Positions 1-46,481 of a stretch of DNA of 46,481 nucleotides are shown piece by piece. The stretch's first letter is position 1; each line of letters begins with the position of its first letter. The DNA comes from an uncultured Lachnospiraceae bacterium (GTDB taxonomy: Bacteria > Bacillota > Clostridia > Lachnospirales > Lachnospiraceae): contig CACYPS010000032.1 in NCBI GenBank assembly GCA_902776305.1, positions 1 to 46,481 on the forward strand, read 5' to 3'. The translations under genes and the position numbers were made by a program. The notes under the pieces are model-generated. The model did not search any database, was not told the origin of the DNA, and worked only from the letters and a program-made list of their open reading frames with translations.

Positions 1-2
1 CA

Positions 3-86
3 AACGGAAAGACCGGCGCTCCCTGCGGCGCATGTCGGGAGCTGATGGTACAGCTGATGCCGGGAACATACAAAGTAAGCGCCTAA
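3..86 (+). pseudogene. Cytidine deaminase-like fragment cut by IS66
   Basis: The frame that enters from the window edge reads NGKTGAPCGACRELMVQLMP. This contains the PCGxCR zinc-site signature of the cytidine deaminase superfamily, in which the two cysteines bind catalytic zinc. Host sequence ends at 74; the reading frame then runs into the left inverted repeat of the IS66 element and stops at 84-86, so the C-terminal part is lost. The N-terminal part lies outside the window. Family assignment rests on a single short motif and the surrounding residues, so the exact substrate (cytidine, blasticidin or other) cannot be stated. Confidence 0.6.
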
Positions 87-90
87 TAAT
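75..90 (+). repeat. IS66 left terminal inverted repeat
   Basis: GTAAGCGCCTAATAAT is the exact reverse complement of 2581-2596. Similarity continues inward to about position 97. Confidence 0.92.
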
Positions 91-179
91 CAAGCGGATT
101 GCATGATATCTCTCCCAATTTATAATGGATTGTAAGAAATCCGGAGTATTTTACTCCAATAAGCGGGAGGCATATATCA

Positions 180-602
180 ATGGCGAAGAATCTACACCGG
201 CAGCGAACTCCTATGTCAGAACAGCTGCGGCTTATCACGGAATGCCGGCAAAGCGGATTGACCGATGCCGACTGGTGCAGGGAAAACGGTGTAAACCCCA
301 GTACTTTCTACAGCTGGTTGGCCCGCTGCAGGAAATCCGCGTGTTCTGCCCAGATTCCTCCGGCCGGCTATGGCCATTCAGCCAGGCCGGAGCCCAGACA
401 GGATGTTGTTGCAATTGAACTTGTTCCGGACCAGCTGCCGGAGTCAGCCGCTGTTCCCTTACCGGACCAACCGGAAACGCACCTTGACAATTCACATACA
501 ATCGAAATTGTCTGGAAGGGCGTCACCCTCCGGCTGACCAACCGGGCGGATGCCGGCCTGCTGGCCAGAGCACTCTGTGCTATCCGGGAGGCTGTATGTT
601 AG
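180..602 (+). CDS. tnpA: IS66 accessory protein TnpA
   Basis: A 140-aa protein with an N-terminal helix-turn-helix (about residues 10-45, containing QSGLTDADWCRENGVNPST). This is the TnpA/InsA-type DNA-binding protein of IS66 elements, which works with TnpB and the TnpC transposase. The C-terminal half (about 95-140, containing IEIVWKGVTLRL) is the usual small beta-rich tail. The gene overlaps tnpB by 7 nt, suggesting translational coupling. A short hairpin (GGAGTA/TACTCC, about 139-153) precedes the ribosome site GGGAGG. Length is typical for the family. Confidence 0.88.
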   Translation: MAKNLHRQRTPMSEQLRLITECRQSGLTDADWCRENGVNPSTFYSWLARCRKSACSAQIPPAGYGHSARPEPRQDVVAIELVPDQLPESAAVPLPDQPETHLDNSHTIEIVWKGVTLRLTNRADAGLLARALCAIREAVC

Positions 603-898
603 GTGATATCTCCGGCCTGGACAAAATCTATATCATCTGCGGCCGCACCGATATGAGGAAGTCCATTGACGGATTATGCAGTATTGTTCAGGACCAGCTG
701 AAAATGAATCCTGACGCCAGTGCGCTTTTCCTGTTCTGCGGGCGAAGACGGGACCGCATCAAAGCATTATTCCATGAACCGGACGGATATGTCCTTATCT
801 ACAAGCGTCTTTCAGTAGAAGGCGGATACCAATGGCCCCGGAAAAGACAATTAATTGGAAAGACGGTCTGGTATAATAGTGATATCCCGAATGAGTGA
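596..898 (+). CDS. tnpB: IS66 accessory protein TnpB (Orf2)
   Basis: A 100-aa protein with the TnpB signature: CGRTDMRKSIDGL near the N-terminus, LFLFCGRRRDRIKAL in the middle and YKRL followed by QWPR. TnpB is essential for transposition in several IS66 elements though its biochemical role is unclear. Family members usually run to about 110-120 aa and end with a conserved tryptophan-containing helix after the WPR motif. Here the protein diverges immediately after WPRK and stops early, which may be a small frameshift or deletion. It starts inside the end of tnpA and ends 9 nt before tnpC. Confidence 0.85.
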   Translation: MLGDISGLDKIYIICGRTDMRKSIDGLCSIVQDQLKMNPDASALFLFCGRRRDRIKALFHEPDGYVLIYKRLSVEGGYQWPRKRQLIGKTVWYNSDIPNE

Positions 899-907
899 GG
901 AACTATC

Positions 908-2524
908 ATGGCCGCCAGTGCAAAAGATCTCCGGCTCCACGAGCTGAAGGACAGTATTTCACAACTGAATAAAAGGATCGATGCACTGCTCACAGCACTC
1001 GAAGCTGCCAATGCCAGGGAGGCCGAACTGCGCCGCGAAAGGGATACCCTGAAGGAGCAGGTAGACTTTCTGACAAAAAAGTTGTTTGGAAAGTCCAGCG
1101 AAAAACGCACACTCGATATCCCCGAGCAGCTGAATCTCTTCAATGAGGCTGAACAGGAACAAGGACCTGAGCCGCCGGCGGAAACAATTGTTGTTGCGGA
1201 GCATACCCGTAAGAAAAAGTCTTCTCATGCTGATACGTTCAAGGGCATGAAGGTCAACAAAGTCCTGATTCCCCTGCCAGATGAAGAGAAAGTCTGTCCG
1301 GTCTGCGGAACACAGATGGAGCGGATCGGCGAGGAATACGTCCGCCGGGAACTGGTCTTTATCCCGGCGACCTGTGAGATCAATGAGTATTATACGGAAA
1401 CGTACGGCTGTCCCAGCTGTAAAGAAGGGAAAGGTGATACGGAAGCCGCTGTTTTTGCAAAGTCACAGGCCCCGGATGCCCTGATCTGCAAGAGCCCTGC
1501 TTCTTCGTCGACAGTTGCCTGGACGATGTATCAGAAGTATGCAAACGGCATGCCCCTCTACCGTCAGGAAAAGGACTGGAAACAGTACGGCGCAGCCATC
1601 AGCCGCACAACACTGGCCAACTGGATCATTTACTGTGCAGAGCACTATTTCCAGCCGGTCTATCATTATCTGCACAGACTGCTGCTGAAACGGCAGTTCG
1701 CCATGGCGGACGAGACCAGGATCCAGGTACTGAACGAGCCGGAGCGCCGGGCAGAGACCCAGTCGTTCATGTGGCTGTTCCGCAGTGGGGAAGACGGACT
1801 TCCGGTTATCATCCTGTACGGGTACACCCCTACAAGAAGCGGTGATAACGCTGCAGAATTCCTGCAGGGATTTCAGGGATACCTGGAAGCCGATGGGTAT
1901 CAGGGCTACAATAAAGTTCCCGGGATCCGGCGATGTTCCTGCTGGTCACATATACGGAGATACTTTATCGACGCGGTTCCCAAAGGGAAACAGTTTGACT
2001 ACAGCCAGCCGGCCGTACAGGGCGTACAGTACTGCGACCGCTTATTCCGGCTGGAGGATGCAATCAACCGGCAGGCCGGGAAAGATTACGAAAAACGCAG
2101 GCAGCTTCGTCTCGAGAAGGAGAAACCGATTCTTGAGGCTTTTTGGTCGTGGCTTGACAGTCTTCAGCCGGTACGGAACTCCAGACTGGACAAAGCAGTC
2201 ACTTATATCAGGAACCGCCGGAGCACGGCAGAGACATATCTGGAAGACGGCCGATGCAGCTTTACAAACAATCTGAGCGAGAACTCACTCAGGCCCTTTA
2301 CCGTAGGCCGGAAAAACTGGCTGTTCAGCAACAGTGTGGATGGCGCTCAGGCCAGTGCCATGGTTTATACGATGGTCGAAATGGCCAAAGCCCATGACCT
2401 GAACATTTATCGCTATCTGGAGTACGTGCTTCAGCAACGTCCAAATGGGGACTGGAGTGATGAGCAGCTGGCTGATCTGGTTCCGTGGAGTGAAAAACTC
2501 CAGCATCTCAAAAATTGCATGTGA
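908..2524 (+). CDS. tnpC: IS66 transposase TnpC
   Basis: A 538-aa transposase. Domain order: an N-terminal coiled coil (about 5-60), a leucine-rich stretch with LFGKSSEKR, a zinc-finger-like region (CPVCGTQM near 120 and CPSCKEGKG near 165), then the DDE catalytic domain. Likely catalytic residues are D268 in ADETRIQVL, D329 in EADGYQGYN and E458 in NNLSENSLRPF. The C-terminal IS66 tail ends around YLEYVLQQRP. All hallmark blocks are present, so the enzyme is probably active in cutting and joining IS ends. A stem-loop terminator follows the stop codon inside the element. Confidence 0.95.
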   Translation: MAASAKDLRLHELKDSISQLNKRIDALLTALEAANAREAELRRERDTLKEQVDFLTKKLFGKSSEKRTLDIPEQLNLFNEAEQEQGPEPPAETIVVAEHTRKKKSSHADTFKGMKVNKVLIPLPDEEKVCPVCGTQMERIGEEYVRRELVFIPATCEINEYYTETYGCPSCKEGKGDTEAAVFAKSQAPDALICKSPASSSTVAWTMYQKYANGMPLYRQEKDWKQYGAAISRTTLANWIIYCAEHYFQPVYHYLHRLLLKRQFAMADETRIQVLNEPERRAETQSFMWLFRSGEDGLPVIILYGYTPTRSGDNAAEFLQGFQGYLEADGYQGYNKVPGIRRCSCWSHIRRYFIDAVPKGKQFDYSQPAVQGVQYCDRLFRLEDAINRQAGKDYEKRRQLRLEKEKPILEAFWSWLDSLQPVRNSRLDKAVTYIRNRRSTAETYLEDGRCSFTNNLSENSLRPFTVGRKNWLFSNSVDGAQASAMVYTMVEMAKAHDLNIYRYLEYVLQQRPNGDWSDEQLADLVPWSEKLQHLKNCM

Positions 2525-2530
2525 ATTATA

Positions 2531-2572
2531 GTGAATTACTCCAACTTGCAAAAGTTGGGGTAATTTTTTCAC
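2531..2572 (+). terminator. Terminator inside the IS66 right end
   Basis: A 14-bp stem (AATTACTCCAACTT and its complement) with a GCAA loop ends in a run of six T. It lies directly after tnpC and would stop transposase transcripts before they enter yaaA. Confidence 0.75.
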
Positions 2573-2580
2573 ACCGCCTT

Positions 2581-2596
2581 ATTATTAGGCGCTTAC
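2581..2596 (-). repeat. IS66 right terminal inverted repeat
   Basis: Exact reverse complement of 75-90. Host sequence resumes at 2597 in the middle of the yaaA reading frame. Confidence 0.92.
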
Positions 2597-2597
2597 G

Positions 2598-3062
2598 ATC
2601 CTGTCCGGGTTTTATGGGGTTGTGAGGCCGATGGACGGTGTGGTTCCTTACCGCCTTGAAATGCAGGCGAAAGCAGCTGTCGTCGGGCATAAAAACCTGT
2701 ACGACTTCTGGGGCGATGATCTGTATCGGGAAGTGATGGATGACAGCCGCGTCCTGATCAATCTGGCGTCAAAGGAATATTCCAAATGCATTGAGAAGTA
2801 TCTGCAGCCGGAAGACCGGTATATCACTTGTATTTTCGGTGAGATGGAAGGCGGAAAGATCGTTCAGAAGGGCGTCTATGCCAAGATGGCCAGGGGCGAG
2901 ATGGTGTGCTTTCTGGCCGGCATCCATGCCAATGAGCCGGAACAGATAAAGGCATTCAATTGGAGCGGATATCATTTTGATGAAACACGCTCTTCGGACA
3001 CGGATTACGTATTTATCCGGACAGAGATACCGGGGAAACGATTATCGGGAATAGAGGTATAA
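2598..3062 (+). pseudogene. yaaA: YaaA/UPF0246 protein, 5'-truncated by IS66
   Basis: From 2598 the frame reads ILSGFYGVVRPMDGVVPYRLEM, the hallmark block of the YaaA (DUF328) family, then LINLASKEYSKCI and KMARGEMVCF, ending near the usual C-terminus. YaaA is a DNA-binding protein that limits iron-driven oxidative damage under peroxide stress. About the first 100 of roughly 250 residues are missing because the IS66 right end abuts the frame. A GTG at 2622 could start a shorter product but has no clear ribosome site. Three bases separate it from tag, so the two probably formed one DNA-protection operon. Confidence 0.88.
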
Positions 3063-3064
3063 GT

Positions 3065-3670
3065 ATGGGCTATTGTACCTGGGCCGGGATGAATGAGGCC
3101 AATAGGGTATATCACGATACTGAATGGGGAATCCCGGTGCACGATGACCGGCATATGTTCGAGCATCTCACCTTGGAATGCCTGCAGTGCGGGCTGTCCT
3201 GGGATCTGATGCTTAAGAAGCGGGAGATCTTCCGGAAATGTTTTGATAACTTCGACTATGATCGTATCGCTGCCTATAGCGAGGAGGATGTCGACCGCAT
3301 TCTCAACACAGACGGCATGATCCGATCTCCGCGTAAGATACAGGCAGTGATCAACAATGCCCGCTGTTACAGACAAGTGCGAGAGGAATTCGGTAGTTTT
3401 TGTGAATATATCTGGGGATTTTCCGGCGGGAAAACAATCCTCTATCAGGGACACGGCGCAGGGCCGATCCCGGTCAGCAACGGTCTGTCGGATAAGATCA
3501 GCAAGGATCTGAAGAAGCGCGGTTTCAAATACGTTGGCGCGATCACGATCTACTCCCATTTACAGGCCTGCGGGATCATCAATGACCACGATAAGGATTG
3601 CCCCTGCTATCACAGAATCAACAGCGAGCATCCGACGATCGTAAAGCGACGGGATTATGAGGTGAAGTAG
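3065..3670 (+). CDS. tag: DNA-3-methyladenine glycosylase I
   Basis: A 201-aa enzyme that excises 3-methyladenine from alkylated DNA, starting base-excision repair in the cytoplasm. The zinc-snap residues of E. coli Tag are at the same positions (C4, H17, H175, C179) and the active-site glutamate is E38 in LTLECLQCGLSW, with W46 after it. The N-terminal block ends in YHDTEWG and the C-terminal block is INDHDKDCPC, both family signatures. Length is close to the usual 187-200 aa. It follows the yaaA remnant at 3 bp and precedes the lipoprotein gene by 2 bp, so it is likely co-transcribed. Truncation of yaaA may have removed its native promoter. Confidence 0.95.
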   Translation: MGYCTWAGMNEANRVYHDTEWGIPVHDDRHMFEHLTLECLQCGLSWDLMLKKREIFRKCFDNFDYDRIAAYSEEDVDRILNTDGMIRSPRKIQAVINNARCYRQVREEFGSFCEYIWGFSGGKTILYQGHGAGPIPVSNGLSDKISKDLKKRGFKYVGAITIYSHLQACGIINDHDKDCPCYHRINSEHPTIVKRRDYEVK

Positions 3671-3672
3671 AG

Positions 3673-4818
3673 ATGAGAAGAATATTATTCCTGCTGACAA
3701 CGGCTCTTTTTATTCTGCTCTGCGGCTGTTCTGATAAAGGACTGGTCATGGATGGTGATGGTATGCTAAACAGCTATCGACAGATATCGCAGGAAGAAGC
3801 AGCACGGATGATGGAGCAGGATGACGGGCATGTGATCGTGGATGTGCGCCGTCAGGACGAGTATGATGCCGGACACATTCCGGGAGCAATATTGATCCCA
3901 AACGAAAGTATTGATACGGAGCCGCCTGCAGAGCTTCCGGATAAGGATCAGGTCATCCTGATTTACTGCCGCAGCGGGAACCGCAGTAAACAGGCGGCGG
4001 ATAAGCTCTTTAATATGGGATATACAAACATCTATGAATTTGGCGGGATTACAGACTGGAAAGGAAAAATCGTGACCGGCAGCACTGATATGGCGGAGAC
4101 AGCGGCTTCCGAAGGCGGCCAAACCGTGAGGATTACTTACGACTCATTTGAAGGCGGCGGTCCGGAATATACAGTAAAGATCGCTAATCCGTCCATCATT
4201 TCCTATACGGAAGAGATCAGGCGCAGCTCTTACGATGAGGATGGCGTAGATATCGATGGCGCCGGTTATGATGTTATCTTTGAATTTACCGGATTACAAC
4301 AAGGCGAGACAAAGGTGACAATCTTTGCCCGCTCTCCGATAGCCGACAATTTCGATGCGGTCTATATGGTGAATGTAGATCAGAATCTAAATGTGACAAT
4401 GAACTTTATGGATTCGGCTGATACAGAAGAGGAGTATGATCCGATGGAGCCGACCGCATCGCTGGTGATGGAGGTGAACGGCAAGATCTATTATCCGGAA
4501 CTTATGGATAATGCTTCTGCCGAAGCTTTCTTTGAAAAGCTTGAGGAGGGGGAACTGGTCGTCGATCTTCATGATTACGGCAATTTCGAAAAAGTTGGCT
4601 CCCTTCCCTGGGAATTGCCCCGGAATGATGAAAAGATCACAACGGTTCCCGGAGACATTATCCTTTACCAGGGAAACCAGATCACGATCTACTATGATGA
4701 GAACACATGGGATTTTACTCGTCTGGCAAAGATAAACTACGTTACAAAAGAAGAGCTCCTGGATGTGCTGGGTGAAGGCGACGTCACCGTTTCTTTCTGG
4801 CTGGAATGGAGCGAATGA
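3673..4818 (+). CDS. Lipoprotein with rhodanese and cyclophilin-like domains
   Basis: A 381-aa exported protein. A signal peptide with lipobox LLCGC (lipidated C19) is followed by a rhodanese domain (about 36-135) with the active-site loop CRSGNRS (C99), so it can in principle carry a persulfide. Residues about 145-245 form a beta-rich domain with features of chagasin-like or Ig-like domains. Residues about 263-381 match the cyclophilin-like fold domain (SLVMEVNGKIYYPELMDNASAEAFF, later GDIILYQGNQITIYYD). This three-part arrangement on the outside of the membrane is unusual. It is the last gene before a strong terminator and lies 2 bp after tag. Its biological role cannot be read from sequence alone. 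Confidence 0.8.
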   Translation: MRRILFLLTTALFILLCGCSDKGLVMDGDGMLNSYRQISQEEAARMMEQDDGHVIVDVRRQDEYDAGHIPGAILIPNESIDTEPPAELPDKDQVILIYCRSGNRSKQAADKLFNMGYTNIYEFGGITDWKGKIVTGSTDMAETAASEGGQTVRITYDSFEGGGPEYTVKIANPSIISYTEEIRRSSYDEDGVDIDGAGYDVIFEFTGLQQGETKVTIFARSPIADNFDAVYMVNVDQNLNVTMNFMDSADTEEEYDPMEPTASLVMEVNGKIYYPELMDNASAEAFFEKLEEGELVVDLHDYGNFEKVGSLPWELPRNDEKITTVPGDIILYQGNQITIYYDENTWDFTRLAKINYVTKEELLDVLGEGDVTVSFWLEWSE

Positions 4819-4890
4819 AATCCGCTGATAATGCCTAAACCAGGAGTCGAATGACTTCCGAATCATAAACTGTATAGTGTTGATGGAGGC

Positions 4891-4937
4891 AATACCATCT
4901 GCATCAGGTGAGAGTCCTGCTGCAGATGGTATTTTTT
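4891..4937 (+). terminator. Rho-independent terminator after the lipoprotein gene
   Basis: Stem AATACCATCTGCA (4891-4903) pairs with 4921-4933 around a 17-nt loop and runs into a T tract. Confidence 0.85.
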
Positions 4938-4971
4938 TCGCTATTGCATATAAGGGGGCATTTCCCGACGT

Positions 4972-5192
4972 TGCTCGGATTAAAACTAATCGCATGGGTG
5001 ACAGCTGGCGAGCAACGGTGCCTCTTTCTGATTCCGGCAGGTTATCGGTGCGGAATGCAGAAGGAGGAACAAAAAGTGCATTCAATTGGTACTTGCGGGG
5101 AAAATTCCACGCAAAAATTTCTTTCACTTACCGCACAGAGGTGGAAGCTACCGTTCTGCCGTGTGTTAAGTGGAATCCGGTTTTTCTATAAT
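4972..5192 (+). promoter_or_regulatory. Upstream region of island-1 XRE gene
   Basis: The 4819-5228 gap holds no gene. An inverted repeat GTTGCTCG (4972-4979) / CGAGCAAC (5009-5016) could be an operator, and a -10-like TATAAT lies at 5187-5192, 37 bp before the XRE start. I see no good -35 box, so the promoter may need an activator. Confidence 0.3.
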
Positions 5193-5228
5193 GAAGATGA
5201 AGAAATGTCGGAAGGGGGGTGGTGTCCA

Positions 5229-5597
5229 ATGCAGCTGAAATTTACACAGGAAGAAATGACACAGATTGGCCACCGCATCCAGAACGCCCGGGTTGCATCC
5301 AAGCTGACACAGGCACAGCTGGCAGAAAGATGTGAATGTTCTGAAAAGCACCTCGGGGACATTGAAAGAGGCGTCGCCAGCGTATCATTTCCTCTAGTGG
5401 TAAGGATCGGTAAAGCATTAAACACGGGAGTGGACTACTACCTTGCTGAATCTTCGGATTATTACGCCGATATCCTGATTGACGTTGAACTGTCTGAAGC
5501 TCTTCGCGGATGCGACAAGGAGACAAGGATGCTGATAAGGGACACCGCAAAGCGAATCGCAGAATACGATAAAAGGATACGGGGATTATCGAAGTAA
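5229..5597 (+). CDS. XRE-family HTH regulator (island 1)
   Basis: A 122-aa DNA-binding protein. The start at 5229 is chosen because the G-rich ribosome site GGAAGGGGGG lies about 9 nt upstream. The Cro/CI helix-turn-helix spans about residues 10-65 (LTQAQLAERCECSEKHLGDIERG), followed by a helical tail with LSEALRGCDKETRML. The same protein is recognisable as the N-terminal half of the fused regulator at 39394-40188 in island 2. A terminator follows, separating it from the BTAD regulator. Likely controls the element's own genes; the target site is unknown. Confidence 0.85.
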   Translation: MQLKFTQEEMTQIGHRIQNARVASKLTQAQLAERCECSEKHLGDIERGVASVSFPLVVRIGKALNTGVDYYLAESSDYYADILIDVELSEALRGCDKETRMLIRDTAKRIAEYDKRIRGLSK

Positions 5598-5657
5598 AGT
5601 CGGGTTTGTAGCTGTCAACAGAAAATTTGGCAGCCACGAATAATCACATGTAAGAAT

Positions 5658-5702
5658 GTCCGCAGGGCTGCCATAAAAAAGGCAGTTCTGTGGGCTTTTT
5701 AT
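5658..5702 (+). terminator. Terminator between XRE and BTAD regulators
   Basis: Imperfect stem with CCGCAGGGCTGCC on the left and GGCAGTTCTGTGG on the right, A-rich loop, then five T. Confidence 0.7.
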
Positions 5703-5727
5703 ATACCCGGACATTTAATCGGGTATA
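5702..5727 (+). promoter_or_regulatory. Palindrome just upstream of the BTAD regulator
   Basis: TATACCCG (5702-5709) and CGGGTATA (5720-5727) form an 8-bp inverted repeat with a 10-nt spacer that ends directly before the AGGGAGGGGG ribosome site. It may be an operator or an RNA hairpin limiting ribosome access. Confidence 0.45.
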
Positions 5728-5739
5728 GGGAGGGGGTGC

Positions 5740-7140
5740 ATGGCTATGTTGGAAAAATTATTTTCAAGAAATCGTCCGCAGAAGCTGATCCCCGAGAACG
5801 GACAGCAGCGGGTGATCCCGGAGGCGGATTATCAGAGGTATGTGTTTTATGAGGAGCTGTTCCATAAAATCGTGGCTACGGAGGCAGCCCTTCATAACAT
5901 GGAGGATCCGCAGGAGATAGCAATCGGCGTCATGAAGGCAGCCTGTGACCTGTACGAAGGAGACTGGAGCGGGATCCTGATAGCGGATCTTCACTCGCAG
6001 ATGTGGCGTCCCGAGATCTGGTACGATGTACATACCGGACCGATGACGGAGACGCTGTTTCATGAATTCGAAATGACGGACGAATACGTCACGTGGGTAG
6101 GACACCTCATGGATCAGAAACCTCTTGTGATCCCGGATGTGGAGGTAATAAAGGAAAGCAGCCCAAAGGAGTACGCAGCGTATCAGAGACTGGACACCAG
6201 GGCAGTCATCGGCGTTCCCTTCGGACAGCATCCTCTGGGCTTCATGGTGGTGAGGAACCCGACAAAGAATATAGAACAGTACGAACCGCTTCAGATCGCG
6301 TGCTTTGTCGCGATGATGATGCTGGAGCAGAAGCGCCGGCTGGCAGCGGAGCGGCGTTTCCTGAACAGCGAAGGGGAAGTGGATGACGGAAAGCTTCGGC
6401 TCCGCTATAACATCCTGGGACAGCACAGCATGGAGATCTATGGCAGTGTCATGCGGGAACAGGACCTGGATCATCCGAACCGGCGGGGCTGGCTGCTGCT
6501 ATTATACCTGGTGCTGCATAAGAAACCGATAGACATTGCTGTGATAGCGCGGGACCTGTGGTCGGATGAGGAACTTTCCCAGGTCAGGAACAACAATCGT
6601 CAGGCGATCTTCCGGATCCATTCGGAGATCGCTTATAACCACGATGCGAAGATCATCGATACGCGTGCCGGCGCATATGTGCTGGCGGATGACATCCATC
6701 TGACAACAGATGCGGACGAGCTGGAAATGCTGTATGAGAGAGCGAAACGCATGCCGGATATCGTGGAAAGGCTGGAGCTCCTGAAGAAGGCGTATAACCT
6801 TTACCGCGGCCGACTGTTTGAAGCCGGCGAAGGGGAGCTCGGAGCATGGGCTATTCCGTTTTCCACGCATTACAATCAGATCTTCGTGGACGTTACCAGG
6901 GAACTGCTGGCAATCCTTGGCCGGCAGAAGGACTATCACTGTATCATCGAGTACGGATCCAAGGCTATCCGTATGGAGCCGGGAATCCAGGACGCCTATT
7001 ACTGGGTGATCCATGCGGCGGAGAAGATCGGGAACAGGGCTACGCGGGACCTGTGCCTCGCGACAGCCAGGGAGGAACTGACGGAGGAAGAGTGTGCGAA
7101 GCTCATTCAGATGCTGGATGAGACCAGAGATGAGCCATAA
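5740..7140 (+). CDS. GAF-BTAD transcription regulator (SARP-like)
   Basis: A 466-aa cytoplasmic regulator. Residues about 45-200 look like a GAF sensor domain (ILIADLHSQMWRPEIW, VIGVPFGQHPLGFMVV). Residues about 235-325 form an OmpR/SARP-type winged helix (RRGWLLLLYLVLHKKPI, later NRQAIFRIHSEI), and about 330-460 form the alpha-helical BTAD/TPR module (AYNLYRGRLFEAGEGE to DAYYWVIHAAEKIG). SARP proteins bind heptameric direct repeats spaced about 11 bp apart. Directly downstream of this gene is an 11-bp phased repeat array, its likely binding target. An ATG at 5746 would also fit the ribosome site. The GAF ligand is unknown. Confidence 0.82.
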   Translation: MAMLEKLFSRNRPQKLIPENGQQRVIPEADYQRYVFYEELFHKIVATEAALHNMEDPQEIAIGVMKAACDLYEGDWSGILIADLHSQMWRPEIWYDVHTGPMTETLFHEFEMTDEYVTWVGHLMDQKPLVIPDVEVIKESSPKEYAAYQRLDTRAVIGVPFGQHPLGFMVVRNPTKNIEQYEPLQIACFVAMMMLEQKRRLAAERRFLNSEGEVDDGKLRLRYNILGQHSMEIYGSVMREQDLDHPNRRGWLLLLYLVLHKKPIDIAVIARDLWSDEELSQVRNNNRQAIFRIHSEIAYNHDAKIIDTRAGAYVLADDIHLTTDADELEMLYERAKRMPDIVERLELLKKAYNLYRGRLFEAGEGELGAWAIPFSTHYNQIFVDVTRELLAILGRQKDYHCIIEYGSKAIRMEPGIQDAYYWVIHAAEKIGNRATRDLCLATAREELTEEECAKLIQMLDETRDEP

Positions 7141-7159
7141 TTGTCGCTTTTATGCCCGG

Positions 7160-7260
7160 TAACGGCTGGGTAACGCTCTGATAACGGCTGAGTAACGGCA
7201 GAGTAAAATATTTTTACCGGTAACGCTTCGGTAACGGATCTGATAACGGGTCCGATAACG
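7160..7260 (+). repeat. Phased 11-bp array of TAACG sites (island 1)
   Basis: TAACG starts at 7160, 7171, 7182, 7193, 7221, 7232, 7244 and 7256, mostly preceded by a purine, as GGTAACG or GATAACG. The period is 11-12 bp, so all copies face the same side of the helix. Degenerate copies (TAAAA at 7204, TACCG at 7215) fall in the gap. The array is non-coding, since 11 is not a multiple of three and no frame stays open. It lies between the BTAD gene and the terminator before the second XRE gene. Likely a cooperative operator array. Confidence 0.75.
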
Positions 7261-7348
7261 CCTGCCCGATAAAGTGTGCGATGCAAAAGCAATAAGCATC
7301 ACACACGAAACGGACGGGTGAACGAAGTTGGAAACGGAACATCAACCT

Positions 7349-7398
7349 GGGGCGGTTGTTTTTGCAGAAACCTGCAGAAGCAGCCGCCTCTTTTTTTT
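7349..7398 (+). terminator. Terminator or attenuator before the second XRE gene
   Basis: GGCGG (7351-7355) with an inner TTGCAG pairs with CTGCAG and CCGCC (7384-7388), followed by eight T. It lies between the repeat array and the XRE gene. Confidence 0.75.
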
Positions 7399-7430
7399 AT
7401 GCGCTTTTTTACCGGCAGGGTGCCGGTCGC

Positions 7431-7475
7431 CTCCGGTTCTGAGATTTGCCAACCTACAGATTTCAGAATTCGGAG
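7431..7475 (+). promoter_or_regulatory. Conserved hairpin over the ribosome site of the XRE gene
   Basis: CTCCGGTTCTGAGATTTG (7431-7448) pairs imperfectly with 7457-7475, whose 3' end CGGAG is the Shine-Dalgarno of the gene at 7485. The same hairpin precedes the homologous gene in island 2 (40587-40633). It could be a translational on/off switch or a DNA operator. Confidence 0.6.
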
Positions 7476-7484
7476 GAAAGAACA

Positions 7485-7772
7485 ATGACATTTGATGTAG
7501 AAAGCTGCGGAGCCAGGATCAAGGGGCTCCGCATAAAAAACGGACTGACTCAGGAAAGGCTTGCCGACGACATGAACATCACGGACGTGCATCTTAGGCG
7601 GCTGGAAAGCGGAGTCCGGGCAGGATCGATTGAACTGCTGATTGAATTCGCGGAATACTTCCATGTTTCGCTGGATTATCTGATTCTCGGCAGAGGCGGC
7701 CGGACAGATGAAGCGAAAGAAGAGCTGACGGCGATCAAAGAGCGGGTGGAGTATATCATGCAGCTGCTCTAA
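7485..7772 (+). CDS. Small XRE-family HTH regulator (island 1)
   Basis: A 95-aa regulator started at 7485 on the evidence of GGAGGAAAG 6-10 nt upstream. The helix-turn-helix is about residues 8-60 (GLTQERLADDMNITDVHLRRLESG), followed by a segment typical of this family, IEFAEYFHVSLDYLILG. A short charged tail follows. It is homologous to 40643-41044 in island 2 and has the same conserved leader hairpin. A converging gene pair (abiEii/abiEi) lies downstream on the other strand. Probably a repressor controlling excision or conjugation-like functions of the element; that role is inferred from position. Confidence 0.85.
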   Translation: MTFDVESCGARIKGLRIKNGLTQERLADDMNITDVHLRRLESGVRAGSIELLIEFAEYFHVSLDYLILGRGGRTDEAKEELTAIKERVEYIMQLL

Positions 7773-7842
7773 GCGCGGGCAGGAACTCAAGAAGAAACCG
7801 GAAGAATCCTGCGGGATCTTCCGGTTTCCAATGGGTGCGATA

Positions 7843-8880
7843 TCATATCAGATTTCTGGTGGCTTCGACCAGACAGGCATATGCGTCCGGACGCTGCTTG
7901 CGGACATAGGCAAGCTTTTTATACTGATCACCCTCAAGCCGTTCCGAGATATAGCTTTCCGGATGCTCTATTTTCTTAAACGGGTTTCCGGAAAGCAGGC
8001 ACGAAGCAAGATACATGACTTTACAGGCCTTCCAGGTCGCATCATCAGTGTTGTAGCCGCTCAGGAGGATATGGTTCCTCAGCGATTTTATGCCGCGGAG
8101 ATATTCCGCATAGTCATCCTTGTCGATGGTTCCTCTGCTGATAATGCTGACACAGGCACGGATGGTATCCAGGAGGACATCTTCTTTGCTCCAGGCTTCT
8201 CCGCGGAAAGCGGTCTCATCCATAACTGCTGTATCGTATGTCCTGGAAAACAATTCAAAGTCAGTCACATAGTCGGAGAGAGTAGCCGTATCAAACAGCT
8301 GCTTTGCAATCTCCAGCTCCTTATTTGTGCCTAAAAGTACCCCTGTGGTGTGAGGCGCGAAAGCGGTCAGCTTATCGCCAAGCATACAATCCGCTGTAGG
8401 GACTTCCACAGTAAGGTTTTCCCCTGAAGTCAGAAGAAGGTCGTTACGGATCTCTTTCTGCACGGTCTGTGCATAGGGAAGATGGGAGAACACCACATCC
8501 AAAAGGATATAGAATTCTGTATTTCTTACGGGAGAAAAGTAGGTGAATTTGAAATGCCTCTTTACGATCCCGTTTTTGCCTTTGCGGATATCTTCTTCCT
8601 TGTTGAGGAAGGGAAAGATCCGGGAGGCTTTATCGATGTAGTCGTCTACATCGGTCTCAGGTTCTACCAGAATATCTATGTCGGTGGACAGCCTTGCCGG
8701 CTTATCCAGAATCAGCATCAGGCTGGTTCCGCCTTTGAAGCAGAAGGGCATTCCGACACTTTTGATCGCTTCCAGCAGGCCGAAGGCATACAGGGCCCGC
8801 TCGATCAGGCCCGGATCGGAGACGTATTTTTTCTGCAGTTCCCGGATGTAATCAAGCTCGTAAACTCTTTTGTCGATCAT
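7843..8880 (-). CDS. abiEii: AbiEii-type nucleotidyltransferase toxin
   Basis: A 345-aa protein of the AbiEii/AbiGii (DUF1814) family, the toxin of type IV toxin-antitoxin and phage-abortive-infection systems. The nucleotidyltransferase core is clear: KGGTSLML (residues about 49-56) followed by RLSTDIDI, with D67 and D69 as metal ligands. Helical regions about 200-330 follow. Its start overlaps the antitoxin stop by 4 nt (ATGA), so the two are translationally coupled. Toxins of this family transfer nucleotides to RNA acceptors; the specific target here is unknown. Confidence 0.87.
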   Translation of the reverse strand: MIDKRVYELDYIRELQKKYVSDPGLIERALYAFGLLEAIKSVGMPFCFKGGTSLMLILDKPARLSTDIDILVEPETDVDDYIDKASRIFPFLNKEEDIRKGKNGIVKRHFKFTYFSPVRNTEFYILLDVVFSHLPYAQTVQKEIRNDLLLTSGENLTVEVPTADCMLGDKLTAFAPHTTGVLLGTNKELEIAKQLFDTATLSDYVTDFELFSRTYDTAVMDETAFRGEAWSKEDVLLDTIRACVSIISRGTIDKDDYAEYLRGIKSLRNHILLSGYNTDDATWKACKVMYLASCLLSGNPFKKIEHPESYISERLEGDQYKKLAYVRKQRPDAYACLVEATRNLI

Positions 8881-9608
8881 TTGTCGTCCTCCAGAACAAT
8901 GCGGGTTTCTTCGTGAATAAAATCACGTATGGCTTTTTCGATGCCCCGGCGGCGGGCATATCGGAACATTTTACCCTGATTGATGTTGTATTTCTGAAAG
9001 GCATCCTCGTAAATGGCTCGGTATTCCGAACGAGAAAGGATAGAGCCGGAGATTCCCCGGCCAAACAGGTCTACGAGAAGCTTTTCAAGTGATGCCTGCC
9101 GGTACTGTCCAAATGGCGGCGGAGCCTCGGAAATCAGTTTGCGAACAATGATGGTTTCATCGCCGGCATATTTGTAATATTCATCAAGGCTGGGATTGTG
9201 AAGCACATGTGGATACCGGTTAAAAAGCAGGTTGAATATGCTTTCGTCCAACATGTTTTCAACTTCAATAAAAATGGTATTCTTCGCCAGCAGATGATTT
9301 ACAAACTCATTCATTTGATACAGTTCCCATACCTGGAAATCCACCAACGGGTAATTCTCCCGGATCAGGGCGACTATATCCTTGGCAGTTTCTGACAATT
9401 CATAAGAGTAATCTTTTCTGGCGGAGTGGACAAAACGCCCTCTGCTTACTCTGGAGATTTCTCCGGAATCACATTTCTTCTTCAGAATGCTGTAAATGGT
9501 GGATCTTCCGATTCCCGGCACTCCTTTCTGAAGAGCGTCCGCAAATTCTCCGGTCGTAAAGGAAGGGTGATTCTCTATAAACTTCTCTGCCGTCATTTTC
9601 AATTCCAT
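8877..9608 (-). CDS. abiEi: AbiEi-type antitoxin/transcriptional regulator
   Basis: About 243 aa. The N-terminal winged helix (about 5-65, containing FTTGEFADALQKGVPGIGRSTIYSILKKK) is a DNA-binding domain; the remainder resembles AbiEi-like antitoxins (DUF6577 type). The start is uncertain: GGAGGT lies 1 nt before ATG 9608, about 7 nt before TTG 9602 and about 13 nt before ATG 9596, so translation may begin a few codons later than given. Two copies of an inverted repeat flank its promoter, fitting the known negative autoregulation by AbiEi. It is the first gene of a two-gene operon opposite in direction to the rest of the island. Confidence 0.78.
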   Translation of the reverse strand: MELKMTAEKFIENHPSFTTGEFADALQKGVPGIGRSTIYSILKKKCDSGEISRVSRGRFVHSARKDYSYELSETAKDIVALIRENYPLVDFQVWELYQMNEFVNHLLAKNTIFIEVENMLDESIFNLLFNRYPHVLHNPSLDEYYKYAGDETIIVRKLISEAPPPFGQYRQASLEKLLVDLFGRGISGSILSRSEYRAIYEDAFQKYNINQGKMFRYARRRGIEKAIRDFIHEETRIVLEDDK

Positions 9609-9617
9609 CACCTCCGT

Positions 9618-9652
9618 ACTTTCGGCAAAAATCTTTAAAATTGCCAAAAGTC
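9618..9652 (-). promoter_or_regulatory. Proximal AbiEi operator (imperfect copy)
   Basis: ACTTTCGGCAA (9618-9628) and TTGCCAAAAGT (9641-9651) form an inverted repeat with one mismatch. It is the same sequence as the perfect copy at 9691-9726 and lies just before the abiEi ribosome site. Confidence 0.72.
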
Positions 9653-9682
9653 CAAAAATAAGATATATCATATCGCCCTAAA

Positions 9683-9726
9683 AGTCAATAGACTTTCGGC
9701 AATAATGCGAATATTTGCCGAAAGTC
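9683..9726 (-). promoter_or_regulatory. abiE promoter -35 and distal AbiEi operator
   Basis: GACTTTCGGCAA (9691-9702) and TTGCCGAAAGTC (9715-9726) are a perfect 12-bp inverted repeat. On the minus strand a -35 TTGACT (9688-9683) lies just inside it, with a weak AT-rich -10 region (TATCTT or TATATC) 15-17 nt further on. The promoter therefore sits between the two operators. Confidence 0.7.
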
Positions 9727-9798
9727 CATATGGAACATCCTGAAATAATCGGAAAAGCAGTTTCCCATTTGAAATACACACATATATGCCCATGAACA

Positions 9799-10341
9799 GA
9801 ACCTCACAGGCTCGGTTTTCAGTGCCTCGGAGGCACTAAGAAGCAAAGCCGGTTCCTAATAAACTTACCTCAGAGCAGCAGGAACTGCTGCTCTGGGTGC
9901 GGCAAAAGCTGCTGTGCTCCGGACCTTGACAACCGAATATGCATTTCATCAGGTACGTTCTGAACAATTTCCCAATGAGCCTTCGCAGGGGTTCGCCATG
10001 ATCGGGCCGGCAGTGAGACATACAAGTTCTGTCGCTGTAATCCGCCGGGAGCGGTACAAACCAACTGCAAATGCCGGGTCTGCACCCGGCGACGGCCATA
10101 AGGTGGGAAAGGGTACAATGATACTTCTGCCCAGTCACAGCCCCGGCGTTTGCCGGGATCACGCAATGAGGGCAGCTCGGCGAGAACCGCGGAGGGGTGA
10201 GAGTCCCATGAGCGCAGAGGAGCAGGTCTGCCGCCTGATGAACTTCCCAGGGAACAGGGGTTCCCTTTCCGGGGTGTCGGGGACAAATAGGAAGAAGATG
10301 AATGAACGCAATGGGAGCCGAGGACAATCTTCGGCTCCCTT
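9799..10341 (+). ncRNA. Candidate large structured RNA (no gene in this gap)
   Basis: The 9727-10371 gap has no credible protein gene but a dense set of stems. GAACC/GGTTC (9799/9851) is stacked on GGCT/AGCC (9809/9847) and encloses AGTGCCT-CGG-AGGCACT (9821-9837). There is a perfect 11-bp stem with GAA loop at 9871-9895. GCCGGGT/ACCCGGC is at 10073-10090, CCCGGC/GCCGGG at 10142-10157, GGGAAC/GTTCCC at 10250-10265, and a closing GGGAGCCGA/TCGGCTCCC hairpin at 10313-10339. GGCAG (10171) can pair with CTGCC (10229). I do not recognise a known RNA class. Strand is inferred from the closing hairpin and the downstream gene. It could instead be a DNA site such as an origin or recombination region. 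Confidence 0.4.
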
Positions 10342-10371
10342 ATACATACCAGGCATGAGGAGGATGCGCGT

Positions 10372-10761
10372 ATGAGGATAGAGGAATATCACAGGGGCGA
10401 TGTTTTCTTCGCCGATCTTGGCTCGCTGGATCTTGGCGAGCTGTATTATCACAGGCAGGCGGGAGCCAGGCCTGTTGTGGTGGTTCAGAACGATGTCGGC
10501 TGCATCCATTCGGAGACGATCACGGTCGTCCCGCTGACATCACAGCTGAAGCGGCCGGAACTGCCGGCACATTACATTCTGGAAGAGGCGGGTTTCCTGA
10601 AGAAGAAATCCATGGCGCTGGCCGAGGCAATCGGCACCATTGACAAGCGCCAGGTGCGATTTTATCTTGGAAGGTTATCCGATAGAGATATGAATGGCGT
10701 GGATGCGGCGATCACCAGCCATCTGGGTTATGAGATCGCCTGGTGCGTCGAAGCGCCGTGA
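10372..10761 (+). CDS. MazF/PemK-family toxin
   Basis: A 129-aa protein of the PemK/MazF fold: the opening HRGDVFFADLG, then GARPVVVVQNDVG and TITVVPLTSQ are the beta-strands and catalytic loop of this ribonuclease family. MazF enzymes cut mRNA at short sequences and are usually silenced by a small antitoxin encoded directly upstream. Here no antitoxin ORF is visible upstream; the preceding 600 bp is the hairpin-rich region. It overlaps the excisionase coding region closely (10761 versus 10776), so it is likely part of the xis-int transcript. It may regulate element transfer or be neutralised by an unrecognised partner. Confidence 0.82.
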   Translation: MRIEEYHRGDVFFADLGSLDLGELYYHRQAGARPVVVVQNDVGCIHSETITVVPLTSQLKRPELPAHYILEEAGFLKKKSMALAEAIGTIDKRQVRFYLGRLSDRDMNGVDAAITSHLGYEIAWCVEAP

Positions 10762-10775
10762 GGGAGGTGAGACAG

Positions 10776-11018
10776 ATGGAGGCTGAGGCTATTATTACAG
10801 CTGAGTCTCGAGGAATAGACTTGCGAAGACATATCCCATTCTGGGAAAAGAGCAATCTGACAATTGATGAGGCTGCTGCCTATACCGGGATCGGGAAACA
10901 CAAGCTGAGGGAACTGACGGACAACGAGAACTGTTCATTCGTTTTGTGGGTCGGCAGCAAGCGCCTGATCAAACGCAGGCTGCTGGATCAGTTCCTCGAT
11001 AATATGTATTCGATATAA
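10776..11018 (+). CDS. xis: Excisionase (Xis-like, island 1)
   Basis: An 80-aa winged-helix DNA-bending protein of the Tn916 Xis type. The family core IPFWEKSNLTIDEAAAYTGIG followed by KLRELTDN and FVLWVGSKRLIKR is present. The start at 10776 fits GGGAGGTGA 5 nt upstream. Xis steers the integrase toward excision by bending attachment-site DNA. It sits 15 bp after the pemK stop and 111 bp before int; a stem pairing GGATGT with ACATCC (about 11023-11056) lies in that gap. Homologous to 41004-41207 in island 2. Confidence 0.88.
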   Translation: MEAEAIITAESRGIDLRRHIPFWEKSNLTIDEAAAYTGIGKHKLRELTDNENCSFVLWVGSKRLIKRRLLDQFLDNMYSI

Positions 11019-11129
11019 ACAGGATGTGGTGCTGTGCCATGGGCAGCTCGACATCCTTGTTGTTTTCGGGGGGCGAAAATATCATTGTGACAGGGCCCAA
11101 ACCAGAAAAAGCAAGGAGGAATCATCATT

Positions 11130-12473
11130 ATGGCACAGGCCAGACGAAAAGATAAAGCCCGTACCGTTCTGAGGAAGGGTGAAGGACAGCGGAGCAATGG
11201 TACCTACTATTACCGCTGGCAGGATAAAAAAGGAAACCGACATTATCTTTATGCGAAGAGCCTGCAGGAGCTTCGCGAACAGGAAAAGCAGGTCGAAAAA
11301 GACAAATATGACGGGATCAAAGCCGAGGCGAGGTATGTTACGGTGAATGATCTTTACGAGCTGTGGAAGCAGATCAAGCGCGGACTCAAGGATTCCACTT
11401 ATGAGAATTACACTTACATGTACGACACATTTGCCGCCCATGATATCGGAGTGATGAGGATCTCCACTTTGAAGAAATCGGATGTGAAGAGATTCTATAA
11501 CCGGCTGGCGGATGACAGAGGGCTGAAGCCGGCGACGATTGATAACGTCCATACGGTTCTGCACCAGGTCCTCGACATGGCTGTGGATGACGATTATATC
11601 CGCAGCAATCCTTCGGACAACGTGCTGAAGGAGCTGAAGCAGTCCCACTGTTTCCTGACGGAAAAGCGCAGGGGTCTTACGGTTCCCGAGCAGGAGCTGT
11701 TTCTCGATTTCCTGCAGCACAGTGTTACTTACCATCACTGGTATCCGCTGTTCGCAGTCATGGTCGGAACTGGTCTCCGTATAGGTGAAGTGACCGGCCT
11801 TCGGTGGTGTGACATTGACCTGGAGGAGGGAATCATCGACGTCAATCACAACCTGGTCTACTACAATCACCGGAAGGAAGGATCCAAGAAGGGCGTTTAC
11901 TTCAATATCAATACGCCGAAGACACTGGCTGGCGTCCGACAGGTCCCCATGTTGGATTTTGTGAAAAAGGCGTTCGAGATGGAAAAGGCCTATCAGGAGA
12001 AATTCGGGATTAAATGCAATGTCACGATCGACGGCTACACGGATTTCATCTTCGTCAACAGGTTCGGAGAGGCGCAGCATCAGGGAACTGTCAATAAGGC
12101 GATCCATAGGATCACTCGTGACTGCAATGACGCGCAGTTTGAGAAGGATGAGCATCCGAAGGTACTGCTTCCCCATTTCAGCTGCCACAATCTCCGGCAT
12201 ACATTCACCACCCGCATGGTGGAAGCTGGGGTGAATATCAAGGTTATCCAGGATGCGCTCGGACATAAGGATATCCAGACCACGATGAACATCTACGCGG
12301 ATGTTACGCAGGAGCTCAGGAAGAGCGAGTTCGATGGGCTGGACGGCTACTTCAGGAAAAGCCGGAGAGTGTATAAGAAGGAAGCTGCCGCGGAGGATAA
12401 GGCCGGGGATATAGCAAAGGATAAGGCGGAAGATGCAGATAATAACGGCGGCGAAACGAAAGATCCGAATTGA
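11130..12473 (+). CDS. int: Tyrosine recombinase integrase (island 1, intact)
   Basis: A 447-aa Tn916-type integrase. The N-terminal arm-binding domain (about 1-65) has the three-stranded sheet YYYRWQDKKGNRHYLYAKSL, followed by a SAM-like core-binding domain (about 75-170) and the catalytic domain. The catalytic set is complete: R217 in GTGLRIGE, H353 and R356 in CHNLRHTF, H379 in LGHKDIQ and nucleophile Y389 in NIYADV. An acidic, alanine-rich tail follows residue 415. Paired direct repeats downstream are candidate arm-type sites. Of the three integrases in the window this is the only one with no visible defect, so it could act on the others' ends if site specificity allows. Confidence 0.94.
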   Translation: MAQARRKDKARTVLRKGEGQRSNGTYYYRWQDKKGNRHYLYAKSLQELREQEKQVEKDKYDGIKAEARYVTVNDLYELWKQIKRGLKDSTYENYTYMYDTFAAHDIGVMRISTLKKSDVKRFYNRLADDRGLKPATIDNVHTVLHQVLDMAVDDDYIRSNPSDNVLKELKQSHCFLTEKRRGLTVPEQELFLDFLQHSVTYHHWYPLFAVMVGTGLRIGEVTGLRWCDIDLEEGIIDVNHNLVYYNHRKEGSKKGVYFNINTPKTLAGVRQVPMLDFVKKAFEMEKAYQEKFGIKCNVTIDGYTDFIFVNRFGEAQHQGTVNKAIHRITRDCNDAQFEKDEHPKVLLPHFSCHNLRHTFTTRMVEAGVNIKVIQDALGHKDIQTTMNIYADVTQELRKSEFDGLDGYFRKSRRVYKKEAAAEDKAGDIAKDKAEDADNNGGETKDPN

Positions 12474-12579
12474 CTTTTCGCGGTATTACAATTACGATAG
12501 ATCGGAACAATACTAAAGAAAGGAAGAATCCTTTAATACAGTTTAGCTGCCGGGAAACGCAGGAACTCCGGGAGAAGCG

Positions 12580-12746
12580 CTTACACCAAGCCTTACACCA
12601 TTTTGTATTCCATCTGGAGAATTGGAAAAATCCCATGTGGACTTCATTTTTTGAACTATAGAGAACGTCTCTTTTTGGTGGACATTGAGACACATACTCA
12701 GTTCAAAAACAATGAGATCCAAAGCCTTACACCAAAACTTACACCA
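12580..12746 (+). repeat. Integrase arm-type direct repeats (CTTACACCA pairs)
   Basis: CTTACACCA occurs at 12580, 12592, 12726 and 12738: two pairs, each with exactly 12-bp spacing, downstream of int. Tn916-like elements carry short direct repeats near their ends that bind the integrase N-terminal domain. The other integrase genes here are followed by pairs of different sequence with similar 11-12-bp spacing. The rest of the 12474-13243 gap is gene-free. Confidence 0.65.
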
Positions 12747-12990
12747 TTTGGAACACGATGTATGGAAATTTATGAAAAGTTATGGAAAAAGTCGAGGTGG
12801 CGCGGAGCCTTATAATTACAGGGTTTTGACAACTTATGACAGGTTTTGTGAACCCCGAAAAAACAGCTCCCGACGATGAGGAGCTTGGACTGAAAATGGT
12901 TCCAAATTGGTACATTTACGGTAATTTTAAGACATTTCAGCCCTTGCCTGATATAAATGATAAGAATGACATAAAAATAATGTCCTGATA

Positions 12991-13005
12991 TGGACTTATA
13001 TGGCG
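12991..13005 (+). other. att-core-like site, copy 1
   Basis: TGGACTTATATGGCG resembles TGGTCTTTTATGGAC (23316), TGGACCTGTATGGAC (45073) and, on the minus strand, TGGACTTCTATGGAC (16369-16383). It lies past the integrase-1 arm repeats, where an element end is expected. The attachment-site role is inferred. Confidence 0.35.
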
Positions 13006-13040
13006 CTTGATGCACGAAATAGACGGCGGAAGCGATTAAA

Positions 13041-13098
13041 AACAGGGGTATTTTCTCTAGAAAGACATACTTTTTGGAGGAAATACCCCTGTTTTTTA
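13041..13098 (+). terminator. Strong bidirectional terminator between island 1 and the parA module
   Basis: AACAGGGGTATTT (13041-13053) pairs perfectly with 13081-13093 and is followed by six T; A-rich sequence precedes it on the other strand. Confidence 0.85.
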
Positions 13099-13243
13099 TG
13101 TCAAAAACCAAGCCGCGAAATGTTGACTTTGGCGGTGAGCGGCGCGGTGGGATTGGATGTTTAAAGCATCCCGGTCCGAACGAATCAGTGATGTCTGCAG
13201 CATAGGAAAAATTGAAGCGGTTCTTGGTCGAAAGGAGAAAATC

Positions 13244-14026
13244 ATGTGTAAAGTTTACTCGGTATCTAATCAGAAGGGCGGCGTTTCAAAGACGGCAACG
13301 TGCGTAAATCTCGGAATCGGGCTTGCAAGAGCCGGCAAGAAGGTCTGCCTTATTGAGGCGTACGCTCAGAGTAGCCTTACGGAAAGCCTCGGCTTCCGGC
13401 AGCCCGATGAATTGGACGTCACCTTGGGAACAGTTCTGGGAATGGTCATTAACGAGGAGGATATCCCGGAAGATTTCGGGATCATCCATCATCCGGAGGA
13501 CGTTGACCTTCTTCCGGGAAACACCGAACTTGCGGGGATGGAAGTCTCTCTCGTGAACGTCATGAGCAGGGAGACGATTCTCCGTCAGTACATCGAATCA
13601 ATACGGGACAGATATGACGTGATTATCATTGATTGTACTCCGTCACTCGGTATGCTGACCATCAATGCGCTTGCAAGTGCGGATGCTCTGATTATCCCCG
13701 TTCTTCCGGCTTATCTCCCGGCTAAAGGTCTGGAACAGCTTCTTATGACGATCAGCAAGGTGCGCAGACAGTTGAACCGCAGGCTCATGATAAAGGGGAT
13801 TCTCCTTACCATGGTAGATAAGAGGACAAATAACGCAAAGGAAATCATCTCACTCATCCATGAGACGTATGGGGAGCATATCAATATTTTCAGGGAAACT
13901 ATCCCGTTCTCCGTCCGTGCCGCAGAAGCGAGTGCGGAGGGCGTGAGCATCTATAGCCATGATCCGAGGGGGAAGGTGGCAAAGGCATATGAGAATCTGA
14001 CGAAGGAGGTGCTTGGTGATGATTAA
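13244..14026 (+). CDS. parA: ParA-family ATPase with altered nucleotide-binding motifs
   Basis: A 260-aa partition ATPase. The start at 13244 follows AAAGGAGAAAATC. It is collinear with plasmid ParA: NQKGGVSKTA (deviant Walker A), VIIIDCTPSLGMLTINALASADALIIPV (Walker B region) and the C-terminal PFSVRAAEASAEG. The signature lysine of KGG is kept, but Walker A has S for G, and the switch region that normally reads IDADxQGSLT here reads IEAYAQSSLT. The usual acidic residues are therefore changed and ATP hydrolysis may be impaired. It overlaps parB by 8 nt. A truncated relative lies at 24069-24486. Confidence 0.87.
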   Translation: MCKVYSVSNQKGGVSKTATCVNLGIGLARAGKKVCLIEAYAQSSLTESLGFRQPDELDVTLGTVLGMVINEEDIPEDFGIIHHPEDVDLLPGNTELAGMEVSLVNVMSRETILRQYIESIRDRYDVIIIDCTPSLGMLTINALASADALIIPVLPAYLPAKGLEQLLMTISKVRRQLNRRLMIKGILLTMVDKRTNNAKEIISLIHETYGEHINIFRETIPFSVRAAEASAEGVSIYSHDPRGKVAKAYENLTKEVLGDD

Positions 14027-14762
14027 AGAAACGAAGTATAAGCTGAACTCCTATAACGACCTTTTCGGAGTCAGTGACCGTGACGAACAGCCGGTAAAGA
14101 TATCCCTGACCGAATTGCACGACTTTCGGAACCATCCATACAGAGTCGTTGATGACGAGGATATGCAGGAACTGGTGAGCAGCATTCGTGAACAGGGTGT
14201 GCTTGTCCCGATTATCGCAAGACCGATGCAGCATGGCGGCTATGAAGTCATAGCCGGACACAGGAGGAAATATGCGGCAGGGCTTGATAAAATCCCGGTC
14301 GTTGTCCGTGAACTGTCGGATGCCGATGCGATAGACACCATGATAAGCACGAACATCCAGAGGACGAATATCCTTCCGAGCGAGAAGGCATTTGCCTACC
14401 GTATGCAGTGGGAAGCCGCAAGCCACAGGGGGAAGAAAGGCACGAACACACCGAAAATGATTGCGGAACAGGCGGGTGACAGCACCCGTCAGGTGCAGAG
14501 GTTTATCAGGCTTTCATATCTTGATAGGGAACTTCTGAACTTCGTGGATTCAGGAAGAATGTCGATTCAGGCGGGTCATGAGATCAGCTTTCTGGACGAA
14601 CAGGCACAGAGTTGGGTGCTTGATGTAGCTATGGCGACCGGAAAGGTTCCGAGCGGAAAGATGGCAGAGAATATCCGCAGGGAATATGAGGAGAAGAAGC
14701 TCACGCCGGAGAAACTGAGAATCATTATGATGGGGAAAGCCGGAAGCCGAATCGGAAAATAA
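14019..14762 (+). CDS. parB: ParB-family partition protein, C-terminus frameshifted
   Basis: Starting at ATG 14019 (GGAGGT 8 nt upstream), about 247 aa. The ParB N domain contains NHPYRVVDDEDMQELV, EVIAGHRRKYAAG and INTER-type motif TNIQRTNILPSEKAFAY, followed by a helix-turn-helix (SRQVQRFIRLSYL-like block, about 160-190). The frame stops at 14762, but 3 codon-frames away the sequence continues as ITLKNKRINEYFSSDYSAEQ and ends QNE-stop at 14875, the usual C-terminal dimerisation segment of this subfamily. So about 40 C-terminal residues are lost through a frameshift near 14735-14760. DNA-binding parts remain; the dimer domain may be missing. Confidence 0.84.
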   Translation: MIKETKYKLNSYNDLFGVSDRDEQPVKISLTELHDFRNHPYRVVDDEDMQELVSSIREQGVLVPIIARPMQHGGYEVIAGHRRKYAAGLDKIPVVVRELSDADAIDTMISTNIQRTNILPSEKAFAYRMQWEAASHRGKKGTNTPKMIAEQAGDSTRQVQRFIRLSYLDRELLNFVDSGRMSIQAGHEISFLDEQAQSWVLDVAMATGKVPSGKMAENIRREYEEKKLTPEKLRIIMMGKAGSRIGK

Positions 14763-14886
14763 CCCTGAAAAATAAAAGAATCAATGAGTATTTCTCATCG
14801 GATTACAGCGCAGAGCAGATAGAGGAGATTGTCTACAGCCTGCTTGACCGCTGGAGGAGCGAACAGAACGAGTGAAGGAGAATGCT

Positions 14887-15306
14887 ATGAGACAGACCGG
14901 ACAGTTTGATTATTTTTATGGTATGCAGGCGGACACATACAGTTTTTACAGAATACCGAAGATTCTGTTTACGGACAAGATTTTCAAGGTTTTGTCCTGT
15001 GAAGCAAAGGTTCTTTATGGGCTGATGCTTGACCGCATGTCGCTTTCGATTAAGAACAAATGGTTTGATGAACAGGGGAGAGTTTACATCATCTTCACGG
15101 TGCAGGATGTCAGGGAACATATGGGGTGTTGCAGGCAGACGGCGATCAATCTGCTTGCAGAACTCGACTGCGACAAAGGTATCGGCCTGATTGAGAAAAA
15201 GAGGATAGGATTCGGCAAGGCAAATATCATTTATGTCAAGAATTTCGCAACGCAGGAGGAAGCGGGGGGAAAGGAATCTGGAAATCGTGAATGCGGTTGC
15301 CGGTGA
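14887..15306 (+). pseudogene. repA: RepA_N replication initiator, N-terminal part
   Basis: The start at 14887 has AAGGAG 6 nt upstream. About 130 aa match the RepA_N domain of Firmicute plasmids and integrative elements: FYRIPKILFTDKIFKVLS, then EAKVLYGLMLDRMSLS and GRVYIIFTVQDVREHMGC. This winged-helix domain binds the origin to start replication. The frame is lost near a run of six G (15264-15269) and ends at 15306, well before the linker and C-terminal domain, which persist in another frame up to 16300. The initiator is therefore split and probably non-functional unless frameshifting occurs. It follows parAB directly, the standard order in this family. Confidence 0.82.
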
Positions 15307-15422
15307 ACCGGATGCAGACGGATGTACCGATGATTCTTCTGATCTGGAGTATTGGGATGACGGAAGATTTGATGATGGGCTTCAGGAGGCCGGGGATACC
15401 TGCTCCCAGAAGTATGAAAATC

Positions 15423-15782
15423 ATACTTTTGTAAGTCCAGAAAATAGACTTCAAGAAGTCTAAGAAACAGACTTCTATAAGTCTGAATAATAGATTTCTT
15501 ACAGAGCCGGAAGAGGCTTCCGAGGAGGCTGAAAAGCTTGAATTTGACGCTTCTGATGATGATTTTTGGGTAAAATAGGTTCAGAATGCGTGAAAACGGG
15601 AGGATTTGCATTAAAAAGGCCAAGTGACATACCCGATGATGTGCAGGAAGCAGATCCAGAGAAGTCTGGAAAGCAGACTTCAAGAAGTCTAAAAAATAGA
15701 CTTCAAGAAGTCCAGAATGTAGACTTCAAGAAGTATGAAAATCATACTTCTGTAAGTCCAGAAAATAGACTTCAAGAAGTCC
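15423..15782 (+). repeat. 23-bp iteron array inside repA (putative replication origin)
   Basis: Units of AGACTTCAAGAAGTCY or close variants start at 15652, 15675, 15698, 15721, 15744 and 15767, exactly 23 bp apart, with an earlier cluster at 15423, 15446 and 15469 at the same spacing. Each unit is a dyad, AGACTT-4 nt-AAGTCT. Because 23 is not a multiple of three, successive copies are read in three frames (RLQEVQ, DFKKY, TSVSP). RepA_N replicons are known to carry their origin within the rep gene. Confidence 0.78.
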
Positions 15783-16300
15783 AGAAAACAGACCGTAATA
15801 ATACTGATATTTACGATACTGAAAAGAACGAGACTGAATCATATCAATCCCATCAGCCAATCTATCCATCCAATCCATCCAATCCATCTATCCATGATAG
15901 TCTGAGCGTCATGCGGCAGGAGATGGATGATGAGATGGAAACGAGAATGGCCTATAGGGAATTGATCCATGAGAATATCGGGTATGAGGCTCTTTGCTCG
16001 ATGTACGGCAAAGAGAGAATCGATGAAGTTGTGACGCTCATGCTTGATACGGTCTGCACAACCCACAGTAAGCTGCTTATTAACGGGGATGCCGTGTCAG
16101 CGGAGTGGGTAAGAAGCCGGCTTCTGAAACTTGATTATTTCCACATCCAGTACGTCCTTAATTGCCTGGATAGCAATACGACAAAGGTGCGGAATATACG
16201 GCAGTACATGCTCACGGCACTGTATAACGCAATATCCACCATGAATCACTACTATACCGCAGAGGTGAATCATGACATGTACGGTGATGGACCGGCTTGA
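15566..16300 (+). pseudogene. repA: RepA C-terminal part (out of frame with N-terminus)
   Basis: An open frame of 244 codons without a proper start codon (it opens at TTG 15566 with no ribosome site; first in-frame ATG in the conserved part is 15911). It contains the iteron-encoded linker, a low-complexity IYPSNPSNPSIHD stretch and then the C-terminal domain of this initiator family (about 16000-16270: YEALCSMYGKERIDEVV, LKLDYFHIQYVLNCL). The conserved C-terminal domain thus remains open while the N-terminal part is in a different frame; at least one frameshift and a stop lie between 15264 and 15600. Leftover of a plasmid or ICE replication module. Confidence 0.75.
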
Positions 16301-16368
16301 TCGACATTTGGTCATGCAAACCTGAATGATTATCGGATTGCTAAAGGGGAAGTATTTTTCTTGAGACA

Positions 16369-16383
16369 GTCCATAGAAGTCCA
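16369..16383 (-). other. att-core-like site, copy 2 (inverted)
   Basis: The minus strand reads TGGACTTCTATGGAC, matching the copies at 12991, 23316 and 45073. It lies 69 bp after the repA remnant. Site function inferred from recurrence only. Confidence 0.35.
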
Positions 16384-16467
16384 TAGCAGTATACGAAAGT
16401 ACATGGAGAGACAACACATAAATATAAGAAGCAGATAGGCTTATGCCACAAGGCAAAGGTGAGGAAA

Positions 16468-17304
16468 ATGAATAAGATGGATAGGATGGAAGAAAACCGC
16501 AGGACATTCAGATCGCAGAAACTGATCACGAAGAATGATGTGCTTAGCGGGATTCAGGAACTGAAAGAGGAGTGCCGCAAACAGGACGACAGCAAGGGAG
16601 GTCGGGTAAGCGAGTACACGAAACGCAGAATCAGAGAGATTGAGCGTTTTGAAAAAGAGATTAAACGGAAAGTGATTTTCGATGCGCCGGAGGACTGGTG
16701 GGCATATTCGATAGAAATGAGGAGCAGCGATATATCCCTGTTTCTTGAGCATTACAAGATTCTGTTCCCGGCAAAGGGTACTCCCGTCATGGATGTGAAG
16801 AATGACGAGAGGTATTGTCTGCTGACCATGAAAGCCAAGCTGCTCACGGTCGAGGAATATGCAAAGATGCACAAGATTGAGCATGTGACTGCTGTGACGA
16901 GGATCCGGAGGGGGAAGCTTCGGAGTGCGGTGAAATTCGGCAAGGAGTGGAGGATACCAGCTTTGTCACCGCCTATAACGGAGGGCTACACGTCGGCAAC
17001 GTATAAATGGGACACGTATTTGTCTCGTCTCCCGATCAGGTATGAGCTGATCAATGATTACTGTAAAGCAGATTTCTATCAGGATCAGGAAGATTTGAAG
17101 AAGTATCATGTGGTGTTCAGCGGGGAGGGGGTAGAGCCGCTTGATATCGAATGCGACCGGGATCAGAGAGGTTCGATAGAGCAGCTTCTGATTGCCCACC
17201 CGGATGTAAACTGTGAGTCGGAGGTTCTTTTCAAGATAAACTTCGCGCCAACTTGGCGCGAAGTTGAAGGAGACAGTCTTTCCGACCACAGCAATCAGGG
17301 ATGA
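16468..17304 (+). CDS. Uncharacterised excisionase-like HTH protein
   Basis: About 278 aa, started at 16468 (GAGGAAA directly upstream). Residues about 125-175 look like a MerR/excisionase-type helix-turn-helix: AKLLTVEEYAKMHKIEHVT, then RIRRGKLRSAVKFGKEWRIP. The N-terminal third is highly charged and helical. The C-terminal part has no recognised domain. The last 20 codons read through a 27-bp perfect palindrome (17239-17265) giving NFAPTWREV, so the original C-terminus may have been replaced when the palindrome arrived. Probably a plasmid or ICE accessory DNA-binding protein; function not assigned. Confidence 0.6.
   Translation: MNKMDRMEENRRTFRSQKLITKNDVLSGIQELKEECRKQDDSKGGRVSEYTKRRIREIERFEKEIKRKVIFDAPEDWWAYSIEMRSSDISLFLEHYKILFPAKGTPVMDVKNDERYCLLTMKAKLLTVEEYAKMHKIEHVTAVTRIRRGKLRSAVKFGKEWRIPALSPPITEGYTSATYKWDTYLSRLPIRYELINDYCKADFYQDQEDLKKYHVVFSGEGVEPLDIECDRDQRGSIEQLLIAHPDVNCESEVLFKINFAPTWREVEGDSLSDHSNQG
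17239..17265. repeat. 27-bp perfect palindrome, left copy
   Basis: Arms of 13 nt (AACTTCGCGCCAA and its reverse complement) around a single C. Identical to 21298-21324. The two copies enclose the membrane protein gene and the ietA-ietS pair. Confidence 0.9.
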
Positions 17305-17334
17305 ATATTGATTTACAAAAACGAGGAGGATGCT

Positions 17335-17652
17335 ATGAAGAACTGGATTTTCAAGGGATTGCTGCCGCTTTTGCTGATTGCGTTTCTACTCTTCTTTTTC
17401 AAGGGAGCATATCTGGTCGATGGGAAGATAGACTGGTTCTGGCTGTGGATGTGCGTAGGTGCGCCGTTCGGGATTGTCCATCTCGCCGTGTTCGTCATTC
17501 CGGTCAACATGGATATTACGGGCAGTCTGGGCGTTCTGTTCGCCCATCTGGTAATCAGTGGGCTGTTCGGCGGATTTATTGCCTTGTGGACGATGATAAA
17601 GGCGTTTTATTATTTGATTATTTACCCACTTACAAGTATTTATAAAGTATAA
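17335..17652 (+). CDS. Small multi-pass membrane protein
   Basis: A 105-aa protein, started at 17335 with GAGGAGG 5 nt upstream. About three hydrophobic helices (residues about 5-25, 35-60 and 65-95) with few charged residues predict an integral membrane protein. I do not recognise the family. It lies between the left palindrome and the ietA promoter, so it could be part of the same cassette or a leftover of the plasmid module. Confidence 0.6.
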   Translation: MKNWIFKGLLPLLLIAFLLFFFKGAYLVDGKIDWFWLWMCVGAPFGIVHLAVFVIPVNMDITGSLGVLFAHLVISGLFGGFIALWTMIKAFYYLIIYPLTSIYKV

Positions 17653-17717
17653 TTTAGCATCAATTTGAAGCGGATAACTGCCGGTGGTACAAGGCTTGCG
17701 CTTTGTCAAGCGGAAAA

Positions 17718-17746
17718 TTGACGGGTTCATAGGAGGGTGCTATAAT
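17718..17746 (+). promoter_or_regulatory. Sigma-A promoter of ietAS
   Basis: TTGACG (17718-17723), a 17-nt spacer and a perfect TATAAT (17741-17746), 35 bp before the ietA start. This is the best promoter-like sequence in the window, so the pair is probably expressed constitutively. Confidence 0.8.
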
Positions 17747-17781
17747 AACCATGGGGAGCTATCGGAAGGGAGGTGTTTTGC

Positions 17782-18741
17782 ATGGCTACAGCTGATCAAA
17801 TCAGGAGTTTGGTAAAAGCGCATAGTGCTCATGATGACGAAAAATTCAAGACTGTAGTTTTGCAGATCGCAGCCCACGAAGCGAAACTTGGTCATGGGAG
17901 CATAGCACAGGAATTAAAAAAGGAAGCCGCTAATATTGGTAAAGGGTCATCTGTTATCAGAATAAACCCTAATCACAGCTCGATGCTGGATTATTCGATG
18001 CCTTCGGTGAAGTTATCAGAGCTTATAGTAAGTGATTCGGTTATCTCTAAGGTTAAGCGAATTTTAGTAGAGTATAGGAATAAGAGGAAGCTATATAATA
18101 GTGGCTTATCAAATAGAAGAAAGGTTCTTTTAGAGGGTCATCCAGGTACTGGAAAAACCATGACCGCCTCTATCATTTCATCGGAACTGGGGCTTCCGCT
18201 ATTTACAGTTCAAGTAGATAAGCTGGTCACAAAATTTATGGGCGAGACCAGCGTCCGGCTTCGCCAAATATTTGATAGCATGTCTGCTGATACGGGTGTA
18301 TATCTTTTTGACGAATTCGATGCAATAGGAGCGGACAGAGCACTGGACAATGAAGTCGGTGAGATGAGGAGAATCTTGAATTCATTTCTTCAATTTTTGG
18401 AAACGGATTCATCTGAGAGCATAATCATTGCGGCGACAAACAACCAGACAATTTTGGATAAGGCACTCTTTAGACGCTTTGATGATGTGATTCATTACGA
18501 TTTGCCTGACGATGACCAGATTAGAAGATTGTTTGAACATAAACTTGAAGGATATGCAGATAGTAGTATCTGTGTAGCAGAAGTGGTTGAAACGGCAAGG
18601 GGATTAAGCCATGCCGAGTTGTCTCTTGTATGCGATGACGCTATTAAGGAACATATCCTTTATGAAACCGCTATATCAAGCGCAACGATTTGCATCCTTC
18701 TTACTGAGCGTCATCGTATTTATCAGGGCAGGGAGGCATAA
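17782..18741 (+). CDS. ietA: AAA+ ATPase, IetA-like
   Basis: A 319-aa ATPase, started at 17782 behind GGAAGGGAGGTG. An N-terminal helical region (1-85) precedes a classical AAA+ core: Walker A GHPGTGKT (119-126), Walker B VYLFDEFD (173-180), sensor-1 AATNNQ and an arginine-finger region LFRRFDDV. It is followed 6 bp later by a subtilisin-like protease gene. The AAA ATPase + S8 protease pair matches IetA/IetS, described as a toxin-antitoxin plasmid-stability system on Ti plasmids and also as an anti-phage defence system. IetA is thought to restrain or activate the protease. Sequence is more A/T-rich than the flanks, consistent with recent acquisition. Confidence 0.82.
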   Translation: MATADQIRSLVKAHSAHDDEKFKTVVLQIAAHEAKLGHGSIAQELKKEAANIGKGSSVIRINPNHSSMLDYSMPSVKLSELIVSDSVISKVKRILVEYRNKRKLYNSGLSNRRKVLLEGHPGTGKTMTASIISSELGLPLFTVQVDKLVTKFMGETSVRLRQIFDSMSADTGVYLFDEFDAIGADRALDNEVGEMRRILNSFLQFLETDSSESIIIAATNNQTILDKALFRRFDDVIHYDLPDDDQIRRLFEHKLEGYADSSICVAEVVETARGLSHAELSLVCDDAIKEHILYETAISSATICILLTERHRIYQGREA

Positions 18742-18747
18742 TAAGTA

Positions 18748-21273
18748 ATGGCAGTAGAAAAAAGGAATATACTGCTAACTGGTATTACACAATCTATGCA
18801 GTATAAAGGAACCGGAGGAGGGAAAAAGAAAATCCCTCCTCGCAATCGTTCGGAACATGCAAGTTATATCAGCGGAAAATACGAGTCTTTTGTAAGCCAG
18901 GCCCTTAGTCATAAACAGGCGGCAGCAATAAAAATGAAGGGCATGTATGCAGAGTTTTCCGGCATGCAGAACTTTGAACTTGTTACAAAAAGCCTCGAAG
19001 ACAGAAGGGCGGGCATTAGGCTTTTAAATGTACAAACTATCGATGGCTGTATGAAAGCTACTGTATACATTCCGGAAGGAAAAGAAGAGTTCTTTCGTAA
19101 ACGAATCACTGAATATGCTGAAAAAGAAACAAAAGGTGGAAACCCCAGACATGCCGAATTGATAAACAGTATAGATGATATAAAGCAAGCGTTGCTTGAG
19201 TCTTTCTGGACGGATAAACTGGAGGTTCTTCCTAATGATAATCCGATAAACTGTGAAATTTGGCTTCGATATGATATGAATAAAGCCGAATCAGAACAAT
19301 GGGAATCTGTGGAAGAGAAGTTTCACAATGTCTGTGATGAACTTGACATTTCTGTTGATAAATCGAAGCATATTATATTTCCAGAGCGTATTGTCAAGAT
19401 GGCTGCTGTTAACAGACAAATGCTTAAGGATCTGTTAGACGCATTTGAGTATATCACTGAGATACGCCGTGCATCCGAACCAACAAGTTTCTTTACCGAA
19501 TTACGCAGGGAAGATCAGAGAGCCTGGGCAGAGGATTTATTATCTCGTTGCTCTTTCACAGATTCAGGTGTGAGTGTTTGTCTGTTGGATGCCGGGATGA
19601 ATGATCAGCATCCCCTCATTGCGCCAGCCGTTCTTTCGAATGGTCTCCATGCCGTAGAAGAGGGATGGGGAACAAGGGATAATATACACTATGACGGTTC
19701 AGATGGTCATGGGACGGAAATGGCGGGGGTTATCCTGTATAATGACTTGCAGGGGGCATTAGAATCTGATAAACCAATAACTGTTAATCACAAAATTGAA
19801 TCCGTAAAGATTCTTCCGAACAGGGGGCAGAACCCAAGGGACTTATATGGTGCAATAACACAGAAAGCGGTTTCTCTTGCCGAGATTGACAATCCATATG
19901 AGAAACGCATTATCTGTATGGCCGTAACCGCAAAGGAAGAATTAGATAATTCTGGTGAGGCCGGCAAGCCAACATCCTGGTCAGCCGCTCTTGACGAGAT
20001 TACATCCGGTGCGGCAGAAGCTGAAAATCCGCGACGGCTCTTTCTGGTAAGTGCTGGGAATGTTCATCCAAGTGTTTACACTGAAGGAGTGCCATATCCT
20101 GAAAGAAATAGGCTTGAACTTGTACAGAATCCCGGTCAATCCTGGAACGCAATAACCGTAGGGGGATATGCAGACAAAGTAGATATAATAGGTGAAGACT
20201 ATAACGGTTTTTCACCACTTGCTGAGCGAGGTGCCCTTTCGCCTTTCAGTTCAACTTCTGTTGGATGGAAAAAGAGTTGGCCGGTAAAGCCGGAAGTTCT
20301 GTTTGATGCCGGTAATGTGGCTACCAACGGATCTGATTATGTGGAATGCGATGATTTATCATTACTAACCACATTCTTTGAACCGAATAAAAGGCTTTAT
20401 TCAACAATCTGGGCTACAAGTGCGGCAACAGCTCAGGCAGCGCATTTCAGTGCGCAGCTTATGGCAGAGTATCCAGATTTATGGCCTGAAACAATCAGGG
20501 CGTTAATCATTCACTCTGCTGACTGGACTGATGCTATGAGGCATCAGTTCTGCCCGAAGGAAAATGATACGACCAAGAGCCAAAGGAGAGTTCTTTTAAG
20601 AAATTGTGGGTATGGAATCCCTGATTTGGAAAAAGCGATTCAGTGTGCAAATAATTCGGTGAACATGATTGTTCAGGGAGAAATCCAGCCATTCGTAAAG
20701 GAAAAGAGTGCTGCAAAAATGAAAGAGATGCACATTCACGAATTTCCCTGGCCGAAGGATGTACTTCTTGGACTTGGAGATGCACAAGTGAAGCTCAGAG
20801 TCACGCTTTCATATTATATTGAACCCTCTCCCGGAGAAGTTGGTTGGAAAGATCGCTATAAATACCCGTCTTGTGGTCTGCGATTTGAGATTAATAACGC
20901 GAATCAGTCATTGGAAGAGTTCATGGCGAAAGTGAACATTATTGCCAGAGCGGAGGATCATGAAGAGGATAATAGCACCAGCGGTTCTTCTGGTAATGAT
21001 TGGTATTTAGGACCAAATAACAGAAACGTGGGATCTGTTCACTCTGACTTCATTATCGCAAATGCTGCGGATTTGTGTGAATCAAAGTATGTTGCTGTAT
21101 ATCCGGTAGGAGGATGGTGGAAGGAGAGAGTGTATCTGGGCAGAAGCGAAAATACGGTAAAATATGCCTTGATAGTTTCCCTGTCCACACCGGAAACAAA
21201 TGTGGATCTGTATACTCCTATCATAACTCAGATTGGAGCCGCAATTCCTGTGGTTGTTCCGATTGGAAAGTGA
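18748..21273 (+). CDS. ietS: Subtilisin-like (S8) serine protease, IetS-like
   Basis: An 841-aa cytoplasmic S8 protease with no signal peptide. N-terminal ~240 residues form a domain specific to this family. The catalytic triad is visible: D281 in VCLLDAGMND, H321 in GSDGHGTEMAG and S558 in ATSAATAQ, with the oxyanion region SAGNVHP near 435. About 240 residues after the serine form a beta-rich C-terminal domain. Pairing with the AAA ATPase identifies it as IetS-like; in such systems the protease is the probable toxin or effector, degrading host or phage protein upon triggering. Substrate unknown. A terminator and the right palindrome follow. Confidence 0.85.
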   Translation: MAVEKRNILLTGITQSMQYKGTGGGKKKIPPRNRSEHASYISGKYESFVSQALSHKQAAAIKMKGMYAEFSGMQNFELVTKSLEDRRAGIRLLNVQTIDGCMKATVYIPEGKEEFFRKRITEYAEKETKGGNPRHAELINSIDDIKQALLESFWTDKLEVLPNDNPINCEIWLRYDMNKAESEQWESVEEKFHNVCDELDISVDKSKHIIFPERIVKMAAVNRQMLKDLLDAFEYITEIRRASEPTSFFTELRREDQRAWAEDLLSRCSFTDSGVSVCLLDAGMNDQHPLIAPAVLSNGLHAVEEGWGTRDNIHYDGSDGHGTEMAGVILYNDLQGALESDKPITVNHKIESVKILPNRGQNPRDLYGAITQKAVSLAEIDNPYEKRIICMAVTAKEELDNSGEAGKPTSWSAALDEITSGAAEAENPRRLFLVSAGNVHPSVYTEGVPYPERNRLELVQNPGQSWNAITVGGYADKVDIIGEDYNGFSPLAERGALSPFSSTSVGWKKSWPVKPEVLFDAGNVATNGSDYVECDDLSLLTTFFEPNKRLYSTIWATSAATAQAAHFSAQLMAEYPDLWPETIRALIIHSADWTDAMRHQFCPKENDTTKSQRRVLLRNCGYGIPDLEKAIQCANNSVNMIVQGEIQPFVKEKSAAKMKEMHIHEFPWPKDVLLGLGDAQVKLRVTLSYYIEPSPGEVGWKDRYKYPSCGLRFEINNANQSLEEFMAKVNIIARAEDHEEDNSTSGSSGNDWYLGPNNRNVGSVHSDFIIANAADLCESKYVAVYPVGGWWKERVYLGRSENTVKYALIVSLSTPETNVDLYTPIITQIGAAIPVVVPIGK

Positions 21274-21297
21274 CATTCCTTGTCAGAGCAGATGTTT

Positions 21298-21324
21298 AAC
21301 TTCGCGCCAACTTGGCGCGAAGTT
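21298..21324. repeat. 27-bp perfect palindrome, right copy
   Basis: Identical over all 27 positions to 17239-17265 and lies 25 bp after the ietS stop. Neighbouring sequence outside the 27 bp differs between the copies. Confidence 0.9.
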
Positions 21325-21391
21325 GAGAAAATGAAATAAGTGCAGGCAGGTATAAATCAGAATAAGCATATGGCGTAAACATCAAGATTAA

Positions 21392-21440
21392 GGAAGCCTA
21401 TATATTGCTGGAGAAACAGTGATATGAGGGCTTCTTTTTT
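21392..21440 (+). terminator. Terminator downstream of ietS
   Basis: GGAAGCC with an inner TTGCTG pairs with CAGTGATATGAGGGCTTC around GAGAAA, then six T. Placed to end the ietAS transcript. Confidence 0.7.
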
Positions 21441-21525
21441 AATATCGGGTTTTCATCAGAAAATATACTTTTTTCAATGTTGGTGATTCGATCAGTATAA
21501 GGATAGAGGAATAAGTCTCTTTTCG

Positions 21526-21837
21526 GAGGTTGAGGCATTGGATGTGCCGCTGGATTCTTGCCTTATCGACAGAAAGACGTGTGTTGAGCAGGAAGTCACA
21601 ACGAATGCCGTTATTGAAGAGATGCTCTGGGACTTTCAGAGCGTGAACGCCAAGTAATAATCCTTGTTGCTATGGCAGGATACAAAGTCCGGGAAGCTGC
21701 TAAGATTCCCGACATTACCGAACGGCATGTATTACGTCTCAAGAAAAGTGCTCAGGAAAAGATGCGCAGTTATCTTGCAGAAGAGGGTGTGGAGAATTAT
21801 CAACAGGCTTCTGATTATTTGCTTAAAAAGTTCTAAA
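21526..21837 (+). pseudogene. Frameshifted sigma-70-like or HTH regulator relic
   Basis: One frame reads EALDVPLDSCLIDRKT to QSVNAK and stops at 21655; the next frame continues as ILVAMAGYKVREAAKI, then ITERHVLRLKKSAQEKM and ends LLKKF at 21837. Joined, they give a protein end with a region-4-like helix-turn-helix, as in sigma factors or phage-type activators of integrative elements. A frameshift at about 21650 and the missing 5' part make it a relic. Confidence 0.55.
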
Positions 21838-21995
21838 TGGCATGTCATGTTTTTCTGTTTCACACGGAGAGGAAGTGAAGGAAACTAATGGGAGAGGCGG
21901 GGCATTTGAAAAGGTCGGGCCGATAATGGGGCGGCAGAAACAAATGTCTCGGCTTCTTTCCGATATGTAACAGGTGAAACCGGAAAGGAGTAATT

Positions 21996-22199
21996 ATGGA
22001 AAATATAGAAATGAAGGCAAAAGAGAAGCAAAAGGAAAAAATTTATGTCCGCTATGACGAGGGGGCAGAGAGATATTCAATGTGTAAGCACACATTTATG
22101 AAGCTCGCTGCGGATGCTCATGCGGTCTATAAGATCAACAGACTGATTCTCGTGAATACGAAAATATTTGAAGACTATCTGGAGACGTTCAGGGTGTGA
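21996..22199 (+). CDS. DUF6462 excisionase-like protein
   Basis: A 67-aa protein behind AAAGGAG. The core YVRYDEGAERYSMCKHTFMK followed by AADAHAVYKINRLILVNT and EDYLETF is the DUF6462 pattern common in Lachnospiraceae mobile elements, thought to be excisionase-like winged-helix DNA-binding proteins. It is intact, while the integrase downstream is not. A degraded second member lies at 23838-24113. Confidence 0.75.
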   Translation: MENIEMKAKEKQKEKIYVRYDEGAERYSMCKHTFMKLAADAHAVYKINRLILVNTKIFEDYLETFRV

Positions 22200-22301
22200 T
22201 CTGAACAACGGCGGAAAGAATTGGAAATATCTGCATAAAAAGCATTGCTTAATTGGATGACAAAAAGTATAATAAATATACTAATTCAAGGAGGCTGAAC
22301 A

Positions 22302-22481
22302 ATGGCAAAGATGGGAAGACCGAAAATCGATAATCCAAGAACCGAAAGAGTCTCCCTTCGATTAACACCTGAACAGAAGGCAGAATTATATGCCTATGCG
22401 AAGGAACATAAGCAGACTATTACAGACATACTTATGAAGCCATTCTGGGAAAAAATAGGAAAGACAGAGTGGGCTGAATAA
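22302..22481 (+). CDS. Small ribbon-helix-helix DNA-binding protein
   Basis: A 59-aa protein: MAKMGRPKIDNPRTERVSLR, then LTPEQKAELYAYAKEH. The basic N-terminus with VSLRLT strand followed by two helices fits CopG/Arc-type ribbon-helix-helix repressors, as found in element-encoded regulators and antitoxins. The ribosome site GGAGG is 8 nt upstream. No toxin partner is adjacent; the next gene is the integrase remnant 42 bp on. Confidence 0.7.
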   Translation: MAKMGRPKIDNPRTERVSLRLTPEQKAELYAYAKEHKQTITDILMKPFWEKIGKTEWAE

Positions 22482-22523
22482 GCAACACTTTCCGCCGTCT
22501 TTAATTAAGAAAGGCGGTAGAAA

Positions 22524-23225
22524 ATGGTAAGAAAAGACAAGAAAGGAAGACAGCTTAGAAGAGGAGAAGGCTATCGGAAGGACCGGGACTGCTATATATA
22601 CCAGTACAGGGATGAAACCGGTGAAAAGCGTACGATTTATGCAAAAACAATCCAGGAACTCCGCGAAAAAGAAGATCGGCTCACAATGGATTCAATGGAG
22701 CAGATTCAATCCTATGTTGCGGGGCATACGACCTTGAATCAGGCATTTGACCGGTATATGTCTCTTAAGTATAACCTTAAGGAAAGTACAAGAGCAAATT
22801 ACAATTATATGTATGATCACTTTGTACGGGAGACAATTGAGAAGAAAGTCATACGTGACTTAAAATACAAGGATGAGATAGACGGTATGAAGGGATTCGC
22901 ATTTTGCAATCGTTACGGACATGTCTTTAACCAGGGAGCGGTTAATCGGGCGATTCGAAGAATCCGTGAAGACTATAACGCAGAGGAGATTATCCGTGCA
23001 GCGAAGCAGAAAAGAAAACCCGTACTACTTCCTCCGTTCAGCTGTCATCATTTGAGGCACACGTTCTGTACGAGGCTCTGTGAAAAGGAAAACAATCTGA
23101 AAGCGATCCAGTCAATTATGGGTCACTCAGATATCCAGACTACACTCGGGATCTATGCTGAGGCTACGGATAAAACGAAGCAGGAAGCAATTAAGTCCCT
23201 CGGCTTCAGTCTTGATATCTATTAA
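22524..23225 (+). pseudogene. int: Integrase with internal deletion
   Basis: A 233-codon open frame whose N-terminal 115 residues (arm-binding and start of the core-binding domain, ending VIRDLKY) are joined in frame to the last 118 residues of the catalytic domain (FAFCNRYGHVFNQGAVNRAI, then CHHLRHTFCTRL, MGHSDIQTTLGIYAEA). The intact homologue at 11130-12473 shows that roughly 150-170 residues are missing, including the first catalytic arginine (LRIGE motif). The product cannot cut DNA but could still bind arm or core sites. C-terminal HxxR, GH and tyrosine remain. Confidence 0.85.
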
Positions 23226-23279
23226 TCAAAGTTAAGAAGTGTTTCTTTTTAAAGAAGCACCCCTGACATAAAAAGCCAT

Positions 23280-23300
23280 TTGACATATTTATGACATATT
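23280..23300 (+). repeat. Arm-type direct repeats of the deleted integrase
   Basis: TTGACATATT (23280) and ATGACATATT (23291) are 11 bp apart, with a related TGACATA at 23264. A second pair, CATGGGAC at 23523 and 23533, is further on. Position matches the repeats behind integrase 1 but the sequence is different. The rest of 23226-23732 is gene-free. Confidence 0.5.
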
Positions 23301-23315
23301 TTTTGTGTCTTTCAG

Positions 23316-23330
23316 TGGTCTTTTATGGAC
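23316..23330 (+). other. att-core-like site, copy 3
   Basis: TGGTCTTTTATGGAC, 16 bp past the arm-type repeats of the deleted integrase; see the copies at 12991, 16369 and 45073. Confidence 0.35.
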
Positions 23331-23732
23331 AGTGGATAAGACGAAGAAAAGCAGGAAAAGGGCTTAAATAAGCCAAAAAGGACTCTGGTGGATTCGTCGT
23401 GGATGAAGCATAAGCTCGTCCCGACCCTCCGCAGCGAGAAATGATACACGTTCTTGAGTAAAATCGCGTTTCTCCGTGGACGACCAAATTTGGAATAGAT
23501 TGCACTGTTTTTAAAACAATCTCATGGGACAACATGGGACATCAGTGGACGTGTACGTGTAGTTTGACAGTGAAAAACAGGACTTCCATGGACGTCTGTG
23601 ATGACGAAAAAATAGAAGATATTGACGCAAAAAGCGGGGAAAAGGCTTCAAAAAGTCTTCTCCCCGGGGAAACGTCAAAGAGGAAAACCGGTTCTAAGTA
23701 TCTTCTAATCCATGAAAATATTATGACTTAAT

Positions 23733-23770
23733 CCACATTTCTCTTAATGAAAAGAGAAAATGTGGTTTTA
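23733..23770 (+). terminator. Stem-loop terminator
   Basis: CCACATTTCTCTT (23733-23745) pairs with AAGAGAAAATGTGG (23752-23765), then TTTTATT. Separates the integrase remnant from the following relic genes. Confidence 0.7.
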
Positions 23771-23837
23771 TTGCAAAAAAATCTCAATTCTCTTTTTCTA
23801 AATTGCATCTCGTAACACCAAAAAACGGAGGTTACAG

Positions 23838-24113
23838 ATGAATCGAAGTAAATCCCCACCAGTGAATCTGGAAAAATACCTGGAAGGTAAAAGACACCGC
23901 TTTTGCACTTACGCTCAGGGTGCAAGGCTTTACGCAATGGCGTACTGGTCCTTTGTCACCATGGCCAAGCAGGCAGGGGCCAACATCAAGCTCAGGAAAA
24001 CAGCTTTAGTAGATCTGGATATACTTGATGACTACATCGAAAATGAATGCAACGAAGAAAGAGAGGATGCCTTCTCTTGGAATGATGACCATAAATGCTC
24101 TGGCTTGTGCTGA
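23838..24113 (+). pseudogene. DUF6462 protein fused out of frame to parA remnant
   Basis: The first ~75 residues (FCTYAQGARLYAMAYWSFVT, AGANIKLRKTALVDLDILDD) are a complete-looking DUF6462 excisionase-like protein. After about 24065 the DNA is parA sequence, read here in a wrong frame (SWNDDHKCSGLC), so the C-terminus is foreign. The junction shows a deletion that joined this gene to the middle of parA. Confidence 0.65.
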
Positions 24114-24486
24114 CAGCGTACTTATTCCGGTACAGGCCGCATATCTTCCTGTAAAGGGCCTTCAGCAGCTTATTAAGACCATAGGAAGAGTTAAGCGTCA
24201 GCTGAACCAGAAGCTGGAAATAGAGGGAATTCTCATCACTATGGTGGATAACAGAACCAATTATGCAAAAGATATATCGGCTCAGATCTACGAAGCGTAT
24301 TCATCCACCATAAATGTTTTTGAGACTGAGATCCCGCTTTCTGTGAGAGCCGCTGAGATTAGTGCTTCCGGAAGTAGTCTCTACGTCTATGATCCAAAAG
24401 GAAAAGCAGCATCGGCATATTCATCATTTATAAGGGAGGTAATAAATAATGGCACAAAGAGTTGGTCAGAAAGTAAAGCTGTCTAG
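24069..24486 (+). pseudogene. parA: ParA fragment (C-terminal half)
   Basis: Starting abruptly at PSLGMMTINALACADSVLIP, the frame covers the second half of ParA, including GILITMVDNRTNYAKDI and PLSVRAAEISASG, and overlaps the parB fragment. The Walker A and switch regions are missing. It resembles the parA at 13244-14026 but keeps more family-typical residues where they overlap. No start codon with a ribosome site; deletion remnant. Confidence 0.8.
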
Positions 24487-24787
24487 TATAGATGAGCTCC
24501 TCGGTGTTCCTAGCACCGAGGGGACTGTAGATCTCGATGTTATGACTATTTATCCCTTTGAGAATCATCCTTTTAAGGTTGTGGATGATGAAAAAATGGA
24601 TGAACTTGTGGAAAGTATCAAGGAAAGCGGAGTTCTTACTCCTGTTCTTGTTAGACCGGATGATGAAGGAACTTATGAGATGATTTCCGGACATAGAAGG
24701 CTCCACGCGGCTAAAAGAGCAGGACTTCGTAAGATTCCTGCAATCATCAAGGAAATGACAAATGATGATGCCACGATTGCCATATGA
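24449..24787 (+). pseudogene. parB: ParB fragment (N-terminal third)
   Basis: A 112-codon frame with a normal start (AGGGAGGTAATAAT upstream) that matches the ParB N domain: YPFENHPFKVVDDEKMDELV, then GTYEMISGHRRLHAAKRAG and KEMTNDDATIAI, where it stops at 24787 just before the expected TNLQR-type box. The helix-turn-helix and dimer domains are absent. The sequence after the stop belongs to unrelated DNA, so a deletion joined it to the next operon. Confidence 0.8.
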
Positions 24788-24857
24788 AACAATATCATTT
24801 ACAATAAATATGCAGTATTTATGCAACTTAGCGGAATATCATCAGCAGGAAATTGAG

Positions 24858-24891
24858 TCAGAAATCGTGTTTATGATTGTCTGATTTCTGA
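24858..24891 (+). promoter_or_regulatory. Inverted repeat upstream of the peptidase/exporter operon
   Basis: TCAGAAATC (24858-24866) and GATTTCTGA (24883-24891) form 9-bp arms 30 bp before the first gene. Possible operator; I see no convincing promoter boxes nearby, perhaps because the upstream parB deletion removed them. Confidence 0.4.
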
Positions 24892-24920
24892 AACATGAAT
24901 AAATATTAGGGAGTGTATTA

Positions 24921-25484
24921 ATGGATTCTGTTTTGTACAAACCAAGAAATGAATGGCTGCAAATTCAACTACGGCGTTACCGGGATGCTTTAGCTCTTAG
25001 CGGAAGTATGGTGATTGTTTTATCCGTTTGGGACATCATTAAACTATTTATCAGTTTCTTCCTGGGTGAAAATACGATTTCTGAAATCATTGAAAGCATT
25101 ATGGCTCAGGGTGCCTACGAAGTTGCCGGCGCCGGACATGAAAAAGTGATGAGAGCCTTATTATGGGCAGGCTTTATGGTTGTGATTCTGATTTTCAGTC
25201 TGGTCATTTTTTTGTTCCACTATTATATTGGCATGAGTGCATTCCGGACCGGACGTCAGACAGTGAAGAAGGATAAACGCTTTTACCTTACGCTGACGGT
25301 ATTCTGCGTAGTTGTGTCAGCGGTGCTGATCATATTGAACTCCATAAGTTTTATGACGTCCACAGATTCGAGTGCAAACGTTGATATAGCATTTTTCATC
25401 ATGGAAGTAACAGCATTTATAAACTATATTTTCATTTTATATGCGGCAGGAAAGATTAAAAAATTGGAAAAGGCGGGGGCGTGA
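24921..25484 (+). CDS. Membrane protein, four predicted helices
   Basis: A 187-aa protein behind AGGGAGTG. Hydrophobic segments at about 30-48, 80-105, 120-145 and 155-175 predict an integral membrane protein; the N-terminus carries a basic amphipathic stretch. I do not recognise the family. It is the first of eleven same-strand genes with gaps of 0-100 bp and is separated by 4 bp from the next, so it is presumably co-transcribed with the peptidase/exporter set. Confidence 0.65.
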   Translation: MDSVLYKPRNEWLQIQLRRYRDALALSGSMVIVLSVWDIIKLFISFFLGENTISEIIESIMAQGAYEVAGAGHEKVMRALLWAGFMVVILIFSLVIFLFHYYIGMSAFRTGRQTVKKDKRFYLTLTVFCVVVSAVLIILNSISFMTSTDSSANVDIAFFIMEVTAFINYIFILYAAGKIKKLEKAGA

Positions 25485-25488
25485 GGAA

Positions 25489-26019
25489 ATGACAGTTTGG
25501 CAGAAGCTTAGAAAAATCCTCTTGGGAATTGCTATGATCCTGATTGGAGCAGCCCTGTTCATCTTTGGAGAAGAAGCATATATGGCTATCATAGGTTTCT
25601 TTTCTCTGGCGCTTGAAATCATGGGGATTCGCATGCTCTGGTTTTACTTTAGGATGGCAAGGCATATGGTCGGCGGACGGAATATTCTTTTTCGAGGAAT
25701 ACTCTTCTTTGATTTTGGTGTGTTTACCGGTTCCCTTGTCTGGGTTCCCAGGATGTATGTACTTATTTATCTCGCAGGGACTCTGGCTTTTTCAGGTGCA
25801 GTGAACATAATTGGAGCCAATGAGGCCAGAGGAATTCAGAGTTCCTGGAAACTCAAGGCATTTGAAGGAACAGTAAAAGTGCTGATTGCGGTCTGCTGTC
25901 TGATCTTTATGAGAAGCGGAGCAAGAGTAGTGGATATCTGTGCTGTCGGTTTCATTTTCTCGGCAGTTATGAATATTGCTAATGCATTCCGCAGGCAGCA
26001 GGTTATTACGATAGATTAG
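25489..26019 (+). CDS. HdeD/DUF308-like membrane protein
   Basis: A 176-aa protein, started at 25489 (GTGAGGAA upstream). Six short hydrophobic helices with the repeated glycine pattern (ILLGIAMILIGAALFIF, FRGILFFDFGVFTGSLV, VLIAVCCLIFMRSGARVVDI) resemble the HdeD/DUF308 family, implicated in acid or envelope stress in other bacteria. Assignment is by pattern only. Second gene of the operon. Confidence 0.55.
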   Translation: MTVWQKLRKILLGIAMILIGAALFIFGEEAYMAIIGFFSLALEIMGIRMLWFYFRMARHMVGGRNILFRGILFFDFGVFTGSLVWVPRMYVLIYLAGTLAFSGAVNIIGANEARGIQSSWKLKAFEGTVKVLIAVCCLIFMRSGARVVDICAVGFIFSAVMNIANAFRRQQVITID

Positions 26020-26037
26020 TACAGGAGCAGAGACAAA

Positions 26038-27117
26038 ATGCAGGGAGATTTTCACTATTATGCAACCTACTGCGCTGCAGTGCTTGCAGGATACGATCAT
26101 AAAAACAGTGTCGATATTTGCCATGCAGCACAGCTTGTGGACCACTGCTCGCGCACCTGGCTGATAAAAGCCGGCGGCCCCACGCAGGCTGCCACAACAC
26201 AGCTTCAAGCTGAGCTTTTGCAGGCAAGGACTGATCCGATAGGGCTGTGCGATATAATAAGGATCTGGTCTTCTTTTCATTTCCTGCCGAGGGATCTGTA
26301 TGCTGATATCAACATGGGCTCACAGAACTATAAAGACAAATACCGCCTTATATGCGGGCCAAATGGCAATCTGCTTGTCGATACGGTTAAGCTTGCAAAG
26401 GGAAAAGGGACAGAAGCCGCAGGCATAGCGATGCATGTACTGGCAGACACCTGGGCACATACTTATTTTGCAGGTACACCGTCCCTTGTTATCAATAATA
26501 CGAACTGGTATTTTTATGAACTATTTCCGAGGGATGACGGGGAACCAGAACGCAGGCAGATAAAGTTCTCACATAACCCTTCTGCTTCGGAGGATGTGGA
26601 CAAGCCGGTATATGTTGGAAGCGTATACCAGTCAGATGAGAATTCAATCATGAATCTCGGTCATGGACGAGCAGGACATCTGCCTGACTACAGTTATATC
26701 CGGTATGTTTATTTGCCTGCCTGGGGCGGCTATAAAGAAATCGTGAAGGACAATCCTTATGACTATGAGCACGCATTTGCTCAGATGGTATATGCCCTAG
26801 GCTACCTTAACGGTGGGAGGGATGAGTTTGAAAAAGAGACCTATGCCACAGATAAGATTGCTCTACACATTGAAAGAATCCGGGAAATAATTACCAAAAG
26901 GCAGGTTGATGCTTCTAAAGACTGGAAGGCTTTTGGCGAAAGTCTTTCCGGAGAGACGATTCCGGATTTTGATAAGGACGAACATATAGCGGAATACAAA
27001 GCAGGAAATAGAGAAGATACATACCTGGGACGGTTTTTTCAAGCTGCTATTTCCCAGAAAAAAATGGTGTCATCAAGGATCATGGAATCAGGCAACCGTC
27101 TTGCAGGATTGGTATAG
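26038..27117 (+). CDS. DUF6765-family protein
   Basis: A 359-aa soluble-looking protein with no signal peptide. It opens MQGDFHYYATYCAAVLAGY and has AAQLVDHCSRTWLIKAGG and IAMHVLADTWAHTYFAG, features I associate with the DUF6765 family. Several conserved histidine/aspartate pairs (FHYYA, MHVLADTWAH, DYEHAFAQM) suggest a metal-binding hydrolase-like helical fold, but no activity is established. Third gene of the operon, 18 bp after the previous one. Confidence 0.65.
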   Translation: MQGDFHYYATYCAAVLAGYDHKNSVDICHAAQLVDHCSRTWLIKAGGPTQAATTQLQAELLQARTDPIGLCDIIRIWSSFHFLPRDLYADINMGSQNYKDKYRLICGPNGNLLVDTVKLAKGKGTEAAGIAMHVLADTWAHTYFAGTPSLVINNTNWYFYELFPRDDGEPERRQIKFSHNPSASEDVDKPVYVGSVYQSDENSIMNLGHGRAGHLPDYSYIRYVYLPAWGGYKEIVKDNPYDYEHAFAQMVYALGYLNGGRDEFEKETYATDKIALHIERIREIITKRQVDASKDWKAFGESLSGETIPDFDKDEHIAEYKAGNREDTYLGRFFQAAISQKKMVSSRIMESGNRLAGLV

Positions 27118-27204
27118 CTTAAATAGGAAATAGTGGACTTCGCGGAATTGATCAAGCTTCTTATGAAACAGCAGTAATAAATCAGATAAGAGAAAGGATA
27201 GCTA

Positions 27205-29370
27205 ATGAGAAACAAAGAATGGAGCGTATTCAGAAAAACTACAGCTGTGATTCTTACAGCTACTTTGGTGGTCATATCTGCGGGCTGTGGAAAAGGCGGG
27301 AACGCGGCTGAATCTTATCTATCGAATGAGGATGGCTCTGGTTCTGTTCCTTCCGGAATTCCCGGGGGAGGAAAATGGGTTGATTCTGACGTTGTATTCA
27401 CAGTCAGGTCTGAGGATAATATACGTTTTCAGGATGATTTTGCAGCGGCTGCCAATAAAGATTATATTGCATCTGCTGTTCTGGACCCCGCATATGAAGA
27501 GGCCAGTATATTTCTTGATGCAAATAAGCTGATGTATGAAAGATATATGGAGATTGCTTCTGATGAGGCTATGTCAGGTGATAATGCAGAAAGATATAAA
27601 GCATTGGTTAAACTGTATTCTGATTGGGATGAGCGAAACAAGCTTGGAGTAAAGCCTCTTGAAAAGTATATTTCGGATATACAGAGCATATCCTCTATAA
27701 GTGAACTTACGCAGTACCAGGGGAACACTACGAGAAATCCCTTTGGGCTGGGGCTGTTAAATCCGGAAGCTGTGAGTACACAATTGCAGTTCCCGGACAA
27801 GAGCACGTTAAAGCTTCAGGCTCCAAAGCTCTCTCTGGGGTCTAATTCCTCATATGTGGAGTATACAAGCAATACATTAGCAGCTAAAGAAAAAAACGAT
27901 GATGTAATCTTCTATTTCCTTGGAAGGCTTGATTTTTCTGAAAAAGAGATCAAGGCTATCCTGAAAGGCAATTACCGTATAGAGACTTTTATCGCAAGAA
28001 ACAGTAATATCGAAAACTTCGGTGTTGGGGAGATGTTTACACAGGCTCAGAACACCAGGGAAGGGCTGAAGACTTTACAAGGGGATTATCCGCTTTTACA
28101 GATATTGGATAGCAGAGGCTATTTGAAATGTGACAGCTTTTATGTGGATTATTCCTATCTGCAGTCCTTACATAAGATCTATACCGAAAAGAACCTTGAA
28201 GATATCAAGTCATTCCTCATTGTACAGACCATTGATTCAGTTAAATACCTTCTCGACCGCGAATCATATGAAAAGATGGTTAAGCTGTATATGAACGGCG
28301 CTGATAACTATGAGGGAATTTCAGATAGCCAGAATAGTGTCCTTTTTAGAAATGACATTAAGATCTGTGGCTTTTTACCATTGCTGGATACTTTGTATCT
28401 GGAAAAATATTATACAGATGACGAAAAAATAGCTAAGATAAATGAATTTACAAGTGCACTGATAAAGGCGTATGCACAAATACTGGATGAAGAAGACTGG
28501 ATGTCAGAAGAAACAAGGACAGCTGCAAAGGGGAAGCTGCAAAATATGGCTTTGCATCTTGTAAAGCCTGATAATATCGCCGATTATTCAGCTGCGGACA
28601 TAAAGTCCTATGAAGAAGGAGGAAATCTTGTAGAAGCTGCTGCTGAGGGCAGACGGATGATAGAAACTCACATGGCAGTTAAAAGCGCTGATTCAAATTG
28701 GGATAGATATAAATGGGATATTTACGATGCTTCCAGAACTACTACCGAAGTCAATTGTGTGTACTATTGCAACGAAAATGGCATCTATATAATGGCGGGA
28801 TATCTGGCTATGTGCGATGCTGCTTTTGGAGAAGATGCATCACTTGAGCAGTTTGCAGGCATCGTAGGAACTACGATTGGCCATGAGATAACCCATGGAT
28901 TTGATTCAAACGGAACAAAGTTTGATCTTTACGGGCGTCAGTTTGATGATGATAAAATCCCCATTGATTGGATGACACCACAGGACAGGTCAAAGATGGA
29001 TGAAAAAGCATCAAAGCTGGCAGGATACTTCTCACTGGCAAGGCCGATTCCGGGGCAGCAGAAGGTAAATGGAAATGCCGTAAAAGATGAGGCTATTGCT
29101 GATATGGGAGGTGTCAAATCAGTACTTTATGCGGTAAGGGAAATACCTGATTTTGATTATGATGAGTTTTTCAGAGCCTTTGCAAGGCAATATGCGGAGC
29201 AGACAACTGAGGAAAATGAACTTGATACCATGAAAAGCGACATGCATCCGCTTCCGTTCCACAGGGTAAATATTGTTCTTCAGCAATTTGATGAATTTAT
29301 AGAAACCTATGATATAAAGCCGGGAGATGGAATGTACTTAAGCCCGGAAAAAAGAGTCAATGTCTGGTGA
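27205..29370 (+). CDS. M13-family metallopeptidase lipoprotein, copy 1
   Basis: A 721-aa surface peptidase of the neprilysin/PepO (M13) family. Lipobox SAGC gives lipidated C28. The M13 N-domain fills about 75-500 and the catalytic domain about 525-721: zinc motif HEITH (560-564) in GTTIGHEITHGFD, third ligand E629 in DEAIADMGG, and substrate-binding NCVYYCNENG upstream. The C-terminus MHPLPFHRVNIVLQQFDEF is a standard end, lacking the usual CXXW. M13 enzymes cut oligopeptides of up to about 40 residues. Here it is anchored outside the membrane next to an ABC exporter and a second M13 enzyme, so it probably degrades or matures extracellular peptides. Confidence 0.9.
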   Translation: MRNKEWSVFRKTTAVILTATLVVISAGCGKGGNAAESYLSNEDGSGSVPSGIPGGGKWVDSDVVFTVRSEDNIRFQDDFAAAANKDYIASAVLDPAYEEASIFLDANKLMYERYMEIASDEAMSGDNAERYKALVKLYSDWDERNKLGVKPLEKYISDIQSISSISELTQYQGNTTRNPFGLGLLNPEAVSTQLQFPDKSTLKLQAPKLSLGSNSSYVEYTSNTLAAKEKNDDVIFYFLGRLDFSEKEIKAILKGNYRIETFIARNSNIENFGVGEMFTQAQNTREGLKTLQGDYPLLQILDSRGYLKCDSFYVDYSYLQSLHKIYTEKNLEDIKSFLIVQTIDSVKYLLDRESYEKMVKLYMNGADNYEGISDSQNSVLFRNDIKICGFLPLLDTLYLEKYYTDDEKIAKINEFTSALIKAYAQILDEEDWMSEETRTAAKGKLQNMALHLVKPDNIADYSAADIKSYEEGGNLVEAAAEGRRMIETHMAVKSADSNWDRYKWDIYDASRTTTEVNCVYYCNENGIYIMAGYLAMCDAAFGEDASLEQFAGIVGTTIGHEITHGFDSNGTKFDLYGRQFDDDKIPIDWMTPQDRSKMDEKASKLAGYFSLARPIPGQQKVNGNAVKDEAIADMGGVKSVLYAVREIPDFDYDEFFRAFARQYAEQTTEENELDTMKSDMHPLPFHRVNIVLQQFDEFIETYDIKPGDGMYLSPEKRVNVW

Positions 29371-29394
29371 TATCTGTTAGGAAGGAGACAAACT

Positions 29395-30240
29395 ATGGGA
29401 TCAGAGACTTCAAATGCAGCAATAAGGCTTGATAACATAATCAAAAGCTATGGTAAACATGACGTACTTAAAGGTGTCACCATGCAGGTGAATAAGGGAG
29501 ATATCTACGGCCTGGTAGGCAAGAACGGAGCAGGTAAAACCACTATTTTTAAGATGATTCTGGGACTGTCAGAATACACTTCAGGCAATGTTTCCATAGC
29601 CGGTTCCCGGAACCGAAAAGAGCTGTTTGCAAACAGATCAAAGGTAGGCTTCTTTGTCGGATCCAATTTTTATGGTTATCTTTCCGGCAGGGCGAACCTC
29701 GAATACTACGCAGCAGCTAAGGGGCTTAAGGGAAAAGCGTTAAAGGAGGAAGTGGACCGTGTTCTAAAGGTTGTTGGTCTTGTAGACGGTAAGGAAAAGC
29801 AGAAAGCTAAGGGCTATTCCCTTGGAATGAAACAGCGTCTCGGAATAGGCAATGCAATCCTTGGTAATCCGGATATTCTCATTCTGGATGAGCCGACCAA
29901 CGGTCTTGATCCTCAGGGAATAGCAGATATTCGTCATATGATACGGCGGTTTAGAGATGAGTTTGGCATGACAGTCATAGTTTCAAGCCATATTCTGGGA
30001 GAACTGGAAAATACCGCGGACCGTTTCGGTATAGTACATGAAGGCGTTATAGCAAAAGAAATCACACAGGAGGACCTTTCTGCAAAGCGCCCGGAAGTGG
30101 AACTTACAGTCTCAGCCGGAAATTTGGAAAGAGCTAAAAGTATTCTTGCAGAGAATGGTATTGATATTCTTAAAGAAGGAAAAGAGAAAGTTACTCTGGA
30201 AGATTATTACTTTGAACTCATTGGAGGATCTGCAGAATGA
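29395..30240 (+). CDS. ABC transporter ATPase (BcrA/LanF-like)
   Basis: A 281-aa ATPase: Walker A GKNGAGKT (about 43-50), ABC signature YSLGMKQRLGIG, Walker B ILILDEPTNGLDPQG and the H-loop SSHIL. The signature variant SLGMKQRLGI and the overall size match the BcrA/LanF group that powers export of peptide antibiotics for self-protection. It overlaps the first permease gene by 4 nt. With two about 245-aa permeases it makes a LanFEG-like transporter. RBS GAAGGAGAC precedes it. Confidence 0.9.
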   Translation: MGSETSNAAIRLDNIIKSYGKHDVLKGVTMQVNKGDIYGLVGKNGAGKTTIFKMILGLSEYTSGNVSIAGSRNRKELFANRSKVGFFVGSNFYGYLSGRANLEYYAAAKGLKGKALKEEVDRVLKVVGLVDGKEKQKAKGYSLGMKQRLGIGNAILGNPDILILDEPTNGLDPQGIADIRHMIRRFRDEFGMTVIVSSHILGELENTADRFGIVHEGVIAKEITQEDLSAKRPEVELTVSAGNLERAKSILAENGIDILKEGKEKVTLEDYYFELIGGSAE

Positions 30241-30968
30241 GAAATTTGTTAAGAGCGGATTTGAAGCGCATCTTTCGGGTTGGTCTTATTTATATAGGGC
30301 TTTTGCTGGCACTGATCTATATTTCATATACGGTGCTTGAAGGTGTTGTAAATGATGGCTCAATCGGACTGGTCAGAGGTGTACAGAAGTCGCTTAGCGG
30401 GGCGCCTATAGCTCTTTTTATTGTTTTTCCCACTTTCTATGCTGTTTTTGCTCATGAGCTTTCCTCAAAGTCCATGCAGGCTGTACTTGGTCATGGCATA
30501 ACAAGGGATAAGCTCATAGTTGCAAAGCTTCTTGATGCGGCAATTGTACTTCTTTGCGTGTACCTGGTCATCATTGCGGTAACCCTTGTAGTAATAAACG
30601 GAGAATCAGCAATTATATTAAGCTCGCAGCAGCAGACGAACCTTGTTATTTTTATCATACTGAGGTGGCTTAGACATTTTGGCTACATTGTCTTTTCAGC
30701 TATGATCATGTACATTTCAGGCTCCACGGTTCTTGGTATAGTCGCTTGTGTAGCATTTACGGTTGTGTTTAGACTTGTGTTTAACATGATAGAATTTTTT
30801 TCCTCACTGTCATTATATGACTATACCTTTGATGGTCTTTTGGACTGGGCATATACCGGAATAGAGATGGAAGCTTTCCCGTGGCAGCTTCTTCCGGCAG
30901 CCTGCTATCTCTTGGCTGCACTGGCGATCACTACCTATTTCTTCCGGAGAAAGGAGTTTGACTTTTGA
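30237..30968 (+). CDS. ABC transporter permease 1 (ABC-2 type)
   Basis: A 243-aa permease with about six transmembrane helices, overlapping the ATPase by 4 nt. It contains the pattern FAHELSSKSMQAVLGHGITR, then KLIVAKLLDAAIVLL, which corresponds to the LanE/LanG-type loop (Dxxx..S..Q..GRGISR) seen also in the partner permease. Size and position equal LanE in lantibiotic immunity transporters. Likely forms a heterodimer with the following permease. Confidence 0.84.
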   Translation: MRNLLRADLKRIFRVGLIYIGLLLALIYISYTVLEGVVNDGSIGLVRGVQKSLSGAPIALFIVFPTFYAVFAHELSSKSMQAVLGHGITRDKLIVAKLLDAAIVLLCVYLVIIAVTLVVINGESAIILSSQQQTNLVIFIILRWLRHFGYIVFSAMIMYISGSTVLGIVACVAFTVVFRLVFNMIEFFSSLSLYDYTFDGLLDWAYTGIEMEAFPWQLLPAACYLLAALAITTYFFRRKEFDF

Positions 30969-31711
30969 AAAATCTTATTTTGGCAGATGTAAAAAGAATA
31001 CTAAGAAAGCCGGCATATTGGATTGTGCTTGCAATATGTCTGTTAATTTCGTTTTTCTGGACCTTGGGTGCAAAAAGAAATGGAACCGTAAGCGGCCTTA
31101 CTTTTGCCACTAATCAGGGAACTGCTATAAATACAATGAATCTTTTTATAGGGATTGCTATTTATGTGAGCGTCTACGCCGATGAGTTTTCGTCTAATTC
31201 TATGCAGTGCCTTATTGGAAGAGGAATTTCAAGAAAAAGACTCCTTATCGCCAAGTTCATTAACTGCGTGATCATCACCTTTATTTCTTATGGAATCTAT
31301 GCCCTTTTTATCACCTTAACAGGTCTGATAATGGGCGCAAACATGAATATGTCAGAGAGCAGCTTTTTGTACAGTACGATATTGACCAATGCTTTTCTTA
31401 TCCTGGGTTATGCAACCATATCCATGATTATTCTTTTCTGGAGTAAGAATGTTGCCTATGCAACTTTGGTGGATGCATTTCTTCTTTTTGCGGGAGATAC
31501 ACTGCTGAGCGGCCTGAATATGATTCCGGTGATAAAATTCTGGCATATAGACAGGCACGTTTTTTCACATGCCCTTGCATGTGCCAAAGTAGATCTGCTT
31601 CTAACTGGTGGAACAGCAATATTTACACTCCTTTGGCACGTTGCAAAAATCTGTGTTATTTCGATTATTCTGGCATATCTGCTCTTTAGGAAAAAAGAGC
31701 TGGATTTCTGA
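30965..31711 (+). CDS. ABC transporter permease 2 (ABC-2 type)
   Basis: A 248-aa permease, overlapping permease 1 by 4 nt. Six predicted helices and the shared loop YADEFSSNSMQCLIGRGISR, homologous to the same loop in permease 1 (tandem paralogues). With the ATPase it forms an exporter similar to LanFEG, which removes lantibiotics from the membrane. No start ATG: the ORF opens with TTG 30965 within the overlap (GGAG upstream), which is plausible for coupled translation. Confidence 0.84.
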   Translation: MKNLILADVKRILRKPAYWIVLAICLLISFFWTLGAKRNGTVSGLTFATNQGTAINTMNLFIGIAIYVSVYADEFSSNSMQCLIGRGISRKRLLIAKFINCVIITFISYGIYALFITLTGLIMGANMNMSESSFLYSTILTNAFLILGYATISMIILFWSKNVAYATLVDAFLLFAGDTLLSGLNMIPVIKFWHIDRHVFSHALACAKVDLLLTGGTAIFTLLWHVAKICVISIILAYLLFRKKELDF

Positions 31712-31744
31712 TTTTTATTGGCGGAGAAGAAAGGAATTTCAAGC

Positions 31745-33913
31745 ATGAAAAAGAGAGCGGTATCTCTGATTATATGTATGGCTATGGTAGGGACTATTAT
31801 GGCCTGTGGTAATAACGCGGCTCCTTTGGAGGTTGTTGATGAAGCGCCGCAAGCAATATCAGTGGTGGAAGAAAGCACTGAAAATGAAGAAACAGATATG
31901 TCCGTCAGTGAAGGAAATTCAGACGCACCGGCAGGTGAAGAGGAAAAAGAGACGGTAACGACAGGAGGATATCCGTGGATAAACTCGGACATAAAAGAGA
32001 ATGTTACTCCTGACATGGAGGTTTCTCCTAAGGATGATTTTCATCTCTATGTAAATAAAGGATGGCTTTTGGAGAATGATATCCCAGATGGATATACGAT
32101 ATGGTCTCATTACCATGAGCGGGAAACTGAAATAAAAAAACAGTGCATGGAGCTGCTTAAAGATGAGACCATAGAAGGCCATGATGCTGAAGTAGTCCGC
32201 ACATATAATAATCTGCTTTTAGACTGGAATGCCAGAAATGAAGCCGGATATACGGATATAAAAGAAGGCTATGAGAAAATTCTCGAAGCAAGTAGTGTTG
32301 AAGACATAAGCGGACTTATCACGGACAAAGATACGGCTTTTGAGTATTACAATTTTATGGCATATGCTGTAAGAAGCGGCCTTAATGATCCGAGTAAATA
32401 CCTGCTTTGCGTGGATACACCGACGCTTATTCTGAAAGATTCTGCTGAGTATTCTAATAGGACAGAAATTGGAGATATTTATTATAATTCGGGAAAAGAA
32501 TTGTTTTCGTTTATGTCGGGGAAACTGGGAATGTCATCGGAGGATGCTGTTAAGTATTTTGATGCAGCGATTGAATTGGAAGGAAAGCTTTCAGGATCAA
32601 TATATACCACAATGGAGAAGAAAGGTGAAGGATATCTGGATAAGGTAAACAATGAGATGAGCTTTGAGGAACTGGCTGCACTTTCTGTGAAGCTTCCTAT
32701 AGCAACCATTATTGAGGCGGTCGGATATAAATATGATGGCATATATCTTGTTACTACTCCTGATTATTTTAAAACTCTTGATGAGGTGTACACAGATGAC
32801 AATTTGGATGGCATCAAGGGAATCTTGCTATTCAATTATTTTTCAAAGTATGCAAAATACCTCGATAAAGAAACTTACGATAAAACAAATGAGTTGAATG
32901 CCAAGTATCTTGGTACAAGTGGGACATTATCCGATAAAGAGAACGCTTATAATATTGTCACAGATTTACTTCCGGTATCAATGCAGAAAGTATACATTGC
33001 AAAGTACGGATCTGAAGAAGACAAAAAGAGAATGGAAGATTTGTGTCAGCAGGTTATCGATACTTATAGAGAGCTGCTTAATGAGAATAGCTGGGCTTCG
33101 GATGAAGTTAAGAAAAAAGCCATTGAAAAACTGGATAAGATAGCCATTCATGCCGCTTACCCGGATAAATTCAGAGACACTTCCGATATTGATATTTCTG
33201 ATTGTTCACTTATTGAAGCTACCAGGCGAATCTGGATGGCTGAGACAAAGCATGATATGAGTTGTTTAGGCCAAAACCTTGATAAGGACATGTGGGCAGA
33301 AGGCTTTAATATTTTAACCTGCAATGCCGGGTATGATCCGTCTGCCAACACTATTAACATGATCATAGGAATGATGGGAGAACCTTTCTATTCAAGTGAT
33401 ATGGACGTGGAAGAGATGTATGCCTCAATTGGAGCATTCTGGGTGGGACATGAAGTGTCACATGCTTTTGATAACTATGGATCACAGTTTGATGCTGAAG
33501 GAAAATATAAAGACTGGTGGACAGAAGATGATAAGGCAGAATTTATGAGACGTGTAAAAAAGCTGGATGATTACCTTGATAGTATAGTTGTCTTTGGAGA
33601 TTACAATTGCATCGGTACGAATATTGATACCGAAATGGTGGCTGATATAACCGGACTTCAATGCGCTCTTAGGATGGCTTCAAAAGTAGATGGATTTAAT
33701 TATGATAAATTTTTTACAAAGTATGCTCAGATCAATGCTAATCTTGCTATTTACAGTTCTGAATTAACTAACCTTTTACAGGATGAGCATCCAAGAGACT
33801 ATCTAAGAACAAATGTCCCTGTTCAACAGTTTGACGAGTTTTATGAAACCTACGATGTAAGAGAAGGCGATAATATGTACCTTGCTCCTGAAGACAGGCT
33901 TTTGATCTGGTGA
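31745..33913 (+). CDS. M13-family metallopeptidase lipoprotein, copy 2
   Basis: A 722-aa protein. Start at 31745 behind GAAAGGA; lipobox MACG gives C21, then a low-complexity acidic linker (about 25-80). M13 N-domain about 90-500, catalytic domain about 530-722: HEVSH (569-573) in VGHEVSHAFDNYGSQFD, E630 in TEMVADITG. Divergent from copy 1, indicating an old duplication rather than a recent one and probably different peptide preference. It lies directly after the exporter genes, so the two peptidases bracket the transporter. Confidence 0.9.
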   Translation: MKKRAVSLIICMAMVGTIMACGNNAAPLEVVDEAPQAISVVEESTENEETDMSVSEGNSDAPAGEEEKETVTTGGYPWINSDIKENVTPDMEVSPKDDFHLYVNKGWLLENDIPDGYTIWSHYHERETEIKKQCMELLKDETIEGHDAEVVRTYNNLLLDWNARNEAGYTDIKEGYEKILEASSVEDISGLITDKDTAFEYYNFMAYAVRSGLNDPSKYLLCVDTPTLILKDSAEYSNRTEIGDIYYNSGKELFSFMSGKLGMSSEDAVKYFDAAIELEGKLSGSIYTTMEKKGEGYLDKVNNEMSFEELAALSVKLPIATIIEAVGYKYDGIYLVTTPDYFKTLDEVYTDDNLDGIKGILLFNYFSKYAKYLDKETYDKTNELNAKYLGTSGTLSDKENAYNIVTDLLPVSMQKVYIAKYGSEEDKKRMEDLCQQVIDTYRELLNENSWASDEVKKKAIEKLDKIAIHAAYPDKFRDTSDIDISDCSLIEATRRIWMAETKHDMSCLGQNLDKDMWAEGFNILTCNAGYDPSANTINMIIGMMGEPFYSSDMDVEEMYASIGAFWVGHEVSHAFDNYGSQFDAEGKYKDWWTEDDKAEFMRRVKKLDDYLDSIVVFGDYNCIGTNIDTEMVADITGLQCALRMASKVDGFNYDKFFTKYAQINANLAIYSSELTNLLQDEHPRDYLRTNVPVQQFDEFYETYDVREGDNMYLAPEDRLLIW

Positions 33914-34012
33914 TCCATCAGCCGGAGCATTATTTTGGCAGAAAAGCTCTGACTGAGTATATCCATAATTTGTATTAAGTTATAGCAACCAACAAAGAAA
34001 GGGGGAAAAATT

Positions 34013-34822
34013 ATGATTTCAATTATCAGTTTTGTTCTGTGTTTAATCATTATTGGTATTCTTTACAGGAATATGATTGCCTGGGAAGGAGACTATCGGA
34101 TTTCAAGAGGACAAGCTTTGCTGCCGGTGTTTCTTGGACTTTTATCTGTGCCGATTTCATTTATTTTCGCTTTAATAATTGGGTTGTGCTTCAGGTCGGT
34201 AACCGGGTTTGCTCCTTCAGAGGGACCGGCATTACTTGCCAGTTTCAACCATGCGCTTTTCTCAGCGGCTATGAGTGAAGAGCTCGCAAAACTACTCATT
34301 ACACTTATTGTATTATGCATTTTCAGGAAAAAATTGAGAAATGTATATGAATATATGCTGATAGCAGGGGCTGTCGGATTCGGATTTACTCTTATAGAAG
34401 ATTTTGTATATAGTGCAGGGCTTTCAGGTCTTGTGATGAGACTGCCGAATATAACATTGCACATGATGCTTGGGCTTGCCATGGGAAGGCATCTTGGACT
34501 TGCCAGATATAACAAAGTAACAGGCAGTGGGGCTGTAATAAAAGAATATCTTCTTGCATATTTTGTCCCCGTATTCTGTCATGCTGTTTTTGACTTTTTT
34601 GCTGCAAACAAGCTAATACATGCCGGGGATGATGTAGAGGTTGCGACAGCAGAAATACAAAGATCAATATATATTGGGGTTGGTATGGTGTTAATTGCGG
34701 TAATTCCGGTATTTATATTTCAGATATACTTATTCAAACGCCTTAAGAAAAACGCCTCAAATCTTGTAGCTCTTTCCTTTACAGATGCCGGAAATGCGGA
34801 ACAGGAGAACACTAATGCTTAA
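34013..34822 (+). CDS. PrsW-like intramembrane metalloprotease
   Basis: A 269-aa protein with about seven transmembrane helices. Conserved PrsW motifs: MSEELAKL (E89, E90), GFGFTLIEDFVYS (E129, D130), TLHMMLGLAMG and FCHAVFDF. PrsW-type proteases cut anti-sigma factors or process membrane proteins, and in Bacillus PrsW responds to antimicrobial peptides through RsiW. No anti-sigma gene is adjacent. Ribosome site AAGGGGGA is 9 nt upstream; it overlaps the next gene by 8 nt. Confidence 0.82.
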   Translation: MISIISFVLCLIIIGILYRNMIAWEGDYRISRGQALLPVFLGLLSVPISFIFALIIGLCFRSVTGFAPSEGPALLASFNHALFSAAMSEELAKLLITLIVLCIFRKKLRNVYEYMLIAGAVGFGFTLIEDFVYSAGLSGLVMRLPNITLHMMLGLAMGRHLGLARYNKVTGSGAVIKEYLLAYFVPVFCHAVFDFFAANKLIHAGDDVEVATAEIQRSIYIGVGMVLIAVIPVFIFQIYLFKRLKKNASNLVALSFTDAGNAEQENTNA

Positions 34823-35648
34823 AAAGTATATTGAATTTATGAAAAGATCTCCGCTGATAACTGCTGCAATCTGCATAGTATACGTGGTTGTGTGTTTCAA
34901 GACAGTACCTACAGAGACAAATTTCCAGTTCTTTATAGTAAGGACTATGCTCTGCGGAGCGGTGTGCTTTTTCCTCTACCAGATATCCGGAGATAAGACA
35001 CTTGCCTCCTGCTATGTTTCTACAGGATATGTCATAAAGAACACCATTGGATTTTTAGTGATGTCCCTTATCATGGGCTCTGTATTGCTGATTTCGAATA
35101 TAGAAGAAAAGGTACCCCTGAAGGAAAATCCGATATTGGGATTTATCATTATATTTCTTATGTTTATTTCTGTGGGACTTTTTGAGGAACTGGCTTTCAG
35201 GGCAGTTATAAACGATGCGATTATCTATAAGTTCAGGGAAAAGAAATATGTCTTTGTTCTGAGTGCAGTGGTTTCCTCACTGGTATTCGGAGCTGTACAT
35301 GTTTTGGGATTTGATCCCTCATCGCCTGTTGCATGGGGACAGGCGGTCGCCAAAACACTGGAATCAGGCGTTTTTGGTCTGGCCCTCCTTATACTGTATT
35401 GGAAGACAAGAAATATCTGGGCCTGCGGCCTGGCTCACGGACTGTTTGATTTTTTTGCAGGTTATACAGAAGGCCTGTTTGTTCCGGTTGGAGATTCGGG
35501 TTCATCGTATATTAATACCGGTGAAGATGGCGTGAGAATCCTTATCACATACTTTATAATTGCTGCAATAAATGCAGTTCTGACGTTTATTGTGTGGAAG
35601 AAAGTCGGTAAGACTATTGATTTTGAAAAGATCAGACGAGAATGGTAA
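34815..35648 (+). CDS. CPBP-family intramembrane protease 1
   Basis: A 277-aa multi-pass protein of the CPBP (Abi, CAAX-protease and bacteriocin-processing) family. Motif 1 is EELAFRA (E124, E125), motif 2 VFGAVHVLGF and motif 3 CGLAHGLFDFFA. Members act as bacteriocin self-immunity proteins or peptide processors in Gram-positives. Started at 34815 with ACAGGAGAAC upstream; overlaps the PrsW gene by 8 nt and is followed by a paralogue after 12 bp. Confidence 0.86.
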   Translation: MLKKYIEFMKRSPLITAAICIVYVVVCFKTVPTETNFQFFIVRTMLCGAVCFFLYQISGDKTLASCYVSTGYVIKNTIGFLVMSLIMGSVLLISNIEEKVPLKENPILGFIIIFLMFISVGLFEELAFRAVINDAIIYKFREKKYVFVLSAVVSSLVFGAVHVLGFDPSSPVAWGQAVAKTLESGVFGLALLILYWKTRNIWACGLAHGLFDFFAGYTEGLFVPVGDSGSSYINTGEDGVRILITYFIIAAINAVLTFIVWKKVGKTIDFEKIRREW

Positions 35649-35660
35649 GGAGAATTGGTT

Positions 35661-36470
35661 ATGGAAAACAAAAAAGTAAGGAAACATTCATTATGTGAAA
35701 AAAATGCTGTAATCGCAATGATACTGACAGTTCCTCTGGGTTTATTAACTCAATTGAGCGGCCAGCCACAGGGAGTAGTAAGCGCACTTATTGTCTCCGC
35801 TCTGTCCCTGGTTCTTCTGATCATTTATAATAAGTGGTTTTCGCCTGAATTTGATGGCGTGTTTAAGGCTCATGTTCCGGTAAAAGAGATACTTATGGTA
35901 TCCTCTGCGATGGCAATCCTTATTATCGGATGCATAATCATAAATGCTATATATAGTGGACTTGCTTTCAAACCATCAGTTTCTTTCGTGTGCCTGGCAC
36001 TAATGGCTGGCATTAGTGAGGAGACCATTTTCAGGGCGATGCTTATTCCTATAGGAATGAGATATCTGAAGGTGAAGAATAGGGCAGTGGCAGCAGTAAT
36101 TATCTCATCTGTCATCTTCGGACCGCTCCATTTGACAAATATATTCGTAGGAGCAGATCCTGTCATGACTCTGATACAGGCATTCATGGCAACCTGTGGC
36201 GGTTTTGTTCTCGCCGGAATATATCTGAGGACCGGCTCGGTAATCCCGGGAATGATTGCTCACGCTGTGTATGATTTTATCAATTTTGTTACAGATCCAA
36301 CCATCAATGAAAAGGGCGTTGTAGTTTCTGATAGCGGGAATGTTGGTATTTCGTATTATGTGATTATACTGGCGGTTTCGGTGACGCTTCTTGTAGCAGG
36401 ATGCTATCTTATCAGAAAGACTAAACAGGATACAATAGAGAATATATGGAAGATCAAGTGGAGCAACTGA
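35661..36470 (+). CDS. CPBP-family intramembrane protease 2
   Basis: A 269-aa paralogue of the preceding gene. Motifs: EETIFRA (E120, E121), IFGPLHLTN and GMIAHAVYDFINF. Start at 35661 fits AAGGAGAA 7 nt upstream. It is the last gene of the eleven-gene run; no terminator hairpin with a T tract follows, only an inverted repeat at 36501-36533. The pair of CPBP proteases next to a LanFEG-like exporter argues for peptide immunity or processing. Confidence 0.86.
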   Translation: MENKKVRKHSLCEKNAVIAMILTVPLGLLTQLSGQPQGVVSALIVSALSLVLLIIYNKWFSPEFDGVFKAHVPVKEILMVSSAMAILIIGCIIINAIYSGLAFKPSVSFVCLALMAGISEETIFRAMLIPIGMRYLKVKNRAVAAVIISSVIFGPLHLTNIFVGADPVMTLIQAFMATCGGFVLAGIYLRTGSVIPGMIAHAVYDFINFVTDPTINEKGVVVSDSGNVGISYYVIILAVSVTLLVAGCYLIRKTKQDTIENIWKIKWSN

Positions 36471-36500
36471 TTTCAATAGCGAGCAAAGATGGCTTTCTGA

Positions 36501-36533
36501 TTCGCAAAAATAGTAAAATTTCAAATTTGCGAA
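36501..36533. repeat. Inverted repeat TTCGCAAA
   Basis: TTCGCAAA (36501-36508) and TTTGCGAA (36526-36533) after the CPBP gene; no T tract. May be an operator or weak terminator. Confidence 0.35.
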
Positions 36534-36584
36534 ACAAACAAAAACACTGATAGCCATATATTTTGGAAGTTATGATATGTGTGC

Positions 36585-36636
36585 TTGACACAAATACTCC
36601 TATATCGTAGTATAAAACTACGATATAGGAGTATTT
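36585..36636 (+). promoter_or_regulatory. Promoter with perfect palindromic operator for the MarR/radical-SAM operon
   Basis: -35 TTGACA (36585-36590), 17-nt spacer, -10 TAGTAT (36608-36613). A perfect inverted repeat with 20-bp arms, AAATACTCCTATATCGTAGT (36592-36611) and its complement (36617-36636), covers the spacer and -10 region. Binding there would block transcription. Confidence 0.85.
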
Positions 36637-36640
36637 AATT

Positions 36641-36927
36641 ATGAAGACAAATGGTGGATTTCTTGTTACAAAAATAAAACAGCTGGGTGATCGTATATTT
36701 GAAAGGAAAAAAACGGACTGATAAGCCGCAAAACGGATGAAGCTGATAAGAGAAAAACTCTTCTGTTCCTCACAGATAAAGCCAAAGAACTTAAAGAAGC
36801 TTATGACTCCGTATCCAATGAGATGGGGAATATTTATTATCGTGATTTTACGGATAAAGAGATTCTTCAGTTTGAAGAGTATCTTAACCGCATCAGGGTA
36901 AACCTTGAGGAATGGAGTGACAAATGA
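36641..36927 (+). pseudogene. MarR-family regulator with internal deletion
   Basis: The first 23 codons (MKTNGGFLVTKIKQLGDRIF) are the N-terminus of the MarR regulator that accompanies the radical-SAM mobile pair. The sequence then jumps, out of frame, to GLISRKTDEADKRKTLLFLT and runs to a normal end at 36927 (overlapping the next ATG). About 55-60 residues including the recognition helix are gone, leaving the operator without a working cognate repressor unless another copy exists. Expression of the pair may be derepressed. Confidence 0.85.
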
Positions 36928-37622
36928 GTATCTGTATTAAAGATCAGATTCAGAACATGAATCTTGTTATAGGGTGCACTGTTGGATGTCCGTACTGCTA
37001 TGCCAGAAACAATACGAGGCGTTATCACATCATAGATGATTTTGAAAAGCCACAGTTTTTTCAAGGAAAGCTTCGTATGATGGAAAAGAAAAAGCCGCAG
37101 AATTTTCTGCTGACCGGCATGAGCGATCTCTCGGGCTGGCATGAGGAATGGAGAGAGGAAGTCTTTAAAAAGATAGCAGAGAATCCTCAGCACCAGTTTC
37201 TTTTTCTTACCAAACGACCGGATCTTCTGTCTTTTGAAACAGATCTTGATAATGCATGGTTTGGCGTTACAGTTACGAGAAAGTCTGAGTTATGGCGTAT
37301 TGATGCACTGCGGAGCAATGTGAAGGCAAAAAAATATCATGTTACCTTTGAGCCTTTGTTCGATGATCCGGGTAAGGTTGATCTTACAGGCATTGACTGG
37401 ATTGTGGTGGGAACCATGACAGGTGCAAAGAGCAGGACTGTTAAAACAGATCCCGGGTGGGCTTATTCATTGACAGAACAGGCTCATGAACTGAACATTC
37501 CTGTATTCTGGAAAGAAGATCTTGTTCCGATTATGGGAGAAGAAATGATACAGGAAATGCCGGATGCTTTTAACAAAGTGCTGGAGGAACAGAGGATATG
37601 GAACAACCAGAAATCAAAGTAA
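36924..37622 (+). CDS. Radical SAM mobile pair protein A
   Basis: A 232-aa protein with the radical-SAM cluster motif CTVGCPYC (C18, C22, C25). The rest (LLTGMSDLSGWHEEW, FLTKRPDLLSF, HVTFEPLFDDP) resembles DUF5131/phage Gp37-like proteins. It overlaps the marR remnant by 4 nt (ATGA) and protein B by 25 nt. This MarR + A + B set is a recurrent mobile module in gut Firmicutes. The substrate is unknown; DUF5131 and spore-photoproduct-lyase relatives suggest a nucleic-acid or base modification, but that is inference. Confidence 0.84.
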   Translation: MSICIKDQIQNMNLVIGCTVGCPYCYARNNTRRYHIIDDFEKPQFFQGKLRMMEKKKPQNFLLTGMSDLSGWHEEWREEVFKKIAENPQHQFLFLTKRPDLLSFETDLDNAWFGVTVTRKSELWRIDALRSNVKAKKYHVTFEPLFDDPGKVDLTGIDWIVVGTMTGAKSRTVKTDPGWAYSLTEQAHELNIPVFWKEDLVPIMGEEMIQEMPDAFNKVLEEQRIWNNQKSK

Positions 37623-38509
37623 ATCATATAGAAACAAAAAGTGTAATGACAAAATCGAATACTCCTATTGGAGGATATTCGGTGAATCCCTATGTGGGGT
37701 GTCCCCATGCCTGTAAATACTGCTACGCATCTTTTATGAAACGCTTTACAGGGCATACGGAGGAATGGGGAACTTTCATGGATGTGAAAGACTGGCCTGA
37801 AATAAAGAATCCAAAGAAGTATGCCGGCCAGAAGGTAATCATTGGAACAGTTACGGATGGTTATAATCCGCTAGAGGAAACATATAAAAATACAAGAAGA
37901 CTTCTGGAAGAACTAAAGGACAGTGGTGCGGACATACTTATCTGCACAAAGTCAGACCTTGTACTAAGAGATCTGGATCTGCTAAAAGAGATCAATGAAA
38001 ATAGCAGACTTACAGTATCATGGTCAATCAATACTCTCGATGAAGAGTTTAAAGATGATATGGATGCGGCAGTAAGCATAGAAAGAAGGCTTGCTGCAAT
38101 GAAAGAGGTATATGCGGCAGGCATTCGTACAATTTGCTTCATTTCACCCGTGTTCCCGGGGATTACGGATATAGAAGCAATCATAGACAGGACAAAAGAT
38201 CAGTGTGACCTTGTATGGCTTGAGAATCTGAATCTTCGCGGAGGTTTTAAGGCAGATATCATGAAATACATTTCCGATAAACATCCGGATCTGGTGCCGC
38301 TGTATGACGAAATTTATAACAAAAAGAACCGCAGCTATTTTGAAGCGCTGGAAAAGAAAGCAGAAGAGCTGGCTAAAAAGTATGATTGCAGGTTTGTTGA
38401 TAATGAAACTCCGTATGAGAGAGTAGAGAAAGGACATCCAACAATTTACCACGAAGAAGTAAGAGGAACTGCCAATAGTGGAAAGAGAAATGTAATACAT
38501 AATCCTTGA
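37598..38509 (+). CDS. Radical SAM mobile pair protein B
   Basis: A 303-aa radical SAM enzyme with CPHACKYC (C35, C39, C42), followed by a TIM-barrel with GTVTDGYNPLEETYKNTR and a DILICTKSDLVLRDLDLL strand, as in spore photoproduct lyase and ELP3-like repair enzymes. It pairs with protein A, which lacks the full barrel. The two probably form one complex. Overlap of 25 nt with A indicates coupled translation. The gene ends the operon. Confidence 0.86.
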   Translation: MEQPEIKVNHIETKSVMTKSNTPIGGYSVNPYVGCPHACKYCYASFMKRFTGHTEEWGTFMDVKDWPEIKNPKKYAGQKVIIGTVTDGYNPLEETYKNTRRLLEELKDSGADILICTKSDLVLRDLDLLKEINENSRLTVSWSINTLDEEFKDDMDAAVSIERRLAAMKEVYAAGIRTICFISPVFPGITDIEAIIDRTKDQCDLVWLENLNLRGGFKADIMKYISDKHPDLVPLYDEIYNKKNRSYFEALEKKAEELAKKYDCRFVDNETPYERVEKGHPTIYHEEVRGTANSGKRNVIHNP

Positions 38510-38603
38510 TGGAAGAATAAATCGGGATTTGTAGGTATGTTAAATTTCTATTGACTAAATTCTTGCTACCCTATAAGAAATACAAAATAGGAATAATTAG
38601 ATT

Positions 38604-38789
38604 ATGGATATACGATTGTTGAATTATTTTCTTGCAGTTGCAAAGGAAGAAAATATTACCAAGGCAGCAAATTTACTTCACGTCACCCAACCTACATTAT
38701 CAAGACAGCTTATGCAGCTTGAAAGTGAGTTGGGAGTAAAGCTTTTTAATAGAGGTAAATATAATGTTATCGAAAGAAGTACTGGATGA
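38604..38789 (+). pseudogene. LysR-family regulator, N-terminal stub
   Basis: The first ~53 residues are a textbook LysR winged helix (MDIRLLNYFLAVAKEENITK, LLHVTQPTLSRQLMQLESEL, FNRG), but after NRGK the frame leaves family sequence and stops at 38789. The effector domain is missing. The 3' end overlaps the next ORF by 26 nt, showing where foreign sequence was joined at about 38755. Confidence 0.8.
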
Positions 38790-39042
38790 TTACATTGAAT
38801 TAAAAAGGCTTCATAAAGAAACAGAAGCAATACAGCAAGAGTGCAAGCGGATAGCAGAAAAGGCTAAGATTAAGGAATGGGAAGCGGATAATGCTTTGAT
38901 GAGCGAAGTACTACAAGTATATTTACAATATGAAACAGCTTTATCGTATGCATCGATTTTACTTGATACGAAAATTTACCAGGATCTAAATCCGGCAATT
39001 ACACAAGAATGGGATAGTATCAGAGATAGATATTATCAATGA
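38764..39042 (+). CDS. Uncharacterised coiled-coil protein
   Basis: A 92-aa acidic/basic helical protein with a heptad-like N-terminal half (ELKRLHKETEAIQQECKRIA) and a YLQYETALSYA helix. It begins at the LysR junction (ATG 38764) and has no strong ribosome site (AGAGGT 8-13 nt upstream). No family recognised. The N-terminus may be trimmed by the same junction. Next to a DUF4406 protein on the same strand. Confidence 0.5.
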   Translation: MLSKEVLDDYIELKRLHKETEAIQQECKRIAEKAKIKEWEADNALMSEVLQVYLQYETALSYASILLDTKIYQDLNPAITQEWDSIRDRYYQ

Positions 39043-39057
39043 CATGAAAGGTATCAT

Positions 39058-39390
39058 ATGATCGGGAAGTATAAGGTGATTACGCTTTGCGGCAGCACCC
39101 GATTCAAAGACGAATTTATGGAGGCACAGAAGCGCCTGACCCTTGAGGGCAACATTGTAATCAGTGTTGCCCTCTTTGGTCATTCCGGAGATCATGAGGT
39201 TTGGGAAAATATGGACGAAGGAACGCTGACTGCCACCAAGGAAATGCTGGATGATATGCATAAACGGAAGATCGATATGGCGGATGAAATATTTGTTATC
39301 AACGTAGGTGGCTATATCGGCGAAAGCACTCGGTCGGAGATTGAGTATGCCGTGATACACGGGAAGACAGTAAAGTATTTGGAGCCTTAA
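39058..39390 (+). CDS. DUF4406/nucleoside 2-deoxyribosyltransferase-like protein
   Basis: A 110-aa protein. KVITLCGSTRFKDEFMEAQK followed by ADEIFVINVGGYIGESTRSE and EIEYAVIHGKTVKYLEP matches the fold of small nucleoside 2-deoxyribosyltransferase/MazG-associated proteins annotated as DUF4406. The conserved CGSTRF, G..GEST and EIEYA elements are there. Common in Firmicute mobile elements. It lies 3 bp before the fused regulator. Confidence 0.75.
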   Translation: MIGKYKVITLCGSTRFKDEFMEAQKRLTLEGNIVISVALFGHSGDHEVWENMDEGTLTATKEMLDDMHKRKIDMADEIFVINVGGYIGESTRSEIEYAVIHGKTVKYLEP

Positions 39391-39393
39391 CTT

Positions 39394-40188
39394 ATGGGAA
39401 AGAAGCGTCCAAGACATAAGAACCAGAAAGCGGCAGAAGATATCTATACACAGATGTATTCAGATATGGATGGCACCTTTGCGTTTATTGCGGGATACAC
39501 TCCTGGTGGCGCTCCCTATGGGATCACATGGCCAATGGCTTTAAAATTTACCAGCAATGAGCTGGTTGAGATTGGTCGTCGCGTTCAGGATGCCCGGGTT
39601 GCAAAACGGATGACGCAGGAATATGTCGCAGATCAATGCGATTGTACGACAAAGCATATCAGCGATATCGAACGCGGTGTCGTTGGACCGTCATTTCCGG
39701 TCATAGCAAAAATGGGCAAATTATTCGATACGGGCGTGGATTATTATCTGTATAACACAGCGGGTTACGTTTCGGACCGAATGATCACAGCTGATATATC
39801 TGAAGCTCTTGTGAACTGCGATACAGATACCCGGATGTACTGCCGGGAGATGAACAGGGGGCCGCTGTATATGAGTGAGAAGTCTGCGACCTGGCTGATG
39901 GATGAATCCTTCCGGCTGGCCGGGATCTATGCATCGGTAGTCAGTGAACTGCTGGAAGCTTTGTACCGTACACGTGATTACGCCGGTGTCCGAGATTATG
40001 CCACGAAGGCGATCCAGATGGATCCGATGAACCTGCAGGCACATTATTGGCTGACAGCCTCTCTTGTGAAAAGCAGGAACAGGGGACTCGCAAAACAGGC
40101 ACTTGCAAAAGCGAAAGAGATGCTGGGAGAAGACGATTATGCGGATGTTCTGTATCAGCTGGGAAACCAGAATATCAAGCTTGAATAA
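39394..40188 (+). CDS. Fused XRE-BTAD regulator (deletion product)
   Basis: A 264-aa protein made of three pieces. Residues 1-47 (MGKKRPRHKNQKAAEDIYTQ, then FAFIAGYTPGGAPYGITW) resemble small Lachnospiraceae proteins that usually stand alone. Residues about 48-150 are a close homologue of the island-1 XRE regulator (LKFTSNELVEIGRRVQDARV, ISDIERGVVGPSFPVIAK). Residues about 152-264 match the C-terminal BTAD/TPR repeats of the island-1 466-aa regulator (FRLAGIYASVVSELLEAL, AIQMDPMNLQAHYWLTAS). GAF and winged-helix domains are missing. A deletion between neighbouring genes like those at 5229-7140 explains it. Confidence 0.78.
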   Translation: MGKKRPRHKNQKAAEDIYTQMYSDMDGTFAFIAGYTPGGAPYGITWPMALKFTSNELVEIGRRVQDARVAKRMTQEYVADQCDCTTKHISDIERGVVGPSFPVIAKMGKLFDTGVDYYLYNTAGYVSDRMITADISEALVNCDTDTRMYCREMNRGPLYMSEKSATWLMDESFRLAGIYASVVSELLEALYRTRDYAGVRDYATKAIQMDPMNLQAHYWLTASLVKSRNRGLAKQALAKAKEMLGEDDYADVLYQLGNQNIKLE

Positions 40189-40203
40189 AACATATGACTA
40201 TGG

Positions 40204-40253
40204 GCCCTCTGCCGACTGTCGGAACTGATCCGGAGCGACAGAGGGCTTTTTTT
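40204..40253 (+). terminator. Terminator after the fused regulator
   Basis: GCCCTCTG (40204-40211) pairs with CAGAGGGC (40239-40246) followed by seven T. Confidence 0.8.
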
Positions 40254-40274
40254 ATTTGGTGCCAAAATCGGCAA

Positions 40275-40412
40275 AAACGCGAAAACAAACGCCGGGCAAA
40301 TGTGAAAGCAAACGCTGGCTATATGATCCGGCAAACGCCGGGTAAACGGGCAAACCAACGTGAGTTTCCAAAAACGGTAAAACAAACGCTTCAGCAAACG
40401 GGGAAGCAAACT
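40275..40412 (+). repeat. Phased 11-12-bp array of AAACG sites (island 2)
   Basis: AAACG starts at 40275, 40287, 40310, 40333, 40344, 40372, 40384 and 40396, with near copies at 40298 (AAATG) and 40408 (AAACT). Most are preceded by C. Spacing is 11-12 bp or twice that, apart from one shift of phase before 40372. It occupies the same place as the TAACG array of island 1: after the BTAD-containing gene and before the terminator of the XRE gene. Confidence 0.72.
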
Positions 40413-40506
40413 CCCGCTTGATAGATTCTGCGAGGCAAAGATAAATCAGTCTCTATAAGGTCTATCGGACGGGAGCTTTTCATTGGAACCAGAAACAATA
40501 GTACTG

Positions 40507-40551
40507 GCGGTCATCTTTGCGGGTTGTGAAGATGACCGCTTTCTTTTTTTT
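40507..40551 (+). terminator. Terminator or attenuator before the island-2 XRE gene
   Basis: Perfect 11-bp stem GCGGTCATCTT (40507-40517) with 40529-40539, then a T-rich tract. Equivalent to 7349-7398 in island 1. Confidence 0.85.
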
Positions 40552-40586
40552 GACCTTTTACAGGCGTATCATTCATTGCCGGTCGC

Positions 40587-40633
40587 CTCCGGGTTCTGGA
40601 ATTTGCCAAATCAACAAATTTCAGAATTCGGAG
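40587..40633 (+). promoter_or_regulatory. Conserved hairpin over the ribosome site (island 2 copy)
   Basis: CTCCGGGTTCTGGAATTTG (40587-40605) pairs with 40615-40633 at 16 of 19 positions; the right arm ends in CGGAG, the Shine-Dalgarno. Homologous to 7431-7475. Confidence 0.6.
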
Positions 40634-40642
40634 GAAAGAATA

Positions 40643-41044
40643 ATGTTTGATATGACAGCCTGCGGGAGCAGGATTAAGGAACTTCGTGAAAGCCGGATCA
40701 GGAACGGCAAAAAGATGACACTGGAGATCCTGGCGGAGGAGTTGAATATCTCAGTGCCGCATCTCTGGCGGATAGAAAATGGTGATCGGGCTGCTTCGAT
40801 TGATCTGATGATCGTGATTGCGGAGTATTTTTCCGTAAGCCTTGATTATCTGGTGCTTGGAAAAGCGGCGGACGATACTGCAATCCGGAGACGGGTAAGG
40901 ATCCTGACATATCTGGGAAAACTGGATTACAGGGACCTGTGCGGCATTGAGCGGGCCGCAGTTGTGAATATAAAGGCGGAACGCCGGAGGAGGAAACGGA
41001 GGAATGGCAACGAAACCGGAAGTGCCCATATGGGAAAAAAGTAA
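40643..41044 (+). CDS. XRE-family HTH regulator (island 2)
   Basis: A 133-aa regulator started at 40643 (GGAGGAAAG upstream). HTH about 8-65 (MTLEILAEELNISVPHLWRI) and the family segment VIAEYFSVSLDYLVLG, as in the island-1 protein at 7485-7772. The C-terminal ~45 residues are arginine/lysine-rich and overlap the xis gene by 41 nt, so the natural end may have been altered. It probably acts on the hairpin or array region just upstream, by analogy with island 1. Confidence 0.83.
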   Translation: MFDMTACGSRIKELRESRIRNGKKMTLEILAEELNISVPHLWRIENGDRAASIDLMIVIAEYFSVSLDYLVLGKAADDTAIRRRVRILTYLGKLDYRDLCGIERAAVVNIKAERRRRKRRNGNETGSAHMGKK

Positions 41045-41207
41045 TCTGACTGTGGAAGAGGCTGCTGAATATTCTGGAATTGGCAGAAATAAACTTCGGG
41101 AACTGTCAGATGATGATCATTGCACTTTTGTCCTCTGGGTCGGTTCCAAACGGATGATTAAACGGAAGAAGCTGGATGAGTATACCGAAAAGATGTACTC
41201 TATCTGA
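41004..41207 (+). CDS. xis: Excisionase (Xis-like, island 2)
   Basis: A 67-aa homologue of the island-1 excisionase: VPIWEKSNLTVEEAAEYSGI, then NKLRELSDDDHCTFVLWVGS and KRMIKRKKL. Started at 41004 with ACGGAGGA upstream, nested in the 3' end of the XRE gene. Intact, although the neighbouring integrase is frameshifted. Two copies of the self-complementary GAGCGCTC (41260 and 41289) lie between xis and int. Confidence 0.87.
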   Translation: MATKPEVPIWEKSNLTVEEAAEYSGIGRNKLRELSDDDHCTFVLWVGSKRMIKRKKLDEYTEKMYSI

Positions 41208-41328
41208 TTTGTCAAGGATGTCGCGAAAATAAAAGCCCGGCGACAAACTTATCAAAAGAGAGCGCTCTTGATAGTATCGTACTTGAAGGAGCGCTCCCTT
41301 TCAGATTTTAGGAAAGGCGGGATATCAA

Positions 41329-42617
41329 ATGGCGGAAAAACCCAGACGTAAAGACAAACGCAGGATGGTTCTCAGAAAAGGTGAATCTCAGCGAAAAGAC
41401 GGTTCATATGATTATCGCTGGACGACCAGAGATGGAAAGCGCCACTCCATCTATGCGAAGACACTGGAGGAACTGCGGGAGAAAGAAGACGAAGTTGCCA
41501 ATGACCAGTATGAAGGTATTCGGGTAGAAGGCAAGACTGTCACGGTCAATGACATATTTGAAATGTGGTGCAATCTGAAACGGGGAAAGACAATACCTTT
41601 CAGAATTACAAGTACACGTACAACCTGAATGTCAAACCGAGATTCGGGAGGATGCTGGTCAAAAAAGTAAGGAAATCGGACGTGAAACGGTTTTACAATT
41701 CCCTGGTGGATGACAAAAACCTGAGTGCGGCTACGATAGACGGAATACATACGGTGCTCCATCAGGTCTTCGATCTGGCGGTCGATGATCATTATATCCG
41801 CAGCAACCCGTGCGATAACGTGCTCCGGGAATTGAAGCAGTCGCATGTATTCAAGACGGAGAAGCGCCGTGGGCTCACCAGGCAGGAACAGGATCTGTTT
41901 CTGGATTATCTGAAGAAATCGGAGAAGTACAGGCACTGGTATCCGATCTTTGCGGTCATGATCGGTTCAGGCCTTCGTGTCGGTGAAGTCACCGGTCTTC
42001 GCTGGTGCGATATTGACCTGGAGGATGGGCTGATCCATGTGAACCATACGCTGGTCTATTATAAGCATGAAGTGAATGGCTGCTATTTCAATATTCATAC
42101 TCCGAAAACCGAGGCCGGCAGGAGGTCGGTCCCGATGCTGGATTTCGTAAAAGAGGCGTTTCTGGAGGAGAAGCGGCGGCAGGAAGAGGAAGGCACCAAA
42201 TGCCTTGTTCGGGTAGACGGGTACACGGATTTCATTTTCATCAATCGCTTTGGAATGCTTCAGCACCAGTCCACTCTGAATAAAGCGATCCGCAGGATTA
42301 CCCGGGACTGTAATGATGCAGTACTGCGCAAGAACCCGAACGCCAAGGTATTGCTCCCGCATTTCAGCTGCCATTCCCTGCGGCATACTTTTACGACCAG
42401 GATGTGCGAAGCCGGTGTAAATGTGAAAGTAATCCAGGACACCCTGGGACATGCAGATATTTCCACGACGCTGAACATCTATGCGGATGTGACAAAGGAC
42501 CTGAAAAAGGCCGAGTTTGAAGGGCTGGATAAATGGTTTGCCAAGTCTATGGGTCAGAAGAACGGCGATAAGAATACTGGTCCCGAAACCGGTGACAGGG
42601 AGGAAGGCGATTCGTAG
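41329..42617 (+). pseudogene. int: Tyrosine recombinase integrase (island 2, frameshifted)
   Basis: Two overlapping frames make one integrase. The first (41329 on) has the arm-binding domain DYRWTTRDGKRHSIYAKTLE up to MWCNLKRG; the second continues KDNTFQNYKYTYNLNV and holds the whole catalytic domain with GSGLRVGEVTGLRW, CHSLRHTFTTRM, LGHADIST and NIYADV. Comparison with integrase 1 (KRGLKDSTY) places a net one-base loss, perhaps 4 nt, at about 41584-41592 (CGGGGAAAGA). All catalytic residues are retained after the shift. Unless the frame is restored, only a truncated catalytic fragment could be made, so island 2 is probably immobile on its own. Confidence 0.88.
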
Positions 42618-42653
42618 CCGCTCCGGGAAGGGAAAAGTGATAACAGACATAGA

Positions 42654-42695
42654 GACATCCGTAGGGAGGAGCTGCCTCCCGGCGGGTGTCTTTTT
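42654..42695 (+). terminator. Terminator after integrase 2
   Basis: GACATCCGTAGGGAGG pairs imperfectly with CCTCCCGGCGGGTGTC, then five T. Confidence 0.8.
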
Positions 42696-42708
42696 GTGTC
42701 TCTGGATT

Positions 42709-42749
42709 TTAATGTGCCATTTAATGTGCCAACAGAAATGGCACATTAA
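42709..42749 (+). repeat. Integrase-2 arm-type repeats (TTAATGTGCCA)
   Basis: TTAATGTGCCA at 42709 and 42721 (12-bp spacing) plus an inverted copy at 42739-42749. Same arrangement as the CTTACACCA pairs of integrase 1 but another sequence. Confidence 0.62.
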
Positions 42750-42771
42750 GCCGTTTCACAGTTTATAGATG

Positions 42772-42865
42772 TTTCAATCCTGCATTGAAACCGGCAAAAA
42801 TAGTAAAACAGCTCTTGAAATCCTTAGGTTTTACTGGTATGATAAGTTTCAATAAATGATTGAAA
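42772..42865 (+). promoter_or_regulatory. Promoter of the second AbiE module between twin operators
   Basis: -35 TTGAAA (42815-42820), 17-nt spacer, -10 TATGAT (42838-42843). TTTCAAT-5 nt-ATTGAAA occurs at 42772-42790 and again at 42847-42865, centred 75 bp apart, one upstream of the -35 and one between the -10 and the ribosome site. This is the layout expected for an autorepressing AbiEi-type antitoxin. Confidence 0.8.
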
Positions 42866-42877
42866 GGGGTGATTACA

Positions 42878-43894
42878 GTGAAAGGTATGATAACCGAATC
42901 CGTTTCGGTTCTGAAAGAGCTTCTCGGACGAGTTCCGGTCGTAGAGGACATACAGATCACGGACCAGTCGGAGCAGGATTTCACTGTGATCCTGAAAGAG
43001 CGCGGAAAGGGGAGTGTCCGAATACATGTGATCTGCCTTAACCGGGCAGTTCCCAGTTCTGTAAAAGATGCAGTCAGCCATTCGGATGGGCAGGAATACT
43101 GCATCATCATGGCTCCATACATAAGCGATGCCTCCGCAAAGATCTGTGAGGCATCCGGGGCGGGATATTGTGATCTCTCAGGAAATTGCCTGATCCAGAC
43201 GGACAGCATCTATATCTCCAATAAGGGTAATCCGAATCAATATCCCGCTGAAAACCATGCCAAGACGATTTTCAAGTCTTCCGCCAAAACCACTTCTCTG
43301 ATACTCCGGGAGCTGATGAAGGATGTCTCAAAAGGGTGGAAAATCAAAGAACTGGCGGAGAAAGTCGGCTGCAGCATAGGGATGGTTTCCAGAGTTAAGA
43401 CGTATCTGTGCGAGCAGTCGTGGGCTGAGATGGATTCTTCAGGACTGCATATTACGGATGCAGAATCCCTGATGAAGGAATGGAGCCGCGCTTATGAAAT
43501 CCCTGAAGCCATAAGCTGTTATACACTCGATAGTATTCCACGTTTTGAAGAAAAATGTTTTTCAGCCTTCCGGGATCAGGGAGTAGCGCTTTGCCTGACC
43601 GGTTTTTCAGGTGGCGTCAGATATGCGCCGGTTGTAAGGTACACAAAGGCCCATGTCTGGGTTGACAGGAAAGACATAGCGGATTTCCTGAATCTGACCG
43701 GATGTAAAAAGGTCGATTCGGGAGCCAATGTTGCTGTGTATGTTGCTGACAGCGATGAAGTGTTTGCTGATTGCAGGGAAATAGGCGAAAGCAGGGTCGC
43801 CTCCCCGGTACAGGTATACCTTGACTGCATGCAGCTGAAGGGAAGGGGAGAAGAAATGGCTGAGGCCGTATTTTCAAAGGAGATTTGTAAATGA
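42878..43894 (+). CDS. AbiEi-like antitoxin/regulator (island 2)
   Basis: A 338-aa protein, GTG start at 42878 with AAAGGGGTG 6 nt upstream. N-terminal domain about 1-125 (alpha/beta, resembling a restriction-endonuclease-like fold), then a winged helix about 145-205 (SLILRELMKDVSKGWKIKEL, EKVGCSIGMVSRVKTYL) and a C-terminal domain about 230-338 (PVVRYTKAHVWVDRK, SPVQVYLDCMQLKGRGEEMA). This three-part build and coupling (ATGA overlap) to a nucleotidyltransferase gene identify it as an AbiEi-type antitoxin, though unlike the island-1 one. It presumably binds the twin operators upstream. Confidence 0.76.
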   Translation: MKGMITESVSVLKELLGRVPVVEDIQITDQSEQDFTVILKERGKGSVRIHVICLNRAVPSSVKDAVSHSDGQEYCIIMAPYISDASAKICEASGAGYCDLSGNCLIQTDSIYISNKGNPNQYPAENHAKTIFKSSAKTTSLILRELMKDVSKGWKIKELAEKVGCSIGMVSRVKTYLCEQSWAEMDSSGLHITDAESLMKEWSRAYEIPEAISCYTLDSIPRFEEKCFSAFRDQGVALCLTGFSGGVRYAPVVRYTKAHVWVDRKDIADFLNLTGCKKVDSGANVAVYVADSDEVFADCREIGESRVASPVQVYLDCMQLKGRGEEMAEAVFSKEICK

Positions 43895-44721
43895 TTCGTG
43901 ATGAGGATTTAAGAAGCAGCCTCGATTATAGCGAAGGGCAGAAAGAAGCAGCCCATCGGGTGCTGGTGGAACTGGTAAATCTGTTCAATGAGTACCAGGA
44001 TGATATCCGCATCGTCGGCGGTTGGGTCCCGGATCTGATGTTTCCGGGTGAAGGGCATGTCGGCAGTGTCGATGTGGATGTGCTGATCAACCACATAAAG
44101 CTGAAAGATAGCGGATACCTGACCATGGCCAAAATATTGCTGCGAAACGGATACAAGGAGCATCCCGAGAAGTATTTTTCGTTTGTGAAACAGGTGCAGG
44201 TCGATGGAATTCCGTATGACGTTGACGTAGATATCCTGGCGGGGATGTATGGCGGAACGCAGAAAAAGAAAAGGAGTCAGCATGTCCAGGGCGTAAAAGC
44301 GCTGAAGGCGACAGGCGGCAATTTCGCGTTTGAGTTTGATCCGCAGAAAGTAAGGATTGAAGCGGAACGGACAGATGGGGCTATGGATGTTGCAAGGGTC
44401 AATGTGATCGCTGTTGTGCCGTACTTTGTCATGAAGGCTTCAGCCATGGGCAGAGGAAAGGCGAAGGATGCTTACGACCTGTATTTTCTGATCAAGCATT
44501 ATCAGGCTGGAATTGATGGGTTGGCAAAGCTGTTTGAGGACTATAAGGACTCAAAGATCATCCTTGAAATGAAGGAAAAACTGGCAGAGAAATTTGCCTC
44601 ACCAAATCATGCCGGCCCGGCGGATGTTGCCGCTTTCCTGGATCTGGATGATGAGGAAGAGATCGCTTTTACAAAGCGTGACGCATACGAACAGATGCAG
44701 GCATTGATCGGCAGGTTATAA
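43891..44721 (+). CDS. AbiEii-like nucleotidyltransferase toxin (island 2)
   Basis: A 276-aa nucleotidyltransferase: RIVGGWVPDLMFPGE (about 40-54) with the metal-binding SVDVDV (D61, D63), then YDVDVDILAG and a conserved MGRGKAKDAYDLYFLIKH block, features of the AbiEii/DUF1814-like superfamily. Start overlaps the antitoxin stop (ATGA). Little similarity to the AbiEii at 7843-8880 beyond the active site, so the two systems are independent. Likely a growth-inhibiting or phage-abortive toxin; target unknown. Confidence 0.8.
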   Translation: MIRDEDLRSSLDYSEGQKEAAHRVLVELVNLFNEYQDDIRIVGGWVPDLMFPGEGHVGSVDVDVLINHIKLKDSGYLTMAKILLRNGYKEHPEKYFSFVKQVQVDGIPYDVDVDILAGMYGGTQKKKRSQHVQGVKALKATGGNFAFEFDPQKVRIEAERTDGAMDVARVNVIAVVPYFVMKASAMGRGKAKDAYDLYFLIKHYQAGIDGLAKLFEDYKDSKIILEMKEKLAEKFASPNHAGPADVAAFLDLDDEEEIAFTKRDAYEQMQALIGRL

Positions 44722-44828
44722 CAGGTTATACTGCAAGCGAACGCCGGATTTGTGATTACATTTTTTAACACATGAAAACGTCTCGGAATGGCTTCAAACC
44801 GCGACATTATGAAGTGCCGAAAATGGCG

Positions 44829-45054
44829 TACGCCAAGTCTTACGCCAACTTGAACACAGCGGATAGTCAGTTTTAGAGACATATAGGAAATGGGACATTG
44901 AGAAGTGCTTTATTTTAGCGGGTTTCAGGGAGTTACAGAGACTTACAGGAAAACGGGAGAGAAAATCCCAACGATGAGAACATTAGAATAAAAAAGCGCG
45001 TAAAATCAAGGCTTTCAAGCATCTTAAATTAAATATGACACCATTTTGACACCA
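44829..45054 (+). repeat. Unattached integrase arm-type repeat pairs (fossil element end)
   Basis: TACGCCA at 44829 and 44841 (12 bp apart) and TGACACCA at 45036 and 45047 (11 bp apart) have the spacing of integrase arm sites but match no integrase gene in the window. They lie in a 626-bp stretch (44722-45347) without genes. Sequence at 44966-44981 resembles 12868-12883 (TCCCRACGATGAGRA). Confidence 0.5.
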
Positions 45055-45072
45055 AAAAGGGGGAACCCTTGG

Positions 45073-45087
45073 TGGACCTGTATGGAC
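45073..45087 (+). other. att-core-like site, copy 4
   Basis: TGGACCTGTATGGAC, 19 bp past the TGACACCA pair; see the copies at 12991, 16369 and 23316. Confidence 0.35.
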
Positions 45088-45094
45088 AAATGTG

Positions 45095-45136
45095 AAGGAC
45101 ACACTCTGTTTATAGCAAACGGAGGGTGTCCTTTTT
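45095..45136 (+). terminator. Terminator at the right end of island 2
   Basis: GGACACACTCTGTTT pairs imperfectly with AAACGGAGGGTGTCC and is followed by five T. Confidence 0.8.
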
Positions 45137-45347
45137 CTTATGTTTGCAGCTAACAGATCTTATCAGAAACGCAGATTCATAATAAATATCATGTTATTCC
45201 CAAAACAAATATCATGATATATATTTTATTCATTAGCGAAAACATGGTTAAGGCTTTAATATTAGAATTGGAAGAAGACAAAGATGGGTACAGAGAAAAG
45301 GATAGAGATTGTTGACCCAACAGATGCAAGGTAAAGGATGGAATGAT

Positions 45348-45890
45348 ATGAGCAAAGTATTGGTAATTTCGACAAGCCTTCGAGCAAAGAGCAATTCCGA
45401 TATACTTACAGAAAAACTTATAGAGGGAGCAAAAGCATCAGGCCATGATGTGGAGCACATAAGTCTTAAAGGGAAAAATATTGGTTTCTGTATCGGATGT
45501 CTTGCCTGTCAGAGCTCGCAGAAGTGTGTGATAGGTGATGATGCGGTAGAGATTGCAGAAAAAGTGAAGAATGCGGATACCATCGTATTTGCAACTCCTA
45601 TTTACTATTACGAGATGAGCGGTCAGATGAAGACTCTCTTGGACAGACTCAATCCTCTGTATCCTTCAGATTATAAATTCAGAAAAGTATATATGCTTTC
45701 TGTTGCGGCAGAGGATGAAGGGTTTGTACCTGAAAAGGCAGTCAATGGACTTCAGGGATGGGTTGACTGCTTTGAGAAGGCTGAGTTTGCAGGTTCCTTA
45801 TTCTGTGGCGGTATAGGTGATATGGGTGAGGCATTGAAGAAAACGGAAGAGTTAAGCGAAGCCTACGAGTTTGGAAGGGCTCTTAAATAA
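45348..45890 (+). CDS. Flavodoxin-family NAD(P)H-dependent oxidoreductase
   Basis: A 180-aa cytoplasmic flavoprotein; start 45348 follows AAGGATGG. The phosphate-binding loop is STSLRAKSNSD (about 8-18), the second FMN loop ATPIYYYEMSGQMK (about 83-96). The cysteine pair CIGCLAC (about 46-52) and a further Cys at about 59 resemble the compact cluster-binding region of iron-sulfur flavoproteins. Such enzymes reduce quinones, nitro compounds or metals using FMN. It is separated from island 2 by a terminator and probably belongs to the host backbone. Confidence 0.85.
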   Translation: MSKVLVISTSLRAKSNSDILTEKLIEGAKASGHDVEHISLKGKNIGFCIGCLACQSSQKCVIGDDAVEIAEKVKNADTIVFATPIYYYEMSGQMKTLLDRLNPLYPSDYKFRKVYMLSVAAEDEGFVPEKAVNGLQGWVDCFEKAEFAGSLFCGGIGDMGEALKKTEELSEAYEFGRALK

Positions 45891-46011
45891 AGGATGTTTG
45901 CAATGAAAACGAAAATGAACCATCAGATGATGTTAGTATTGGAGAAGGTACTATGATAATGAAGATCGCTGATACATAAGTTGATGTGGATTGTGAAGAT
46001 AAACACACTGA

Positions 46012-46040
46012 AAGAGGACGGAAACCCGTCCTCTTATTTT
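46012..46040 (+). terminator. Rho-independent terminator downstream of the flavoprotein
   Basis: AAGAGGACGG (46012-46021) pairs perfectly with CCGTCCTCTT (46026-46035) over a four-base AAAC loop, then ATTTT. The 45891-46277 gap holds otherwise only short relic frames. Confidence 0.85.
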
Positions 46041-46184
46041 CGTATGTATCCAAGTTATGCTGTCATGTCCCGGTGATCGGGAGGTGAAATATGTAAGTAT
46101 GCATATCTAAAGCCAAGTGATAAAATGTATTAATCGAAGTTATCCAAAATCTGTACGCAGTTTAGATCAAATTATCCAAACCGG

Positions 46185-46265
46185 ATGAAACCTGGTGGTA
46201 AAGATGAGGAGAACATTATTGCAGAGTTCATAGAGCATACAGAAGAATTATTTGATGATCAGTAA
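46185..46265 (+). pseudogene. Short C-terminal relic
   Basis: 26 codons (MKPGGKDEENIIAEFIEHTE to DDQ) with protein-like acidic composition but no ribosome site. It looks like the tail of a larger lost gene; family not identified. Confidence 0.25.
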
Positions 46266-46277
46266 GAAGGGGGTAAT

Positions 46278-46481
46278 ATGAGCTTTGGATTTTCATATAT
46301 AGGGCTGATATGGCTGATTTTGTTGTTTGTTCCCAATATTATGTGGACTAAGAATAAGCCGCAGGATTATGAAAAATATGCGACAAACGAGAATAAACTG
46401 TTGCTTGCACTGGAGAGAGCCGGGCAATTTATGGTAACACCTGTGGCACTCTTTTTTTCCGATTTTAACTATAAGGGATGG
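46278..46481 (+). CDS. Membrane protein, 3' end outside window
   Basis: 68 codons up to the window edge, started at 46278 behind AAGGGGG. One N-terminal hydrophobic helix (FSYIGLIWLILLFVPNIM), a short polar loop with KNKPQDYEKY and the start of a second hydrophobic segment. Too little to assign a family. Confidence 0.6.
   Translation, partial: MSFGFSYIGLIWLILLFVPNIMWTKNKPQDYEKYATNENKLLLALERAGQFMVTPVALFFSDFNYKGW

What the first reader, a model, noticed from the sequence alone, without database searches (positions are those of the whole stretch)
24921..36470. Eleven-gene peptidase/exporter/intramembrane-protease operon
Two divergent M13 peptidase lipoproteins bracket a LanFEG-like exporter, followed by PrsW-like and two CPBP proteases and preceded by three uncharacterised genes; several overlaps show coupling. 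M13 enzymes cleave small peptides outside the cell; LanFEG and CPBP proteins protect from bacteriocins; PrsW senses antimicrobial peptides in Bacillus. There is no precursor, LanB/C/M or regulator. This may be an undescribed stand-alone system to resist or consume antimicrobial or host peptides.
Basis: inference. Interest (0 to 1): 0.75.

Follow-up and report, generated by a model that had tools for sequence, protein, structure and literature searches.

The report
Surface peptidase with partner peptide pump
Gut and rumen Clostridia share a small gene set that pairs a membrane-anchored peptide-cutting enzyme with a membrane pump, often beside exchangeable helper proteases; it looks like a mobile defence against small membrane-active peptides, but that has not been tested here.

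Summary
The eleven same-strand genes are real. They are not one conserved system but an assembly of modules. The conserved core is four genes, 27205-31711: an M13 peptidase lipoprotein, an ABC ATPase and two permeases. ATPase-linked M13s form nearly one clade in a 95-row tree (2 label changes; shuffled mean 21.6), and the core also occurs in other families of the order and class. It is in 15 of 79 genomes of the genus holding Butyrivibrio sp. VCB2006, often beside extra M13s, PrsW, CPBP proteases or a TM/DUF308/DUF6765 module in varying order; the exact eleven-gene order was not seen again. The window copy moved recently: 97% DNA identity to VCB2006 over 8.5 kb, against 73% for rpoB. The transporter resembles LanFEG but misses its curated cut-off and lacks the Q/E-loop residue. 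One of 36 core loci lies behind a RiPP cluster. Best reading: extract a membrane-active peptide and cut it at the surface, like NSR/NsrFP with unrelated parts. Function is inferred (about 0.5); the core is well supported. My paper searches found no description.

The parts
24921..25484 (+). g01: small membrane protein (about 4 TM), first gene of the TM-DUF308-DUF6765 accessory module
   Evidence: no Pfam family above cut-off and no NCBIfam family; homologues beside DUF6765 in 14 of 20 DUF6765 loci
25489..26019 (+). g02: DUF308 membrane protein (about 6 TM); the listed ORF starts at 25441, 25489 follows a better ribosome-binding site
   Evidence: PF03729 34.7 bits; beside DUF6765 in 16 of 20 loci
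26038..27117 (+). g03: DUF6765 protein, no TM segment by the hydropathy count, many invariant His/Asp/Asn
   Evidence: PF20551 231 bits; alignment A2; AlphaFold2 pLDDT 79.8, no PDB fold match
27205..29370 (+). g04: M13a, surface lipoprotein zinc endopeptidase; CORE gene 1
   Evidence: PF01431/PF05649; HEITH/EAIAD and lipobox Cys28; tree
29395..30240 (+). g05: ABC ATPase with Gly at the Q/E-loop position; CORE gene 2
   Evidence: PF00005; TIGR03740 below cut-off; loop alignment; tree
30237..30968 (+). g06: ABC-2 type permease 1; CORE gene 3
   Evidence: PF12679 25.8 bits, cut-off 27.2; about 6 TM, 4-bp overlap
30965..31711 (+). g07: ABC-2 type permease 2; CORE gene 4
   Evidence: PF12730 33.1 bits, cut-off 27; model resembles the NosDFY and PmtCD permeases
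31718..33913 (+). g08: M13b, second M13 lipoprotein, from a different, mostly stand-alone M13 clade; accessory (an internal Met, residue 10, may be the true start)
   Evidence: HEVSH/EMVAD and lipobox; tree
34013..34822 (+). g09: PrsW-like intramembrane protease; accessory
   Evidence: PF13367 59.2 bits; NF033739 38.6 bits against cut-off 225; EELAK
34785..35648 (+). g10: CPBP intramembrane protease 1; accessory (start probably about 30 bp further in)
   Evidence: PF02517 58.3 bits; motifs
35655..36470 (+). g11: CPBP intramembrane protease 2; accessory
   Evidence: PF02517 68.1 bits; motifs

Best explanation
The finding is a conserved four-gene cassette (M13 lipoprotein, ABC ATPase, two ABC-2 permeases) with an exchangeable set of accessory genes, carried here on a mobile-element-rich island. 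Most likely it protects the cell from small, largely unmodified, membrane-active peptides made by neighbours or the host. The ABC transporter pulls the peptide out of the membrane and releases it outwards; the M13 enzyme, tethered to the outer face by its lipid, cuts it there. Extra M13 enzymes would widen the range of peptides cut, and PrsW/CPBP proteases would clear peptide or fragments inside the membrane or relay a stress signal. Shown: gene content, conserved linkage, intact catalytic motifs, purifying selection on the genes tested, recent transfer between genera. Inferred: direction of transport, substrate class, division of labour, role of the accessory proteases. Unknown: what the TM/DUF308/DUF6765 module does.
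For: Linkage: 24 of 143 distinct M13 ORFs in the loci held at that point have a >=55% identical ATPase 4-138 bp downstream on the same strand. On a tree of 95 rows the label 'linked' needs 2 changes against a shuffled mean of 21.6, 0 of 500 as low; linked ATPases form one clade with three plasmid ATPases, support 100, and the groups L039/L069/L075/L194, L037/L040/L190, L065/L067 and L059/L058/window recur in both trees. All 14 linked M13s of A3 keep HExxH, the second Glu/Asp and Cys28 of the lipobox. Among NCBIfam models the ATPase scores best to the lantibiotic-protection model. The permease model resembles PmtCD and NosDFY; PmtCD exports amphipathic peptides (recalled; NCBIfam names PmtC a phenol-soluble-modulin exporter). 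In the window plus 15 genomes of one genus the core order holds 16 of 16 (perm2 cut by contig ends in 3); 11 of 16 have a CPBP or PrsW gene beside it and 5 of 16 an extra M13. A relative has the core 108 bp behind an NHLP/CefA-type RiPP precursor. Two relatives have a LytS-type kinase and regulator directly before the core. M13a has about three to five times the dN of the ATPase. Recent transfer. Precedent that peptidase plus ABC raises nisin MIC: PMC8003753 (abstract and passages).
Against: No phenotype or substrate is known. RiPP genes were found beside only 1 of 36 core loci, many with short flanks, and there a strong terminator-like hairpin (9934-9965) lies between precursor and M13, although only about 20 nt separate its tail from the M13 start, which leaves no room for a promoter after it. 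The ATPase fails the LanF tests. The permease fold match does not discriminate (NosDFY ranks above PmtCD). 5 of 16 cores in the genus show no intramembrane protease beside them (one at a contig end), and kinases are rare, so neither is essential to the core. All genes tested are under purifying selection; there is no sign of positive selection. M13 enzymes are not known to open lanthionine rings (recalled).
Confidence: 0.5

Rival explanations
1. Peptide production rather than defence: intramembrane proteases cut signal-peptide remnants of lipoproteins (including the M13s' own), the ABC transporter exports the linear peptide, and M13 trims or later destroys it outside, as Eep and EcsAB/PptAB do for linear signalling peptides.
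For: A CPBP or PrsW gene adjoins 11 of 16 cores in one genus; both M13s are lipoproteins; Eep/EcsAB precedent (PMC7157817, abstract and passages; PptAB papers seen in a search listing only); kinase/regulator pairs directly before two cores.
Against: No M50/Eep-type site-2 protease among the eleven genes; 5 of 16 cores have no intramembrane protease beside them (one at a contig end); no room for a peptide gene between core genes (one 24-bp gap, two 4-bp overlaps).
Confidence: 0.2
2. Dedicated immunity or maturation arm of RiPP/bacteriocin clusters: M13 removes leaders or destroys stray product and the ABC transporter protects the producer; stand-alone copies such as the window are cast-off or immune-mimicry copies.
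For: L059: NHLP exporter, rSAM/SPASM, PoyD-type epimerase and NHLP/CefA precursor directly upstream of the core, same strand.
Against: 1 of 36 core loci only, by homologues of the L059 genes and a Cys-motif scan; hairpin between the units; the core clade is diverse and the other loci show no RiPP genes.
Confidence: 0.12
3. Envelope housekeeping: the ABC-2 transporter drives an extracytoplasmic partner protein (as NosFY with NosD) or clears membrane peptides made by the cell itself; M13 is a scavenger of debris peptides; no antimicrobial is involved.
For: NosDFY ranks first in the fold search of the permease; the same ATPase clade pairs with a YxeA/DUF1093 protein instead of M13 on three plasmids.
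Against: Patchy distribution (15 of 79 genomes in a genus, 12 of 47 of the good ones) and recent transfer across genera fit a niche trait better than housekeeping.
Confidence: 0.1
4. The part outside the four-gene core is chance accretion on a genomic island, and the eleven genes have no joint function (compatible with the best explanation for the core alone).
For: The exact eleven-gene order was found in no other locus examined; the TM/DUF308/DUF6765 module has M13a within about 1.5 kb in only 2 of 20 DUF6765 loci; integrases and an IS lie around.
Against: The same accessory families recur beside the core in different orders: a CPBP or PrsW in 11 of 16, the DUF6765 module in 4 of 16 loci. No formal test against random neighbours was made.
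Confidence: 0.25

Closest known systems
NSR / NsrFP / NsrRK nisin resistance operon (Streptococcus agalactiae) and its Corynebacterium counterparts
   Same: Surface peptidase plus ABC transporter in one operon, in non-producers, often with a two-component system; peptidase and transporter add up in MIC tests (PMC8003753 passages; PMC4828448 passages).
   Different: NSR is an S41 serine peptidase and NsrFP is BceAB-type; here the peptidase is M13 zinc-dependent and the permeases are short ABC-2 proteins.
LanFEG / LanI lantibiotic immunity (NisFEG-NisI, NukFEG-H) and stand-alone CprABC
   Same: One ATPase, two dissimilar permeases and a surface lipoprotein (PMC4239024 passages).
   Different: The lipoprotein is an enzyme, not a binder; the ATPase misses the TIGR03740 cut-off and lacks the Q/E-loop acid; no lanthipeptide genes seen.
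PmtABCD phenol-soluble modulin exporter (Staphylococcus aureus)
   Same: Similar permease fold and ATPase similarity (NF047568 134 bits, cut-off 375); handles amphipathic peptides (recalled).
   Different: No peptidase partner (recalled); different gene set.
Eep/EcsAB and PptAB linear-peptide export
   Same: Intramembrane protease plus ABC exporter acting on lipoprotein-derived peptides (PMC7157817 passages).
   Different: No M50 protease here; operon has M13 lipoproteins and two permeases.
PepO / neprilysin-type M13 peptidases
   Same: M13 N and C domains, HExxH and second Glu.
   Different: Lipoprotein with fixed ABC partner; NF052391 PepO equivalog score 156 and 260 against cut-off 1000.

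Membership tests
LanFEG | one ATPase with two dissimilar ABC-2 permeases | tested here: met
   L039, L069, L075 and L194 show a single permease
LanFEG | curated LanF model TIGR03740 above cut-off | tested here: not met
   203.7 bits against 309.75; 0 of 4 matches in the own genome pass
LanFEG | Glu in place of the Q-loop Gln (E-loop; hallmark recalled, not found in a paper) | tested here: not met
   Gly in all 39 rows of >=55% identity (36 M13-linked incl. repeats of the same gene, 3 YxeA-linked); Glu in 5, Asp in 2, Gln in 3, Ser in 1 of the 11 other rows
LanFEG | linked lanthipeptide biosynthesis or LanI | tested here: not met
   none among the window proteins scanned; relatives were searched only for homologues of the L059 RiPP genes and a Cys motif: 1 of 36, not lanthipeptide type
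NSR operon | S41 peptidase | tested here: not met
   peptidase is M13
NSR operon | BceAB-type FtsX permease | tested here: not met
   two permeases of 243 and 248 aa, ABC-2 families, NosDFY/PmtCD-like fold
NSR operon | two-component system in the locus | tested here: not met
   absent in the eleven genes; LytS-type kinase directly before the core in L037 and L039, and 2 kb away behind another ORF in L190, of 36 loci
NSR operon | confers peptide resistance | not testable with these tools
   needs MIC assays
M13 peptidase family | HExxH zinc motif and downstream Glu/Asp, M13 N and C domains | tested here: met
   both window proteins; motif invariant in 14 of 14 of A3
Eep-EcsAB/PptAB pathway | M50 site-2 metalloprotease | tested here: not met
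   no M50 domain in the eleven proteins
Eep-EcsAB/PptAB pathway | ATPase orthologous to EcsA/PptA | not tested
   no EcsA/PptA model or sequence was compared
Zinc-dependent phospholipase C fold (idea for DUF6765) | fold match to solved PLC/P1 nuclease | tested here: inconclusive
   model pLDDT 79.8, but no PDB match with E<=0.001; no sequence match

The most novel reading that the evidence does not exclude
The core is a distinct kind of ABC-coupled extracellular peptidase: an ABC-2 transporter with a Q/E-loop-less ATPase extracts amphipathic peptides from the membrane and hands them directly to a tethered M13 protease, with interchangeable intramembrane proteases and extra M13s as specificity modules, forming a mobile peptide-defence system of gut and rumen Clostridia that is separate from LanFEG, BceAB and NSR.
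Probability: 0.35. Interest if true: 0.75.

Novelty: new variant of a known kind. Interest (0 to 1): 0.52.

Why it matters
If true, it adds a peptide-resistance class built on a zinc endopeptidase lipoprotein and an ABC transporter, carried between genera of gut and rumen Clostridia. It would help explain who survives bacteriocins and host peptides there, give a marker for peptide-based competition in the rumen, and offer a test case for how an ABC exporter and a surface protease cooperate. The fixed M13-ABC linkage makes the substrate question directly testable.

Tried and rejected
LanFEG as a family label: rejected on the cut-off and the Q/E-loop. Zinc phospholipase C/P1-nuclease fold for DUF6765, suggested by its HxxxDxxxH pattern (recalled likeness): not supported by sequence or fold search; left open. 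A RiPP link as the general rule: rejected, 1 of 36 loci; L260's Cys-motif ORF behind perm2 is a TnpB, and L266's, 4 kb upstream of the core, is a B12-type radical SAM protein below every cut-off shown, the RiPP C-methyltransferase model included. TCS as a constant part: rejected (the scan saw LytS-type kinases only). The fold search of permease 2 did not separate peptide exporters from NosDFY. Literature: terms for M13 with LanFEG/CPBP, M13 with bacteriocin immunity in Butyrivibrio, neprilysin with lantibiotic resistance, M13 peptidase with AMP, and DUF6765 gave listings with no title or abstract that describes this cassette; the Hungate1000 bacteriocin paper has 0 hits for M13 and VCB2006 in its main text (PMC13289728, find passages). 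The library is open-access PMC only.

VCB2006's M13a was merged with the window's as a near-copy.
Full report
What is in the window. Both M13 proteins carry HExxH, the downstream Glu/Asp motif and a lipobox; PrsW and both CPBP proteins keep their active-site motifs. ATPase, perm1 and perm2 overlap by 4 bp each; larger gaps lie before M13a (87 bp) and before PrsW (99 bp). Pairwise dN/dS of g01-g07 among the window and three genomes of the VCB2006 genus, and of PrsW with VCB2006 and one of these, is 0.03-0.24 where dS could be computed. Several pairs had saturated dS and gave no ratio. M13b and the two CPBPs were not tested.

What is conserved. The window lies in G000:C32. In the loci held there were 143 distinct M13 ORFs; 24 have an ATPase of at least 55% identity to g05 4-138 bp downstream on the same strand (two more, in L151 and L198, have a different, 43% identical ATPase about 255 bp away). 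The own contig C34 carries a second, diverged set: M13 (33%), ATPase (64%), two permeases and a CPBP, preceded by a response regulator and a LytS-type kinase. The core also occurs outside the window's family: in families f11 and f17 of the order (L191-L194) and in f77 of the class (L241).

The tree of 95 M13 rows puts the 24 linked M13s in one clade with only two unlinked members (L054, L068); the label needs 2 changes against 21.6 in shuffles, 0 of 500 as low (quick method, branch support 93). L068 has an ORF of permease size, without a Pfam family, but no ATPase behind its M13. The linked ATPases form one clade with three plasmid ATPases, support 100, and four sub-groups recur in both trees. 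I read this as one old coupling that has been kept while the M13s fell to about 30% identity. M13b sits in a separate clade made mostly of stand-alone M13s, as does the third M13 (M13c) of Butyrivibrio sp. VCB2006.

The accessory part shuffles. In these 15 loci plus the window the order M13a-ATPase-perm1-perm2 holds 16 of 16, perm2 being cut by a contig end in 3 (L258, L265, L266). A CPBP or PrsW gene adjoins in 11 of 16; the other five are L189, L259, L260, L261 and L258, which ends at the contig end. An extra M13 is found in 5 of 16 (window, L256, L257, L262, L263). The TM/DUF308/DUF6765 module is in 4 of 16 (window, L053, L188, L189), with a DUF6765 remnant in L256. In L188 that module lies behind the core, in the window, L053 and L189 before it. 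Some copies are cut: M13b to 121 residues in L256, CPBP1 to 131 in L187. The exact eleven-gene order was not seen again. VCB2006 has M13a-ATPase-perm-perm-M13b-PrsW-CPBP1-M13c-CPBP2 and no g01-g03 in the locus.

The DUF6765 module is separate. PF20551 is found in 18 of 299 family genomes (17 over its cut-off) and 0 of 14 control genomes. Around the 20 loci returned, with about 1.5 kb on each side, a DUF308 gene adjoins 16 and a g01-like TM gene 14, M13a only 2 (G207 and the window), a CPBP gene 3 and a PrsW gene 1. AlphaFold2 on 18 sequences gave pLDDT 79.8 and pTM 0.86, but no fold in the PDB matched. Its function stays unknown; zinc binding is a guess from invariant His and Asp.

It moves. 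Window 27185-35671 is 97.0% identical in DNA to VCB2006 over 8,490 aligned bases, and 35643-36497 is 99.8%, while rpoB of the two genomes is 73% identical over 3,681 bases (a 411-base piece upstream of rpoB is 76%). In G193, a genome of a third genus, 33582-36572 reappears at 98-99% except for about 85 bases, with M13b reduced to a fragment (residues 622-722 of 731). The window copy lies among an IS66 transposase, three phage-type integrases (two with a Tn916-type DNA-binding domain, one of them short) and ParA/ParB genes, of which the second ParA lacks its N-terminal part. So this looks like island cargo.

What the transporter is. NCBIfam's best model for the ATPase is the lantibiotic-protection LanF model, but at 203.7 bits against a cut-off of 309.75. 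All 39 aligned ATPases of at least 55% identity have Gly at the Q/E-loop position and a loop one residue shorter; of the 11 others 5 have Glu, 2 Asp, 3 Gln and 1 Ser (the 39 rows include repeats of the same gene from different fetches). That Glu marks LanF is recalled; the two papers listed do not hold the term. The permease model resembles the NosDFY and PmtCD permeases at TM-scores of 0.60-0.66. Hence LanFEG-like, not LanFEG. The same ATPase clade serves an ATPase-permease-YxeA/DUF1093 set on plasmids of Paraclostridium and Monoglobus, where a different small partner takes the place of M13.

Clues to function. In L059 (Lachnospiraceae MAG RUI570) the core starts 108 bp after a precursor with an NHLP leader (40.7 bits, below the 50.9 cut-off) and a CefA-type Cys repeat (38.5 bits, cut-off 30), behind an NHLP exporter, a radical SAM/SPASM maturase and a PoyD-type epimerase, these three also below their equivalog or subfamily cut-offs. 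A strong hairpin lies between, yet its tail ends about 20 nt before the M13 start, so either the core is read through from the RiPP genes or its promoter lies upstream of the hairpin. This is 1 of 36 core loci scanned, many with short flanks (358 kb of flank in all), so it is a hint and no more. A LytS-type kinase lies directly before the core, with its regulator, in L037 and L039; in L190 one lies 2 kb away behind another ORF. M13a diverges three to five times faster in dN than the ATPase, which fits variable substrates but also weaker constraint in general.

Mechanism. I favour extrude-and-cut: the transporter removes an amphipathic peptide from the membrane and the lipid-anchored M13 cuts it. 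The closest parallel is NSR with NsrFP: in a Corynebacterium test the operon raised the nisin MIC four-fold with the peptidase and two-fold without it (PMC8003753, passages); and NisI with NisFEG, where lipoprotein and transporter cooperate (PMC4828448 and PMC4239024, passages). The defining parts differ: S41 against M13, BceAB or LanFEG against this ABC-2 clade. M13 enzymes favour small unmodified peptides (recalled), so linear bacteriocins or host peptides are likelier targets than lanthipeptides. The main rival is export of self-made linear peptides as in the Eep/EcsAB pathway (PMC7157817, abstract and passages).

Verdict. I rate it a new variant of a known kind, interest 0.52, with function at about 0.5.

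Noticed in passing
window 17773-21273: AAA ATPase and subtilase pair matching PADLOC IetA (230 bits) and IetS (114 bits), an anti-phage system candidate in the same window.
   Followed up: partly
window 7843-9671 (-): AbiEii toxin and AbiEi-type gene pair, strong PADLOC matches (394 and 267 bits).
   Followed up: partly
window 42860-44721: A second AbiE-like pair: AbiEi_2 domain (PF09952) and a weak AbiEii match.
   Followed up: no
window 10115-10211: pemK RNA (RF02913), 71.1 bits against a gathering score of 34.8.
   Followed up: no
window 11130-14762, 22524-24787, 41565-42617: Phage-type integrases (two with a Tn916-type domain) and ParA/ParB genes, the second set shortened (its ParB-like ORF is my label by likeness, not scanned); suggests accretion of related mobile elements around the operon.
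   Followed up: partly
L059:3231-9886: NHLP-type RiPP cluster with a 382-aa precursor ORF whose long core has Cys repeats (CefA-type model 38.5 bits, cut-off 30) and a PoyD-type epimerase (302.7 bits, cut-off 325).
   Followed up: partly
L057:18452-20632 (Butyrivibrio sp. VCB2006): A third M13 between CPBP1 and CPBP2; 36% identical to M13b.
   Followed up: partly
L207:8998-10950, L208:5524-7475, L209:8998-10967: Plasmid ATPase-permease-YxeA sets with an ATPase of the same Gly-loop clade but no M13 annotated nearby.
   Followed up: partly
L198:6240-12367 (G438): Two tandem M13b-type genes followed by an ATPase with a Glu loop and a membrane protein: a possible independent M13-ABC pairing.
   Followed up: partly
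L063:5116-9799: By eye, a response regulator, an ABC ATPase with a Glu loop, a membrane protein, a histidine kinase and an aminopeptidase-like gene lie on the same strand just before this core; not scanned with family models.
   Followed up: no
L260:7768-9159: A TnpB-family gene about 130 bp behind perm2 of the core.
   Followed up: yes
window 36924-38509: DUF5131 and radical SAM gene pair just downstream; DUF5131 matches PADLOC candidate models PDC-M30B/M41B.
   Followed up: no
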